Source: Yersinia frederiksenii ATCC 33641
Lineage (GTDB): Bacteria > Pseudomonadota > Gammaproteobacteria > Enterobacterales > Enterobacteriaceae
Direction of reading: 5' to 3'
NCBI RefSeq assembly: GCF_000754805.1
Contig: NZ_KN150731.1
Location: forward strand, 3,769,886-3,833,885
Length of the DNA: 64,000 nt
Shown here: positions 1-64,000 of the stretch, one piece after another
Position numbering within the stretch: position 1 is the first letter of the stretch
Layout of the letters: each line of letters opens with the position of its first letter
The notes under the pieces: model-generated
What the model was told of the DNA's origin: nothing
The model's input: only the letters and a program-made list of their open reading frames with translations
The model's database searches: none
Translations under genes and position numbers: made by a program

Positions 1-78
1 CTGGAACAAATTTACGGCATTCCGATGGGAATATTACCGCATCCGGCCGGTGGTGCGCCGGTAAGTTTCGTTTATTAA
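1..78 (+). CDS. fhuC: FhuC, ferric hydroxamate importer ATPase (C-terminal end only)
   Basis: Only the last 25 codons are in the window, reading in frame from the first base to a TAA at 76-78. The tail (ending GGAPVSFVY) fits the C-terminus of the FhuC ATPase. The strongest evidence is position: its stop overlaps the fhuD start in a TAATG and fhuB follows, giving the usual fhuCDB order. FhuC would power import of iron-hydroxamate siderophores such as ferrichrome through FhuB. The ATPase motifs lie upstream of the window. Confidence 0.85.
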   Translation: MEQIYGIPMGILPHPAGGAPVSFVY

Positions 79-1007
79 TGAAAGCCTATTTACCCATGGA
101 ACAGTCCCATTTGACAGCACCGGATCACACCCGGCGCAGACTACTCACCGCATTGGCATTATCGCCGTTACTCTATTCATTGCCGGGATGGGCAGTGAAC
201 CACCCTAAAGTTGATAGCCGCCGGGTGGTGGCACTGGAGTGGATGCCTGTTGAGCTACTGCTGGCTCTAGGGGTTACTCCCTACGGCGTGGCGGATATAC
301 ATACTTATCGTTTATGGGTGGAAGAGCCAGAACTGCCAGCCAGTGTCATTGATGTTGGGTTGCGCACAGAACCCAATTTGGAGTTGCTCCAGCAAATGGC
401 GCCGTCACTGATCCTGATGTCCGAAGGGTTTGGCCCCTCGCCAGAAAAACTCGCGCCTATCGCTCCTTCAATGAGTTTCTCTTTTAATAAAGAGGGCAGT
501 TCACCGCTGATAACAGGCAAAGACTCGTTGCGTGCGTTGGGTCAGCGTTTGGGGTTGGAAGCTGCGGCAGAACAACATATCAACGATTTTAACCACTTTA
601 TGCAAGCGGCTCGGCAGCGCCTATTTGATGATGGAAAAACATCATTATTGATGTTTACGCTATTAGATACTCGCCATGCCTTGATTATTGGGCAAGGTAG
701 CTTGTTCCAGGATGTATTAAACGAATTGAATATCAAAAACGCCTGGCAAGGTGAGACCAATCTCTGGGGCAGCACTGTAGTTGGTATTGAACGTTTAGCC
801 ACGATAAAACCGACCCGAGCAATTTGTTTTGTTCATGGTAATAGTGAAATGTTACAGCAGGTTAGCAATACGCCATTATGGCAATCAATGTCGTTTGTGC
901 GCCAAAACCAATTGCAGATACTGCCAGCAGCTTGGTTCTATGGCGCGACATTATCAGCTATGCGATTTGTGCGCCTCTTGGAGTCGGTTTGGGGTAAAAC
1001 TTCATGA
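78..1007 (+). CDS. fhuD: FhuD, periplasmic iron(III)-hydroxamate-binding protein
   Basis: This 309-residue protein is the substrate-binding component of the ferric hydroxamate ABC importer and carries ferrichrome-type siderophores to FhuB. A twin-arginine export signal (TRRRLLTALALSPLLYSLP, about residues 18-36) precedes a class III helical-backbone binding protein with the typical VVALEWMPVELLLALGVTPYGVAD start of the first lobe. It overlaps fhuC (TAATG) and fhuB (4 bp), so the three are translationally coupled. Length is close to E. coli FhuD. Fur control is expected but would act upstream of the window. Confidence 0.95.
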   Translation: MKAYLPMEQSHLTAPDHTRRRLLTALALSPLLYSLPGWAVNHPKVDSRRVVALEWMPVELLLALGVTPYGVADIHTYRLWVEEPELPASVIDVGLRTEPNLELLQQMAPSLILMSEGFGPSPEKLAPIAPSMSFSFNKEGSSPLITGKDSLRALGQRLGLEAAAEQHINDFNHFMQAARQRLFDDGKTSLLMFTLLDTRHALIIGQGSLFQDVLNELNIKNAWQGETNLWGSTVVGIERLATIKPTRAICFVHGNSEMLQQVSNTPLWQSMSFVRQNQLQILPAAWFYGATLSAMRFVRLLESVWGKTS

Positions 1008-3001
1008 TGGCCACGAACCTACGTAAAAGCTGGCTTATGCCTGCCTGCTTACTTATCTTGCTGCTGATTATCGCCGTGGCGCTGACACTGCATAATTTTA
1101 ATCAGGTATTACCAGCCGCGCTTTGGGGTACTGCTTTATGGCAACCCGACAGCGACGATGTGCGGCAAATGTTATTTCATTACAGCCAACTTCCCCGCTT
1201 GGCTGTAGCTCTGCTCACTGGTGCGGGATTGGGGCTGGTGGGCGTTTTGTTCCAGCAAGTATTACGTAACCCACTGGCTGAACCGGCAACTCTGGGCGTG
1301 GCTGCGGGGGCTCAGCTTGGCCTGACTGTTGCTACGTTGTGGATGTTTCCCGGTGGTGAACTGACCCGCCAACTGGCTGCTATGGCAGGCGGCATTATTA
1401 TTGGCGTACTGGTATTTGGCGTGGCTTGGGGCAAACGGATGTCGCCAGTAACGCTAATTTTGGCGGGGTTGGTGCTAGGGCTTTACTGTAGCGCGGTCAG
1501 TAATCTGCTGGCGCTCTTTAATTATGACCAACTGCAAGGGCTATTCCTCTGGAGCAGTGGTGCACTGAATCAGCAGGATTGGAGTACGGTGCAGTTTTTG
1601 CTACCCCGATTGCTAATCACCAGTGTCTTAGCGGCATTATTAATTCGCCCACTCACTTTGTTGGGGCTGGATGATGGTGTTGCTCGCAATCTGGGATTAG
1701 GGTTGTCATTGGCACGATTGAGTGCTTTGGGGCTGGCTATAATTTTCAGCGCCATGTTGGTTAACGCTGTTGGTGTGATTGGTTTTATCGGTCTATTCGC
1801 TCCGCTGTTGGCGAAAATTTTGGGTGCCAGACGGCTATCGCAGCGCTTGATTTTGGCCCCAATATTAGGGGCTTTGCTGCTCTGGGTTACGGATCAAAGT
1901 ATCCTCTGGCTGGCACAAGTTTGGCAAGAGATCCCGACGGGGGCAGCAACTGCGTTGATTGGCGCGCCGCTATTGCTATGGCTATTACCGCGCTTACATA
2001 GTGCAACCGCACCTAGCATGGATTTTGGCGACAATGTCCCGGCTGAGCGGCACCATTTGGTATGGTGGGTGAGCGGCGGTTTGCTGTTGCTACTGGCCGG
2101 GTTAACGCTGGCGCTGATGTTTGGTCGTGACAGCCAGGGCTGGAGTTGGATTTCTGGTGATAATGCTCAGGCGTTATTGCATTGGCGCTGGCCGCGGGTA
2201 TTGGCAGCATTAGCTGCCGGTATGATGCTGGCGGTGGCAGGAACATTAATCCAAAAACTGACGGGTAATCCAATGGCGAGCCCCGAAGTACTGGGTATTA
2301 GCTCCGGGGCTTCATTTGGCGTGGTGATAATGATGTTTATCGTGCCTGGCAATGCGCTGGCATGGCTGTTACCCGCCGGGAGCTTGGGAGCCGCGACCAC
2401 CTTATTACTGATTTTGGTGGTTGCTGGGCGAGGTGGGTTCTCTCCTGGCAGAATGTTATTGGCAGGGATCGCGCTGAGCACTGCCTTTACTACGGTGATT
2501 ACCATGTTGCTGGCCAGTGGTGATCCTCGGATGCGTGGTTTGCTGGCATGGATCTCCGGTTCTACCTATGGCGTTGATGGCCCACAGGCACTGAGTACCG
2601 GTTTCATCGCCTTGGCACTGATGGCTCTGGCACCCCTGTGCCGTCGCTGGCTCATGATTTTGCCGTTGGGCAGTGTGACAGCCAGGGCATTAGGAGTGGC
2701 ACTGGCTCCCAGCCGGTTAGCTATCTTACTGTTGGCGGCCACAATGACAGCAGCTGCCACGTTGACGGTGGGGCCGTTAAGCTTCGTCGGATTGATGGCT
2801 CCACATATGGCTCGTATGCTGGGCTTCCGCCGTGCTATTCCACAACTGTTTATCGCTGCTATTTTGGGTGGTTTGCTCATGGTCTTCGCCGATTGGTGCG
2901 GTCGGATGCTGCTATTCCCGAATCAGATCCCCGCGGGGTTGTTAGCTACTTTCATTGGCGCCCCCTATTTTGTTTATTTATTGCGTAAACAGGGGCGATA
3001 A
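1004..3001 (+). CDS. fhuB: FhuB, iron(III)-hydroxamate permease
   Basis: FhuB is the inner-membrane channel of the ferric hydroxamate importer. At 665 residues it is a fusion of two FecCD-type permease halves, the usual FhuB architecture, where most relatives use two copies of a single-length permease. Each half is rich in hydrophobic helices and carries the conserved N-terminal motif of the family (LAEPATLGVAAGA near residue 90, MASPEVLGISSGA near residue 425) plus a cytoplasmic glycine loop that contacts the ATPase (GFIGLFAPLLAK and SFVGLMAPHMAR). The start overlaps the fhuD stop (ATGA). A stem-loop follows the stop codon. Confidence 0.95.
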   Translation: MMATNLRKSWLMPACLLILLLIIAVALTLHNFNQVLPAALWGTALWQPDSDDVRQMLFHYSQLPRLAVALLTGAGLGLVGVLFQQVLRNPLAEPATLGVAAGAQLGLTVATLWMFPGGELTRQLAAMAGGIIIGVLVFGVAWGKRMSPVTLILAGLVLGLYCSAVSNLLALFNYDQLQGLFLWSSGALNQQDWSTVQFLLPRLLITSVLAALLIRPLTLLGLDDGVARNLGLGLSLARLSALGLAIIFSAMLVNAVGVIGFIGLFAPLLAKILGARRLSQRLILAPILGALLLWVTDQSILWLAQVWQEIPTGAATALIGAPLLLWLLPRLHSATAPSMDFGDNVPAERHHLVWWVSGGLLLLLAGLTLALMFGRDSQGWSWISGDNAQALLHWRWPRVLAALAAGMMLAVAGTLIQKLTGNPMASPEVLGISSGASFGVVIMMFIVPGNALAWLLPAGSLGAATTLLLILVVAGRGGFSPGRMLLAGIALSTAFTTVITMLLASGDPRMRGLLAWISGSTYGVDGPQALSTGFIALALMALAPLCRRWLMILPLGSVTARALGVALAPSRLAILLLAATMTAAATLTVGPLSFVGLMAPHMARMLGFRRAIPQLFIAAILGGLLMVFADWCGRMLLFPNQIPAGLLATFIGAPYFVYLLRKQGR

Positions 3002-3014
3002 CAGCATATTATCG

Positions 3015-3047
3015 ATAGACACTTACCCATGCGGGGTAGGTGTCTAT
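3015..3047 (+). terminator. Stem-loop after fhuB
   Basis: A long inverted repeat (ATAGACAC-TTACCC paired with GGGTAGGTGTCTAT, small loop) begins 14 bases after the fhuB stop. It is followed by an AT-rich TTAATAAG rather than a clean T run, so it is a probable but not ideal intrinsic terminator of fhuCDB. Confidence 0.6.
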
Positions 3048-3255
3048 TTAATAAGAGGTATTGCACACCTATATCTTTATGCTAATGTAAAAATAATCAA
3101 CAAAATCTCTGTTGGTTATTCTTATGTTAATCACAATCTAATTTATTGAGATATTATTTAGTTAATAAATACAGCTTATTTTGCTGTTTTTCCTTGTTTA
3201 TTTTATAAAGTAACTTGTGGGTGAGTTAGTGATGATTATATTAGAGGGATATAAT

Positions 3256-3567
3256 ATGACTGAAATAAATTATGAGGAACACAATTATAGATTTAATAAT
3301 GTTGAAAGGAAAGGTATTACCAGAACGGTATTAATTTATAGCTTATTCGTTTTAATCTTTGGCATATTACTCAATGCCGATATATTGACTGATTTTTTAG
3401 CTATTTTTTCAAATGCTATTCAACCGGTAATCAATAGCATAGTCAATCATTGTCCAATTGAGGTTGAAATTCCATCTATTCCTATGGGGCCGAGTTGGAA
3501 TGGTAGTAACGGTAATGCGTCACAATATATTGAGATACCTGAGTTGCGTAATAATATTAATCGATAG
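3256..3567 (+). CDS. Small orphan membrane protein of unknown function
   Basis: This is an open frame of 103 codons that I do not recognise. I chose the ATG at 3256 because GAGGGATATAAT precedes it at good spacing; an in-frame start at 3217 is possible. The N-terminus is charged and asparagine-rich, then one hydrophobic helix (about residues 25-50, VLIYSLFVLIFGILLNADIL) and a polar proline/asparagine-rich C-terminal tail, so it is probably a single-pass membrane protein. The gene is much more AT-rich than fhuB and hemL on either side, which suggests acquired DNA. It stands alone between two hairpins. No function can be assigned. Confidence 0.5.
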   Translation: MTEINYEEHNYRFNNVERKGITRTVLIYSLFVLIFGILLNADILTDFLAIFSNAIQPVINSIVNHCPIEVEIPSIPMGPSWNGSNGNASQYIEIPELRNNINR

Positions 3568-3608
3568 TAAATTTAATCTGTATTTTTTAGAAGGCATGAT
3601 TTTATTTT

Positions 3609-3638
3609 TAACCATCTCCTAGATTCAGAAGATGGTTA
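3609..3638. terminator. Inverted repeat between the orphan gene and hemL
   Basis: TAACCATCT at 3609 pairs with AGATGGTTA at 3630. It sits between the convergent orphan gene and hemL. Neither strand has a good T run after the stem, so its role as a terminator is uncertain. Confidence 0.4.
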
Positions 3639-3653
3639 AAATAGTCATTGATA

Positions 3654-4934
3654 TTACAGTTGAGCGAAGCACCGACGAGCTGCATCTACAGTCTTCTGAA
3701 TATCTTCTTTGCTGTGCGCAACTGACATAAAACCAGCTTCAAAAGCAGATGGTGCCAGATAAACACCTTCTTCTAGCATCAGATGGAAGAAGCGCTTGAA
3801 ACGTTCAACATCACAATTCATTACATCCTGATAGCAGGTCACGGTTTCGGCATTGGTAAAGAATATACCGAACATCCCGCCGACATGATTAACCACCAAT
3901 GGAATATTCTCGGCTTTTGCGGCATGTAGCAGACCACTAGCCAGTGAGTCGGTCAACTCTGTCAGGGTTTCATGAATACCTACCTGAGCGACCTCAGTTA
4001 GACAAGCAAAACCTGCAGCCATTGCGATTGGGTTACCAGAGAGAGTGCCAGCCTGATAAACCGGGCCTGTTGGTGCCAGTGCATCCATCACATCACGACG
4101 GCCACCGAACGCACCGACTGGCATACCACCACCGATGATTTTACCCAGACAGGTCAGGTCAGGGATAACGTCGTAATAGTCTTGCGCCCCGGCTAAGGCC
4201 ACACGAAAACCGGTCATGACCTCATCAATGATCAGTAGCGCGCCAAATTCATCACAGAGTGCGCGCAGGCCTGAGAGGAACCCCGGCAATGGTGGCACAC
4301 AATTCATATTACCGGCGACAGGCTCGACAATAATACAGGCGACTTCTTGTGGATACTGCTCAAAGGCTTCGCGCACCGAGGCAAGGTCGTTATAGGTACA
4401 GGTCAACGTGTGTTTGGCGAAATCAGCGGGTACACCCGGTGAGTTTGGTTGACCGAGGGTCAGAGCGCCGGAGCCAGCTTTAACCAGCAGGCAATCTGCA
4501 TGGCCGTGGTAGCAGCCTTCAAACTTGATAATCTTATCGCGGCCAGTGAAACCGCGAGCCAGACGAATAGCACTCATGGTCGCTTCAGTGCCGGAGTTAA
4601 CCATCCGTACCATATCCATGGTTGGCACTAAATTTGTGACTAACTCAGCCATTTTGACTTCCATTTCGGTTGGCGCGCCAAAGCTCAGCCCGCGCTCGAC
4701 GGCTTCAATCACGGCCTGACGAATTGCCGGATGATTGTGGCCTAAGACCATCGGTCCCCAGGAGCCAACATAATCAATATAGGCTTTACCATCCACATCA
4801 AATAGATAAGCCCCATCAGCACGTTCAATAAATAGTGGCACGCCACCGACACCGGTGAATGCACGCACTGGAGAGTTAACCCCGCCTGGGATCAACTGTT
4901 TTGCCTGGGCATACAGACTTTCGGATTTACTCAT
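3654..4934 (-). CDS. hemL: Glutamate-1-semialdehyde 2,1-aminomutase
   Basis: HemL converts glutamate-1-semialdehyde to 5-aminolevulinate with pyridoxal phosphate, the last step of the C5 route feeding heme and siroheme synthesis in the cytoplasm. The 426-residue length is standard. It begins [23 protein letters not shown], shows the class III aminotransferase [10 protein letters not shown] segment and the PLP lysine in [17 protein letters not shown]. It is a single gene transcribed toward fhuB, with a divergent arrangement to clcA across about 280 bp that must hold both promoters. Confidence 0.97.
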
Positions 4935-5212
4935 AAACGGGCTCCTGAATTGGGCTTGGTGACATTAGTGTTAGTAACATCAGCCTTAGTAATAAAGAAT
5001 GCGGCTTATTCTAAAGAACTGGCTGCGGTTATCAAATGATTGGGCGTATTTAACTGCAAGCTTGCGTAACGTGCCGCAAATTGGATCTATGGCGGTTTAC
5101 AGGATCGGCTCGTTTTATCGGCGTTTAAGCAAGCACATTATGGCGGTGTAGGCTAGAATCAGCCTATCGCGCATTTGTATTACTTATTGTTTAACTGACA
5201 AGTATATAAACC

Positions 5213-6649
5213 ATGACTGATTCAACGCAGAATATATCCGCTCAAAACGTTCCTGAACTTAAACGTGGCCGCTTTATTAATGCATTGGTTAACCGCGACA
5301 AAACTCCCTTAGTGATTCTTATCATGGCCGCCCTCGTCGGCGTAGTGACTGGCTTATTGGGGGTTGGATTTGATCGTGGTGTTGATTGGATTACGCAACA
5401 AAGACTGGCAACCCTGGCTAAAGTGGCGGATGTTGCCATTTTTGTTTGGCCGCTGGCTTTTATTATATCGGCTCTACTGGCAATGGTTGGGTATTTCTTA
5501 GTGCGCCGTTTTGCGCCGGAAGCCGGTGGTTCAGGGATACCGGAAATTGAGGGGGCAATGGAAGAGATGCGCCCGGTTCGTTGGTGGCGGGTCATTCCGG
5601 TTAAGTTCATTGGTGGGCTGGGTACGTTAGGGGCTGGCATGGTGTTAGGCCGAGAAGGACCGATGGTGCAAATGGGGGGGAATAGTGGGCGGATGATTGT
5701 CGATATTTTCCGTTTACGTAGCCCTGAAGCGCGCCACTCATTATTGGCAACCGGTGCTGCTGCTGGGCTCTCTGCGGCTTTTAATGCTCCGCTGGCCGGG
5801 ATTTTATTCGTCATTGAAGAGATGCGCTCGCAGTTTCGCTATAGTCTGGTGTCAATCAAAGCAGTATTTGTTGGTGTTATTACCTCGACCATTGTTTACC
5901 GCTATTTTAATGGTGAAAGGGCGGTTATCGATGTGGGTAAGCTCAGTGATGTCCCACTGAATACCCTGTGGCTCTATTTGTTGCTGGGCATTATTTTCGG
6001 TGCTGTTGGTGTGATGTTCAACGCGCTGATATTTCGTACACAAGATATGTTTATGCGTTTCCACGGTGGCGATTGGCGCAAACTGGTATTGATCGGTGGC
6101 CTGCTGGGGGGAATGTGTGGTTTATTGACATTGATTCATGGCGATGCAGTGGGCGGCGGTTTTGCATTAATCCCAATTGCGGTAGCCGGTAATTTTAGTG
6201 TTGGCATGTTGCTGTTCATTTTTATTGCCAGGGTGATCACCACTTTGCTGTGCTTTGGCTCTGGTGCGCCAGGGGGAATATTTGCACCGATGCTGGCTTT
6301 AGGCACCATTTTGGGAACCGCCTTTGGCTTATCCTGCGCACATTTTTTCCCGCAATACAGTATTGATGCTGGCACTTTCGCCATTGCCGGAATGGGCGCA
6401 CTGTTTGCCGCTTCGGTACGTGCTCCCCTGACAGGGATCGTGCTGGTACTGGAGATGACTGATAATTATCAGCTCATTTTGCCGATGATTGTGACTTGTC
6501 TAGGAGCAACCCTGTTAGCTCAGTTTATGGGGGGTAAGCCCTTGTATTCAGCTATTTTAGCCCGCACATTACAAAGACAAGAGCAGGCAGCAAACGAGGC
6601 TGCGGCGCAACAAGCAGTAGTTGAAAGTCCCGCTCAAACAGGTAGATAA
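5213..6649 (+). CDS. clcA: ClcA, H+/Cl- exchange transporter
   Basis: ClcA exchanges two chloride ions for one proton across the inner membrane and supports extreme acid resistance. All three selectivity-filter signatures of the CLC family are present: GSGIPE (near residue 106), GREGP with the external gating glutamate (near 148), and [11 protein letters not shown] (near 355). The internal proton-transfer glutamate lies in FVIEEM near 203. The protein is 478 residues, slightly longer than E. coli ClcA. It is divergent from hemL and upstream of erpA, as in E. coli. Confidence 0.96.
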
Positions 6650-6798
6650 TATATAACATTGGCCAGCAATACTTGAATGAAATACTCAGGTATTAGATAA
6701 TTGATAAATAGGCCCGTTATCTTTTTAAAGTATATTGGCTATAGATCAGGCTGCCATTGTAGTAACCTGCAACTCGAACACCGGTTGGGAGTAATAGT

Positions 6799-7143
6799 AT
6801 GAGCGACGAAACAGTACTGCCCCTGCAGTTTACCGAGGCGGCGGCAAAAAAAGTTAAACTGCTGATTTCAGATGAGGAAAATCCAAATCTGAAGCTGAGG
6901 GTTTACATTACCGGTGGCGGATGCAGTGGGTTTCAGTACGGCTTTACCTTTGATGATCAAATCAACGATGGCGATATGACCATTGAAAAACAAGGTGTTG
7001 AGCTGGTTGTTGATCCAATGAGCCTACAATATCTGGTCGGCGGTGCAGTAGATTACACCGAAGGGTTAGAAGGCTCGCGTTTTATCGTGACGAACCCGAA
7101 TGCGAAGAGTACCTGCGGGTGCGGCTCTTCTTTCAGTATCTAA
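6799..7143 (+). CDS. erpA: ErpA, iron-sulfur cluster insertion protein
   Basis: ErpA is an A-type carrier that delivers Fe-S clusters to apoproteins, including the IspG/IspH isoprenoid enzymes. The 114-residue protein has the three invariant cysteines of the HesB/IscA family: one in [11 protein letters not shown] and two in the C-terminal [14 protein letters not shown] lies upstream of the ATG at 6799. A bidirectional terminator follows. It appears monocistronic; an iron-sulfur responsive promoter is known for erpA in E. coli but I could not identify a site here. Confidence 0.96.
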
Positions 7144-7212
7144 TTTATCCTTCGCTGTTGGCGCTATAGCCCCAATGACTTTGGACATAAATCTGCTGTT
7201 CAATATTCGATA

Positions 7213-7245
7213 AAAAAACCGCAACTTTTAAAGCTGCGGTTTTTT
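7213..7245. terminator. Bidirectional terminator between erpA and the small secreted-protein gene
   Basis: AAAAAACCGCA at 7213 pairs with TGCGGTTTTTT at 7235. The A run and T run flank a GC stem, so it can stop transcripts from both convergent genes. Confidence 0.88.
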
Positions 7246-7256
7246 ACATCTAACTT

Positions 7257-7559
7257 TTACCATTCTACAGTAATCAATTGCACTGTTGGGTCGCCACTGG
7301 TTTTGCTCAGTAGCGAGCTATCTGGTGCAATAAAGGAATGGCTAATGATAGGTTCTGTAATCAATCCATTCCCTCTATTACATTGTATTTGTGGATAATT
7401 CCTTTTCAGGCTATTAGCCAGGTATTTATTTTGACTTGGTGATTGCACCTGACAAGATGACACGATAGTCAGGTTTAAATCTATTGTGCCGCTTAGCCCC
7501 TGGGCCAGCGACGGACTGGCAAATAATGCCAGCCAAAAATAAAACATTAAGTATTTCAT
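7257..7559 (-). CDS. Small exported protein resembling a pilin/spore-coat-U type domain
   Basis: An open frame of 100 codons from the ATG at 7559 (an ATG five codons earlier, at 7574, is possible). Residues 1-18 form a clear signal peptide ending PSLAQ. The mature part starts LSGTIDLNLTIVSSCQV, the first-strand pattern of pilin-like domains with a cysteine about 15 residues in, has a second cysteine in IQCNRGNG, and ends in alternating hydrophobics (VQLITVEW) like a C-terminal beta strand. This suggests a minor Csu/spore-coat-U type subunit, but it is shorter than usual and has no chaperone or usher beside it. Function is not known; it may be a remnant. Confidence 0.5.
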   Translation of the reverse strand: MKYLMFYFWLALFASPSLAQGLSGTIDLNLTIVSSCQVQSPSQNKYLANSLKRNYPQIQCNRGNGLITEPIISHSFIAPDSSLLSKTSGDPTVQLITVEW

Positions 7560-7613
7560 AATTATCAACAGCATGTATAACAGCGGTATCCCACTCAGTC
7601 AGCTAAATGGGGA

Positions 7614-7715
7614 TATTCTGCTTTCTTGACGCTACAGCGTTGTTAGCGGCACTCACTCGCCCAAATCACTTACTTGGGTAAATTGATAGGGAGCAAGTTT
7701 GATTTATATATCGGC
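7614..7715. repeat. Degenerate ERIC-like element
   Basis: The segment TTGTTAGCGGCACTCACTCG at 7640 followed by CAAATCACTTACTTGGGTAA matches the central part of better ERIC copies at 27.0 and 38.0 kb in this window. The ends are eroded, so boundaries are approximate. It lies in the 316-bp stretch (7560-7875) between two minus-strand genes. I see nothing else there except AT-rich sequence that may hold the promoter of the small exported gene. Confidence 0.6.
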
Positions 7716-7875
7716 TAATTATTTAAAAACTTGAAGATTTATAGCGCCAATACATTTAAATCGTCAACCGTTGCTCCCCTGTCGTTATAAAAACGAGAGT
7801 TATGGGGTATCAGAGTGATTTATGAATTGTACACAAATTAACCCAATTAGAGAATATCCAATTTTCTGCGGTGCT

Positions 7876-8490
7876 TTAATGCTCTATCTCAAAGGTCGGC
7901 AGCTTTAAACGCCAGCGAATAGCCGCCAGCCTGATACCTAAGGTTATAACCATGCCCAGCATCATTGCTTGCTGTAATGGCATGCCAAAAGTATAAAACG
8001 CCGTCGCATGAACGATGCCACCAATAATACAGGCGGTGGCATAAATTTCAGTACGCAGGATCATTGGGATCTCGCGAGCTAAAACGTCGCGGATAATCCC
8101 ACCACCAACACCAGTGATAACCCCCATACAAATAGCCACCAGCGGGCTGGCTCCGGCAGCAAAGGCTTTATTGACCCCAATGCCCACAAATACCGCCAGA
8201 CCAATGGCATCCAGCACTGGCAGGATCCATTTAGGTGTTCGCCGTGGTTGGCGTACCAGCAAAATCGTTGCCAGGCAGGTTACCATTGCAACAACCAGGT
8301 CTGTAGGATCTTTCACCCAAAATACTGGGCCATTGGCTAAGGCCATGTCGCGTATCGTACCCCCACCGACGGCGGTGACCACCCCCAAAACCAACACACC
8401 AAAAGGGTCCATGCGCAACTTGCCCGCCAGTAACACCCCGGAGATAGCAAATACCGCAGTACCTAAAATATCCAGCCAATAGACCAGCAT
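7876..8490 (-). CDS. yadS: YadS, TRIC-type inner-membrane channel family protein
   Basis: A polytopic membrane protein of 204 residues made of two glycine-rich UPF0126/TRIC repeats, each with three helices. The repeat signature GVVTAVGGGTIRDM recurs as GVITGVGGGIIRDVL. Bacterial TRIC homologues form trimeric cation channels; the E. coli role is not settled. I chose the ATG at 8490 ([14 protein letters not shown]), which matches YadS and overlaps the btuF stop as TAATG, rather than an upstream in-frame start. It is the last gene of the mtnN-btuF-yadS operon. Confidence 0.93.
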   Translation of the reverse strand: MLVYWLDILGTAVFAISGVLLAGKLRMDPFGVLVLGVVTAVGGGTIRDMALANGPVFWVKDPTDLVVAMVTCLATILLVRQPRRTPKWILPVLDAIGLAVFVGIGVNKAFAAGASPLVAICMGVITGVGGGIIRDVLAREIPMILRTEIYATACIIGGIVHATAFYTFGMPLQQAMMLGMVITLGIRLAAIRWRLKLPTFEIEH

Positions 8491-9368
8491 TAATGTGACT
8501 CCGCCACAGTAGATGGGAGGCTGGCCATTTGCTGGCACAGCTGTTTCGCGGCGAGCACAATACGTGGACCGGCGCGATTAAACCAGTCCTCATTAAGTGC
8601 TATCACAGGTACTGCAAGTTGTGGCCGCCAGAAAGTATTGATGTTCTCGGTCTGAGACCCATCGCCACTGACTACGATTACCTGTGGTTTGCGGATTATC
8701 ACTTGTTCACGGCTGACCTGCGGCCAGGGCACCCGACTATGGGCAAAAATATTCTCACCGCCACACAGGGAGATTACTTCACTCTGCAATGTATGAGCTG
8801 AACTGGTAAACAGCGGTTGCGTACCAAATTGCAGGAAAGTCCGTAGTGGTTGACTGCGGGTATTATGGCTACGCAACTCTACAACCTGTAGGCGCAATTG
8901 TTCAGCCGCCTGATGTGCTTGTTCAGGGTGTGGGCTGTATTGCGCCAGTTTATCCAGATCATCTGCAATCTGATTAATATTTACCGGATCAGAATAAAAG
9001 ATCGGAATACCAAAGGACGCCAGTTGCTCCAATGGGCGCTGTGGATTACCACCTCGCCAGGCGAGGATCAAATCTGGCTTTAATGCCAAAATCCGTTCTA
9101 CATTCACCCCTTGCCAAGAAGCCACATGCTCAAGCTTTTTAGCCGCTTCCGGATAGTCTGAGTAAGCACTTACTGCAATGAGTTTGTCTCCTAGCCCAGC
9201 GGCATAGGCCAATTCTGTGGTACTGGGTGATAAACTGATAATCCGCTCTACAGCCATAGCGCGTGACATAAGCGCGCTCAGTATCAATAGGCCAAGCAAC
9301 AATATGATTGCGGCTTGTGGCCGGATTATTGCTGCTCGCGGCGGAGAGAAAAGAGTGAGCCGCACCAT
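8490..9368 (-). CDS. btuF: BtuF, vitamin B12-binding periplasmic protein
   Basis: BtuF captures cobalamin delivered by BtuB and presents it to the BtuCD importer. The protein has 292 residues: an N-terminal signal-anchor-like hydrophobic stretch (about 16-38), then a class III binding fold beginning [20 protein letters not shown]. The [18 protein letters not shown] segment fits cobalamin-type binding proteins. Start and stop overlap mtnN and yadS (TAATG at each junction), so the three are translationally coupled as in E. coli. Confidence 0.95.
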
Positions 9369-10069
9369 TAACCGCGTTGCGCCAACTGGGTTAACATTGC
9401 TTCGATCATCAATGTCGACTGCTTAGCCGCGACGACCAGGAACTCCTCAAAACTAAGATGGGACTCTTGGTCTGCCACATCCGAAATGGCGCGTACGACA
9501 ACGAAAGGAGTTTTAAATAGATGGCAAACATGGCCAATAGCCGCAGCTTCCATTTCAACAGCGGCAACTGTCGGGAAAGTCTCACGGATGCGAGTCAGAG
9601 GCGCGGCACCATTAATAAAGGCATCACCGCTGCAAATTAGGCCGCGTACTGCATTTAAATTCAATTGGCCGATGCAAGTCTCTGCCAGGGCAATCAGGTC
9701 AGTGTCGGCAACGAAAGCCGCTGGGCAACCGGCCATTTGGCCTGGTTCATAGCCAAAAGCAGTTACATCGGCATCGTGATAACGAACTTCAGTAGAAATC
9801 ACGATATCGCCCACTTTTAAGTCAGAGGCTAAGCCACCTGCTGAGCCGGTGTTGATAACAACATCGGGTTGGCAATGCTCGAGCAGCAAAGTGGTGCCCA
9901 TGGCCGCAGAGACTTTACCGATACCGGATTTCAGTAAAGCGACATCCACACCATTGAGCTGCCCAGTGTAAATCTCACAGCCTGCACGTGCGAAGGTTTG
10001 GCGATTCTCAATTTTGCCACGCAGTAACGTGACTTCTTCTTCCATCGCACCAATAATTCCTACTTTCAT
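9368..10069 (-). CDS. mtnN: 5'-methylthioadenosine/S-adenosylhomocysteine nucleosidase
   Basis: MtnN hydrolyses methylthioadenosine, S-adenosylhomocysteine and 5'-deoxyadenosine to adenine and the ribosyl product. This clears inhibitors of SAM-dependent enzymes and feeds methionine salvage and LuxS signalling. The 233-residue length is standard. It starts [13 protein letters not shown] with a catalytic-region glutamate, has the purine-binding [12 protein letters not shown] segment and the catalytic aspartate in RAISDVAD. It is the first gene of the operon with btuF and yadS and is divergent from dgt across about 230 bp. Confidence 0.97.
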
Positions 10070-10297
10070 CTGGGTACCCGCCTAGTTAAGGAGTGGATTA
10101 ATCTGTGATTAGCGGCCGACAGTTTATCAGGTAAGTAAGACTGTCGGGTAGCTCACCAAAGATAATGCGTAATCTGCCGCAGTTCATGCGTAATCAATTG
10201 CATCTTCTGCTGATAGTGGGTATCACTATTTATCCCTTTGGCACTTGCCGTAACACCAATGATGTTGGGGATGTACTTAAATACTTAGGGGGGGAAG

Positions 10298-11815
10298 ATG
10301 TCTGGGATCGACTTTAAGCAAAAAATCAGTTTTCAGCGACCATTTGGTAAACCCAGTTCGGCTGAAGATGAATATGAGATTACCCGAGTATTTGAGAGTG
10401 ACCGTGGCCGGATTGTAAACTCTGCTGCTATTCGGCGTTTACAGCAAAAAACTCAAGTATTCCCACTGGAACGTAATGCCGCGGTACGTAGTCGGTTAAC
10501 CCACTCATTAGAAGTACAGCAAGTTGGTCGCTATATTGCCAAAGAGATCTTAAATAGGTTTAAGCAGGATAAAAAAATTACTGCCTATGGGCTGGATAAA
10601 CTGCTTGATCCTTTTGAAAGCATTGTGGAAATGGCGTGTCTGATGCATGACATCGGTAACCCACCTTTCGGCCATTTTGGTGAGTCAGCCATTAATAACT
10701 GGTTTACTAAGCAGATGGATCCCAATGGGGGAGGGGCTGAGCCGCGTGGCAAGGATCTTTGTCAGGTTAATACATTAAGGTTGCGGGAAGGGGAGACCGA
10801 ACTCAATATCCTGCGCAGTAAAATCCGCCATGACTTAAGCCAGTTTGAAGGAAATGCACAAGCCATTCGCCTGGTTTATAGTTTATTAAAATTGAATCTG
10901 ACCTATGCCCAGGTCGGTTGTATTCTTAAATACACGAAACCGGCTTATTGGTCAGGTGATATTCCCGCCTCTCATCATTATCTGATGAAGAAACCGGGCT
11001 TTTATCTTGCAGAAGAAGAGTATGTTAAAGACTTACGCCGCGAGCTCAATATGGGGGAATTTAATCGTTTCCCGCTGACATATATTATGGAAGCTGCGGA
11101 TGATATTTCTTATTGTATTGCTGACCTGGAAGATGCAGTTGAAAAAAATATCTTCAGTGTTGAACAACTTTATGACCATATGATGCAAGAGTGGGGCGAT
11201 GTTACACATGGTGATTTGTTTGATAAAGTTGTTGGTAGTGCATTTCGTCAATTAGGGCGGGGGCAGGGGCGGCGTAGTTCAGAAGATCAATTCTTCATGT
11301 ATTTACGCGTGAATACGGTGGGGAAATTGGTTCCTCATGCTGCGCAGCGTTTTATTGATAATCTACCGGCGGTATTTTCAGGCTCGTTTAATCAGGCATT
11401 ATTAGAAGATTCCAGTCCAGCATGTAAATTACTGCAAATTTTTAAGAAGGTAGCGGTAAAACACGTATTTAATTACCCGGAAGTGGAACAGCTTGAATTA
11501 CAAGGATATAGAGTTATTAGTGGCTTGCTTGATATCTATAGCCCCCTACTGGCTATGCCACAATCTGCATTCACGCAATTGGTCGCGGAAGATAGCCATC
11601 GTCAGTACCCGATAGAGACTCGATTGTTCCATAAACTGTCGACTAAACATCGCCTGGCTTATGCTGAATCAGCAGAGCAGTTACGTAAATTACCACCAGA
11701 ACAACATGAGATATATGAATATTATTATCGTGCTCGCTTAATTCAGGATTATATCAGTGGTATGACAGACCTTTATGCCTACGATGAATATCGGCGCTTG
11801 ATGGCTGCGGAATAG
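10298..11815 (+). CDS. dgt: Deoxyguanosinetriphosphate triphosphohydrolase (dGTPase)
   Basis: Dgt hydrolyses dGTP to deoxyguanosine and triphosphate and so affects dNTP pools. The 505-residue protein carries the HD-domain metal site [11 protein letters not shown] (about residues 113-123) with an upstream histidine in [10 protein letters not shown] and a downstream aspartate in [15 protein letters not shown]-rich Shine-Dalgarno (seven Gs then AAG) precedes the ATG. It lies upstream of degP as in E. coli, and about 380 bp separate the two genes. Confidence 0.96.
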
Positions 11816-11971
11816 TATGCAAGGAAATTGAGTTTTTAGCTTAATTAACTAAGTTCTGCACCTTTCAAATTCCCGGAGGGAAGGGAGAATCGTTTGTGTG
11901 AATCACTGACGTGGGTATATAGATTTGTAAAGACGGACAATATTTTTTACTTTTCCAATTATTGGTTATCT

Positions 11972-11998
11972 GAACTTCATCCCCCATATTTAATCTTA
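11972..11998 (+). promoter_or_regulatory. Probable sigma-E promoter of degP
   Basis: GAACTTC at 11972-11978, a 15-base spacer, then TCTTA at 11994-11998. This fits the envelope-stress sigma factor pattern (GAACTT at -35, TCTGA-like at -10) with the spacing I recall for the E. coli degP promoter. Transcription would start near 12004, giving a leader of about 190 nt. Confidence 0.6.
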
Positions 11999-12007
11999 CT
12001 ATGCAAG

Positions 12008-12105
12008 ACGACTATATCCTTCTTGCTTGAAGTTGCTGTGCTACTTGCGGTTTTTATTCATCTGAATCACTAAGATGAGTTAGATAATCGGGGTTCGCAT
12101 GCAAT
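12008..12105. repeat. Degenerate ERIC-like element in the degP leader
   Basis: TATATCCTTCTTGCTTGAAG at 12011, then TTCATCTGAATCACT and AGATGAGTTA, follow the order of the clearer ERIC copy at 27.0 kb read in reverse complement. It lies between the probable sigma-E promoter and the degP start, so it would be transcribed. The rest of the 378-bp gap (11816-12193) shows only AT-rich sequence and the promoter. Confidence 0.55.
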
Positions 12106-12193
12106 GCCAACGGCAATGCCAATTCATTTGGGATAAGTCTGTTATATACCATTTATTGATTCATTATTATTTGTATAGCGAGAGCCTGAATAC

Positions 12194-13636
12194 ATGAAAA
12201 AAACAACTTTAGTGTTAAGTGCATTGGCATTGAGCATCGGTTTAGCCATGGGGCCGGTTTCTTCTGCCATTTCGGCAGAGACAGCCTCTTCTAGCAGCCA
12301 GCAGCTCCCTAGCCTGGCGCCAATGCTAGAGAAGGTGATGCCTTCGGTTGTGAGTATCAATGTGGAGGGGAGCACCCAAGTAAGCAATGCGGGTGCTAAC
12401 GGTATCCCACCACAGTTCCAGCAGTTCTTTGGCGATGACTCGCCTTTCTGCCAAGACGGTTCACCGTTCCAGGCTTCACCAATGTGTCAAGGTGGGCCAG
12501 GTAGCAAAGGTGGCATGCCAAGTAAGCAGGATTTCCGTGCGCTCGGTTCGGGTGTAATTATTGATGCCGCTAAGGGTTATGTCGTTACCAATAACCATGT
12601 AGTAGATAATGCAACAAAAATTAACGTCAAGCTGAGTGACGGTCGCAGCTATGAAGCAAAAGTTATCGGTAAAGATCCACGCACTGATATTGCGCTGTTG
12701 CAGCTGAAAGATTTTAAAAACCTGACCGCGATTAAGATTGCTGATTCCGATCAGTTGCGCGTGGGGGATTATACCGTAGCTATCGGCAACCCTTATGGTC
12801 TGGGTGAAACCGTCACGTCCGGTATTGTATCGGCTTTGGGCCGTAGTGGCTTGAATGTGGAAAACTACGAAAACTTTATCCAGACTGACGCGGCCATTAA
12901 CCGTGGTAACTCAGGTGGTGCATTGATCAATCTGAATGGTGAGTTGATCGGTATTAACACCGCGATTCTAGCACCAGATGGCGGGAACATCGGTATCGGT
13001 TTTGCTATCCCCAGTAACATGGTGAAAAACCTGACATCTCAGATGGTTGAGTTTGGTCAAGTGAAACGCGGTGAGCTGGGTATCATGGGCACAGAGCTGA
13101 ATTCTGAATTGGCGAAAGCCATGAACGTAGATGCACAGAAAGGTGCCTTTATCAGTCAGGTACTGCCAAAATCTGCTGCTGCTAAAGCAGGGATCAAAGC
13201 AGGCGACGTGATTGTCAGCATGAATGGCAAAGCTATCAACAGCTTCGCCGGTTTCCGTGCTGAAATTGGTACTCTGCCAGTGGGGAGCAAAATGACCCTA
13301 GGCCTGCTGCGTGATGGCAAACCGGTCAATGTTGAAGTGACACTGGAGCAGAGCAGCCAGACTCAGGTTGATTCCGGTAATCTCTACACTGGCATCGAAG
13401 GTGCTGAACTGAGCAATTCTGATGTTAATGGTAAGAAAGGTGTGAAAGTCGATAGCGTGAAAGCCGGTACTGCTGCTGCACGTATTGGCCTGAAAAAAGG
13501 CGACATCATCATGGGTATCAACCAGCAACCGGTTCAGAACCTGGGTGAGCTGCGTAAAATCCTTGATACCAAACCATCGGTATTGGCGCTGAATATTCAG
13601 CGTGGTGATACCACGCTGTACTTACTGATGCAGTAA
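12194..13636 (+). CDS. degP: DegP (HtrA), periplasmic serine endoprotease and chaperone
   Basis: DegP degrades or refolds misfolded envelope proteins in the periplasm and is needed at high temperature; in Yersinia it contributes to stress survival. The 480-residue protein has a signal peptide (cleavage after SAISAE region, about 28), a chymotrypsin-like protease domain with His in VVTNNHVVDN, Asp in RTDIALLQL and Ser in RGNSGGALI, and two PDZ domains (about 285-370 and 390-475). The LA loop contains the usual cysteine pair (CQDGSPFQASPMC). The sequence upstream suggests sigma-E control. Confidence 0.97.
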   Translation: MKKTTLVLSALALSIGLAMGPVSSAISAETASSSSQQLPSLAPMLEKVMPSVVSINVEGSTQVSNAGANGIPPQFQQFFGDDSPFCQDGSPFQASPMCQGGPGSKGGMPSKQDFRALGSGVIIDAAKGYVVTNNHVVDNATKINVKLSDGRSYEAKVIGKDPRTDIALLQLKDFKNLTAIKIADSDQLRVGDYTVAIGNPYGLGETVTSGIVSALGRSGLNVENYENFIQTDAAINRGNSGGALINLNGELIGINTAILAPDGGNIGIGFAIPSNMVKNLTSQMVEFGQVKRGELGIMGTELNSELAKAMNVDAQKGAFISQVLPKSAAAKAGIKAGDVIVSMNGKAINSFAGFRAEIGTLPVGSKMTLGLLRDGKPVNVEVTLEQSSQTQVDSGNLYTGIEGAELSNSDVNGKKGVKVDSVKAGTAAARIGLKKGDIIMGINQQPVQNLGELRKILDTKPSVLALNIQRGDTTLYLLMQ

Positions 13637-13690
13637 TCACTATTAATAAAGTATTAGGTATCCATACTTTCATTCCATGAATACCTTAAC

Positions 13691-13724
13691 AAAGGGCACA
13701 GTCGATTATCGCTGTGCCCTTTTC
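13691..13724. terminator. Bidirectional terminator between degP and barA
   Basis: AAAGGGCACAG pairs with CTGTGCCCTTTT around a ten-base loop, with A and T runs on the two sides. It serves the convergent degP and barA genes. Confidence 0.88.
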
Positions 13725-13757
13725 ATTTCTATTGCTAGTACTGTGCTGGCGTGAGCA

Positions 13758-16520
13758 TTAGATTGCGTCCAAATAATTTCTGGCGGCATAGCGAACATTG
13801 TCCATCTCATCTAACAACTCAAGCCACTCTGGTTGTAGATCTTGTAAATCTGTTTGTCGGCGTAATTGCTGCTCAATCGTCATACACAGCTGTTTCAATC
13901 GCGGCACACCGCTGCATGCACAGCTACCATGGAATTTATGAATTAGACTCAGAATATCATCGTCATGGGCACCTGCCAGAATAGCCTGCACACGGCCTGT
14001 CACTTGTGGCATAAAATCTAGCAACATGGTTAAGAGGTCTTTAGCGAGTGTCTCTTTATTTGCTGCTTGCCTGACGGCCAGTATCCAGTCTATTGACCCT
14101 TCATATTCTGATTGCGCAATGGGTTGGATATCCATCTCCTCTTTGAGCTGTGGAAAACTGTCGGGCTGATAGCGCGAAAGTGCCTGTATCAGTCGGGCTT
14201 CATCAATAGGTTTTGCCAGATAATCTGCCATTCCTAATTTTAACAACTGTTCTTGCTGCCCCCTAACTGCGTGAGCAGTGACGGCGATAATGGGGGTGTC
14301 TTGATGATGTGACATCTGATGGATAATTTCACTGGCGCGGATCCCGTCGATTTCCGGCATTTGAATATCCATTAAGATAATATCCAGTGTATTTTCTCGG
14401 GCATAAGCAATGGCTTTAGCCCCGCTGTCACACAACATCGTTTCTTCAACTAATTCTTCTAACAAAGTGCCAATTAATTTTAGGTTAGCTGGGTTGTCAT
14501 CAACAGCCATCACTTTGAAAGGAAGTTTGGGTAGTTTGCGTGGTTGTTCTGTGATTGGAGATATACAATTATCTGATTCATAAGATAATAAAGGAATCAG
14601 GCGGTTGGATGACATGGGTTTAATCAAGCACGCTTTCGCACCAATCTGTTTAAGTTGTTCCGCCTCAACCTGTGATTGGCTTGGCAGAGCCAGAATGACT
14701 TGCTCTGAAATCTTCAAGGCGGCGATCAGTTTATCTTGATGAACAGCCATATTATTGCGAAATGGAATGGGTACCCCTACCAGCAGGAAATCATAATGTT
14801 GCTTTGGCAATTGAGCTAACGTCAGACTGTGGGTTATCTGCAAAGGAGTTATACTGAGGATATCCAGTGTTGCCCTCGCCGCTGCGGCATTACGCTCAAT
14901 ATAAGCCAGAGTTTTACCTACCAGATGTGACATATCCGGCTGGCGGTAGTGGACGGCTTCATTGAGATCCAAAGTGAGGTGGAATCTGAAGGTAGAGCCG
15001 CGATCGACCTGGCTGTGGAAGTTGATCTCGCCGCCCATTTCTTTGACCAACCTTTCGGTAATGACCAAGCCAAGCCCGGTTCCACCGTGACGGCGTGAGA
15101 TACTGGCATCGGCCTGACGAAAAGCTTGGAATAACTGACTCTGTTGGGATTCCGAGATACCAATACCGGTATCGTGAATCTCTACTACGATGGTCACTTG
15201 CTGTGTCGTTTTAGCCTGCACCGCTACCAGAATGTCAATATTGCCCTGTTCGGTGAATTTAATTGCATTACCCAGCAAGTTGGTGATGATTTGCTGCAAA
15301 CGCATGGCATCTCCGATGACTTGCTCCGGGACATCCTTATTAACATGCAGCGTCAGTTCCAGACCTTTTTCGTGGGCGGTATGTGCCAGCAAAATAATGA
15401 CTTCATCTAGCGCACCCCGCAATGGGAAAGGGATATGCTCAAGAACCAGTTTTTCGGCTTCCAGTTTGGAGAAGTCCAGAACGTCATTAATGATGCATAA
15501 CAGATTATTGGCTGACCGCTGAATAGTTTGTAAATAGTCTGTTTGGGTTGGAGTCAGTGAGGTTTTCAATGTTTGGCGGGTAAAACCAATCACCCCATTG
15601 AGCGGCGTTCGTAACTCATGGGACATATTGGCCAGGAATTCAGATTTAATTCTCGCTGCTTCTTGCGCCCGCTTTTTCGCCAGCCCCAATTCGACGTTTT
15701 GGATCTCCATCTGCTCTAGTGTTTCACGCAAGTCTGAAGTCGCCTGGTCGATATTTTGCTGCATCTCTTCGTGGTAGGCCGCCAATGACATGGCCATCGA
15801 GTTAATACCGTTTTTCAGAATATTCAACTCACCGAGCATATGCCCTTCAACGCGGCTGTCTAACTGTCCACGACGAATGCGGTCAACGGCATTGACCATA
15901 TTACGGATGGGGCCGGTGACATCGCGCATCAAGCGATAAGCAAATAAAATGGCCACGCACATGCAGAACAGCAGTAACAGAGTTGAAATAAAAATTTCTT
16001 TATATTGCTGCAGGCGCACTGATTGTAAGTCCAAATCCATAGCGATATAGCCCAATGGCCGGTTCGTGATATCTGAATCCGATGTACGGTCACTGGATAG
16101 ATTGGATTCCGAAACGATAGGCATCCGCATAATTAAGGAATCGCCACGATAGGAAAGCATCAGCGAACTGGGGATCGAGTCGTCTTTGGGTAATCTTAAT
16201 TGTGAGGAATTGTAATTATAGTTAGATGTGACAAAAAGATTATTATCCGCGTCAAAAACCGATATTGACCGAACAATATTCGAGTGTCTGCGATGAAGAA
16301 GATTAATCAACTGACGCACGGTATCGCGATTGCGAAAGGTCATTCCATACTCACTGGCAACCGCCAGCGGTTCGATGATATTGGTGCCTGCATTAACTAA
16401 TTGTTTTTGTAGCTCATTATAACGATTGACCATAAAGGAAGTACTGAGTAACAGCCCAAGAAGCAGCGTGGGGGCCAAGATTAAAATCATCATGCGCGCG
16501 CGAAGACTGTATTTGGTCAT
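13758..16520 (-). CDS. barA: BarA, hybrid sensor histidine kinase of the BarA/UvrY system
   Basis: BarA phosphorylates UvrY, which activates the csrB/csrC small RNAs and so relieves CsrA control of metabolism, biofilm and virulence. I start it at 16520 ([17 protein letters not shown]), giving 920 residues, close to E. coli BarA. Domains in order: TM1 near 10-30, periplasmic sensor, TM2 near 165-190, HAMP, HisKA with the phospho-accepting His in [15 protein letters not shown], HATPase, a receiver with Asp in [12 protein letters not shown], and a C-terminal HPt with His in [12 protein letters not shown]. It is divergent from rlmD with only 56 bp between them. Confidence 0.96.
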
Positions 16521-16576
16521 GGTATTCCAATGTGGGAGAATTAGCAGCTGACGAAACTGATGCTTGATCAATCAAT

Positions 16577-17908
16577 ATGGCGCAATTCTACTCTGCAAAC
16601 CGGCGTGTGACGACCAAACAAACGATAACTGTGACAGTAAACTCTCTTGACCCTTTTGGGCAGGGGGTTGCGCGCCATCAAGGTAAAGCTATCTTTATTC
16701 CCGGAGCTCTGCCGGGAGAGCAAGCTGAAATTGAGCTAGTCGAACAAAAGCGCCAGTACGGCCGCGGTAAACTTAAACGTTTAGTGAACCAATGTAGTGA
16801 AAGAGTCACTCCTCCTTGCCCTCACTTCGGGATTTGTGGAGGCTGTCAGCAGCAACATGCCAGCAGTCAGCTACAGCAACAAAGTAAAGCCGATTCTCTT
16901 CAGCGTCTGATGGTTCGTGAGATGGGTGTTTGTCCAGAATTAGATCCGGTTATTTGTGGGCCAGAATATGGTTATCGGCGGCGAGCGAGATTAGGGTTGT
17001 TGTATCAGCCAAAACGGCAACAATTACAGATGGGGTTTCGCCAAACCGAGTCCCATGATTTAGTCTGTGTGAAATACTGTCCGGTCCTGCGGCCTGAACT
17101 GGAGCGCCTGTTATCACCACTTTATCAATGCTTATCTGCCTTGCAAGCCGTGCGCCGCTTAGGGCATGCCGAACTGGTGTTGGCTGACAATGGGCCATTG
17201 CTGGTTTTACGTCACCTTGATACCCTTAAAGAGGTAGATCGCGTGGCGCTGACTGAGTTTGCAAAACGCGAGCAAGTTGCGGTCTATCTGGCCGCCGACA
17301 GTGACAAGCTGGAAAAACTCTTCGGTGAGGATCCCTATTATCAGATAGAGGGTCTACGCTTAGCGTTTCATCCGCGCGACTTTATTCAAGTCAATGATGC
17401 CGTTAACCAGCAAATGGTGGCTCAGGCTATTGTCTGGCTTGATGTCCAGCCTGATGAGCGGGTGCTGGATCTGTTCTGTGGTATGGGCAACTTCACATTG
17501 CCATTGGCAAAACTGGCGCGAGAAGTGGTCGGCGTGGAAGGAGTTGCGGCGCTGGTGGCGAATGGGCAGTATAATGCATTCAATAACGCGCTACCCAATG
17601 CCTCATTTTTTCATGAGAATCTGGAATCCGATATCAGTTGTCAGCCATGGGCGACACAAGGATTCGATAAAGTATTATTAGATCCCGCACGCGCAGGTGC
17701 GGCCGGGGTCATGTCACATATTATCAAGCTGGCGCCAAAGCGGGTGGTGTATGTTTCCTGTAATCCCACCACGCTGGCACGAGATAGTCAGGTGTTATTA
17801 GCCGCCGGTTACCGTCTTGCTCAGGTGCGAATGTTGGATATGTTTCCCCACACCGGGCATCTTGAATCTATGGCGCTGTTCATACAGGAGCCAGGGGTCG
17901 CAAAGTAG
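16577..17908 (+). CDS. rlmD: RlmD, 23S rRNA (uracil-1939-C5)-methyltransferase
   Basis: RlmD methylates U1939 of 23S rRNA using SAM. The 443-residue protein shows an N-terminal TRAM domain, the four-cysteine [4Fe-4S] site ([14 protein letters not shown] plus an upstream Cys in [11 protein letters not shown]), the SAM-binding [16 protein letters not shown] motif and the catalytic cysteine in [13 protein letters not shown]. It is followed 9 bp later by relA, matching the E. coli order barA/rlmD-relA-mazG. Confidence 0.97.
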
Positions 17909-17917
17909 GGAGAAGTT

Positions 17918-20152
17918 ATGGTTGCGGTACGAAGTGCACATTTGAATCCGGCGGGCGAGTTTGCTCTCGACGATTGGATCGCCAGCTTGGGGCTCCCCAA
18001 TCCGCAGTCATGTGAGCGATTAGCCGAAACCTGGCGTTACTGTGAGCAACAGACGCAAAACCACCCCGATGCCTCGTTATTGCTGTGGCGCGGTCTTGAA
18101 ATGGTTGAAATCCTTTCCACCCTAAGTATGGATAACGACAGTATGCGCGCGGCGCTACTGTTCCCGCTGGTGGATGCCAATGTGATTGATGAAGCCACAT
18201 TGACCGAACAGTTCGGCAAAAGCATTACTTATCTGGTGCACGGTGTGCGCGATATGGATGCTATCCGTCAGTTGAAAGCCACCACCAACGACTCCATGAG
18301 TTCTGAGCAAGTAGACAACGTGCGCCGTATGCTATTGGCAATGGTGGAGGATTTCCGCTGTGTGGTCATCAAGCTGGCAGAGCGTATTGCTCATCTGCGT
18401 GAAGTCAAAGATGCGCCAGAAGATGAGCGCGTGCTGGCGGCCAAAGAGTGCTCCAATATTTATGCTCCACTGGCTAACCGCCTGGGTATCGGCCAGATTA
18501 AGTGGGAGCTGGAAGACTTCTGTTTCCGCTACCTTCATCCTGATGAATACAAACAAATCGCCAAATTGCTGCATGAGCGTCGTATCGATCGTGAGCAATT
18601 CATTGATGACTTTGTTGCATCTTTGCGTAAAGCCATGGCCGATGAAGGCATCAAAGCCGATATTTATGGTCGTCCCAAGCATATCTACAGTATCTGGCGC
18701 AAAATGCAGAAAAAGTCGTTGGCTTTTGATGAACTGTTTGATGTACGTGCTGTGCGGGTGGTGGTGGAGCGTCTGCAAGATTGTTATGCCGCATTGGGGA
18801 TAGTTCATACCCATTTCCGTCATTTACCTGATGAGTTTGATGACTACGTTGCCAACCCTAAACCAAATGGTTATCAGTCGATCCATACGGTAGTGCTGGG
18901 GCCGCGTGGCAAAACTCTGGAAATTCAAATTCGTACCCGCCAGATGCATGAAGATGCTGAGTTGGGGGTTGCGGCACATTGGAAGTACAAAGAAGGTGCA
19001 GTAGCCGCGGGGCGCTCTGGTTATGAAGGCCGGATTGCCTGGTTACGTAAACTGATTGCCTGGCAGGAAGAGATGGCTGATTCCGGCGAAATGCTGGATG
19101 AAGTGCGCAGTCAGGTATTTGACGACCGGGTATATGTGTTTACCCCGAAAGGCGATGTCATTGATTTACCTGCCGGTTCTACCCCACTGGACTTCGCTTA
19201 TCATATCCACAGCGATGTAGGCCACCGTTGTATCGGTGCCAAAATCAGTGGCCGAATAGTGCCATTTACCTATCAGTTACAGATGGGTGATCAGATTGAA
19301 ATTATCACTCAGAAGCAGCCGAATCCGAGCCGCGATTGGCTTAATCCGAACCTCGGTTACGTCACTACCAACCGTGGGCGCTCTAAGATACATAACTGGT
19401 TTAGAAAACAAGACCGAGACAAGAATATTCTTGCTGGTCGGCAGATGCTGGATGATGAACTCGAGCATATGGATATCAGTCTGAAAGAGGCTGAGAAGCT
19501 GCTGGTACCGCGCTACAACATGAACTCTATGGATGAAGTGTTGGCAGCGATTGGCGGTGGTGATATCCGGCTGAATCAAATGGTGAATTTCCTGCAAGGG
19601 AAGCTTAACAAGCCAACGGCGGAAGAGGCGGATTTAGAAGCATTACGCCATCTGAACAATAAAAATCAGCAACCGGCGCGCAATGCCAATAAAGATAGCG
19701 GGCGCATTGTTGTCGAAGGTGTTGGCAACCTAATGCACCATATTGCCCGCTGCTGCCAGCCAATTCCGGGTGATGAGATTATTGGTTTTATCACCCAAGG
19801 GCGGGGGATATCCATTCACCGCGCGGATTGCGAACAACTGGCTGAATTGCAGTCTCATGCGCCAGAGCGGATTGTCGATGCCGTCTGGGGCGAAAGCTAC
19901 TCCAGTGGTTATTCTTTAGTGGTGCGCGTGACCGCCAATGACCGTAGCGGGCTATTACGTGATATCACCACCATTTTGGCGAACGAAAAAGTCAATGTAC
20001 TGGGGGTTGCTAGCCGCAGCGATACCAAGAAGATGGTTGCAACCATTGATATGGATATTGAAATCTACAATTTGCAGGTATTGGGGCGGGTGTTGGCGAA
20101 GTTGAATCAGTTGCCGGATGTGATCGATGCCCGCCGGCTCCACGGCAATTAA
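17918..20152 (+). CDS. relA: RelA, (p)ppGpp synthetase I
   Basis: RelA makes pppGpp from ATP and GTP on ribosomes stalled by uncharged tRNA and starts the stringent response. The 744-residue length equals E. coli RelA. Domains: an inactive HD-like hydrolase region (ALLFPLVDANVIDE in place of the HD motif, about 87-100), the synthetase domain (FDELFDVRAVRVVV and YQSIHTVVLGP), a TGS domain starting VYVFTPKGDVIDLPAGSTP, a zinc-finger/helical region with HHIARCCQPIPGDEI, and a C-terminal ACT domain. It is probably co-transcribed with rlmD. Confidence 0.97.
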   Translation: MVAVRSAHLNPAGEFALDDWIASLGLPNPQSCERLAETWRYCEQQTQNHPDASLLLWRGLEMVEILSTLSMDNDSMRAALLFPLVDANVIDEATLTEQFGKSITYLVHGVRDMDAIRQLKATTNDSMSSEQVDNVRRMLLAMVEDFRCVVIKLAERIAHLREVKDAPEDERVLAAKECSNIYAPLANRLGIGQIKWELEDFCFRYLHPDEYKQIAKLLHERRIDREQFIDDFVASLRKAMADEGIKADIYGRPKHIYSIWRKMQKKSLAFDELFDVRAVRVVVERLQDCYAALGIVHTHFRHLPDEFDDYVANPKPNGYQSIHTVVLGPRGKTLEIQIRTRQMHEDAELGVAAHWKYKEGAVAAGRSGYEGRIAWLRKLIAWQEEMADSGEMLDEVRSQVFDDRVYVFTPKGDVIDLPAGSTPLDFAYHIHSDVGHRCIGAKISGRIVPFTYQLQMGDQIEIITQKQPNPSRDWLNPNLGYVTTNRGRSKIHNWFRKQDRDKNILAGRQMLDDELEHMDISLKEAEKLLVPRYNMNSMDEVLAAIGGGDIRLNQMVNFLQGKLNKPTAEEADLEALRHLNNKNQQPARNANKDSGRIVVEGVGNLMHHIARCCQPIPGDEIIGFITQGRGISIHRADCEQLAELQSHAPERIVDAVWGESYSSGYSLVVRVTANDRSGLLRDITTILANEKVNVLGVASRSDTKKMVATIDMDIEIYNLQVLGRVLAKLNQLPDVIDARRLHGN

Positions 20153-20174
20153 GTGTGCTATCTGGGGCTACTGC

Positions 20175-20285
20175 GCTTTGGCATATTGATATTGGGCAGT
20201 GCTCGCCCTCCTCATGTACTACGTGTACATTCCGGGGGCTGCGCGCTGGCCGCAATCAATCTGCCTGCGCTCGCTACGCCCTGAC
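20175..20285. repeat. Possible Yersinia intergenic palindromic repeat
   Basis: The relA-mazG gap holds a GC-rich block, unlike the usual intergenic DNA here, with a perfect small palindrome ATGTAC-TACGT-GTACAT at 20214-20230 flanked by CTGCGCGCTGGCCGC and GCTCGCTACGCCCTGAC. I recall similar blocks elsewhere in Yersinia genomes but cannot name the family, and there is no second copy in this window. Boundaries are approximate. Confidence 0.4.
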
Positions 20286-20347
20286 TTGTTGAAGGTTTCT
20301 GGATAGTTCGGCCACGGCACTTTGCCTTGACTTATATAGTGAAAATA

Positions 20348-21196
20348 ATGAATCAAAACCAAAATCAAACTACATCTGACTCGACGGCGTTAGCTTTGCA
20401 GCGGCTGCTGGATATCATGCGCCAACTACGTGATCCAGATCTGGGTTGTCCATGGGATCGTAAGCAAACTTTTGACACTATAGCGCCCTATACATTGGAA
20501 GAAACTTACGAGGTGCTTGACGCGATTCAGCGTAAAGATTTCGACGATCTTCGTGATGAATTGGGTGATTTACTGTTCCAAGTGGTGTTTTATGCCCAGA
20601 TGGGGCAGGAACAAGGGTTATTTGCGTTTGATGATGTTTGCCATGCCATTAGCGACAAACTGGTTCGCCGCCACCCACATGTATTCCCAGATGCGCCGCA
20701 AAACACTTCAGAAACGATGATTGGCAGTGAGGCAGCACTTGCTGGCTGGGAGTCGCGTAAAGCTGAGGAGAGGGCGGAAAAGGCGCTGTATTCGGCTTTG
20801 GATGATATCCCCGATGCACTGCCTGCGTTGATGAAAGCCCATAAAATCCAAAAGCGCTGTGCCGCAGTGGGTTTTGACTGGGACACATTGGGGCCAGTGT
20901 TAGACAAAGTCTATGAAGAGATCGATGAGGTCATGTTCGAAGCGCGACAAGCGGTGGTGGATGAAGAGAAGTTAGGCGAGGAGATTGGTGATTTACTGTT
21001 TGCCACGGTGAACTTATCCCGTCATTTAGGTCATAAAGCTGAAAATGCCTTACAGGCCGCAAATCGTAAGTTTGAACGTCGTTTTCGCCAGGTAGAACAA
21101 ATAGTTAAGGCATCCGGTAAGAGTATGGAAAGTGCAACTCTTGATGAGATGGAACTTGCCTGGCAGCAAGTTAAAAAGCAAGAAACTGAAATGTAA
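20348..21196 (+). CDS. mazG: MazG, nucleoside triphosphate pyrophosphohydrolase
   Basis: MazG hydrolyses NTPs and dNTPs to monophosphates and pyrophosphate; in E. coli it lowers ppGpp and limits starvation killing. The protein is 282 residues from the ATG at 20348 (an upstream in-frame TTG is unlikely). It has two MazG domains: GCPWDRKQTF with EETYEV and ELGDLLFQVV in the first, and EEIDEVMFEAR with EIGDLLFATV in the second, giving the metal-binding ExxE...ExxD pattern twice. The N-terminus is about 18 residues longer than E. coli MazG, with an asparagine/glutamine-rich start. It follows relA as in other enterobacteria. Confidence 0.95.
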   Translation: MNQNQNQTTSDSTALALQRLLDIMRQLRDPDLGCPWDRKQTFDTIAPYTLEETYEVLDAIQRKDFDDLRDELGDLLFQVVFYAQMGQEQGLFAFDDVCHAISDKLVRRHPHVFPDAPQNTSETMIGSEAALAGWESRKAEERAEKALYSALDDIPDALPALMKAHKIQKRCAAVGFDWDTLGPVLDKVYEEIDEVMFEARQAVVDEEKLGEEIGDLLFATVNLSRHLGHKAENALQAANRKFERRFRQVEQIVKASGKSMESATLDEMELAWQQVKKQETEM

Positions 21197-21392
21197 GGTG
21201 TTTTAATTCATTCGACGGATGGTTGTTGAATTTTAATTACGTTAATATATTGAATTATAACGGATAGCAAGACGATGTTCTGCGCGATAAAAACGGTGAA
21301 AACGGCCACTGGTGCGGAGATCATTTGTAGCGAAACCAAGGTTCGGGTATACTACTTTCCCGTCTTGGTTCTTCCATCGTCTTTAAACCTAA

Positions 21393-24420
<3,028 letters not shown>

Positions 24421-24453
24421 TTACTGCGCATTATCTTCTGTAACAGTTGATTG

Positions 24454-24479
24454 AAAAACCCGCTTCGGCGGGTTTTTTT
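24454..24479 (+). terminator. Intrinsic terminator of eno
   Basis: CCCGC-TTCG-GCGGG stem with a UUCG loop, followed by seven Ts. This is a textbook rho-independent terminator. Confidence 0.95.
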
Positions 24480-24869
24480 ATGGCGTAATTATCTGAAATA
24501 AAGAATAGTTATAAAGATAATGTGAGAGAGGGAGGTAATGAGTTATAGGCTAGGTAATTTGGCGAAAATATTTTACGGAACTATAAATATTTTTTATAAA
24601 AAATCAATATAATCAAATATATGAAGGATAGTTCTCGTTGGATGAATATATAAAAATCCTCTAGGGAATTTAATGACATGTAGAGAACAAACGTAATCAT
24701 AGCAACCTACTATTATCCCACCCTTTCCCCGCGAGATTAATCTGAATTTTGTGGGGTTCACACCCCTGGCTCTCATCTATAACACTGCTAGCGTGCAGAT
24801 AATTGAACTGTGGTTATTCTTAATGTGTACCTGAATGATTCAATAATAATTGATAAAGGAAGATAACCG
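24480..24869. other. AT-rich gap between eno and sodC
   Basis: About 390 bp without a recognised gene. A 24-codon open frame at 24538-24612 (beginning MSYRLGNLAKIF) follows GGGAGG but the spacing is very short; it could be a small protein or chance. The sodC promoter presumably lies near the right end. No repeat was recognised. Confidence 0.4.
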
Positions 24870-25394
24870 ATGAAGCTGAAATACTTACTGTTACCGGCAG
24901 TGCTTTTCTCTGGCAGTCTACTGGCGGCAGATGTCATCGTAACCATGAATGAAGCACTGCCAACCGGCAATGGCAAGGCGTTGGGTACTGTTACCGTGAC
25001 AGAAACCCCTTATGGCTTGCTATTTACTCCCAATCTGACTGGGCTGGTAGCGGGAATTCATGGTTTCCATCTGCATGAAAATCCAAGCTGTGCGCCGGGG
25101 CAGAAAGATGGCAAAGCCGTCCCTGCACTGGCGGCTGGTGGGCATTTTGATCCACAAAAAACCGCTGAACACCTTGGGCCTTATAGTGATAAAGGGCATC
25201 TGGGTGACTTGCCGGGGCTGGTGGTGAATGCCGACGGTACCGCAACTTATCAGGTGTTAGCCCCGCGCCTGAAATTGTTATCAGAGCTGAAACAGCATGC
25301 GCTAATGATTCATGCAGGCGGTGATAACTATTCTGACCACCCAATGCCGCTGGGTGGTGGCGGTGCGCGGATGGCCTGTGGCGTCATTGAGTAA
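24870..25394 (+). CDS. sodC: Periplasmic Cu/Zn superoxide dismutase
   Basis: SodC converts periplasmic superoxide to hydrogen peroxide and oxygen and protects against host oxidative burst. The 174-residue precursor has a signal peptide ending SLLAA (about 1-19). Metal ligands are visible in [13 protein letters not shown] and GGHFDP, and the C-terminal signature is [25 protein letters not shown]-like, with the conserved disulfide cysteines in NPSC and MACGV. GAAAGGAAGATAACCG upstream gives a good Shine-Dalgarno. It appears to be a single-gene unit between terminators. Confidence 0.95.
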
Positions 25395-25409
25395 CGGCCT
25401 GATACAAAC

Positions 25410-25437
25410 AAACTGGCAGTCACTGGGGTGCCAGTTT
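25410..25437 (+). terminator. Stem-loop after sodC
   Basis: AAACTGGCA pairs with TGCCAGTTT 15 bases after the sodC stop. It lacks a T run beyond the three Ts of the stem, so termination strength is uncertain. Confidence 0.5.
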
Positions 25438-25497
25438 GGTCGCAGCGGTGGAATCTGCGATAATCGCCCATTGATTTGAATCACGATAGAGATACAG

Positions 25498-26169
25498 ATG
25501 CAGTACCCGATTAATGAAATGTTTCAGACCTTGCAAGGCGAGGGTTACTTCACCGGTGTTCCGGCGATATTTGTGCGTTTGCAGGGCTGCCCAGTGGGTT
25601 GCAGTTGGTGCGATACCAAACATACGTGGGAAAAAGACGCTAATCGGGAAGTCGACATGCAGCGCATCATGGTGAAAACAGCAGAAAGTGATGCTTGGGG
25701 AACGGCTACTGAACAGCAGCTGTTGGATATTTTTATTCAACAAGGCTATACCGCTCGCCATGTGGTGATAACCGGCGGTGAGCCTGCTATTTACGATTTA
25801 TTTCCTTTAACTTCACACCTGGAACAAGCTGGTTACAGTTGCCAGATTGAAACCAGCGGCACTCATGAAGTGCAGTGTTCAGCAACAACTTGGGTGACAG
25901 TTTCGCCCAAAGTGAATATGCGCGGTGGTTTGAAGGTATTGCCGCAAGCATTGCAGCGAGCAGATGAAATTAAGCATCCGGTGGGGCGTTTACGGGATAT
26001 CGAGGCTCTTGAAGCGCTACTGGCAACACTAGATGATGATAAAAAACGGATTATTGCCTTACAGCCCATTAGTCAGAAAGAAGATGCGACCAAACTCTGT
26101 ATTGAAACCTGTATTGTCAAGAATTGGCGTTTATCTATGCAGACTCATAAATATTTGAATATAGCTTGA
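25498..26169 (+). CDS. queE: QueE, 7-carboxy-7-deazaguanine synthase
   Basis: QueE is a radical SAM enzyme that converts 6-carboxytetrahydropterin to 7-carboxy-7-deazaguanine in the queuosine pathway. The 223-residue protein carries the radical SAM cluster motif CPVGCSWCDTKHTW (C-x3-C-x2-C, near residues 31-38) and the SAM-contact GGEPAIYDL motif. The substrate-supplying enzyme gene queD lies just downstream on the opposite strand. Confidence 0.96.
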   Translation: MQYPINEMFQTLQGEGYFTGVPAIFVRLQGCPVGCSWCDTKHTWEKDANREVDMQRIMVKTAESDAWGTATEQQLLDIFIQQGYTARHVVITGGEPAIYDLFPLTSHLEQAGYSCQIETSGTHEVQCSATTWVTVSPKVNMRGGLKVLPQALQRADEIKHPVGRLRDIEALEALLATLDDDKKRIIALQPISQKEDATKLCIETCIVKNWRLSMQTHKYLNIA

Positions 26170-26290
26170 TACCCGCGTCCTTAGCGCTGCAGCGGTGTTG
26201 ACTGCACTCCCTTACCCAGGTCACTGACGGATGTAAGCTCATTGGGAGAAGTCTGTTTGCCACCTTGCTGCACGCCAAGGATTTTTGCTA
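26169..26290. repeat. ERIC-like element filling the queE-queD gap
   Basis: The 128-bp convergent gap is almost all ERIC-like: TACCCAGGTCACTGACGGAT at 26213 followed by GTAAGCTCATTGGGA and CACCTTGCTGC follows the internal order of the better copies. It is moderately diverged and probably forms a long hairpin downstream of both genes. Confidence 0.65.
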
Positions 26291-26297
26291 TGAATCT

Positions 26298-26657
26298 TTA
26301 CCCACGATAGACGCAGCCTGCTGAACAGGTTTCTTTCACCATCACTGCACTGAGTTCGGGTAATTGCGGCTTAAGCTGCTGCCAAATCCAACTGGCTAGC
26401 ACTTCACTAGTCGGATTCTCTAAACCCGGAATATCGTTTAGATAATGGTGATCTAACCGTTCCCAAATGGGTTTAAATGCCGCTTTGAGATCAGCAAAAT
26501 CCATCACCCAGCCGGAGTGAGCATCAACTTCACCTGTGACCTCAATACGGATCATAAATGAATGACCGTGTAAGCGGCCGCATTTGTGACCTTCTGGAAC
26601 ATGGGGCAGCCGGTGAGCGGCTTCAAACTGAAAATCTTTAAATAGGGTGGTGCTCAT
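26298..26657 (-). CDS. queD: QueD, 6-carboxytetrahydropterin synthase
   Basis: QueD converts dihydroneopterin triphosphate to 6-carboxytetrahydropterin, the substrate of QueE. The 119-residue protein has the zinc histidines in EAAHRLPHV and GRLHGHSF, the catalytic cysteine in GHKCGRLHG, and the C-terminal glutamate in [11 protein letters not shown]. It converges on queE. Its start is divergent from cysJ across 500 bp. Confidence 0.96.
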
Positions 26658-27157
26658 AGTCCTGACCTTATTGACTCAAAAAACCGCCGCATAGTACCGG
26701 AAAGCAGCGATGCTGGCTATGAATGCGCGTAACAGAGAGAAATACTCCGTCTACTACGCCCCTGTCTCTTTCACGTAGCTTACTGATTTTTATACAGACG
26801 AGCTAACTTAAGCGTGTGAAATTAGCGAGAGTTAATTTCTCTAATAAGTTGAACACTTTAACTCATATCGATTACCTGAAAAACCGCTTAGTCGTTTTGG
26901 TTATTTATTATTTCTATCGCTTCTTTAATTGTTATTATCGAGATGGTTAACCTTACAGTCTATAAAGCTTTTTTGGGCGCAAACTGTTTTTACTGGCACT
27001 AACAGTCATACACAAAGAACTTGGAGTTGCCGGTAGGCAGCAAGCAAACTCATCCCGATGAGCTTACACAGTCAAGTGATTCGGGTGAGTTCGCGCCGCT
27101 AACAACCCCGCGGCTTCAAGTACGAAGGGTATAAAGCATAAGGGAATTCGTACCGCA
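26658..27157. other. queD-cysJ divergent intergenic region
   Basis: This 500-bp gap must hold the queD promoter and the promoter of the cysJIH operon with its expected CysB activator site, which I could not locate by eye. The left two thirds are AT-rich without recognised features. The right end is an ERIC element listed separately. Confidence 0.5.
27019..27140. repeat. ERIC element just upstream of cysJ
   Basis: TTGCCGGTAGGCAGCAAGC at 27026, then AACTCATCCCGATGAGCTTAC, AAGTGATTCGGGTGAGTTCG and CTAACAACCCCGCGGCTTCA follow the Yersinia ERIC core closely, about 120 bp in all. It ends about 18 bp before the cysJ start, so it is probably in the cysJIH mRNA leader. Confidence 0.85.
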
Positions 27158-28963
27158 ATGACGACTCAGGCTCCTCCTACTTCTATACTCCCGCTCTCGC
27201 CGGAGCAGTTAGCCCGTTTACAGGCTGCGGTTGGTGAATTCTCCCCAACTCAAATGGCATGGTTATCTGGCTACTTCTGGGGCATGGTTAACCAACAACC
27301 CGGCGCAGTGATTGCTCCTGCGGTGGCAGCCCCTGTGGCGCTAACTATTACTCTGATTTCTGCCTCCCAAACCGGTAATGCGCGGCGTTTAGCTGAACAG
27401 CTACGCGATGACCTTCTGGCGGCCAAGCTTAATGTCAATTTGGTCAATGCCGGTGATTATAAGTTTAAACAGATAGCACAAGAACGCTTATTAGTCATTG
27501 TCGCGTCCACCCAGGGGGAGGGCGAGCCTGCGGAAGAGGCTGTGGCGCTGCATAAGTTTCTTTTGTCTAAAAAAGCCCCGAAATTGCCAGAGACCGCCTT
27601 TGCGGTATTTGGTCTGGGGGATACCTCATATGAGCATTTCTGTCAGGCGGGTAAAGATTTCGACAACAAGCTGGCTGAATTAGGTGCTGAGCGGCTATTG
27701 GATCGTGTCGATGCGGATGTGGAATATCAAGAGTCAGCGCAGCAATGGCGGCAACAGGTGGTTGCGGCGTTGCAGGCCAGAGCGCCAGCCCAATCAACAG
27801 CAGCGGCGACCATCACCCAAAGTGGTGTGGTTGATGAAATTACCTCCAGCCCTTACAGCAAGGCCGCGCCACTGACTGCGCAGCTGTCGGTACAGCAAAA
27901 AATCACTGGCCGTAACTCAGAGAAAGATGTGCGCCATATTGAAATTGATTTAGGTGACTCTGGGTTGCGCTACCAACCGGGTGATGCGCTTGGGGTCTGG
28001 TTTGATAACTCCCCGGCACTGGTGGATGAGCTGCTAGCACTCTTGTGGCTCAAAGGCGACGAACTGGTCAGTATCGATGGACAGAATATGCCACTGTCAC
28101 AGGCGCTGCGCAGCCATCTTGAGCTAACACAAAATACCACGGTGATTGTCGATAAATATGCCGCACTTTCCCGTGATGAGAAACTAATAGCATTGCTGGC
28201 AGATAAACCGGCACTGCAACAATATGCAAAGAATACCCCAATTGTTGATATGGTCCGTCAAGCACCTTCTGACCTGAATGCTGATCAATTAGTGGTGCTA
28301 TTACGGCCATTGACCCCGCGGCTTTACTCCATTGCCTCATCTCAAGCTGAAACTGAGAATGAAGTGCATATCACCGTCGGTGTGGTGCGCTATGACATTG
28401 AGGGCCGTCCACGTACTGGCGGTGCTTCAGGTTATTTGGCTGATCGGCTGGAAGTGGATGGCGATATCCGCATCTTTATCGAACATAACGATAACTTCCG
28501 TTTACCGGCTAATCCAGAGACACCCGTGATCATGATTGGTCCCGGTACGGGCATCGCGCCATTCCGTGCTTTTATGCAGCAGCGGGAAGCGGAGGGAGCT
28601 ACGGGCAAAAACTGGCTACTGTTTGGTAACCCGCATTTTACCGAAGATTTTCTTTATCAGGTCGAATGGCAGCGTTATGTCAAAGACGGCTTGCTGACTC
28701 GGATTGATCTGGCTTGGTCACGGGATCAGGCCGATAAAATATACGTACAAGACAAACTGCGTGAACAAGGCGCAGAACTGTGGAGCTGGATTCAACAAGG
28801 CGCCCATATTTACGTCTGTGGCGATGCTAATCGCATGGCTAAAGACGTCGAGCAGGTTTTACTGGACGTGGTGGCTCTGCACGGTGCAATGGATGCCGAG
28901 CAGGCTGATGAATATTTAAGTGAGCTGCGCCTGGCGCGCCGTTATCAGCGGGATGTGTACTGA
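27158..28963 (+). CDS. cysJ: CysJ, sulfite reductase flavoprotein alpha subunit
   Basis: CysJ passes electrons from NADPH through FAD and FMN to the CysI hemoprotein for six-electron reduction of sulfite to sulfide. The 601-residue protein has an N-terminal flavodoxin domain ([16 protein letters not shown], about 67-82), an FAD-binding domain with RLYSIASS, and an NADPH-binding ferredoxin-reductase domain with [13 protein letters not shown]. It ends in RYQRDVY, as in the family. It is the first gene of cysJIH and its stop overlaps the cysI start (TGATG). Confidence 0.97.
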
Positions 28964-30693
28964 TGAATGAAAAACACCCAGGGCCACTGGTCGTGACAGG
29001 AAAACTGTCCGATGGCGAGCGCATGAAATCACAAAGCAATTTCCTGCGTGGGACGATTGCTGAAGATTTAAATGATGGGCTGACCGGTGGTTTCAACGGC
29101 GATAATTTCCTGCTGATTCGTTTCCACGGCATGTATCAGCAAGATGATCGTGATATTCGTGCTGAACGTACTGAGCAGAAGTTGGAACCACGCCATGCCA
29201 TGATGCTGCGCTGCCGCTTGCCCGGCGGGATAATTACCCCGCAGCAGTGGCTGGGGATTGATAAGTTTGCTGCGGATAACACTTTGTACGGCAGCATTCG
29301 TATCACCAACCGCCAGACATTTCAGTTCCATGGCATTCTTAAAGGGAATGTGAAACCAGCTCACCAGCTGCTTAATCAATTAGGTTTGGATGCACTGGCA
29401 ACGGCGAACGACGTTAACCGTAACGTGCTATGTACCTCGAATCCAGTGGAGTCGGTACTGCATCAAGAAGCCTATGAGTGGGCGAAGAAGATTTCTGAGC
29501 ATTTGCTGCCACGAACCCGCGCTTATGCTGAGATCTGGCTGGATGCAGAGAAAGTAGCGACCACCGACGAAGAGCCGATTCTGGGTGCGACATATTTGCC
29601 GCGCAAATTTAAAACTACGGTTGTCATTCCCCCGCAAAATGATGTGGATCTCCATGCCAATGACCTTAACTTTGTTGCTGTCGCAGAGAAAGGCCGGTTG
29701 GTCGGGTTTAACGTGCTGGTGGGCGGCGGGTTATCCATTGCCCATGGTGATAAGAACACTTACCCACGCAAAGCCAGTGAATTCGGTTACATCCCACTGC
29801 AACATACCTTGGCTATTGCCGAAGCGGTGGTGACGACTCAGCGTGATTGGGGCAACCGTACCGATCGTAAGAATGCCAAGACCAAATATACGCTGGAGCG
29901 TGTCGGTGTTGATGCCTTTAAAGCTGAAGTTGAAAAGCGTGCTGGTGTGAGTTTTGGTGCGATAAAACCCTATCAATTTACTGGTCGTGGCGATCGCATT
30001 GGCTGGGTGAAGGGCGTCGATAAAAAGTGGCATCTGACCCTATTTATCGAAAACGGTCGTCTGCTGGATTACCCAGGGCGTAGCCTGAAAAGCGGCGTGG
30101 CGGCTATTGCTAAAATTCATCAGGGCGATTTCCGTCTGACGGCGAATCAGAACCTGATTGTGGCGGGGGTGCCAGAGAAAGATAAAGCTCGTATTGAGGC
30201 TCTGGCCCGCGAACATGGTTTGATGGATGACAGTGTCAGCCCGCAACGTGAAAATTCAATGGCGTGCGTTTCCTTCCCTACCTGCCCACTGGCAATGGCT
30301 GAAGCCGAACGTTTCCTGCCGGAGTTTGTGACCCGGGTGGAAGGAATTTTGCAACAGCACGGTATTGCTGATGAGCATATTGTCTTACGGGTGACCGGTT
30401 GCCCGAATGGCTGTGGTCGTGCTTTGCTAGCAGAAGTCGGGCTGGTGGGTAAAGCTGTCGGGCGCTATAACCTGCATCTGGGGGGCAACCGCGAAGGCAC
30501 TCGGATACCGCGGATGTATCGTGAAAATATTACCGAAGATGAAATTCTGGCTATCACTGACCAATTAGTCGGAAGGTGGGCTAAAGAGCGCCTGACAGAT
30601 GAAGGTTTCGGTGACTTTGTAATTCGTATCGGTGTCATTGCCCCAGTGATTGATTCTGCCCGCGACTTTTATGATGTTCAGGAGGCGGTGTGA
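28963..30693 (+). CDS. cysI: CysI, sulfite reductase hemoprotein beta subunit
   Basis: CysI holds the coupled siroheme and [4Fe-4S] centre where sulfite is reduced to sulfide. The 576-residue protein has the two sulfite/nitrite reductase repeats. The cluster cysteines are visible in [20 protein letters not shown] (C-x5-C) and [14 protein letters not shown] (C-x3-C, the second pair). Siroheme is provided by CysG, encoded 2.4 kb downstream. Both junctions overlap neighbouring genes. Confidence 0.97.
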
Positions 30694-31424
30694 GCCAATT
30701 TAATTTGAGCGAACTGAAAGCCTTGCCGAAGGCAGAACAAGCTGCGGCATTGGCGGTGGTTAACGGGCAGCTTGAGCATTTAACGGCGCAGGAACGTGTT
30801 AGTTGGGCGCTGGAGAACTTGCCCGGTGAGTTTGTACTCTCTTCCAGTTTTGGTATTCAGGCGGCAGTTTGTTTGCATCTGGTAACCCGCCAACAGCCTG
30901 ATATTCCGGTGGTTTTGACGGATACCGGCTATCTGTTCCCTGAAACATATCAGTTTATTGATGACTTAACCGAGAAGCTTAAGCTTAATTTGCAGGTGTT
31001 TCGTGCGCAGCAAAGCCCAGCCTGGCAAGAAGCCCGTTATGGCAAACTGTGGGAACAGGGTGTTGAGGGCATTGAACGTTATAATGACCTGAACAAAGTT
31101 GAACCGATGAACCGAGCACTAGAGACGCTAGGGGCCCAAACGTGGTTTGCAGGCTTGCGCCGTGAGCAATCGGATAGCCGTTCACAGCTCCCTGTTTTGG
31201 CTATTGCGCGCGGTATCTTTAAGGTGCTTCCCATCATTGATTGGGATAACCGGCAGATTTACCAATATTTGACGCAAAATGGCCTGAGTTACCACCCGCT
31301 GTGGGAGCAGGGCTATCTCTCTGTCGGGGATACCCATACCACCCGTAAATGGGAACCGGGCATGAGTGAGGAAGAGACGCGCTTCTTTGGCCTGAAACGC
31401 GAATGCGGTTTGCATGAAGGTTGA
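30690..31424 (+). CDS. cysH: CysH, phosphoadenosine phosphosulfate (PAPS) reductase
   Basis: CysH reduces PAPS to sulfite and adenosine 3',5'-bisphosphate using thioredoxin or glutaredoxin. The protein is 244 residues from a GTG start at 30690, which overlaps the cysI TGA and follows GGAGG. The PP-loop-like [11 protein letters not shown] motif and the C-terminal active-site cysteine in KRECGLHEG are present. It lacks the extra cysteines of APS reductases, so PAPS is the expected substrate. A strong terminator follows. Confidence 0.97.
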
Positions 31425-31446
31425 ATGAGAGCAAAAGAAACAGTCA

Positions 31447-31469
31447 GGGCGCAAATAGCGCCCTTTTTT
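31447..31469 (+). terminator. Intrinsic terminator of cysJIH
   Basis: GGGCGC-AAATA-GCGCCC followed by six Ts, 22 bases after the cysH stop. Confidence 0.93.
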
Positions 31470-31525
31470 ACTGCTAATCATTTGAATGCTGTATTGGCTT
31501 GCTGTCTTAGCGCACATGACAACAG

Positions 31526-32578
31526 CTATTGTTTAGCCACCGCCAATTCTTGTATCAGTGGCAGCAAAACTTTGACGCTGTCATGGCTACGTTTAGTGAT
31601 ACGGCCGGGCAAAAACTTATCCAGATAATTTAAATTATCCAGTTGGCTTTGGTGGCGAGTGATCCCCTGCGGAAAATGCTTACTGATAGCCCGTTGCTGG
31701 CAGCCATCGTTATTACCCCGGCTCTCTTTGTTGCTTAATTTAGTGTTGCTGGCCTCGACAGATAACAGTGGTATCCCCGCAGTATCAAAGACATTTTTCT
31801 CTGCCTGACAGAGCGAGGTCGCTTGATTTTTTACGGTGCTGGCAGTGATGCCATAGCGCCGCGCCAATGCTAGAGCTTGGTCCCTTACTGCAATGGCTGC
31901 GGGCTGGTTACTGGCATTAAAATAGAGTCGTTCACCGGTAATCAGGCTATCTAAATTAATTACCAGCAAGGTGTTGGCTTTTTCTGCCTGGCTCATGCGT
32001 TTCAGGTAGTTCTCCGTGCCTTGTGCCCCAATTTCTTCGGCGCTGAGTGCCACAAAACGCAGGTCATAGCGCAGCGGTGCTGCTTTAAGGCGCTCTGCCA
32101 ATTCTAGCATCACACCCACCCCGGCGGCATTGTCATCAACACCTTGTAGTGTCAGGCCACCAAGATTTTTATCTAAATCTTGATCACTTTGCGGTGTGTA
32201 AGTATCAAAATGCGCCATGATAATGATCTGCTTTTGGGCGTCAGGTTTCTCTATTGATGCATTGCGAGCCGCAATCACTGATGTGGCACTGACATTTCGC
32301 CAGCTCTGTTTACCATTTTTACTGGTATAGAGATAACGGGTATTAAAACCGCGTAAATTACTCTGATAACCCATCTGCTGGAAACGATGATTAATGTATT
32401 CAGCAGCCAGCAGTTCGGCCGGGCTACCCGTCATACGGCCGGGAAAGTAAGTGCTAATATGGCGAATTTGCTGTTCAGCAATTTGACCGGTAGCGGGTGT
32501 TGTCGCCGCCTGGAGTGGCAGGACGGTACTGAAACTCAGAGTAAATAGTGCCCACTTTAGGCAACGGCGGGAAAACAT
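31526..32578 (-). CDS. iap: Iap, periplasmic M28 aminopeptidase (alkaline phosphatase isozyme conversion)
   Basis: Iap trims N-terminal residues of alkaline phosphatase in E. coli. The 350-residue precursor has a signal peptide (about 1-24, ending LQAAT). The M28 zinc-peptidase site is complete: MAHFDTYTPQ (first His/Asp), GVDDNAAGVG (bridging Asp), and ALSAEEIGAQGTE (catalytic and metal Glu). It lies between cysH and the cysG-cysDNC genes on the opposite strand, the same neighbourhood as E. coli, where CRISPR-cas genes often sit. None are present here. Confidence 0.93.
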   Translation of the reverse strand: MFSRRCLKWALFTLSFSTVLPLQAATTPATGQIAEQQIRHISTYFPGRMTGSPAELLAAEYINHRFQQMGYQSNLRGFNTRYLYTSKNGKQSWRNVSATSVIAARNASIEKPDAQKQIIIMAHFDTYTPQSDQDLDKNLGGLTLQGVDDNAAGVGVMLELAERLKAAPLRYDLRFVALSAEEIGAQGTENYLKRMSQAEKANTLLVINLDSLITGERLYFNASNQPAAIAVRDQALALARRYGITASTVKNQATSLCQAEKNVFDTAGIPLLSVEASNTKLSNKESRGNNDGCQQRAISKHFPQGITRHQSQLDNLNYLDKFLPGRITKRSHDSVKVLLPLIQELAVAKQ

Positions 32579-32679
32579 ACCGAAATATCCTTGTTAAAGT
32601 CGCTGGTCTGGATAACGCAATCAGTATGGAAGCGTCAGGCCCAATAGACAATCTGTATGGCTCCTAAACTGCAGATATT

Positions 32680-32880
32680 TATCCCCTTCATTTTTCAAGC
32701 CGCAGGATTGTTGGCTGCCATCACCACTCGGCCCATCCATGAACCTCGTTTTTGCGAGGCCGCTGCAAGCAGCGTTCAAATCTGCTCCTAACAGATTTGT
32801 CACTCAACTCATTGAGTTATCTAAACTCCTTGAGTTCATTCCGTAGCTGTCTATCTGAAACTCGAATCTATTGGCTATAG
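32680..32880. repeat. Long ERIC element with internal insertion of about 70 bp
   Basis: The ends match the ERIC copy at 37985-38106 in reverse complement: TTTTTCAAGCCGCAGGATTG and TTGTTGGCTGCCATCA on the left, CTCATTGAGTTATCTAAACT and TTGAGTTCATTCCG on the right. Between them, about 32728-32800 has no counterpart in the short copy and contains its own inverted repeats (CCTCG-TTTTTG-CGAGG; AAATCTG-CTCCTAA-CAGATTT). This is the long ERIC form known from yersiniae. It lies in the 471-bp iap-cysG gap (32579-33049), whose right part should hold the cysG promoter and carries a run of eight Cs at 33002-33009. Confidence 0.85.
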
Positions 32881-33049
32881 GTGAGCAAATAAGAAAAAAA
32901 CTCACAGTGATAATTGGCTAACACCGCTGTGAGCCTGACTATCACTCATATATATCATTATGGAACTTGTAATTACTTTTCGTCATTTCATAAGGCCATA
33001 ACCCCCCCCTATAGTCACCCTACGCTTTATCATGTAATCGAAGGGTGTT

Positions 33050-34468
33050 GTGGACTATCTACCTCTATTTGCCGACTTGAAACGACGCCCGGTATTAGTT
33101 GTTGGCGGCGGTGAAGTTGCTGCGCGAAAAATTGACTTACTCCACCGCGCTGGCGCGCAGGTGCGGGTAGTGGCACAGACTCTGGCATCTGAACTTGAAC
33201 AACAGTATCAAGAAGGCCGCATTGATTGGCTGGCATTAGATTTCTTGCCTGAGCAGTTGGATGACGTCTTTTTGGTGATTGCTGCGACTAACGACACCGA
33301 ACTGAACGCTGCAGTTTTCGCCGCGGCTGATGAACGGCATATTTTGGCCAATGTGGTTGATGATCAACCGCGTTGTTCGTTTATCTTCCCGTCGATTGTT
33401 GATCGCTCGCCATTGGTAGTGGCGATCTCCTCTGCCGGTCAAGCGCCTGTTTTGGCACGTTTACTGCGTGAGAAACTGGAAGCTTTGCTGCCCAGCAGCT
33501 TGAGCGATATGGCGGCAGTGGCCGGGCGCTGGCGTGGGCGAGTTAAACAGCAAATTTCATCAATGGGGGCGCGGCGACGTTTTTGGGAAAATGCTTTCAG
33601 TGGCCGGTTTGCCAACTTAATCAGTCGTGGTCAGCTAACACAGGCAGAAGAGGAACTGCAATTGGCACTAGAGGGGCAGGGCAGCACTCAAGGCGAAGTT
33701 GCATTAGTGGGTGCCGGCCCTGGAGATCCGGGTTTGCTGACCTTGCGCGGTCTACAAGTTATTCAACAAGCTGATGTAGTGCTGTATGACCATTTAGTCA
33801 GCCCGGAAGTTCTGGATCTAGTGCGGCGCGACGCCGAGCGGATTTGTGTTGGCAAACGGGCTGGAACGCACTCGGTAGCTCAAGAGGAAACCAATCAATT
33901 ACTGGTCACATTAGCGCTGCGTGGCAAACGCGTAGTGCGGCTAAAAGGGGGCGATCCTTTTATCTTTGGCCGGGGTGGTGAAGAGTTACAAGTTGTGGCG
34001 CGTGCGGGGATTCCTTTTCAAGTGGTGCCGGGGGTGACGGCGGCGGCGGGGGCGACAGCCTATGCCGGTATTCCATTAACTCACCGTGATCACGCGCAAA
34101 GTGTGACCTTTATTACCGGGCATTGCCGCTCTGATGGTGACGATTTGGATTGGCCAGCACTGGCTCGTGGTCGTCAGACATTGGCTATCTACATGGGTAC
34201 GGTGAAAGCGGCTGAAATCAGCCGACAATTGATAACCCACGGTCGAGACAGTACCACGCCAGTGGCCGTGATTGGTCGGGGCACACGTGCTGACCAGCAA
34301 GTGCTGACCGGCACACTGGCTCAGCTTGAGTCACTCGCACATCAGGCACCCACTCCAGCCCTGCTGGTGATTGGTGAAGTGGTGGATTTACATCACCAAA
34401 TTGCTTGGTTTGGGCAACAACCGCAGACTGAACAGGCGCTTAGCCCATCAGTCGTGAATTTGGCATAA
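33050..34468 (+). CDS. cysG: CysG, trifunctional siroheme synthase
   Basis: CysG makes siroheme for sulfite reductase from uroporphyrinogen III: two SAM-dependent methylations, NAD-dependent oxidation, then iron insertion. The 472-residue protein has the N-terminal dehydrogenase/ferrochelatase part ([15 protein letters not shown], residues 15-29) and the C-terminal SUMT methyltransferase part ([15 protein letters not shown] from about 219 and [16 protein letters not shown]). It starts with GTG after AAGGGTG. It is 10 bp upstream of cysD and so begins a cysGDNC operon, unlike E. coli, where cysG lies with nir genes. Confidence 0.95.
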
Positions 34469-34478
34469 AGGATCTGTT

Positions 34479-35387
34479 ATGGACGAAAAACGACTCACAC
34501 ATTTGCGGCAATTGGAGGCGGAGAGTATCCATATCATCCGTGAGGTGGCCGCCGAATTCGGTAACCCGGTGATGCTCTATTCCATCGGTAAAGATTCTTC
34601 TGTGATGCTGCATCTGGCGCGTAAGGCATTTTTCCCCGGTAATTTACCTTTCCCATTATTGCATGTGGATACCGGCTGGAAATTCCGCGAAATGTACGAG
34701 TTCCGCGACCGCACCGCCAAAGCTTTCGGTTGCGAATTATTGGTACACCGTAACCCGGAAGGGGTGGCGATGGGGATTAATCCCTTTGTTCACGGCAGTG
34801 CCAAACATACCGATATCATGAAAACCGAAGGCCTCAAGCAAGCACTGAACAAGTACGGTTTTGATGCCGCTTTTGGTGGCGCGCGGCGTGATGAAGAGAA
34901 ATCTCGAGCCAAAGAACGCATATATTCGTTCCGCGACCGTTTCCATCGCTGGGACCCAAAAAATCAGCGCCCAGAACTGTGGCATAACTACAACGGCCAG
35001 ATTAACAAAGGCGAAAGTATTCGTGTTTTCCCTTTGTCTAACTGGACTGAACTGGATATCTGGCAATATATCTTCCTGGAGAAAATCGACATTGTGCCGC
35101 TGTATTTAGCGAAGCCACGCCCGGTGGTGGAACGTGACGGTATGTTGCTGATGGTGGATGACGATCGTATCGATTTACAGCCAGGTGAAGTGATTACTCA
35201 GAAAATGGTGCGTTTCCGTACGCTCGGCTGTTGGCCGCTGACCGGCGCAGTTGAGTCGGAGGCTGAAACCTTGCCTGCCATTATCGAAGAGATGCTTATT
35301 TCGACCACCAGTGAACGTCAGGGTCGTATGATCGACCGCGATCAATCCGGCTCCATGGAGCTTAAAAAGCGTCAGGGATATTTCTGA
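34479..35387 (+). CDS. cysD: CysD, sulfate adenylyltransferase subunit 2
   Basis: CysD with the CysN GTPase forms ATP sulfurylase, which makes adenosine phosphosulfate from sulfate and ATP. The 302-residue length equals E. coli CysD. The ATP-pyrophosphatase loop is [36 protein letters not shown] and the C-terminal [18 protein letters not shown] are conserved. It lies 10 bp from cysG and 10 bp from cysN. Confidence 0.97.
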
Positions 35388-35397
35388 GGAGCGCCCG

Positions 35398-36897
35398 ATG
35401 AGCACAAAATTTCAAGACCAATCGGCTTTAGAACGTCAGTCAGCTACACAGAACAGGTCAATGATTTTAGCAAACACGTCTATTGCCCAGCAAATTGCTA
35501 ACGAAGGCGGCGTAGAAGCTTACCTGCATGCACAGCAGCACAAAACGATGCTGCGTTTTCTGACCTGTGGCAGTGTGGATGACGGCAAAAGCACGTTGAT
35601 TGGCCGTTTGTTGCACGATACCCGCCAAATCTACGAAGATCAGCTCACAACGCTGCATACTGATAGTAAACGTATTGGTACTCAGGGCGAGAAACTGGAC
35701 TTGGCATTACTGGTGGATGGCTTACAGGCTGAACGTGAGCAGGGCATTACCATTGATGTAGCTTATCGTTATTTCTCGACTGAAAAACGCAAGTTTATCA
35801 TCGCCGATACCCCTGGGCATGAGCAATATACCCGCAATATGGCCACCGGTGCTTCTACCTGTGACTTGGCTATTTTGTTGATCGATGCGCGTAAAGGGGT
35901 GCTGGACCAAACCCGCCGCCACAGTTTTATCGCCACGTTACTGGGTATCCGCCACTTAGTGGTGGCAGTGAATAAGATGGACTTGGTGGATTATCAGGAA
36001 AGTGTCTTCGAGCAGTTTAAAGAGGATTACCTGAGTTTTGCCGAGCAGTTACCGACAGACCTCAATATTAAATTTGTGCCGCTATCTGCGCTGGACGGTG
36101 ACAATGTCGCCTCACCGAGTGAGAAAATGGATTGGTACTCCGGACCGACGCTGCTTGAAGTACTGGAAAGTGTTGATGTGGTGAATGCCAGCCGTCAGCA
36201 GCCACTGCGTTTCCCGGTGCAGTATGTGAACCGGCCTAATCTGGATTTCCGTGGTTATGCGGGCACCTTGTCTGCCGGTATTGTCCGGGTGGGGCAAAAA
36301 ATAAAAGTATTGCCCTCCGGTGTGGAATCAACGGTGGCGCGTATTGTGACCTTCGATGGCGATTTGAGCCAAGCGGTGCCCGGTGAGGCGATTACGTTGG
36401 TGCTGACAGATGAGGTGGACATCAGTCGGGGCGACTTACTGGTTGATGCCAGTGAGACCCTCAAAGCGGCACAGAATGCGCTGGTGGATGTGGTATGGAT
36501 GGCCGAGCAACCACTGGTGGTTGGACAAAGTTATGATATTAAAGTCGCGGGGAAAAAGACCCGGGCCCGTGTTGAAAATATCCAATATCAAGTTGAAATC
36601 AACTCGTTGACTCAGCGGGTAGTTGAAAACCTGCCGCTTAACGGCATTGGTTTGGTTGAACTGGCGTTTGATGAGCCACTGCTGCTTGATAGCTATCAAC
36701 GTAATCGGGATACCGGCGGCATGATCTTCATTGACCGCTTGAGTAATGTCACCGTTGGTGCGGGTTTGATCCGTGAGACGCTAGAGTCGATTTACCAAGA
36801 AACAACTGAATTCAGCGCATTTGAACTAGAGCTGAATGCACTGGTTCGCCGCCACTTCCCACACTGGGGTGCGCGTGATTTGTTAGGGGGTAAATAG
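35398..36897 (+). CDS. cysN: CysN, sulfate adenylyltransferase subunit 1 (GTPase)
   Basis: CysN couples GTP hydrolysis to sulfate activation by CysD. It is an EF-Tu-like GTPase of 499 residues with G1 [15 protein letters not shown] (about 61-75), G3 [11 protein letters not shown] and G4 NKMDLVD, then beta-barrel domains. The N-terminus is about 20 residues longer than E. coli CysN; a strong GAGGAG upstream of the ATG at 35398 supports this start. It ends 1 bp before the cysC start. Confidence 0.97.
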
Positions 36898-36898
36898 C

Positions 36899-37501
36899 GT
36901 GCCTGCGGATGAGAATATTGTCTGGCATCCTCATACTGTGACCCGAGAAGATCGTGAGCAACAGCATGGACATCGGGGTGTGGTGGTGTGGTTTACCGGT
37001 TTATCGGGTTCCGGTAAATCAACCTTGGCCGGCGCACTGGAACAGGCGCTGTTTGCCCAGGGGGTTAGTACTTACTTACTCGATGGCGACAATGTTCGCC
37101 ATGGTCTATGCCGCGACTTGGGTTTTTCTGATGCGGACCGGCGCGAGAATATCCGTCGGGTCGGGGAAGTTGCCAAATTGATGGTTGATGCAGGTCTGGT
37201 GGTACTGACCGCCTTCATTTCTCCTCATCGGGCTGAGCGCCAAATGGTGCGAGATATGCTGGTATCGGGCCAGTTTATCGAGGTATTCGTGGATACGCCG
37301 TTGGCGATTTGTGAAGCTCGCGACCCGAAAGGACTCTATAAGAAAGCCCGTGCCGGTGAGCTGAAAAACTTTACCGGCATCGACTCTGTTTATGAAGCTC
37401 CTGAGCACCCTGATATACATTTGCAGGGTGAACAATTAGTAACAAATTTGATTGAACAATTGTTAGACGTACTCCGTGGTAGAGCTATTATCAAACTCTA
37501 A
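36899..37501 (+). CDS. cysC: CysC, adenylylsulfate kinase
   Basis: CysC phosphorylates adenosine phosphosulfate to PAPS, the substrate of CysH. The 200-residue protein has a P-loop [15 protein letters not shown] (about 32-46), the substrate-binding DGDNVRHGL and the family's [19 protein letters not shown] segment. The start is GTG, one base after the cysN stop, with a G-rich ribosome site inside cysN. It is the last enzyme gene of the cysGDNC operon. Confidence 0.97.
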
Positions 37502-37578
37502 ATGTACTTTTTGGCTACATGTACTGCCCGGCGAAACGACCTCAGAGCGTGCCGGTAAACTGTGCCCACGGGATTTCT

Positions 37579-37896
37579 ATGCAGAATGTCACCCAGATTA
37601 TTATCGACGAACAGCAAGAGAGAGAGGATCCGTCATACTCCTTTCTTGGGGGCGTCACTGGTTTTGTTTTCTATTGGCTGGCGTTTGCTATCCCATTTTT
37701 TGTCTATGGCCCCAATACGGTCTTCTTCTTACTCTATACCTGGCCGTTCTTTTTGGCCTTGATGCCGGTTTCGGTGCTAATCGGTATCACGTTGAGCATG
37801 CTATCGCGCGGTAATCTGCTCGTTACCGTCGGTGGTACAGGGATTGCGGTGGTGTGCTTATTCTGGATGCTGTTCTCATTTCTCACCGGCTGGTGA
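37579..37896 (+). CDS. ygbE: YgbE, DUF3561 inner-membrane protein
   Basis: A 105-residue protein with three predicted membrane helices (about 24-46, 49-70 and 81-103) after a short acidic N-terminus. The central NTVFFLLYTWPFFLALMPV segment matches YgbE of E. coli, which also follows cysC. I chose the ATG at 37579; an in-frame start at 37519 would add twenty residues without homology. Function is unknown. It is probably co-transcribed with cysGDNC. Confidence 0.88.
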   Translation: MQNVTQIIIDEQQEREDPSYSFLGGVTGFVFYWLAFAIPFFVYGPNTVFFLLYTWPFFLALMPVSVLIGITLSMLSRGNLLVTVGGTGIAVVCLFWMLFSFLTGW

Positions 37897-37984
37897 GCGC
37901 GAGTTCAGCGGGCGGGTTTGGGTTTAACCCGATAACCGCCCACTTCAGTTTTGAATAAAGCCAATCTGTAACAACCTCACATCT

Positions 37985-38106
37985 CTATCCAATAGATTTC
38001 AAGATACAGGTAGGCGGCAACAGAATGAACCCAAGGAGTTGAGATAGCTCAATGACTTGGGTAAATGATGGCAGCCAACAACCCTGTAACTTGAAAGATG
38101 AGGGTT
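37985..38106. repeat. ERIC element between ygbE and the ABC importer genes
   Basis: A well-preserved short ERIC, about 122 bp: TCTATCCAATAGATTTCAAG at the left, ACAGGTAGGCGGCAACAGAA, GAGATAGCTCAATGACTTGG and GATGGCAGCCAACAACCCTG, then CTTGAAAGATGAGGGTTA. It lies between convergent genes and its right end touches the stop codon of the ABC ATPase gene, where it could act as a 3' hairpin. Confidence 0.9.
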
Positions 38107-38839
38107 AATTTTGTGCTGAAAGCACCTTGCTGAGGAAGGCTTGAGTTCGTGGGTTGCTTGGCGCGGTAAAGATCTCTTCCGGTTGACCCTCTTCCTGAAT
38201 CACTCCTTGATCGATAAACAATACCCGGTCGGCAACATCGCGGGCAAAGCCCATTTCATGGGTGACGACCACCATAGTCATCCCTTCCAGTGCCAAGGCT
38301 TTCATCACGGCCAGTACTTCACCCACTAATTCTGGGTCAAGGGCAGAAGTGGGCTCATCAAACAGCATGATTTTCGGCTCCATCGCCAAGGCTCTGGCAA
38401 TGGCGACTCGCTGCTGTTGTCCGCCGGACAAGCTACTAGGATAAGCATCAATTTTGTCCAGTAGCCCAACTTTACGTAACAATAACTCAGCCCGTTCTAT
38501 GGCCTGTGCACGCGGCAGCTTTTTGACGTCCATCGGCGCCATAATCAGGTTTTCTAGTACCGTCATATGGGGGAACAGATTAAAACGCTGAAATACCATG
38601 CCGACACTTTCGCGCATGCGGTTAAGGTCTGTTTTGGGATTGTGGATCTCAAAACCATTAACCGTTATTTCACCGCCGGACAATGTTTCCAGTGCATTGA
38701 TACAGCGCAAAAAGGTGCTTTTCCCCGAGCCTGACGGGCCAATGATACAGACCACTTCTTTCGGCTGAATTTCGCAGGAAATGCCGCGTAACACATGGGT
38801 TTCGCCAAATTGTTTTTGTAGGTTATGTACGTGAATCAC
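38105..38839 (-). CDS. Polar amino acid ABC importer, ATP-binding protein (GlnQ/HisP type)
   Basis: The 244-residue ATPase powers uptake of a polar amino acid. It shows Walker [14 protein letters not shown] (about 33-45), Q-loop [16 protein letters not shown], signature [15 protein letters not shown], Walker [15 protein letters not shown] and the switch histidine in [10 protein letters not shown]. This sequence style is the PAAT family of glutamine, histidine, arginine and glutamate importers. It overlaps the upstream permease gene by 17 bp. The exact substrate cannot be read from the sequence. Confidence 0.93.
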
Positions 38840-39590
38840 TTTTACCGAACCTCTTTTCCATATGCCGCACTAACAGCGAAAGCAAGAACGTAATAACCCA
38901 ATAAACCAGTGAAATGGCTAGATAGGGTTCCCAATAAGTCGCATAGGCACCGGATACGGTACGCGCGGCATAGGCTAAATCGGCCAGCCCGATGGCTGAT
39001 GCCAGTGATGAATCTTTCACTATGGCAATGGCATTATTACCCAATGGCGGCAGCATGCGGCGGAAAGCTTGCGGCAGGATAACCTTGCGCATGGTTTTGC
39101 CGTAGCTCATTCCCAGTGAACGAGAGGCTTCCATCTGACCACGATCAATTGACTGGATACCGGCACGGAAAATCTCGGAGACATATGCTCCAGCATTCAA
39201 TGTGATAGCCACGATACAAGATAAGAATGCACCGTAATCGGAGCGCAGCATTCTGGCAAAATCAGAGGACATAATGCCATTGGTGACCAGAATGCCATCC
39301 CGTGGATTGATAAACAGTGGCACTAATGCGAAATGCACCACCATAATCTGCACAAAGAGCGGTGTTCCTCGTATGGCACTGATATAGATACGCACTGGCC
39401 ATTGAACAAAGTAATACAATACGGGTTTCCAGATACCATGAGGTGCCTGCGCTAACCGCCCCAGCCCCAGAGTTAACCCCCAGGTGGTTCCCAGAATCAC
39501 GCAGATAATGGTGCACTTTATCGTCATCCAGGCGCCGTCCATAAACAGTGGCGCGTATTCCTGGATGATTTCCCAACGAAATCCTGACAT
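38823..39590 (-). CDS. Polar amino acid ABC importer, permease
   Basis: A 255-residue HisM/GlnP-type permease from the ATG at 39590 ([21 protein letters not shown]). It has about five hydrophobic helices. The ATPase-contacting EAA loop is [20 protein letters not shown], followed by [25 protein letters not shown], which is highly typical of PAAT permeases. Only one permease gene is present, so it probably acts as a homodimer. It is the middle gene of the three-gene importer operon. Confidence 0.93.
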
Positions 39591-39620
39591 AAGACAATCC
39601 AAAAAACCGTTGTCGTTGAC

Positions 39621-39651
39621 GTTACAGCGGTATTCACAACCGGGCTGTAAC
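39621..39651 (-). repeat. Intercistronic stem-loop between binding-protein and permease genes
   Basis: GTTACAGC at 39621 pairs with GCTGTAAC at 39644, inside the 98-bp gap of the importer operon. Such hairpins often protect the upstream binding-protein mRNA so that it is made in excess; that role here is inferred. Confidence 0.5.
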
Positions 39652-39688
39652 GCCAAGAGCTTTGGGTCTAAAAAGGTGTATTAAAAAA

Positions 39689-40477
39689 TTATTTTGCTGG
39701 CTGTGTTGCCGCAGGCAAAGTAGGTACCTGGGTATCAAACCATTTTTCGTAGATGTTGGCGTAGGTGCCATCAGCAACGATTTTCTGTAAACCGCTGTTG
39801 ATTTTATTGCGTAATTCTTCATTACCTTTCGCGACCGCAATACCAAAATATTGGCGCTCGAATTTGTCATCAGAAACCAGTTGGAAGGCTTTTTCCGGAT
39901 GAGTTTTCAGGTAGAACTTGGCCACACCCACATCGCCAACCGCAGCGGCAATACCGTCTTCATATAACTCTTGCAGCATCAGCGGCGTATTATCAAAGCG
40001 TTTGATTGCGGTGCTATTTTTACCCAGAACATCGGATACCACGATATCGCCGGTGCTGGAGTTCACCACACCAACATTCAGATTTTTCAATGCGGCAATG
40101 GAGTCCACTTTAGAATCTTTAGGCACCACGATAGTTTGTTCAGCCGGGAAATAAGGGTCTGAGAAATCAACCATTTGCTTACGTTTGTCGGTAATAGTGA
40201 TGCCAGAAATAATGATGTCGCGATCACCCGATCCCAAGGTGGCAAAAATGCCTTCCCACGGTGTATTCACCAGTTTGACCTGGAAACCTTCAGCTTTACC
40301 GATAGCTTTAATAATATCGATATCAAAACCTTCCAGCTGTTTTTGGCTATTTTCATACTCGAATGGGCGGTAGGTACCACCGGAACCGACTACATAAGTT
40401 GGTTCGGCGGCCATTGCACTGCTTGCAGACAACACGGCGGCCAGGCATGTCCCGACCAGCATTAAACGTTTAAACAT
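39689..40477 (-). CDS. Polar amino acid ABC importer, periplasmic binding protein
   Basis: The 262-residue precursor starts at 40477 (MFKRLMLVGTCLAAVLSASSAMAAE) behind GGGAG, with a signal peptide cut after AMA. The mature protein is an SBP family 3 domain: FRPFEYENSQKQLEGFDIDI, then IISGITITDKRKQMVDFSDPY, the usual signature for binding the amino acid alpha-carboxyl and amino groups. It is the first gene of the importer operon; its promoter should lie in the gap before ftsB. Confidence 0.93.
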   Translation of the reverse strand: MFKRLMLVGTCLAAVLSASSAMAAEPTYVVGSGGTYRPFEYENSQKQLEGFDIDIIKAIGKAEGFQVKLVNTPWEGIFATLGSGDRDIIISGITITDKRKQMVDFSDPYFPAEQTIVVPKDSKVDSIAALKNLNVGVVNSSTGDIVVSDVLGKNSTAIKRFDNTPLMLQELYEDGIAAAVGDVGVAKFYLKTHPEKAFQLVSDDKFERQYFGIAVAKGNEELRNKINSGLQKIVADGTYANIYEKWFDTQVPTLPAATQPAK

Positions 40478-40869
40478 GTAAATCTCCCGGTTAAAAGGCA
40501 AAGGTAAGTGAAAGCATGATTTTTTATTTATGCAGTTTGAGTGCATAAAAATAAACTTTTATAAATGTAAACTCAACCGTGATAGGGATTATTTATTTAT
40601 GGCGACATTAAATATTCACATTTCTTTTGTTGGTAGACATAAGTTAACGGCAAAGCTACCTTTCCCAGTGTTTATCTCTGCATGATTTATTAACCGATAA
40701 TGGTGGGGTGAAACTGTGCTGAAAATTAGCATTTAATGACATTTTGTAGATTTGCATGGTATTTTTGCCGGAAATCGTCCTTAATCTGAGCCTTGTGGCC
40801 TATTTCCGTCACACAGTGGAGTCCGACGAAAAGTTGTGGGATGATTAGGCAGTTTTTCAGGGGGCGGGA
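40478..40869. other. Divergent gap between the importer operon and ftsB
   Basis: About 390 bp that must carry the importer promoter (left) and the ftsB-ispDF promoter (right). I see AT-rich sequence on the left half and no recognisable repeat, RNA or binding site. Confidence 0.5.
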
Positions 40870-41193
40870 ATGGGAAAACTTACACTATTATTGCTGATTT
40901 TACTTGGCTGGCTACAGTATTCATTGTGGCTGGGCAAGAATGGGGTTCATGATTTTGTTCGGGTTAAGGATGACGTTACCCTCCAAGAGGTCAATAACAG
41001 CAAACTTAAAGCTCGGAACGACCAGCTATTCGCTGAAATTGATGATTTAAACGGTGGTCAAGAGGCGATCGAAGAACGCGCACGTAACGAACTGGGTATG
41101 ATTAAACCCGGCGAAAGTTTCTATCGTCTGGTCCCTGACCAATCCGGACGCAATGCGAGTATCCCTTCGACGCAAAATAACGCACAACAATAA
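40870..41193 (+). CDS. ftsB: FtsB, cell division protein
   Basis: FtsB forms the FtsQLB complex that regulates septal peptidoglycan synthesis by FtsWI. The 107-residue protein has a short cytoplasmic start, one membrane helix (about 4-20, [19 protein letters not shown]) and a periplasmic coiled coil (about 30-70) followed by the conserved [15 protein letters not shown] segment. A G-rich ribosome site precedes the ATG. It is upstream of ispD by 3 bp, as in E. coli. Confidence 0.96.
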
Positions 41194-41196
41194 ATA

Positions 41197-41910
41197 ATGA
41201 GTAATTTCGCAGTTTCCCTTCCTGAAATCGTCGCCGTATTACCGGCGGCGGGTATTGGCAGCCGTATGCAGGCTGATTGCCCCAAACAGTATTTAATTGC
41301 TGGGGGCAAGACAATCATTGAGCATGCTATTTTTTCTTTGCTGAATCACCCAAGGATCCAGCGGGTTATCGTGGTGCTACATCCACAGGATCAGCAGTTT
41401 TCGTCATTATCTATTGCTCAGGATCCGCGTATCAGTGTGGTTCACGGTGGTGAGCAGCGAGCTGATTCTGTCATGGCAGGTTTGCGCTATGCCGGGCGGG
41501 CCGAATGGGTACTGGTGCATGATGCGGCGCGTCCCTGTTTGCATGCTGATGATCTTGAAAGATTATTATCGATAATCGAGTACAGCAAGGTCGGAGGTAT
41601 TTTGGCGGCACCGGTGCGCGACACCATGAAACGGAGTGAAGCAGGGGTTCAAGCCATCGCCCATACGGTGGATCGCCAAGCACTGTGGCATGCCCTGACA
41701 CCTCAACTTTTCCCACTTGAGTTATTAAAAATGTGCTTATCTCGCGCCCTGCAAGATGGGGCGGTAGTCACCGATGAAGCTTCAGCATTAGAACATTGCG
41801 GCTATCATCCGATACTGGTTTCGGGCCGTTCGGATAATATCAAGGTGACGCGCCCAGAAGATCTGGCGCTGGCAGAGTTCTACTTAACTCAACGACAAAA
41901 TCCCCAATAA
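41197..41910 (+). CDS. ispD: IspD, 2-C-methyl-D-erythritol 4-phosphate cytidylyltransferase
   Basis: IspD attaches CMP to methylerythritol phosphate in the MEP isoprenoid pathway. The 237-residue protein has the nucleotide-binding [20 protein letters not shown] loop (about 9-28), [10 protein letters not shown] with its metal aspartate and [11 protein letters not shown] near the C-terminus. It lies between ftsB and ispF in an operon with spacings of a few bases. Confidence 0.97.
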
Positions 41911-41924
41911 CTGGAGTGCAATTA

Positions 41925-42398
41925 ATGCGAATTGGCCATGGTTTCGATGTTCATAAGTTTGGCGGCGAAGGCCCGCTGATTATTGGCGGCGTGCGCATCC
42001 CTTATGAAAAGGGCCTGTTGGCACATTCTGATGGCGATGTCGCATTACATGCCGCTACCGATGCATTACTGGGTGCTGCTGCTTTGGGCGATATTGGAAA
42101 GTTATTCCCCGACACCGATCCGGCATTTAAAGGCGCAGACAGCCGTGCGCTCTTGCGTGAAGCTTATCGCCGTATCCTGGCTAAAGGCTACCAACTAGGG
42201 AATCTGGATATTACGATTATTGCCCAAGCCCCTAAAATGGCCCCTCATATTCCGCAAATGCGCGTTCATTTGGCGGAAGACCTACAATGTCATATGGATG
42301 ATATCAACGTCAAAGCCACGACCACTGAACAGCTCGGCTTTACTGGCCGTGGTGAAGGTATTGCCTGTGAAGCGGTGGCCCTGTTGGTTAAAGCCTAG
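41925..42398 (+). CDS. ispF: IspF, 2-C-methyl-D-erythritol 2,4-cyclodiphosphate synthase
   Basis: IspF cyclises the CDP-methylerythritol phosphate product to MEcPP with loss of CMP. The 157-residue protein starts at the ATG at 41925 ([14 protein letters not shown]), with GGAG at good spacing. The zinc ligands are in GFDVH and [13 protein letters not shown]. It follows ispD by 14 bp and precedes truD. Confidence 0.97.
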
Positions 42399-42452
42399 TT
42401 GTTGGTTAACGCCTTGTTGTCGCTTAATAAATAGTTATTGGTTAAGGCATAA

Positions 42453-43505
42453 ATGATGGACATGGAAAATCTAACCTGGTTGCACGGCAAACCCAAAGCA
42501 AATGGTATGTTAAAAGCCAATCCAGAAGACTTTGTGGTAGTCGAAGATCTGGGATTTGAACCTGACGGTGAAGGTGAGCATTTACTGGTACGTATCCGCA
42601 AAAATGGCTGCAATACCCAGTTTGTTGCTGACTATCTGGCGCGTTTTGCCAAGATTCATCCACGTTTGGTAAGTTATGCGGGGTTGAAAGATCGTCACGC
42701 CGTCACCGAGCAATGGTTCTGCTTACACTTGCCGGGCAAAGAAGCTCCGGACCTGTCCACTTTTGAGCTGGAAGGCTGTGAGGTCCTTGAGTCTGTGCGC
42801 CAAAAAAGAAAACTGCGGATAGGTTCATTGAAAGGCAATGCTTTTACCTTGATTTTGCGCCATATCACCGATAATCAGGACGTAGAACAGCGATTGCAGC
42901 AGATAGCCGCGCAGGGCGTGCCTAACTATTTCGGGAGCCAGCGATTTGGTCGTGGTGGCAATAATCTGGTGCAGGCTCGGTTATGGGCTAATAATGAAAT
43001 TCGAGTAAAAGAACGCAGTAAACGCAGCTTTTATTTGTCAGCTAGCCGCAGTGCCATGTTCAACCTGATTAGCAGCTGCCGTTTGGCACAACAGCAGGCG
43101 ACGACCGTATTGGCTGGCGATGCATTGCAGCTCTCGGGGCGCGGTAGTTGGTTTGTGGCTGAAGCAGAAGAACTGGCCACGTTACAGCAACGCGTTGATG
43201 CGGGTGAATTGAATGTCACTGCGCCATTGCCGGGTGATGGCGAGCTGGGTACCCAGGGCGAAGCACTGACTTTCGAGCAGGCATGCTTAGCAGAGCAAAC
43301 CGAGCTATTGGCATTGATTAAACGCGAGCGTGTTGAGGGAGCCCGTAGGGCTATCTTGCTGAAACCACAGAATATGACGTGGAATTGGTGGGATGAGGTC
43401 ACTTTGGAACTCAGCTTCTGGCTGCCCGCTGGCAGTTTTGCCACCAGTGTGGTGCGAGAAATTATGAATCAGGACAATGCCGATGCTGCGGATATTGCTG
43501 AGTAA
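42453..43505 (+). CDS. truD: TruD, tRNA pseudouridine(13) synthase
   Basis: TruD isomerises U13 of certain tRNAs, including tRNA-Glu, to pseudouridine. The 350-residue protein has the catalytic aspartate in [15 protein letters not shown] (near residue 80), [15 protein letters not shown], and the C-terminal [17 protein letters not shown]. Two adjacent ATGs (42453 and 42456) are both plausible starts. Its last 23 bases overlap surE. Confidence 0.97.
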
Positions 43506-44262
43506 CGACGACGGCATTACTGCGCCGGGTATCCAAACACTGGCATCAGCATTGCGAGAGTTTGCCCAGGTACAGATTGTGGCACCGGACCGTAATCGCA
43601 GCGGTTCTTCTAATGCCTTGACGCTAGATAGCGCTTTGCGTATCACGACGTTGTCCAATGGTGATATTGCCGTTCAGCAAGGTACGCCGACCGATTGTGT
43701 CTATTTGGGCGTCAATGCGTTAATGCGTCCCCGGCCTGATATTGTCGTTTCGGGTATCAATGCGGGCCCAAATCTGGGGGACGATGTTATCTACTCTGGT
43801 ACTGTGGCGGCGGCGATGGAAGGGCGGCACTTGGGATTCCCTGCATTGGCCGTCTCGCTCAATGGTCACCAGCACTATGCTACGGCGGCGGCAGTCACTT
43901 GCCGGATATTGCGTGCGTTACAGCATAAACCGTTGCGTACCGGTAAAATACTGAATATTAATGTACCTGACTTACCTTTATCTGCAATTAAAGGGATTCG
44001 GGTAACACGTTGTGGTAGCCGTCACCCGGCAGAGCAGGTATTTTGTCAACAAGACCCACGGGGACAAGATCTCTATTGGATTGGGCCGCCGGGGGAAAAG
44101 TTTGATGTGGCGGATGACACTGATTTCGCAGCAGTTGAGCAAGGTTATGTTTCTATCACACCATTGCAGGTTGATTTAACCGCCTATGCGGCGCAACAGG
44201 TGGTTGAAGATTGGTTAACCAACATGACGTTAGCAAATACCGAGGTTGACGGAGAATGGTAA
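43483..44262 (+). CDS. surE: SurE, 5'/3'-nucleotidase and exopolyphosphatase
   Basis: SurE dephosphorylates nucleoside monophosphates and helps stationary-phase survival. The 259-residue protein starts [16 protein letters not shown], containing the metal-binding DD pair; I prefer the ATG at 43483, eight bases after AGGA, to the one two codons earlier. [25 protein letters not shown] is conserved. The C-terminus has a short NMTLANT extension before TEVDGEW that looks like a local duplication. It overlaps truD and pcm, forming a coupled block. Confidence 0.96.
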
Positions 44263-44882
44263 ATAAACGCATGCAAACATTGTTGATGCAGTTACGTCAG
44301 CAGGGCATTACAGACGAACGCTTGTTACAGGCGATCGAAGCTGTGCCGCGCGAGCGTTTTGTGGATGAGGCGTTATCCCATAAGGCCTATGAGAATACAG
44401 CCCTTCCTATAGGTTCAGGGCAAACTATTTCTCAGCCTTATATGGTGGCGCGCATGACGGAGTTGTTGCAATTGACGCCGACTTCGCGGGTATTAGAGAT
44501 TGGCACGGGTTCTGGTTATCAGACTGCTATTTTGGCGCATTTAGTCGAGCATGTATGTTCAGTAGAACGAATCAAAGGGTTACAGTGGCAGGCAAAACGT
44601 CGCCTGAAACAGCTTGATCTGCATAATGTCTCTACCCGCCATGGTGATGGCTGGCTAGGTTGGGCATCACGCGGGCCATTTGATGCGATCATTGTGACAG
44701 CGGCTCCGCCAGAAATACCCAATGCATTACTTGAGCAATTGGACGAGGGGGGGATATTAGTCCTGCCGGTGGGGGAGCAATCTCAAATACTAAAATGTGT
44801 GCAGCGTCGTAACAATGAGTTCCAGATTGAGACGGTAGAAGCGGTACGCTTTGTTCCTTTGGTAAAAGGAGAATTGGCTTAA
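44256..44882 (+). CDS. pcm: Pcm, protein-L-isoaspartate O-methyltransferase
   Basis: Pcm methylates isoaspartyl residues in damaged proteins as the first step of their repair. The 208-residue length equals E. coli Pcm. The SAM-binding motif is [15 protein letters not shown] (about 80-94) and the substrate segment [15 protein letters not shown] is present. It overlaps surE by 7 bp. The nlpD-rpoS pair follows after a 336-bp gap. Confidence 0.97.
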
Positions 44883-45218
44883 ATAAAATATTCTTATTTC
44901 AGCCTTAATCTTTTACTACGTCCTTAGCACAATTTTTATGCTAAATATCGGACAAAAATCAGTAACATAAATTTTATGGTGTGGCAGGCGCGGTATTGAT
45001 AGCATGCGCGCTTGCGCATTTTGTCTCTTCAGTTTGGGCTCGTATAGATGTGGCTCACACTGTGGAACCTTTTAAAACTCGAAAATGAGTGGCGTAGTGG
45101 CTATCAGACTGATGTTGTTGATTATCGTCAGTTGAGCACTTTAACTATCGACCACTGATAACTACAGTGTAAAAGGTATTTTTGATATATCGCTTATTAT
45201 TGCTGTCATGGGGGAAGC
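44883..45218. promoter_or_regulatory. pcm-nlpD intergenic region
   Basis: This 336-bp gap should hold the nlpD promoter. It contains a perfect short palindrome TTAGCA-N9-TGCTAA (44924-44944) whose role I cannot name. No gene, repeat family or RNA was recognised. Confidence 0.4.
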
Positions 45219-46202
45219 ATGAGCACGGGAAGCCCAATGATTACATTACGCCGGGTCGCGGCATGTACGGTTATGAGTTTATGGTTGGTGGGTTGTAGCA
45301 ATGATAATACGACCTCTGCACCAATTAGCAGTGTCGGTGGTGATCGTTCAGATACCATGCTAGGCGGCTCGAACACCAATAGTTCAGGTGAGCGCATAGT
45401 TTATAACCGTAGCTACGACAATATCCCCAAAGGAAGTTACAACGGCAATACCTATACCGTTAAACGCGGTGACACGCTGTTTTATATTGCTTGGATAACC
45501 GGAAATGACTTCCGAGATCTGGCGGCAAAAAACAATATTGCTGAGCCATATAGCCTGAATGTGGGGCAATCCATCCAACTTGGTAATGGTTCTAGCGGTG
45601 GGATGTTAGCTGCAACTGATGCCACATCAGGCGGAATGACAAAACCGCCAGCAAATATTCAGAACACAACTACAATGGTTGATTCTCAATCAACTAGCGC
45701 GTATTCTGAAAACTCGGGTAAACAGAATGTTGGTAAAATGTTACCAGCAGCAGGAGCAGTTGCCGCAACGACCGCCCCTGTTACTGCACCTAGCAGTGTC
45801 ATCAGTGACCCTACCAGTAATGGTGGTCCAGTGAGTAGCTGGAAATGGCCAACTGAAGGTAAAACGATCGATAGCTTCTCAGCTTCCGAAGGGGGCAATA
45901 AAGGGATTGATATCGCCGGTTCTCGTGGTCAACCAATTTTCGCTACAGCAAATGGGCGAGTTGTGTATGCCGGGAATGCACTGCGTGGTTACGGTAATCT
46001 TATCATCATCAAACACAATGATGATTACCTGAGCGCCTACGCTCACAACGATACAATGCTGGTCCGGGAACAAGAAGAAGTGAAGGCGGGTCAAAAAATA
46101 GCAACCATGGGTAGCACCGGAACCAGTTCAGTAAGATTGCACTTTGAAATTCGTTACAAGGGGAAATCCGTAAACCCGCTGCGTTACCTTCCGCAGCGAT
46201 AG
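45219..46202 (+). CDS. nlpD: NlpD, murein hydrolase activator lipoprotein
   Basis: NlpD is an outer-membrane lipoprotein that activates the amidase AmiC for septal peptidoglycan splitting. The 327-residue precursor has the lipobox LWLVGC (lipidated Cys at 26), a LysM domain ([18 protein letters not shown], about 86-103), a low-complexity Ser/Thr/Ala linker, and a C-terminal M23-like domain ([14 protein letters not shown] to the end) that lacks the full zinc site, as in other catalytically dead EnvC/NlpD activators. The main rpoS promoter lies inside nlpD in E. coli. Confidence 0.96.
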
Positions 46203-46256
46203 ATTGGGCAGAATACGCTGTATTCTGCTCGCCGGATTCACGGGTAGGAGCAGCAT

Positions 46257-47177
46257 ATGAGCCAAAATACGCTGAAAGTTAACGAGTTGCAGGAAGATGT
46301 TGATTTTGACGAAAACAGTACGGAAACTGAAATTTTCGACGAAAAAGCATTAGTTGAAGATGAACCTACCGAAAGTGAGTTAGCAGAAGATGAGCTGTTG
46401 GCGCAAGGTGTTACTCAGCGAGTGCTGGATGCAACACAGCTCTATCTTGGTGAGATTGGTTATTCGCCGCTGCTGACCGCAGAAGAAGAGGTTTATTTTG
46501 CCCGCCGTTACAGTAATCGCGGCTTAGCGCTGCTGGATCTTATTGAAGAGGGTAACCTCGGCCTGATCCGTGCGGTGGAAAAGTTTGACCCTGAACGCGG
46601 TTTTCGTTTTTCCACTTATGCCACTTGGTGGATTCGCCAGACAATTGAACGGGCAATAATGAACCAAACCCGTACTATTCGTTTGCCTATCCATATCGTT
46701 AAAGAATTAAACGTTTATTTGCGTACCGCACGAGAACTTTCTCATAAATTGGATCATGAACCGAGCGCTGAAGAGATTGCTGAGCAACTCGACAAACCGG
46801 TTGATGATGTGAGCCGTATGTTACGTCTTAATGAGCGTATCACTTCTGTTGATACACCTTTAGGCGGCGACTCAGAGAAAGCCTTGTTAGATATTCTGTC
46901 TGACGAAAACGAAAATGGTCCAGAAGACACTACGCAAGATGACGATATGAAGCAAAGTATCGTGAAATGGCTGTTTGAATTGAATGCAAAACAGCGCGAA
47001 GTTCTGGCTCGTCGTTTTGGTTTGCTAGGGTATGAAGCTGCAACACTGGAAGATGTTGGCCGTGAGATTGGTTTGACACGTGAACGTGTCCGCCAGATTC
47101 AGGTCGAAGGTTTACGCCGTTTGCGGGAAATTCTGCAAGGGCAGGGCTTGAGCATTGAAGCGTTGTTCCGTGAATAA
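46257..47177 (+). CDS. rpoS: Sigma factor RpoS (sigma-S) with a 26-residue internal deletion
   Basis: RpoS directs RNA polymerase to general stress and stationary-phase promoters. The reading frame is intact but gives 306 residues instead of about 330-332. Residues 77-90 read [14 protein letters not shown], whereas other enterobacterial sigma-S proteins have 26 more residues after FARR (ALRGDV...RLVVKIARR) before the Y[14 protein letters not shown] segment. The loss removes the end of region 1.2 and the first part of region 2.1, which contacts core RNA polymerase. Regions 2.2-2.4 ([18 protein letters not shown]), 3 and 4 ([21 protein letters not shown]) are complete. Exactly 78 bp are absent and one GCCCGCCGT remains at the junction (46500-46508). 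The protein is expected to be defective. Confidence 0.93.
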
Positions 47178-47195
47178 ATGTTGCTGATAAAACAC

Positions 47196-47227
47196 AAAAA
47201 CGGTGAACTGATGTTCACCGTTTTTTT
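47196..47227. terminator. Bidirectional terminator between rpoS and mutS
   Basis: AAAAACGGTGAAC pairs perfectly with GTTCACCGTTTTT around a TGAT loop, with Ts continuing after the stem. It serves the convergent rpoS and mutS genes. Confidence 0.93.
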
Positions 47228-47275
47228 ATGCCTGTCACTGACCTTTTGACCCGTTACTGGCTGTTTTAGAGAGCA

Positions 47276-49831
47276 CTACACCATATTCTTCAGGCGATAA
47301 ATCCACTCTAGTGCCTGACGCGGCGACAGTGAATCGGGATCCAGCGCTTCTAATGCTTCAACCGCTGGCGGCACTTCTTCATTGAGCAAGGTCATTTGTG
47401 AGCCATCAATTTTACTTGCGGCGGCATTGTTTGACAGCGATTCCAGTTCTTTCAGCTTTTGTCGTGCCCGCTTAATCACATCTCGCGGTACACCGGCCAG
47501 TGCTGCCACCGCCAATCCATAACTTTTACTGGCTGCGCCATCTTGCACACTGTGCATAAAGGCGATGGTCTCACCATGTTCCAGTGCATCAAGATGAACA
47601 TTGACCACGCCCTCCATTTTTTCCGGCAAGGTGGTCAGCTCAAAGTAATGGGTAGCAAACAGGGTCATGGCTTTAATCCGGCTAGCCAGATTTTCAGCGC
47701 AGGCCCAGGCCAGTGACAAACCATCATAAGTCGATGTCCCACGACCAATTTCATCCATTAATACCAGACTTTGTTCTGTGGCATTGTGCAGAATATTGGC
47801 GGTTTCTGTCATTTCCACCATAAAAGTCGAGCGGCCAGAGGCCAGATCGTCAGCCGCACCGACGCGGGTGAAGATGCGATCGACCGGGCCAATGGTTGCC
47901 TGGTCTGCAGGAACATAGCTCCCCATGTGCGCTAGCAAAACAATTAATGCAGTTTGACGCATATAGGTACTTTTACCACCCATGTTTGGGCCAGTAATGA
48001 TCAGCATTCGCCGCTGAGGTGATAAGGTCAGTGGATTGGAAATAAAGGGTTCACTGAGCACTTGTTCGACAACTGGATGGCGGCCACCGGTAATTTTGAT
48101 CCCGGGTTTATCACTCAGAATAGGGCAGTTGTAGTTAAGTGTTTCAGCTCTTTCAGCCAGGTTCGCCAGTACATCCAATTCAGCCAGAGCATTGGCGCTG
48201 GTTTGCAATTCGGATAAATGTGGCAATAGCAGATCGAAAATCTCTTCGTATAGCCCTTTTTCAATGGCCAGCGCTTTGCCTTTGGAGGTTAGAACTTTGT
48301 CTTCATACTCTTTTAGCTCAGGAATAATGTAGCGTTCAGCATTTTTCAGAGTCTGTCGGCGGACATAATGGATAGGAACCAGATGACTTTGGCCACGACT
48401 AACCTGAATGTAATAGCCATGTACACCATTAAAACCCACTTTTAGTGTATCCAGCCCCAGCTTTTCGCGTTCACGGATTTCCAACCGATCCAGATAGTCA
48501 GTTGCACCATCGGCTAGCGCCCGCCACTCATCTAACTCAGCATTATATCCCGGTGCAATAACGCCGCCATCACGCACCAGTACCGGCGGTGCTTCAACGA
48601 TTGCGCGCTCCAGTAGGTCTTGTAATTCATCAAACTGACCAACTTGTGATAGTAAGTTTTGCACATGGGGAACATTCACCGGTTGCAATAAGCGATGAAT
48701 CTCCGGCAACTGTTGGAAAGCATGACGCATACGAGCCAAGTCTCTTGGACGGGCTGTACGCAGGGCCAAACGCGCTAGAATACGTTCTAAATCACCGACT
48801 TGACGCAATGGCGCTTGCAGTTCGGCAGTAATATCTTGCAGACCACCAATGGCTTGCTGGCGGTCAGTGAGGATGTTGATGTCACGAATTGGCATATGCA
48901 GCCAGCGCTTGAGCATACGGCTGCCCATCGCGGTCACGCTGCAATCAAGGATTGCGGCCAGTGTATTCTCAGTTCCACCTGACAAATTCAGCGTCAATTC
49001 GAGATTACGACGGGTCGCGGCATCCATAATAATGCCATCTTGCTGGCGCTCCATCGTCAAACCACGAATATGGGGCAGGGAAGTGCGCTGAGTATCTTTA
49101 ACATATTGCAGCAGACAACCTGCGGCACGTAATGCTTGATGCGCTTGTTCCACACCAAAACCGATTAAATCACGGGTGCCGAATTGCAAATTAAGCTGCT
49201 GTTTAGCTGTTTCCAGCTCAAATTCCCATAATGGGCGGCGGCGTAGGCCATGCCGATGTTCGATCAGCGACATTTGCTCGAAGTTTTCTGGGTAAAGTAG
49301 CTCTGCAGGATTGGTTCGTTGCAGCTCGGCGGCCATAGTTTCGAGGTCGGCGGGCTCTGCCACTCTAAAGCGGCCGGAGCTGATATCCAAGGTTGCGTAA
49401 CCAAATCCACGGGCATCCTGCCAAATAGCGGCCAATAAATTATCCTGTCGCTCTTGTAACAAAGCTTCATCACTCACGGTGCCAGGGGTGACGATACGCA
49501 CGACTTTACGCTCGACCGGGCCTTTGCTGGTGGCCGGGTCACCGATTTGCTCGCAGATAGCCGCGGATTCACCCAACTGCACCAGTTTCGCCAGATAGTT
49601 TTCTATCGAATGGTAGGGAACTCCTGCCATCGGAATGGGTTCACCGGCTGATGCTCCCCGCTTGGTCAGTGAAATATCCAGCAGTTGTGAAGCCCGCTTG
49701 GCATCACTGTAGAACAGTTCATAAAAATCCCCCATCCGGTAAAACAGGAGGATATCAGGGTGCTGGGCTTTGAGCCGTAGATACTGCTGCATCATCGGCG
49801 TGTGGGAGTCGAGTTTATCGGTATTATTCAT
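47276..49831 (-). CDS. mutS: MutS, DNA mismatch repair protein
   Basis: MutS recognises mismatches and recruits MutL. The 851-residue protein is full length and intact: mismatch-contact F-x-E in [11 protein letters not shown] (about 34-44), connector, core and clamp domains, Walker [16 protein letters not shown] (near 615), Walker [16 protein letters not shown] and the helix-turn-helix dimerisation end. It converges on rpoS with only a terminator between, so the variable DNA found between these genes in some enterobacteria is absent. Confidence 0.97.
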
Positions 49832-50024
49832 GCGGCTTTTGTCTATAATCCATTGAATTTAAAGTTAGTTGTGATTTTTATTATTATCGTTGGCATCACA
49901 TGATTTTACGGTTAACACGGGAATCTTGCTACCGCTTATCAAGTCCTTTTACCAGCCGATATACTAGCTTAGCAGCCCGAAAACTGACATAGGTAAAAAC
50001 TCTAACCTTACGTAGCCACGAAAA

Positions 50025-50048
50025 TCAGCCCCTTGATTAAGGGGCTGA
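50025..50048 (-). terminator. Terminator of the Wzy/PglL-like ligase gene
   Basis: Read on the minus strand, TCAGCCCCTT pairs with AAGGGGCTGA around a four-base loop and is followed by TTTTC. It begins 28 bases after the stop of the ligase gene. Confidence 0.85.
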
Positions 50049-50075
50049 CAATACTGACTGCGAATCTGGCTGGGG

Positions 50076-51737
50076 TTATTTAAAGATGGGGTTACCAGGA
50101 AATAGAGCTTGAGCAGCCTGGCGCAACTGGTTGGCTTGCGCGATATCATTCTGATACTGGGTAATCATGATAAGGCTTTGATAAACATTGGGGTCATTGT
50201 GAAGCTGAATGTATTGCTCTGCCCACATCCTGAACTGCGTCAGGAACGCCGGATCAGGGTTGTGATTAAATTGCAGTAACAGGTTGATATGACGGATATA
50301 TTGATATCTTTCCCATTGGATATAGGGATTTATCAGGTTATCTAGTGGCTGCATATCCACTAAACCACTTCTTTCGGAGAGTGTCAGTACCCGACCAGTT
50401 TTGAAACCTGTCAGCATAAATAGCAGAGTGCAGAACGCCGATAAAACAATAGCGCCATGCAGCCAGCGCCGCCATAAGCTCGCAGTGGATGTTGCTGCAA
50501 CCAGCATGTTTTCCTGAACCATCAGCCGACCCAGTAAAATCAGTACCAACCAGTGACCAGCGGATTGATAAAGAGGCCACTCAGTCATCAGGTGTAAGGC
50601 TATCGGTAAGCTAAGCACCCAAAAAGGGAAAACCTTCTTGGGTTGAACTAACAGTGGCTTGATATATCCGATAGCCAATAGCAACATTCCGATCAGTGCG
50701 ACGATCCCACCCTCAGCCCAACCATAAAGAATTTCATTATGGGGGTGAGAAGGATAAGTATAGTGAGTGGGCACCAGCCCAGCCTGCGCCAAAGTGTGGG
50801 CAAAGGCATATTCGAAACGGCCCATTCCCCAACCTAGCCAAGGGTGCTGCTGTATCATATGCCAAGTATATTCCAGTATTAACCAGCGGTCGGCATTGCT
50901 GCCATCCTTTGATACTAGAAAAGTGCTTTTAATCTCTAGCAGGTAAAAAGCGGCCAGTAAGCTCAGTAGGCTGCAAAGCCACAAGCCGATTAGTTGCCGT
51001 TGACGCCAGTAATAGAGGGAAAGTAAAACTAAGGTAGTCACTCCGCCGAGCCAGCCAATCCGTGATTGCAAAAGCATTAAGACACCAGGGAAAACCAGCA
51101 GTGTGAGAGTGCTTATGCCACGAATGGCCCGACGGCTAGAGATTATAAATAGGTAGGTTGCGATGGCGTAACCTGTTGCCAGATAGCTGGCTAGCACGTT
51201 GGTTTGCTGGAAGATCCCATAAGGGCGCTGTGCGGTATCAAACTCCATCCAGTTATCAGAGGTAAAAACAAACCATTGCAGTAGGGTCAGTATGGTTTGT
51301 CCCCAGGCTGACAGAAGTATCAGCAGCAGCCAGCCCTGCCGCGTATTGTTACTTAGCTTCAGACGAAACAGCCCCAGCAGCAGTATGACTCCCCCCCACA
51401 AACCCAGAATCCGAGGTAACCAAGCGCCTACGTATTGTAATGAGGTGGGCCATAACCCTGGAAGTGTCAGCAATAATGCCCCAAACAGTAACCACCGATC
51501 GCTCGAAGGATTCACGAAGTAGGTCTTTTCACTGTGCGGCCAATAGAGTGCTATCGCCAGGAGTGCCATCATGGCCCAGATGACTATATTGGTGGGAAGA
51601 TGAAGGCCTGAACCACCTCGATTGATTTCATAGTGCATCATGGCAATAAAGGTCATGGCCACAACCACCGTAATAACAAGGTTAATTCTTTGCCCGGATA
51701 AAATAGGTCTTATAAATGGAAATTTCATAATTTTCAT
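50076..51737 (-). CDS. Wzy/WaaL/PglL-superfamily membrane ligase or oligosaccharyltransferase
   Basis: About 553 residues from a likely start at 51737 (other ATGs at 51770 and 51728). There are some 12-13 hydrophobic helices. A large periplasmic loop after the middle contains THYTYPSHPHNEILYGWAEGG, with the histidine expected in O-antigen ligases and O-oligosaccharyltransferases. A soluble C-terminal part follows, ending QAAQALFPGNPIFK, as in PglL/PilO-like proteins with a Wzy_C_2 type end. Function is either glycan ligation to lipid or O-glycosylation of proteins. It is one short gap away from the fimbrial regulator and operon, which makes pilin glycosylation worth considering. Confidence 0.75.
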   Translation of the reverse strand: MKIMKFPFIRPILSGQRINLVITVVVAMTFIAMMHYEINRGGSGLHLPTNIVIWAMMALLAIALYWPHSEKTYFVNPSSDRWLLFGALLLTLPGLWPTSLQYVGAWLPRILGLWGGVILLLGLFRLKLSNNTRQGWLLLILLSAWGQTILTLLQWFVFTSDNWMEFDTAQRPYGIFQQTNVLASYLATGYAIATYLFIISSRRAIRGISTLTLLVFPGVLMLLQSRIGWLGGVTTLVLLSLYYWRQRQLIGLWLCSLLSLLAAFYLLEIKSTFLVSKDGSNADRWLILEYTWHMIQQHPWLGWGMGRFEYAFAHTLAQAGLVPTHYTYPSHPHNEILYGWAEGGIVALIGMLLLAIGYIKPLLVQPKKVFPFWVLSLPIALHLMTEWPLYQSAGHWLVLILLGRLMVQENMLVAATSTASLWRRWLHGAIVLSAFCTLLFMLTGFKTGRVLTLSERSGLVDMQPLDNLINPYIQWERYQYIRHINLLLQFNHNPDPAFLTQFRMWAEQYIQLHNDPNVYQSLIMITQYQNDIAQANQLRQAAQALFPGNPIFK

Positions 51738-51831
51738 GTGGTTAGTATTTTTTCGAACAAAGTAATGCACTATAGTCAGTTAACTAACTATTTTATGTTT
51801 GATTTATAACCACTATTAATAGTGACTATGT

Positions 51832-52095
51832 TTACTTTTCCGTTGGATGAGCAATAAACCAACGTAATGAATTCATAACTTTAGTTTCGGACATTTTGGC
51901 TCTGTTCTCGTCGACCAGTTTCATTAATACCAGCCTCGCCGTGTAAATATCCAACTGTGCTTTGTCAGCAAGTTCTCTGGTTTTTGGCCAATTAATAACA
52001 GGAGGTGGTGTGTCAGAAAACTGCTCCTTTAGAGCATTACAATGCTCTTCCAAAATTCCCATAACTTCTTCTTTCCGTTTATCCTTGGGTTTCAT
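51832..52095 (-). CDS. PapI/FaeA-like winged-helix fimbrial regulator
   Basis: An 87-residue basic protein. The segment KEEVMGILEEH, then TRELADKAQLDIYTARLVLMKL, then RWFI, lines up with PapI ([29 protein letters not shown], YWFL), a small winged-helix partner of Lrp in Dam-dependent phase switching of pili. The recognition-helix region (DIYTARLVL) is best conserved. It is divergent from the fimbrial operon across a 0.9-kb AT-rich region, the position expected of such a regulator. Assignment is by pattern only. Confidence 0.6.
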   Translation of the reverse strand: MKPKDKRKEEVMGILEEHCNALKEQFSDTPPPVINWPKTRELADKAQLDIYTARLVLMKLVDENRAKMSETKVMNSLRWFIAHPTEK

Positions 52096-52442
52096 TATTT
52101 AATTCCTCATGCGATGTATATTTTGAGAATGTTTTATTTCTTATATTCTCAATTTTTTGTTTATATTTCTCACCTGGTGGTGGGATTTTTCCTACAAATA
52201 AAAAGATAATTCATACGACAAATGAAATGACTTCTTATTTATTTCTTCTTTTTTTTTAGATCCTTATTTTTACCATGAAAAACGACTTGTTAAATTTAAC
52301 AATTAGACACGGGTTTTGTGGTTAATAAATACTATTTTTTATTCAACTAGTAAATGAAATATGTTTTTTTAAGCTTGATGGAAAAACTGAATTTTATATT
52401 TTTTTATGTTTATTTTCATGTGGTTACGGTTTTTTTTGACAT

Positions 52443-52493
52443 AAAAAAACCTCGCTTATCTCATAGAGGCTCAAAGAGTTAGCAAGGTTTAAC
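52443..52493 (-). terminator. Minus-strand terminator in the fimbrial control region
   Basis: Read on the minus strand, AAACCTTGCTAACTC pairs (with mismatches) with GAGATAAGCGAGGTTT and is followed by a run of Ts (seven in total). On the plus strand there is no T run. No gene is recognised upstream of it on the minus strand, so it either insulates the PapI-like gene or ends an unknown transcript. Confidence 0.55.
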
Positions 52494-52600
52494 TGTATTA
52501 TTATTAAGCTTTTTCTGCTTCAGGCATTACAATGACGAGTATTTAATATCGATTATAATTTGACTTATGGAATAAGCAATCATTAATTTCGAAAAAGCGA

Positions 52601-52675
52601 CTTTTAGCGATCTAATGTGTCGATTTGCTTCTTTTCGCAGTGCTATATGTCGAAGGTGCAATGTTTATCGATCAA
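52601..52675. promoter_or_regulatory. Candidate Dam/Lrp regulatory sites for the fimbrial operon
   Basis: Two GATC sites, in GCGATCTAA (GATC at 52609) and TCGATCAAA (GATC at 52670), lie 61 bp apart in AT-rich DNA between the PapI-like gene and the pilin operon; a third is at 52259. Paired CGATC boxes under PapI, Lrp and Dam control pap-type phase variation. The spacing differs from pap (about 102 bp), so this is a hypothesis. Confidence 0.3.
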
Positions 52676-53019
52676 AGTTATCGATATTATTGTGTTAAAT
52701 TAGTTAATTAAGTTAAAGACTCTGAATTTTAGTTATTTGAATTAAATAGCTATGAAGTAGTCTCCTATATTTGTATTATCTGCGGCGAACAAAAAGGGCT
52801 TTAACGTTATTTAAATGTTTTCTTAATGATGTAGGCATTCATCAATGTCTTCTCATCGACTTTATGGCTCTATGTAGTTCTTGGTTAAACTTCTCGTATT
52901 TAATCGATAAGAAACCACATGAATATTTATTTTTAAACTACTTCGAAGCGGTATTTACCTTGATTTTATTGAGGTAAATCGGCGGGCAAAATTTTAATTG
53001 TGTATAAAGGAATCATGTA

Positions 53020-53544
53020 ATGAAACTGAATAAAACTATCTTGGCTGCTGCACTGGTATTAGGTTTTGCTTCTATGGCTAACGCTGCTGATCAAGGCCAA
53101 GGTACTGTAACTTTCAATGGTTCCATCATTGATGCACCTTGCTCAATCGCTGCGGGTTCTGATTCACAGACTGTTGAAATGGGCCAGATCTCTAACGTTG
53201 CTTTGCAGAATGGTGGCAAATCATCAGCTCATGATTTCAACATCAAGCTGGAAAACTGCGACATCTCTACTCTGAAAACTGTAACCACCACTTTCGGCGG
53301 TATGGAATCAGTAGCAGTACCTGGCCTGCTGGGCATCACTGGTGTTGCTGAAGGCGCTGGTATCGCAATCGTTGATGGTTCAGGTTCTGTAATTACTCTG
53401 GGTACTGCAACTGGCGAACAGACTCTGGTTGCTGGTAACAACACCCTGGCATTCTCTGCTTACCTGCAGGGCAGCACTGCTTCTGACGCGATCAAACCAG
53501 GTAGTTTCTCTAGCGTTGCAGACTTCACGCTGGCTTACCAATAA
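53020..53544 (+). CDS. Major fimbrial subunit (type 1 pilin family)
   Basis: This 174-residue precursor has a signal peptide cut after ANA (residue 22). The mature pilin has the donor strand at the N-terminus (GQGTVTFNGSIIDAPCSI), the two conserved cysteines (IDAPCSIA and LENCDIS) and the C-terminal beta-zipper ending ADFTLAYQ with penultimate tyrosine. Codon use is strongly biased to preferred codons, unlike the later pilin genes, which fits the main shaft subunit. It is first in the operon and is followed by a terminator-like hairpin that would raise its transcript level over the rest. Confidence 0.93.
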   Translation: MKLNKTILAAALVLGFASMANAADQGQGTVTFNGSIIDAPCSIAAGSDSQTVEMGQISNVALQNGGKSSAHDFNIKLENCDISTLKTVTTTFGGMESVAVPGLLGITGVAEGAGIAIVDGSGSVITLGTATGEQTLVAGNNTLAFSAYLQGSTASDAIKPGSFSSVADFTLAYQ

Positions 53545-53564
53545 GTATCCCTTTTCTAATTCGG

Positions 53565-53591
53565 CATGCGGATTCGTCCGCATGTCTTTTT
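53565..53591 (+). terminator. Terminator/attenuator after the major pilin gene
   Basis: CATGCGGA-TTCG-TCCGCATG followed by TCTTTTT, 20 bases after the pilin stop. A stable UUCG-loop hairpin with a T run at this place can limit read-through to the usher genes and protect the pilin mRNA. Confidence 0.85.
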
Positions 53592-53630
53592 CTCCTGAGA
53601 AAGATACGTGTTGGGTGAGTTAGGTGATTT

Positions 53631-54176
53631 ATGTCCAAGTCATTTTTTTTGCTAGTGCCTCCTTCCTTACTGATGGCGTCATTACTGAGTTTACCGGTAA
53701 TGGCTGACCCCATGAAAACAGACTGGGGCCGCGTGAGTATGGAAGGAAGTATTATTGATACTGCTTGTGCGATAGATCCAGGAAGTTTGGAACAGACCAT
53801 TGATATGGCGATCTTGCCAATAGGTCAGTTAGTCCAAAACGGTGTGGGAAATGATCATCCATTCGAGATTCGTCTGAATGATTGCACTATTGCCCATGCT
53901 GATTCGAGCAAATCTAACCGGCAGCACTTTACCGTGACTTTTGACGGTACAGCGGACGGTAGTAATTATGCGGTTTACGGTGAAGCCGAAGGGATTGCAA
54001 TGCAAATCATTGATGATAAAGGCAATGCTTCTATTCCTGGCGTCGCGTCACCGGAAATAAATATTATTCCTGCTGATATGAAACTCAATTATGCCCTGCG
54101 TTTAGTGGGCAATGGCAAGATGCTGCGTGCTGGAACTTATCATTCTAGCGTTCGTTTCACATTGGATTATTACTGA
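53631..54176 (+). CDS. Minor fimbrial subunit
   Basis: A 181-residue pilin-family precursor with a signal peptide ending VMA (about 25). Pilin features: GRVSMEGSIIDTACAID near the mature start, the paired cysteine in LNDCTIAH, and a C-terminal SSVRFTLDYY. It resembles the major subunit in layout but is more divergent and lacks its codon bias, suggesting an initiator, anchor or adaptor subunit. It ends 5 bp before the usher gene. Confidence 0.88.
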   Translation: MSKSFFLLVPPSLLMASLLSLPVMADPMKTDWGRVSMEGSIIDTACAIDPGSLEQTIDMAILPIGQLVQNGVGNDHPFEIRLNDCTIAHADSSKSNRQHFTVTFDGTADGSNYAVYGEAEGIAMQIIDDKGNASIPGVASPEINIIPADMKLNYALRLVGNGKMLRAGTYHSSVRFTLDYY

Positions 54177-54181
54177 TTTCA

Positions 54182-56743
54182 ATGAGTAAGGTGACATATC
54201 CCATGCTATCCGCTCGTTCCATCACCACCGGTATTGCCCGTCGTGATTTATTACGCATTTTGATCGTAGTTGCGTTAAGTGGCAATGCTTATGGCGCGTT
54301 AGCCAGTGATGATATTCAGTTTAATACCGATGTATTGGACACCAAGGATCGAGCCAATTTCGATCTGAGCCAATTCTCCCAACGTGGTTTTATCATGCCG
54401 GGGAGTTATAACTTATTGGTTCATATGAATAAGCAAGATATTGGTGAGCAGCCAGTAACATTTTATGCCGCGGAAAAAGACCCTAAAAAAAGTGAGGCAT
54501 GTTTAACACCCAAGTTGGTTGAATTACTGGCACTGAAAGAAGATAGCTTTAAAAAACTAACTTGGTGGCGTGATGGGGAGTGTTTGGATATCAGCAGCTT
54601 GCCTGGTCTGACCGTGCAAGGCGATTTAGCCACTTCATCACTTTATTTGAGTGTGCCGCAAGCTTGGCTGGAATACAGCGAACCTGATTGGGATCCACCT
54701 TCACGTTGGGAGGAGGGTATTTCTGGGGTTCTTTTCGATTACAACTTGTTAGGGCAACTGAACCGCCAACAGACGAACAATACCAGCAACAATAGTTTGA
54801 GCGGTAATGGTACGACTGGAGCTAACTTGGGTGCCTGGCGTTTTCGTGCTGACTGGCAGACGCGTATTGATGAGGTTTCTGGTTCGCCAACTGAACGTCA
54901 ATGGGATTGGAGCCGCTTTTACGCCTACCGTGCGATACCTAATTTGGGTGCCAAGCTGACGTTGGGTGAGGATTTCTTGAACTCCGCTATTTTCGATAGT
55001 TTTCGCTTTAGCGGTGTCAGTTTGGTGACTGATGACAATATGTTGCCGCCGAATTTACGTGGCTATGCACCAGAAATTACCGGTGTGGCTCGGACCAATG
55101 CGCGCGTCGTTGTGAGTCAGCAAGGGCGTGTATTGAGTGAGACTTTGGTTGCCGCAGGTCCTTTCCGTATTCAGAACCTTAACAGTTTTGTGTCCGGGGC
55201 ACTGGATGTTCGTGTAGAAGAACTTGATGGACAAGTTCAACAATTTCAAGTGAATACCGCCAGTATTCCTTATTTGACTCGCCCAGGAATGGTGCGTTAC
55301 AGAGTTGCTGCGGGTAGGCCTTCTGAGATGGGCCATCAGGCTGAAGGGCCGGTATTTGGTACTGGGGAATTTTCTTGGGGGATCAATAACGGCTGGTCAC
55401 TGTTTGGCGGTGGGATCAGTGGTGAAAACGAGTACCAAGCGGCGTCCATGGGTATTGGTCGTGACTTGATGGAGTTTGGTGCGGTGTCGGTGGATATGAC
55501 CCAATCTTGGGCGACCTTACCGGACCAAGGCACCTTGAGTGGTGGCTCTTATCGAGTCAACTATTCAAAAAACTTTCAGGAAACCGGCAGTCAGGTGACG
55601 TTTGCGGGCTATCGCTTCTCTGAACGTAACTTTATGAGTATGAGCCAATATATTGATGCACGTTATCGTGGCGATAACGTGGGTGGCAATAAAGAGATGT
55701 ATACCGTCAGTTTCAACCAGCAGTTCCGTGATCTGGGGTTGAGTGCGTATCTGAACTATAGCCATCAGACGTATTGGGATCGCTCGGCTAATGACCGTTA
55801 TAACTTGTCGTTAGCTCGCTATTTTGATGTAGGTAAATTTAAGAACGTCAGTATTACTTTGTCAGCGTATCGCAACCGTTATAACGAAAATAACGACGAT
55901 GGGATGTATTTATCTATGTCCATGCCGTTTGGCAACAGCGCAACAATCAGTTATAGCGCGACAGTCAATGGCCGCGAAAACAGTCAGCGAGTGGGATATG
56001 CCGACCGTATCGATGCTCACAACAATTACCAGGTCAATACCGGTGTGGCACGTAGCGGCGCGTTAGTGAGTGGTAACTACAACCACATAGGGAATAGTGC
56101 GGATATTAACGCCAATGCCAGTTATCAAGAAGGGCAATATTCTTCTGTGGGTATCGGTATTCAGGGTGGCGCAACAGTCACTGCTGAGGGTGGGGCGCTA
56201 CATCGGGTTAATACGCTCGGTGGTACCCGATTACTGCTTGATACCCAAGGTGTAGCCGGTGTGCCGGTGCAAGGGTATGGCTCAACAATTCGCACCAACC
56301 AATTTGGTAAAGCGGTAGTCGGTGATGTGAACAGTTATTACCGCAACCGAGCCAGTATTGATATTGATAACCTGGCAGATGATGTTGAGGCGAGAGGAAC
56401 AGTCGCGCAGGTTACCCTGACTGAAGGTGCCATCGGTTATCGCCGCTTTAATGTGATTTCCGGTGAAAAAGCGATGGCCATGATACGCATGGCAGACGGT
56501 ACATCGCCGCCATTCGGGGCAACTGTATTAAATGAAAATCAGCAAGAAACCGGCATTGTTAACGACGACGGTTCTACTTATCTCAGTGGGATCAAAGCCG
56601 GTGAAACCATGTCAGTACAGTGGAATGGGCAGGCGCAATGCAGCGTCACTCTACCGAAGATGCTGTCTCCGGCAGTGCTGGCAAATTTACTGTTGCCTTG
56701 CCAGCCGATAGCGGTTGGGGATAAGCCCCCGGTGTCACAGTAG
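54182..56743 (+). CDS. Fimbrial outer-membrane usher
   Basis: The 853-residue usher forms the outer-membrane pore that takes chaperone-subunit complexes and assembles the fibre. After a signal region (about 1-39, ending GALAS) it has the N-terminal domain (IQFNTDVLDTKDRANFDLSQF), cysteines in SEACLTPK and DGECLDI, the translocation barrel with plug (APEITGVARTNARVVVSQQG), and C-terminal domains with the cysteine pair QCSVTLPK and LLPCQPI. Length and motifs are full for the FimD/PapC family. Confidence 0.95.
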   Translation: MSKVTYPMLSARSITTGIARRDLLRILIVVALSGNAYGALASDDIQFNTDVLDTKDRANFDLSQFSQRGFIMPGSYNLLVHMNKQDIGEQPVTFYAAEKDPKKSEACLTPKLVELLALKEDSFKKLTWWRDGECLDISSLPGLTVQGDLATSSLYLSVPQAWLEYSEPDWDPPSRWEEGISGVLFDYNLLGQLNRQQTNNTSNNSLSGNGTTGANLGAWRFRADWQTRIDEVSGSPTERQWDWSRFYAYRAIPNLGAKLTLGEDFLNSAIFDSFRFSGVSLVTDDNMLPPNLRGYAPEITGVARTNARVVVSQQGRVLSETLVAAGPFRIQNLNSFVSGALDVRVEELDGQVQQFQVNTASIPYLTRPGMVRYRVAAGRPSEMGHQAEGPVFGTGEFSWGINNGWSLFGGGISGENEYQAASMGIGRDLMEFGAVSVDMTQSWATLPDQGTLSGGSYRVNYSKNFQETGSQVTFAGYRFSERNFMSMSQYIDARYRGDNVGGNKEMYTVSFNQQFRDLGLSAYLNYSHQTYWDRSANDRYNLSLARYFDVGKFKNVSITLSAYRNRYNENNDDGMYLSMSMPFGNSATISYSATVNGRENSQRVGYADRIDAHNNYQVNTGVARSGALVSGNYNHIGNSADINANASYQEGQYSSVGIGIQGGATVTAEGGALHRVNTLGGTRLLLDTQGVAGVPVQGYGSTIRTNQFGKAVVGDVNSYYRNRASIDIDNLADDVEARGTVAQVTLTEGAIGYRRFNVISGEKAMAMIRMADGTSPPFGATVLNENQQETGIVNDDGSTYLSGIKAGETMSVQWNGQAQCSVTLPKMLSPAVLANLLLPCQPIAVGDKPPVSQ

Positions 56744-56844
56744 AACCGTTGAGTAATGAACCCTGCGGATAGCCGCTCGTCCACATAAAAGAAGACGATT
56801 GGCACCATCTGGTTCTGACATGAATAATTGAAGGAAATAAGGTA

Positions 56845-57591
56845 ATGAAATTGAATAACAAATTGCGTATCACCACGATTCTGGTGACGGCACTTATCAC
56901 TCAGCAAGCAACAGCTGCGATCGCACTGGACAGAACTCGGGCGATCATTAATGGCAGTGATAAATCGATCAGCCTGAACATCAGCAACCAGAATAAGCAA
57001 TTGCCTTATCTGGCACAGGGCTGGATTGAGGATGAGCAGGGTAACAAAATCAATACTCCACTGACGGTGGTTCCACCGGTTCAGCGTGTTGAGCCAGGTG
57101 CTCTCAGCCAGTTAAAAGTACAGACTTTGCCTGCAGTGAGCCAGTTGGCGCAAGACCGGGAAACGCTGTTCTATTTTAACCTGCGCGAAATTCCGCCGCG
57201 TTCAGACAAGCCCAATACTTTGCAGATTGCTCTGCAAACGCGCATTAAACTTTTTTATCGTCCGACCAGCATCGTGCCCCAAAAGGCCGACATGTCGACA
57301 CCATGGCAGGAAAAGTTACAGCTGACTCGTCAGGGCGACCGTTATCAAGTTAATAACCCGACGCCGTACTACATCACTCTGGTAGATGCCAGTGATAGTA
57401 AAGCTGGGAAAACTGCAGCGGGTTTCAAACCGTTGATGATCGCACCAAAAGCCCAGGGCATGTTGGATGTTAGCGCCGCTGCATTAGGGAGCAAACCTGT
57501 ACTGACTTATGTCAATGATTTCGGCGGTCGTCCAAAGCTGATCTTTAGCTGTGCGGGCAGTACGTGTTCCGTGGTTGAAAGCATCAAATAA
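56845..57591 (+). CDS. Periplasmic fimbrial chaperone
   Basis: A 248-residue FimC/PapD-type chaperone that folds pilins by donor-strand complementation. The signal peptide ends ATAA (about 25). The mature protein starts IALDRTRAIING, with the active-site arginine, and carries the family signature YFNLREIPPRSDK followed by LQTRIKLFYRPTSI, with the active-site lysine. The order usher-chaperone is reversed from E. coli fim but is common in other fimbrial clusters. Confidence 0.95.
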   Translation: MKLNNKLRITTILVTALITQQATAAIALDRTRAIINGSDKSISLNISNQNKQLPYLAQGWIEDEQGNKINTPLTVVPPVQRVEPGALSQLKVQTLPAVSQLAQDRETLFYFNLREIPPRSDKPNTLQIALQTRIKLFYRPTSIVPQKADMSTPWQEKLQLTRQGDRYQVNNPTPYYITLVDASDSKAGKTAAGFKPLMIAPKAQGMLDVSAAALGSKPVLTYVNDFGGRPKLIFSCAGSTCSVVESIK

Positions 57592-57633
57592 CCACTGCTT
57601 AAGTATGGTCATAATAGCAATAAGGAATATGGG

Positions 57634-58176
57634 ATGGCTGTTGTTTGTAAGGGATTAGTTACCCGGCTGACCCCGATGGTCATGAAGGCCATGATTGGGA
57701 TGACGGCCATCGTAGGAACAATGACATTATTTAGCAGCCCTGTTTGGGCGCTAAATAAGACTGCAACGGTTAATGTTTCGGTCAGTATTATTGCTGCACC
57801 GCCCTGTGTGATTAATAGCAACAATACCATCAACGTTAATTTTGGTGATGACCTGCTGACGTCAAACATTGATGGTGTTCAGTATATGAAGCCAGTGAGC
57901 TATTCCCTGAACTGTACTGCGGCGGCAAAGAATGCACTGAAAATGAGCATCAAGGGTAATGGCGCGAATTTCGATACCACAGTGTTGAAAACCAGTAATT
58001 CGAGCCTGGGCATAAAATTGATACAGGGTGGGCAAGTATTGCCGCTTAACAGCACATTTAATTTTACTTACCCAGCTGTCCCTGTCTTACAGGCAATACC
58101 GGTTAAGCAAACAAATGCGACGTTAAGTACGGGATATTTTTCCGGCACAGCAACCTTGGTTGTGGAGTACCAATAA
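57634..58176 (+). CDS. Minor fimbrial subunit, first of three tandem paralogues
   Basis: A 180-residue pilin-like precursor with a long N-terminus and signal region ending PVWA (about 44). It shares NTINVNFGDDLLTSNIDGVQY and KTSNSSLGIKLIQGG with the next gene and more distantly with the third. Cysteines are in APPCVINS and SLNCTAA. This DFGDD...IDGxxY type resembles MrpE/YfcP-like minor pilins. Its stop overlaps the next start as TAATG. Confidence 0.85.
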   Translation: MAVVCKGLVTRLTPMVMKAMIGMTAIVGTMTLFSSPVWALNKTATVNVSVSIIAAPPCVINSNNTINVNFGDDLLTSNIDGVQYMKPVSYSLNCTAAAKNALKMSIKGNGANFDTTVLKTSNSSLGIKLIQGGQVLPLNSTFNFTYPAVPVLQAIPVKQTNATLSTGYFSGTATLVVEYQ

Positions 58177-58664
58177 TGAAAATGAATTCACTCACATCGT
58201 GTTGTTCCGTTGCTGTGGTTCTGGCTCTCAGTAGTACGTTAGCGTATGCGGATAACATGCAGTTCTCGGGCACGTTAATTAACCCACCACCTTGTGTGAT
58301 TAACAACACTGGCACCATTATCGTTGATTTTGGTGATGATATCCTGACTTCGCATGTTGACGGTGCTCAGTATATAAAACCGGTGACTTATACATTGAAT
58401 TGTACGAGTGCGGTGTCCAATTCGCTAAAAATGACGATTAAGGGTGATGGTGCGGGCTTTGATACTACGGTCTTGAAAACGAGTAATTCGAACCTGGGCA
58501 TCAAGTTAGTACGAAATAATCAGCCATTAACACTGAATTCTACATTTACGTTCACCTACCCGACGATACCGGTATTACAGGCAGTACCGGTTAAGCAAGC
58601 AGGGGCGACGTTGAGTACAGGATATTTTTACGGTACAGCGACCATGGTTGTGGAGTATCAGTAA
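58176..58664 (+). CDS. Minor fimbrial subunit, second of three tandem paralogues
   Basis: A 162-residue precursor with a signal peptide ending AYA (about 25). It is close to the preceding subunit (DFGDDILTSHVDGAQYIKP, KTSNSNLGIKLVRNN, and a C-terminus ending GTATMVVEYQ). Cysteines are in NPPPCVINN and LNCTSA. It overlaps both neighbours through TAATG junctions, so the three are translated together. Confidence 0.87.
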   Translation: MKMNSLTSCCSVAVVLALSSTLAYADNMQFSGTLINPPPCVINNTGTIIVDFGDDILTSHVDGAQYIKPVTYTLNCTSAVSNSLKMTIKGDGAGFDTTVLKTSNSNLGIKLVRNNQPLTLNSTFTFTYPTIPVLQAVPVKQAGATLSTGYFYGTATMVVEYQ

Positions 58665-59158
58665 TGAAAAATATCTCACTGATATCATGCTGTTCTGTTG
58701 CTGTTGTTTTTGCATTGAGTAGTTCGTTAGCGGATGCCGATGACATGCTGTTCTCCGGCTCGTTAATTAATCCCCCACCTTGCGTAATTAGCGGTGGTGA
58801 CACCATAGATGTGTTTTTTGGGGAAAATCTGGGGGTGAAAAAGATTGATGGCACCAATTATACCCAGAATGTGCCTTACAGCATTACGTGTGATCCTGTT
58901 TCTGGCGGCTTGGAATTAGGTCTGACGATTGTTAGCGCGTCGGTTACCACATTTGATTCCTCCGCAATACAAACCAATGTCCAAGACTTGGGTATTCGTT
59001 TAATGAGGAATGGTACCCCTTTTGTACTTAATACGCGTGTTGCTTATGACAAAAATAATCCGCCAGTTCTGACCGCTGTACCTGTTCAGGCGGCGGGGGC
59101 AACATTAAGTGAAGGGGCCTTTGAGGCTACCGCTACATTATTAGTGGATTACCAATAG
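58664..59158 (+). CDS. Minor fimbrial subunit, third of three tandem paralogues
   Basis: A 164-residue precursor. The signal peptide (ISCCSVAVVFALSSSLADA) and the first mature residues are almost identical to those of the second paralogue, then the sequence diverges: FFGENLGVKKIDGTNYTQN and a distinct C-terminal half ending FEATATLLVDYQ. This looks like a duplication followed by divergence or domain exchange. Cysteines are in NPPPCVISG and SITCDPV. Confidence 0.87.
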   Translation: MKNISLISCCSVAVVFALSSSLADADDMLFSGSLINPPPCVISGGDTIDVFFGENLGVKKIDGTNYTQNVPYSITCDPVSGGLELGLTIVSASVTTFDSSAIQTNVQDLGIRLMRNGTPFVLNTRVAYDKNNPPVLTAVPVQAAGATLSEGAFEATATLLVDYQ

Positions 59159-59164
59159 GATCAA

Positions 59165-59713
59165 ATGATGACTAATTTAAATCTGCTGATGCGCCACGGG
59201 CGAATTATTTTAAGTGTTCTGGTTCTGAATGCTTTTGGCGTTATATCGGTATCAGCGGCGGATAATATGCGTTTTCATGGCGCATTAGTGGCTGAGCCGT
59301 GCACAATTCGCCCTGGTGATGAGGCTATTAGTCTGAACTTTGGCACGGTAGTCGATAAATATCTTTATTCGAATCAGCGTACCTTAGGTAAACAGTTTCA
59401 AATTCATCTGGTTGATTGCGATATCAGCTTAGGCACTACTGCCAATATTATGTTCACGGGCAATGACAGCGTTAAGTTACCGGGATTATTAGCGGTTGAT
59501 GGTAATGATGTGGGGATTGCTATTGGTCTTGAAACAATGGCAGGAAAAGCGTTGCCACTGAATCAATCCAGTGACGATATTCCACTGGATACGGGTTCTA
59601 ATATTATTACATTGAAAGCTTATGTCAGAGGTGAACCAGACGCTATAGCTCAACGCACAATTAAACGCGGTGAGTTCAATGCAGTCGCAACATTTAATCT
59701 GCAATATTATTAA
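59165..59713 (+). CDS. Minor fimbrial subunit (adaptor-like)
   Basis: A 182-residue pilin-family precursor with a signal peptide ending SVSAA (about 31). It is of the classic FimA/F-like type rather than the DFGDD type: MRFHGALVAEPCTIRPGDEAI, paired cysteine in LVDCDISLG, and a C-terminal EFNAVATFNLQYY. It lies between the tandem minor pilins and the tip adhesin, so it could link the adhesin to the fibre. Confidence 0.87.
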   Translation: MMTNLNLLMRHGRIILSVLVLNAFGVISVSAADNMRFHGALVAEPCTIRPGDEAISLNFGTVVDKYLYSNQRTLGKQFQIHLVDCDISLGTTANIMFTGNDSVKLPGLLAVDGNDVGIAIGLETMAGKALPLNQSSDDIPLDTGSNIITLKAYVRGEPDAIAQRTIKRGEFNAVATFNLQYY

Positions 59714-59753
59714 TGGGTTCCCCCACTAATTTTATTTCAATAAGAATATTTCA

Positions 59754-60638
59754 ATGCTGAAATTTATTATCAACAGCTTAAATGCCGATATGCGGATAGA
59801 GACAATGGAACTTAAACGAATGACACAGCCTAATATACGCTTAAGTAGTCAATATTTCTGGCTAATTGCTTGCGTGCTGTTTTTATTTCCACTTTATAGC
59901 CAGGCCAGTGCCTGGGTGTCGACCCAAACGCGGGTAGGGCAACAATACCAAGGGACATATTCTTGGCCGAGCGAAGAAATGCAGGGGGTACTTTGTACTG
60001 CTGCAACTTGTTCTGTGGCGATATGTCACTACTCGTCGGCGCCCGGTGCTGAAATATGTGGTAACCCGGAGAACGCATTGACACGAGTTTTTGTTTCTCA
60101 AGGGGCGACTGCCGAGGTTATGAGAGCGGCCTTTGTTGCTAAAAATGGGGTGTCGGGAAGTTGGAGCACGAATACTACTCTGCCGTTGTATGCCGCCGGT
60201 AGTTGTTTTGGTGTGATGTATTGGCAAGGCTCGACTGGAAATAATACCACTGGTAGGGTTATTCCCGGCTCTTATTGTGGCGCGGTCCCGCCGACTCCAG
60301 AAACCTGTGAGGTAACCGGTGATGTGTATATTAATTATGGTTCGCTTAGTCAACAAGCCGTTGATGGTGCAATAAAGAGTGAACAATTAATTATCAACTG
60401 TACTGTCAGAACATCGGTGAAGTTGACCCTTGTGGGGGGGAAAAGTATTCCTCTTGGACAAAATGGCAATCTCACATCGACATTAAAAGTGTCAGGGCAA
60501 GATTTATCCGGTGGTGTGACAGTCACAGGGAATGTGGGGAATACCCCGTTCTTGATTGAATCGACATTGCACGCACCCGCATTACCTGATGCTGGCTCGT
60601 TTACTGGTAGTGGAGTAGTGATTATGTCATACCAGTAA
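59754..60638 (+). CDS. Two-domain fimbrial tip adhesin
   Basis: Up to 294 residues; several in-frame ATGs (59754, 59790, 59805, 59820) precede the signal peptide that ends YSQASA, and 59805 or 59820 may be the true start. The N-terminal domain (about residues 50-180) has six cysteines in LCTAATCSVAICHYS, ICGN, SCFG and YCGA and is unlike the pilins, as expected for a receptor-binding lectin domain. The C-terminal pilin domain (from ETCEVTGDVYINYG, Cys pair with LIINCTV) ends GVVIMSYQ. The receptor is unknown. Confidence 0.82.
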   Translation: MLKFIINSLNADMRIETMELKRMTQPNIRLSSQYFWLIACVLFLFPLYSQASAWVSTQTRVGQQYQGTYSWPSEEMQGVLCTAATCSVAICHYSSAPGAEICGNPENALTRVFVSQGATAEVMRAAFVAKNGVSGSWSTNTTLPLYAAGSCFGVMYWQGSTGNNTTGRVIPGSYCGAVPPTPETCEVTGDVYINYGSLSQQAVDGAIKSEQLIINCTVRTSVKLTLVGGKSIPLGQNGNLTSTLKVSGQDLSGGVTVTGNVGNTPFLIESTLHAPALPDAGSFTGSGVVIMSYQ

Positions 60639-60688
60639 ATAGTGATATATATGCATATGTGTTCCCTGCGTGCATAATTATTGTAGAT

Positions 60689-60719
60689 ATAAAATAACGA
60701 TTCCAAGTCGTTATTTTAT
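60689..60719. terminator. Terminator of the fimbrial operon
   Basis: ATAAAATAACGA pairs perfectly with TCGTTATTTTAT around a seven-base loop, 50 bases after the adhesin stop. The remainder of the 330-bp gap (60639-60968) is very AT-rich and should contain the promoter of the following peptide gene; AAGGA at 60955 is its ribosome site. Confidence 0.8.
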
Positions 60720-60968
60720 ATCCATGAGTCAAGATTTCGTTGCTGTTATTTTTATATGGTGGCGAACCCTTGCGGCATTTATTTATCTATTAATTTAAAT
60801 TAAATAAATGTTATTTTATGTTGTAACTTGTATTATTGTTGTTATAGTATGGATCTCGTGCGTTATATTAATTAAGTGTTGGGATAAACCTGATATTTAA
60901 AACGCATACTTCAATGGGCTATTAGATAATAGGCTATAAATTTTTATTTTCCTTTAAGGATTTTTCTC

Positions 60969-61157
60969 ATGAAAAAAATGAACATGGCTGAAGCAAATAC
61001 AATCGTTGGCGGTACTGGTGTAACTTGTAAAGATACTTATGAGTGGCTGTCAGGTAGTACTACTTTGACTTGCCAGGCTGTTACTACTTGTACTGACAAG
61101 CACGGTACAGTCACTAGCCGTACTGCTACAGCGACCAACATTGCTAACTGCAAATAA
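60969..61157 (+). CDS. Double-glycine-leader, four-cysteine secreted peptide (candidate microcin/bacteriocin precursor)
   Basis: A 62-residue precursor. Residues 1-15 (MKKMNMAEANTIVGG) form a short leader ending in GG, the cleavage signal read by C39-peptidase ABC exporters. The predicted 47-residue core is rich in Thr and Ser and has four cysteines (20, 35, 41, 61), enough for two disulfides. A good AAGGA site lies nine bases upstream. Downstream genes encode a DsbA-like protein and a C39 exporter, which fit maturation and export of such a peptide. It resembles uncharacterised small GG-leader proteins of Enterobacterales (possibly the DUF4762 group, from memory). Killing activity is not shown by the sequence; a signalling or toxin role is possible. 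Confidence 0.75.
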   Translation: MKKMNMAEANTIVGGTGVTCKDTYEWLSGSTTLTCQAVTTCTDKHGTVTSRTATATNIANCK

Positions 61158-61206
61158 GATATAAATTAAGTATTCGTTAATTTTTATCGATATTTAATAG
61201 TATCCC

Positions 61207-61239
61207 AGGCAAGTGCGGGAGGAATTTCTGTACTTGCCT
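61207..61239 (+). terminator. Hairpin between the peptide gene and its export genes
   Basis: AGGCAAGT pairs with ACTTGCCT around a 17-base loop and is followed by TATTTATTTCTT. It could end most transcripts after the peptide gene and allow limited read-through to the export genes. The rest of the 228-bp gap has no obvious open frame. Confidence 0.65.
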
Positions 61240-61385
61240 TATTTATTTCTTCAAATGTGTCATCGATGCTTAAATTCAAGAATTTTCGCATTAATTGAAT
61301 GTTAGAAAGATTATTTCGTGGGCATAAATGTCATTTGACTCTATTTTATGTCTTACCTGAACTCTGATTGTGAATAAAATTAACT

Positions 61386-62069
61386 ATGTCTACCAAATAC
61401 AATATGTTTAGGAGTAAGGGATTTTTTATAGGCTATACACTGTTAGTTATCCTTATTTCTTCATTGATAACAACGGCCTATTTCCACTATTTCGTTCTTA
61501 ATCAGGATGAACAGGAAACCCTATTCGCTGTCAGCAACAGTGAAGTTGAAAACAGCCCAATCAAAGACGATAAAACTATTATCGAGATCTTCTCTTATGG
61601 CTGCCATTACTGCGCCATCAATGAAGAGAATGTGACCCAATTAGAAAACCGCATGCCAGAAGGGACGCGTTTTGTTCGCCTGCATATCAGCAGTGATAAA
61701 ACCACCGGCTTGGGGCGTTTTGCACCTATTTTCGCGACTTTATCCGTCATGGGTATTGAATCGCAGCATCGCCAAAGTGCCTACAAAGCGGTACTTGAAG
61801 ACAACATTGATCTGAGTGATAACAGCCAACTCGAAACCTGGCTAAAAGCCAATGGCATTGATGTTGCCCAATATCAGCAAGTAAGCCAGTCAGCTGAAGT
61901 TAAAGAATTGATCGCGTATATGACGGCAGTCACCGCGCATTACAAAATTGACGCTACTCCGACCTTTATTGTCGGTAAAAAATGGATAGCGCTACAGGAT
62001 CGTCAATTCCCAGAGTTCTCAGATCATCTCTTGTCATTACTCGAGCACGATAAGGCGCTGGAGAAATAA
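61386..62069 (+). CDS. Membrane-anchored DsbA-like thiol oxidoreductase
   Basis: A 227-residue protein with one N-terminal membrane helix (about 13-37) and a periplasmic thioredoxin-fold domain with a DsbA-type active site CHYC (73-76, in FSYGCHYCAINEE) and the cis-proline loop TPTFIVGKKW (Pro near 192). The helical insert between them fits the DsbA family. It differs from general DsbA by being anchored and lying in a peptide-export locus, so it probably forms or isomerises the disulfides of the four-cysteine peptide. Its stop overlaps the next start (TAATG). Confidence 0.85.
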   Translation: MSTKYNMFRSKGFFIGYTLLVILISSLITTAYFHYFVLNQDEQETLFAVSNSEVENSPIKDDKTIIEIFSYGCHYCAINEENVTQLENRMPEGTRFVRLHISSDKTTGLGRFAPIFATLSVMGIESQHRQSAYKAVLEDNIDLSDNSQLETWLKANGIDVAQYQQVSQSAEVKELIAYMTAVTAHYKIDATPTFIVGKKWIALQDRQFPEFSDHLLSLLEHDKALEK

Positions 62070-63025
62070 TGAGACTGTTAGCCGTATGGGGTTATTTCGC
62101 CTGGAGAAACCAGCTAGATAAGCTGGCTTTCAGTGGGCGAGCATTGACTCACTTGCAAGCCAAACTGGCTGTCGGGTTATTACGGCATGGCGATTATCGC
62201 ATTTTACTGATGCTCGGTGCTTTGCGCCGGGCTTTCGGTTTGTCGTCACGGCGTCAGAAGAACCTGGCTCGGGTGGCTGCGGCTAATAGTCAGTGTTTGT
62301 TGACCGGGCAGAAAAGCCCATCGGCACGCAGTTTTATCCGTACCGCGCAACGTCGTCAGGTATTAGAGTTGGCAGCAACCTTTGGGCAGAATCGGCGGAT
62401 TTTAGCTCAATTGGCGGCTTGTACTCAGCAGTTGGATAGCCAAGTCAGTGCGCTGCACGAAGCGGGTTCTCCAGTGATTCTGGCACCTCTGCATATGGTC
62501 TCAGATGTGCTCGCCGGTATGGTTGGTGCGGGCACTTATCCAGGTTTGGCGACGGTGGTGGTTTCAGCCAGCGCAGAAGCATATGAAGAGCAAGCTCGGC
62601 AAATGGGGGGAGTGAATATCTCCTATTGCTCTATTCATGCGGATAGCCGTGCTATTGCCGGCAACCTGATGGACGCCATTATGGAAGCGGCAGAGCATAA
62701 GCGAAATATTATGATTTTTCCGGATATTACACCGGATTACACCGTCAATAACCAGACGACCGAAACCGCCAAAATTCCCTGCCAATTGTTCGGTCGCCCT
62801 GCCAATTTACACAGTGGAATTATCCGCCTGGCCAGAGCACTTTCAGCGCAAGTGGTTTTTTATTATCTGTATTACGACAAAGGAATAAAAATCCATGTTT
62901 ATCCAGCGCTTAATGCACGGGAAGTTAAAAATAAACTACCCGAATTGATTGAAACATCAATGACGAAGCATCCACAAGATTGGCTGCTATGGCACTCACA
63001 TTCGTTGTTTTTTATTAATGAATAA
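62069..63025 (+). CDS. LpxL/HtrB-like acyltransferase-family protein
   Basis: A 318-residue protein whose C-terminal half follows the lysophospholipid acyltransferase pattern of LpxL/LpxM: a His/Asp motif (LAPLHMVSDVLAG, His 142, Asp 146), then FPDITPDYT, IPCQLFGRPANLHSGIIRLARAL and VVFYYLYYDKGIKIHVYP. The catalytic motif has three residues between His and Asp where the family usually has four, so activity is uncertain. It is coupled to the DsbA-like gene and precedes the exporter by 25 bp. It may acylate the peptide or a lipid, or act in immunity; none of these is shown. Confidence 0.65.
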   Translation: MRLLAVWGYFAWRNQLDKLAFSGRALTHLQAKLAVGLLRHGDYRILLMLGALRRAFGLSSRRQKNLARVAAANSQCLLTGQKSPSARSFIRTAQRRQVLELAATFGQNRRILAQLAACTQQLDSQVSALHEAGSPVILAPLHMVSDVLAGMVGAGTYPGLATVVVSASAEAYEEQARQMGGVNISYCSIHADSRAIAGNLMDAIMEAAEHKRNIMIFPDITPDYTVNNQTTETAKIPCQLFGRPANLHSGIIRLARALSAQVVFYYLYYDKGIKIHVYPALNAREVKNKLPELIETSMTKHPQDWLLWHSHSLFFINE

Positions 63026-63050
63026 TGTTACCTACAAAGAATAGTAGAAA

Positions 63051-64000
63051 ATGGAAAAGATAATCCCAACGCTAGTTTTTCAAAGCGAAACCAATGAATG
63101 TGGTTTGGCCTGTATTGCGATGCTGGCACAGACGCAAGGCATTGATGCACCACTGGAAAGCTTGCGTGAGCGTTATCCTGCCTCAGGGCATGGCACATCA
63201 CTGGCCAGGCTTTGTACTATTTTGTCTGAACTGGCCATACCGGCTTATCCGGTGGTGTTTGAACATCAGGAGCTGTCAGCGTTACCGCTGCCGGCCATTC
63301 TGCATTATGGTGCCAACCATTATGTGTTGCTCGCCTACCGCCAAGGTAACTATGTCTGCGTAATGAACCCGGCTATTGGCCAGCAGTTGCTGCCAATGGA
63401 TGCCTTAAAAGCAGAAATCAGTGGTTACGCGTTGGTACTGGACCCTGAAACTCCGGCAGATCCAGACGCTGTGAAGAAAATTCAACAAAGTAAGCGGCTC
63501 AGTGCACTCGACTGCATGAGCTTAAAAGAGACGGCGAGTATCCGTGGAATCTACTGGCTGATGACGCTGGCATTTTTGATCTCTCTGACTCTGTTTATTA
63601 TGCCGACCATGGTCAGCAGCGCTATTAATGATGTGTTTTCCTCTGCGGGCGATAAAGATTTTCCTTATTTCTATTTTCTATTGGCCTTTGTGGTCTCGAC
63701 GTCATTAGCTTTTGCTGTGCGATATATCACCGAGCGTTATATCAAACACTTTGTGGTGCTTAACAGTGTGGCCGGTTTCTCCCGTTTACTCAGTCACTCG
63801 CTTAACTTCTTTGATAAGCGAGCGCCGGGTGACATCTTCAGCCGGTTCTCCAACTGGCAGATGGCTGCAACACAGAAAATCGAACTGGATAATGGCCTGC
63901 GTACCGACTGGATCATCGGCGCAATTGCACTGGCAGTGATGTGCTATATGAGCCCACTGTTGGCAATGGTGTCGGCTATCGGTGTGATGTTGATGGGGCT
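63051..64000 (+). CDS. Peptidase-C39 ABC exporter of double-glycine peptides (truncated by window end)
   Basis: The frame is open from the ATG at 63051 to the window edge (316 codons seen). The N-terminal C39 domain shows the oxyanion glutamine and catalytic cysteine in FQSETNECGLACIAM (Gln 11, Cys 17) and the catalytic histidine in ANHYVLLAY (His 90). The third position, normally Asp in a DPAxG motif, is Asn 106 (VMNPAIG). Transmembrane helices begin near residue 168 (IYWLMTLAFLISLTLFIMP). The ATPase domain would lie beyond the window. It should cleave the GG leader and export the four-cysteine peptide. Confidence 0.9.
   Translation, partial: MEKIIPTLVFQSETNECGLACIAMLAQTQGIDAPLESLRERYPASGHGTSLARLCTILSELAIPAYPVVFEHQELSALPLPAILHYGANHYVLLAYRQGNYVCVMNPAIGQQLLPMDALKAEISGYALVLDPETPADPDAVKKIQQSKRLSALDCMSLKETASIRGIYWLMTLAFLISLTLFIMPTMVSSAINDVFSSAGDKDFPYFYFLLAFVVSTSLAFAVRYITERYIKHFVVLNSVAGFSRLLSHSLNFFDKRAPGDIFSRFSNWQMAATQKIELDNGLRTDWIIGAIALAVMCYMSPLLAMVSAIGVMLMG

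What the first reader, a model, noticed from the sequence alone, without database searches (positions are those of the whole stretch)
60969..64000. Candidate undescribed secreted disulfide peptide system
Four genes on one strand form a coherent unit: a 62-residue GG-leader peptide with four cysteines, an anchored DsbA-like oxidoreductase, an LpxL-like acyltransferase-family protein and a C39-peptidase ABC exporter. Known class II microcin loci have the peptide and exporter but I do not know a characterised one with both a dedicated DsbA homologue and an acyltransferase-like protein. The leader is only 15 residues and lacks the usual longer pattern before GG.
Basis: partly seen in the sequence, partly recalled or inferred. 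Interest (0 to 1): 0.85.

Follow-up and report, generated by a model that had tools for sequence, protein, structure and literature searches.

The report
Fimbria-linked lipidated peptide secretion system
Next to a fimbria operon this bacterium carries an 11-gene set, shared with many gut and environmental relatives, that appears to make, fatty-acylate, fold and export a small peptide; I found no published description of it.

Summary
The four genes are real; past 64000 the unit continues to 11 same-strand genes: GG-leader peptide (Pfam DUF4762), anchored DsbA-like protein, LpxL/PatA-fold acyltransferase, C39-peptidase ABC exporter, MacA, MacB, NodT-type channel, ketoacyl synthase, hotdog dehydratase, acyl carrier protein, ketoreductase. 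Sixty named loci in 22 Enterobacterales genera, found with the acyltransferase, all hold the two exporters, channel, synthase and ACP in the same order. In 149 sampled genomes the peptide profile hits the same 16 as the acyltransferase, plus one weak hit with stops. All 88 distinct DUF4762-like peptides keep Lys-x-Gly at a predicted hairpin turn. DsbA accompanies adjacent peptides with four or more cysteines (55 of 55). Fimbrial genes lie beside 37 of 60 loci; no immunity gene was found.

Best reading: an acyl-ACP-fed LpxL-type enzyme fatty-acylates the peptide, the C39 exporter cleaves it and moves it to the periplasm, DsbA folds it, and MacAB plus channel put it outside: the dispersin/Aat principle built from other parts. 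Acylation and function are inferred. The microcin idea remains a rival.

The parts
60969..61157 (+). Precursor peptide, 62 aa: 15-residue leader ending GG, 47-residue core with Cys 20, 35, 41, 61 and the turn D43-K44-H45-G46 (DUF4762)
   Evidence: (PF15959 E 5.5e-11); AlphaFold2 mean pLDDT 74, strands 19-29, 32-42, 48-55
61207..61239 (+). Terminator-like hairpin between peptide and dsbA-like gene; may let the peptide be made in excess of the machinery (inference)
   Evidence: 1 found, mean 0.4 in shuffles; 113-nt stretch, z -4.95
61386..62069 (+). DsbA-like thiol oxidoreductase with N-terminal hydrophobic anchor, CHYC and cis-Pro
   Evidence: PF01323 E 4.6e-13; both Cys and the Pro in 55 of 55 relatives
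62069..63025 (+). LpxL/PatA-fold acyltransferase with invariant H142-x3-D146
   Evidence: PF03279 E 5.4e-5; model pLDDT 80; Foldseek: PatA E 1.7e-9, LpxM E 2.7e-7; H and D in 59 of 59 aligned, 1 of 60 not aligned there
63051..64000 (+). First part of the C39-peptidase ABC exporter (716 aa, L002 4052-6202 = extended position 63051-65201). Beyond the window on the same strand, extended positions (L002 + 58999): MacA 65198-66394, MacB 66384-68360, channel 68357-69754, ketoacyl synthase 69751-71001, hotdog dehydratase 70998-71828, ACP 71843-72091, ketoreductase 72096-72830
   Evidence: peptidase Cys17 and His90 60 of 60, Asn106 in the third place 60 of 60
53020..60638 (+). Associated chaperone-usher fimbrial operon (subunits, usher 54182-56743, chaperone 56845-57591, MrpH-type tip 59754-60638)
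   Evidence: a relative of its usher lies upstream in 34 of 60 named cassette loci

Best explanation
The unit makes, fatty-acylates, folds and exports a small peptide. (1) Shown: the precursor has a GG leader and is encoded with a C39 exporter whose peptidase Cys/His are conserved. (2) Inferred: the LpxL/PatA-type enzyme takes an acyl chain from the private carrier protein, built by the private ketoacyl synthase (with the unit's or the host's reductase and dehydratase), and puts it on the precursor on the cytoplasmic side before or during export; the invariant Lys at the tip of the core hairpin is the likeliest acceptor. (3) Inferred: the C39 exporter removes the leader and moves the peptide to the periplasm, where the DsbA homologue makes the disulfides. 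(4) Inferred by analogy with MacAB-TolC and Aat: MacA, MacB and the NodT-type channel carry the lipopeptide out. (5) Inferred from linkage: it acts at the cell surface together with fimbriae, as dispersin is regulated with AAF fimbriae, rather than primarily as a bacteriocin. I put about 0.6 on the peptide being the acylated product and about 0.4 on the fimbria-related surface role.
For: Exporters, channel, synthase and ACP with the acyltransferase, same order, in 60 of 60 named loci (the acyltransferase was the query). In the 17 loci of 16 sampled genomes, acyltransferase, C39-ABC, MacA and MacB 17 of 17, all 11 genes 14 of 17 (L039 was cut by the stretch I fetched, L037 lacks DsbA, L043 lacks ketoreductase). 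Peptide and acyltransferase co-occur: the same 16 of 149 genomes plus one weak hit with stops; in 295 genomes of the order acyltransferase 7, peptide 5, all within the 7, and the other two have different GG peptides before the acyltransferase. Of 8 searched records or genomes whose cassette lacks an adjacent peptide, 7 have one elsewhere. Lys-x-Gly: 71 of 71 distinct precursors, 11 of 11 orphans, 6 of 6 further new ones, while the residue before it varies. Catalytic residues conserved wherever aligned. DsbA: 55 of 55 loci with an adjacent peptide of at least 4 Cys have it, 2 of 2 with a 2-Cys peptide lack it, as do pE41 (2 Cys), L145 (2 Cys) and L144 (no Cys). The minimal relatives L144 and L145 keep GG peptide, acyltransferase, C39 exporter and MacAB without DsbA or synthase genes in the stretches read, tying the acyltransferase to the peptide. 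Fimbrial genes beside 37 of 60 loci. Analogy: CexE/dispersin must be acylated for export by the MacAB-like Aat system (PMC7943197: introduction, distribution section and first part of discussion read), and aap, aat and AAF fimbriae share a regulator (PMC7478709, passages).
Against: No acylation was observed. The profile seeds were chosen with a DKxG filter, so the 71 of 71 is partly guarded; the ungated check and the orphans are the real support. In the two most distant relatives the Lys is not kept (one L145 peptide has NKFG, its paralogue NHFG; L144 has no KxG), and their acyltransferases match no Pfam family. D-K-x-G also suits a plain beta-turn. The acyltransferase has H-x3-D, not H-x4-D/E. 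Five Serratia loci lack dehydratase and ketoreductase. DsbA rule has exceptions: the Chimaeribacter cassette L107 has open frames for acyltransferase and exporter, 4-Cys peptides elsewhere and no DsbA hit in the stretches searched; pSalMiami keeps only a DsbA remnant with a 4-Cys peptide. The C39 exporter frame is interrupted or short in 6 of 60 loci (assembly errors not excluded). 23 of 60 loci showed no hit to the window's fimbrial proteins within the flanks held, and the linkage is partly shared descent.
Confidence: 0.58

Rival explanations
1. A class II microcin-like bacteriocin system: the exported peptide kills relatives; disulfides, and perhaps an acyl chain that helps it hold the target's outer membrane, support that.
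For: GG leader, C39 exporter, four or more Cys in most. The peptide core evolves fastest in the unit (dN/dS 0.08-0.48 against 0.00-0.18 for the other genes, ten Yersinia comparisons, one macA value undefined). Several divergent orphan peptides in some genomes. Plasmid carriage. Lipidation helps class IV CdiA recognise target LPS (PMC8510554, passages).
Against: Around 11 orphans and three cassettes no shared small membrane-protein gene was seen; the only shared neighbours were the cassettes' own dsbA and LuxR-type genes and a 31-residue stretch between L127 and L129. [quoted passage not shown] Second exporter, fatty-acid genes and fimbria linkage are not known microcin features (recalled).
Confidence: 0.3
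2. The acyltransferase and fatty-acid genes modify a membrane lipid (lipid A or phospholipid), for self-protection or as a partner of the peptide; the peptide itself is only cleaved and oxidised.
For: Closest folds PatA and LpxM acylate lipids (their substrates recalled); Pfam family is lipid A acyltransferase. Two E. coli plasmid cassettes are followed by polysaccharide deacetylase, glycosyltransferase and phosphoethanolamine transferase genes.
Against: In 149 genomes acyltransferase and peptide were never apart save one weak hit; the minimal relatives keep acyltransferase, GG peptide and exporters. The 60 loci were searched only for the 11 genes, so other lipid A genes nearby are not excluded.
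Confidence: 0.2
3. Two systems side by side: MacAB and channel export a small fatty-acid or polyketide product of the synthase module, independent of the peptide and its C39 exporter.
For: MacAB pumps export small molecules, and a synthase-dehydratase-ACP-ketoreductase set without enoyl reductase resembles aryl-polyene modules (both recalled).
Against: One gene order mixes both sets in 60 of 60 loci, and MacAB stays with GG peptide and acyltransferase where the synthase module is absent from the stretches read.
Confidence: 0.08

Closest known systems
Aat (lipoprotein secretion) system with dispersin/CexE of EAEC and ETEC
   Same: Small secreted protein, own acyltransferase, MacA/MacB-like pump plus outer-membrane channel, shared regulation with fimbriae, substrate gene often apart from the machine (PMC7943197, PMC7478709)
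   Different: Aat substrates use Sec and signal peptidase; AatD is Lnt-like and acylates an N-terminal Gly; the five Aat proteins include no C39 exporter, DsbA, ACP or synthase. Here: GG leader, LpxL/PatA-fold enzyme, dedicated ACP and synthase
Class II microcins
   Same: 15-18 residue GG leader, C39 ABC exporter, disulfides (PMC13101503 sections 5 and 12; PMC7680869 passages)
   Different: No immunity gene found, MacAB-type second exporter, dedicated DsbA, LpxL-type enzyme, fatty-acid module, fimbria linkage
Lipidated RiPPs: microvionin, goadvionins, lipoavitides, selidamides, nostolysamides
   Same: Ribosomal peptide carrying a fatty acyl group; Lys and Orn side-chain acylation known; one cited title names non-modular fatty acid synthases (PMC13060382 passages)
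   Different: Those are lanthipeptides acylated by GNAT enzymes; here an LpxL/PatA-fold enzyme, disulfides and envelope export in Enterobacterales
Toxin-activating acyltransferases (HlyC, CdiC)
   Same: Acyl-ACP-dependent acylation of internal Lys of an exported protein (PMC8510554 passages)
   Different: Different enzyme family and large protein substrates

Membership tests
Pfam DUF4762 (PF15959) | Score over the family's gathering cut-off (27 bits) | tested here: met
   42.6 bits; the model found 4 of 295 order genomes
Class II microcin | GG leader encoded with a C39 exporter | tested here: met
Class II microcin | Cognate immunity gene adjacent to the peptide gene | tested here: inconclusive
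   None seen at 11 orphans and three cassettes, by similarity and a simple hydrophobicity scale only; immunity genes are easily missed
Class II microcin | Antibacterial activity | not testable with these tools
   Needs an assay
Aat lipoprotein secretion system | Lnt-like acyltransferase AatD | tested here: not met
   The acyltransferase is LpxL/PatA fold; no Lnt-like family among the ten proteins scanned and the ketoreductase
Aat lipoprotein secretion system | Sec-exported substrate with invariant N-terminal Gly | tested here: not met
   GG leader; the residue after GG is Thr in 46 of 71, Cys in 7, others less
LpxL-family acyltransferase | LPLAT fold | tested here: met
   PatA E 1.7e-9, TM 0.54/0.67; LpxM E 2.7e-7
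LpxL-family acyltransferase | H-x4-D/E catalytic motif (recalled) | tested here: not met
   H142-x3-D146 instead, invariant in A1 and A3 and 59 of 59 aligned loci
Lipidated RiPP | Acyl group on the core peptide | not testable with these tools
   Needs mass spectrometry

The most novel reading that the evidence does not exclude
A separate kind of envelope system: the first in which an LpxL/PatA-fold enzyme with its own ACP and ketoacyl synthase acylates a ribosomal GG-leader peptide on a hairpin-tip lysine, followed by two-step export (C39 exporter, then MacAB and channel) and DsbA folding, giving a surface lipopeptide that works with fimbriae: an independent invention of the dispersin/Aat principle, present in over 20 genera.
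Probability: 0.35. Interest if true: 0.9.

Novelty: new variant of a known kind. Interest (0 to 1): 0.8.

Why it matters
If right, it gives a new enzyme type for lipidating ribosomal peptides (LpxL/PatA fold with a dedicated acyl supply), a second route by which Gram-negative bacteria place lipopeptides outside the cell, and a function for DUF4762 and for a gene set carried by Yersinia, Serratia, Klebsiella, Enterobacter and Providencia species and by E. coli and Salmonella plasmids. The fimbria link makes a general question testable: do fimbriated enterics need a lipidated surface peptide, as EAEC pairs dispersin with AAF?

Tried and rejected
Rejected or unproductive: (a) acylation of a fixed N-terminal Gly or Cys as in Aat or classical lipoproteins: the residue after GG varies. 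(b) Known fold for the peptide: Foldseek found nothing with E below 0.001, PDB sequence search nothing up to E 5. (c) PDB sequence relatives of the acyltransferase: one hit at E 0.48, not credible. (d) Phage origin: the one hit in the phage collection is a Salmonella houtenae contig with chromosomal flanks. (e) Spread beyond the order: none but the window's own genome in 369 sampled class genomes. (f) Literature: no paper with DUF4762 and none describing the set. (g) A hairpin between peptide and dsbA was scored loosely in 55 loci (39 hits, many long imperfect folds), too loose to count. (h) I had taken the Chimaeribacter acyltransferase for broken from one translated frame; that was the wrong frame, and one search shows an open 318-aa frame in L107, so this is withdrawn. 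The second Chimaeribacter record L026 does have the exporter in two frames.

Integrity check over the 60 loci (open frame at least 80% of the window protein's length): acyltransferase, MacA, synthase and ACP 60 of 60, channel 59, MacB 58, C39 exporter 54; DsbA 54 of 55, dehydratase 55 of 55, ketoreductase 54 of 55; one Serratia rubidaea locus (L066) accounts for six of the shortfalls.

Against my reading: Lys not kept in the two most distant relatives; five Serratia loci without dehydratase and ketoreductase; L043 without ketoreductase; one Enterobacter peptide lacks the last Cys (L093); two DsbA exceptions (Chimaeribacter, pSalMiami). Promoter-like sites upstream of the peptide were fewer than in shuffles (2 against 5.2).
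Full report
WHAT IS THERE. The window is G000:C1:3769886-3833885 of a 4.94 Mb genome. The genus is Yersinia: G040, given as same genus, has a contig of 415,418 bases with the match, as has Yersinia alsatica (L051); the species was not determined. The four reported genes are confirmed. Reading on (L002) shows one run of 11 + strand genes: peptide, DsbA-like, LpxL-like, C39-ABC (716 aa), MacA-like, MacB-like, NodT-type channel, FabF-like ketoacyl synthase, MaoC-type hotdog protein, ACP, ketoreductase. From the dsbA-like gene on, neighbours overlap or lie at most about 25 bases apart. MacA and MacB score below the cut-offs of the named MacA and MacB models, so they are relatives, not MacAB itself. 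After the unit a gene runs on the other strand. Upstream on the same strand is a chaperone-usher operon with an MrpH-type tip. The own genome has four further DSBA-family places and five further ketoacyl-synthase places, the latter at most 37% identical, so the cassette copies are extra.

HOW WIDE. The acyltransferase was found in 16 of 149 sampled genomes of the family (17 loci), 7 of 295 of the order and, besides the window's own genome, in none of 369 sampled across the class. A scan of one genome per species gave 60 named loci in 22 named genera (it starts from two short conserved patterns, so it undercounts): ten Yersinia species, Serratia, Rahnella, Klebsiella, Enterobacter, Providencia, Hafnia, Pantoea, Erwinia, Citrobacter, Trabulsiella, Cedecea and others. 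In these 60, C39-ABC, MacA, MacB, channel, synthase and ACP are found in 60; peptide by tblastn in 57; DsbA, dehydratase and ketoreductase in 55 each; order is the same throughout. Frames are mostly open: acyltransferase, MacA, synthase and ACP 60 of 60, C39 exporter 54 of 60. Plasmids: 15 of 72,556 PLSDB records (10 E. coli, some being the same plasmid twice, 2 Salmonella, Chimaeribacter, Serratia, one weak Caballeronia); 9 of 5,426 complete E. coli genomes by near identity, all on plasmids. In Salmonella houtenae the set lies between hflC and yjeT. Order differs on Serratia pE41.

THE PEPTIDES. A profile search of small ORFs in the loci gave 83 peptides, 71 distinct. Leader length came out as 15 in 57 of 71; 12 of the rest are 12 by my choice of an inner Met. 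Core Cys: 2 in 3, 4 in 38, 5 in 25, 6 in 5. In the core, one Cys and the Lys and Gly of [DN]-K-x-G are invariant (71 of 71); Asp 70 of 71; last Cys 70 of 71. The seeds had been filtered for DKxG, so two controls matter. An ungated search for GG ORFs upstream of the acyltransferase gave 61 ORFs, 56 with KxG; the 5 others look like chance ORFs (this filter itself missed L055 and L108). And 11 orphan peptides away from the cassette, found by profile A2 in four genomes, all keep K-x-G although the residue before is D in 7, N in 2, G in 1, T in 1. One search adds six new ones, all with KxG (its other rows repeat known ones). Total 88 of 88 distinct. The predicted fold is a three-stranded sheet with D43-G46 as the turn between strands 2 and 3 (pLDDT 74, moderate). 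A turn explains Gly and Asp; it does not by itself demand Lys, which is why I take Lys as the likely acceptor (inference).

LINK OF PEPTIDE AND MACHINE. Profile A2 hit 17 of 149 family genomes: the 16 with the acyltransferase and one weak partial hit with two stops. In the order, profile A4 hit 5 of 295, all among the 7 acyltransferase genomes. The other two were opened: G248 has two GG peptides of 98 and 96 aa, the first directly before acyltransferase, C39-ABC, MacA, MacB and channel; G152 has a 49-aa GG peptide before acyltransferase, C39-ABC, MacA and MacB, no channel seen; neither stretch gave hits for DsbA or the synthase genes, and both acyltransferases keep H-x3-D although no Pfam family matches them. 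So the constant core is GG peptide, acyltransferase, C39 exporter and MacAB; synthase/ACP and DsbA look like additions. Of the 11 records or genomes searched, 9 hold a peptide; the two without are the Chimaeribacter plasmid record (the related genome G795 has three) and pE41, whose divergent peptide is seen directly. DsbA: of 60 loci, 55 with adjacent peptides of at least 4 Cys all have it, 2 with 2-Cys peptides lack it, 3 without an adjacent peptide lack it, one of these at a contig edge. pE41, L145 and L144 (2, 2 and 0 Cys) lack it. Exceptions: Chimaeribacter L107 and pSalMiami, with 4-Cys peptides elsewhere and no or a broken DsbA. Against Y. rohdei the peptide and dsbA-like gene have dS 0.06 and 0.10 while the other nine genes have 0.70-0.94, and against Y. 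thracica 0.34 and 0.20 against 0.68-1.55, so this stretch seems to be exchanged as a block.

ENZYMES. Residues conserved wherever aligned: C39 Cys and His 60 of 60 with Asn in the third place 60 of 60, synthase C-H-H 60, ACP Ser 60, ketoreductase S-Y-K 55, dehydratase D-x4-H 55, DsbA C-C-cisPro 55, acyltransferase His142 and Asp146 59 of 59. The acyltransferase model (pLDDT 80) matches PatA and LpxM. Such enzymes work on the cytoplasmic side with acyl-CoA or acyl-ACP (recalled), so cytoplasmic acylation with the private ACP as donor is the simplest reading. Five Serratia loci have synthase and ACP but no dehydratase or ketoreductase (two read), so those steps could come from the host.

FIMBRIAE. 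Hits to the window's fimbrial proteins are within the held flanks of 37 of 60 named loci, 34 with an usher upstream. The own genome has 8 usher places in 4.94 Mb, so chance neighbourhood is a few percent (my arithmetic). The window's usher is 83-96% identical to those of ten Yersinia loci and 43-46% to 23 others, while the other ushers of the own genome reach at most 33%: one fimbrial type travels with the cassette, so the 37 are not independent. Other arrangements: a recombinase and fimbrial subunit downstream in Serratia and a related pair in L034; a different fimbrial type about 12 kb upstream on an E. coli plasmid; a fimbrial gene about 1 kb from the peptide on pSalMiami. LuxR-type regulators lie between fimbriae and peptide in L085 and L095, the L095 match being below the family cut-off; HD-domain and ToxR-like genes follow the unit in L038 and have relatives in several others.

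COMPARISON. The nearest working principle is Aat: acylated CexE/dispersin moved out by a MacAB-like pump and regulated with fimbriae (PMC7943197: introduction, distribution section and first part of the discussion read; PMC7478709: passages). Class II microcins share leader and exporter; an immunity gene was not found. Lipidated RiPPs share the idea, but the enzymes in the passages seen are GNATs (PMC13060382). Six searches found no description; subscription papers and supplements could not be searched.

SHOWN AND INFERRED. Shown by computation: gene content, order, spread, co-occurrence, conservation, predicted folds. Inferred: acylation of the peptide, its site, the order of steps, two-step export, the fimbria-related role.

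Noticed in passing
window 50079-51770 (-): A 564-aa Wzy_C/PglL-type O-oligosaccharyltransferase-like protein lies on the far side of the fimbrial operon; Providencia locus L088 has a 564-aa protein of the same kind between fimbriae and peptide (7214-8908). It might glycosylate fimbriae or the Thr-rich peptide.
   Followed up: partly
L075, L077, L080, L081, L084: Five Serratia cassettes end with synthase and ACP, without dehydratase and ketoreductase; in the two read (L084, L077) a 182-aa integrase-like ORF and a fimbrial subunit follow.
   Followed up: partly
L053 and L056 against window 60969-62069: Peptide and dsbA-like gene show much lower synonymous divergence than the rest of the unit against Y. 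thracica and Y. rohdei, which suggests exchange of this block by recombination.
   Followed up: partly
L123-L131: Eleven orphan peptides of the family stand elsewhere in four genomes that carry the cassette, five of them in G070, so one machine may serve several substrates.
   Followed up: yes
L144, L145: Two order relatives carry a minimal version with unrelated GG peptides (one Cys-free) and no DsbA or fatty-acid genes in the stretches read.
   Followed up: yes
L024, L025, L027, L046-L050: Plasmids of E. coli and Salmonella carry the unit, several beside insertion sequences, with the peptide gene displaced elsewhere on the plasmid in those where one was found.
   Followed up: partly
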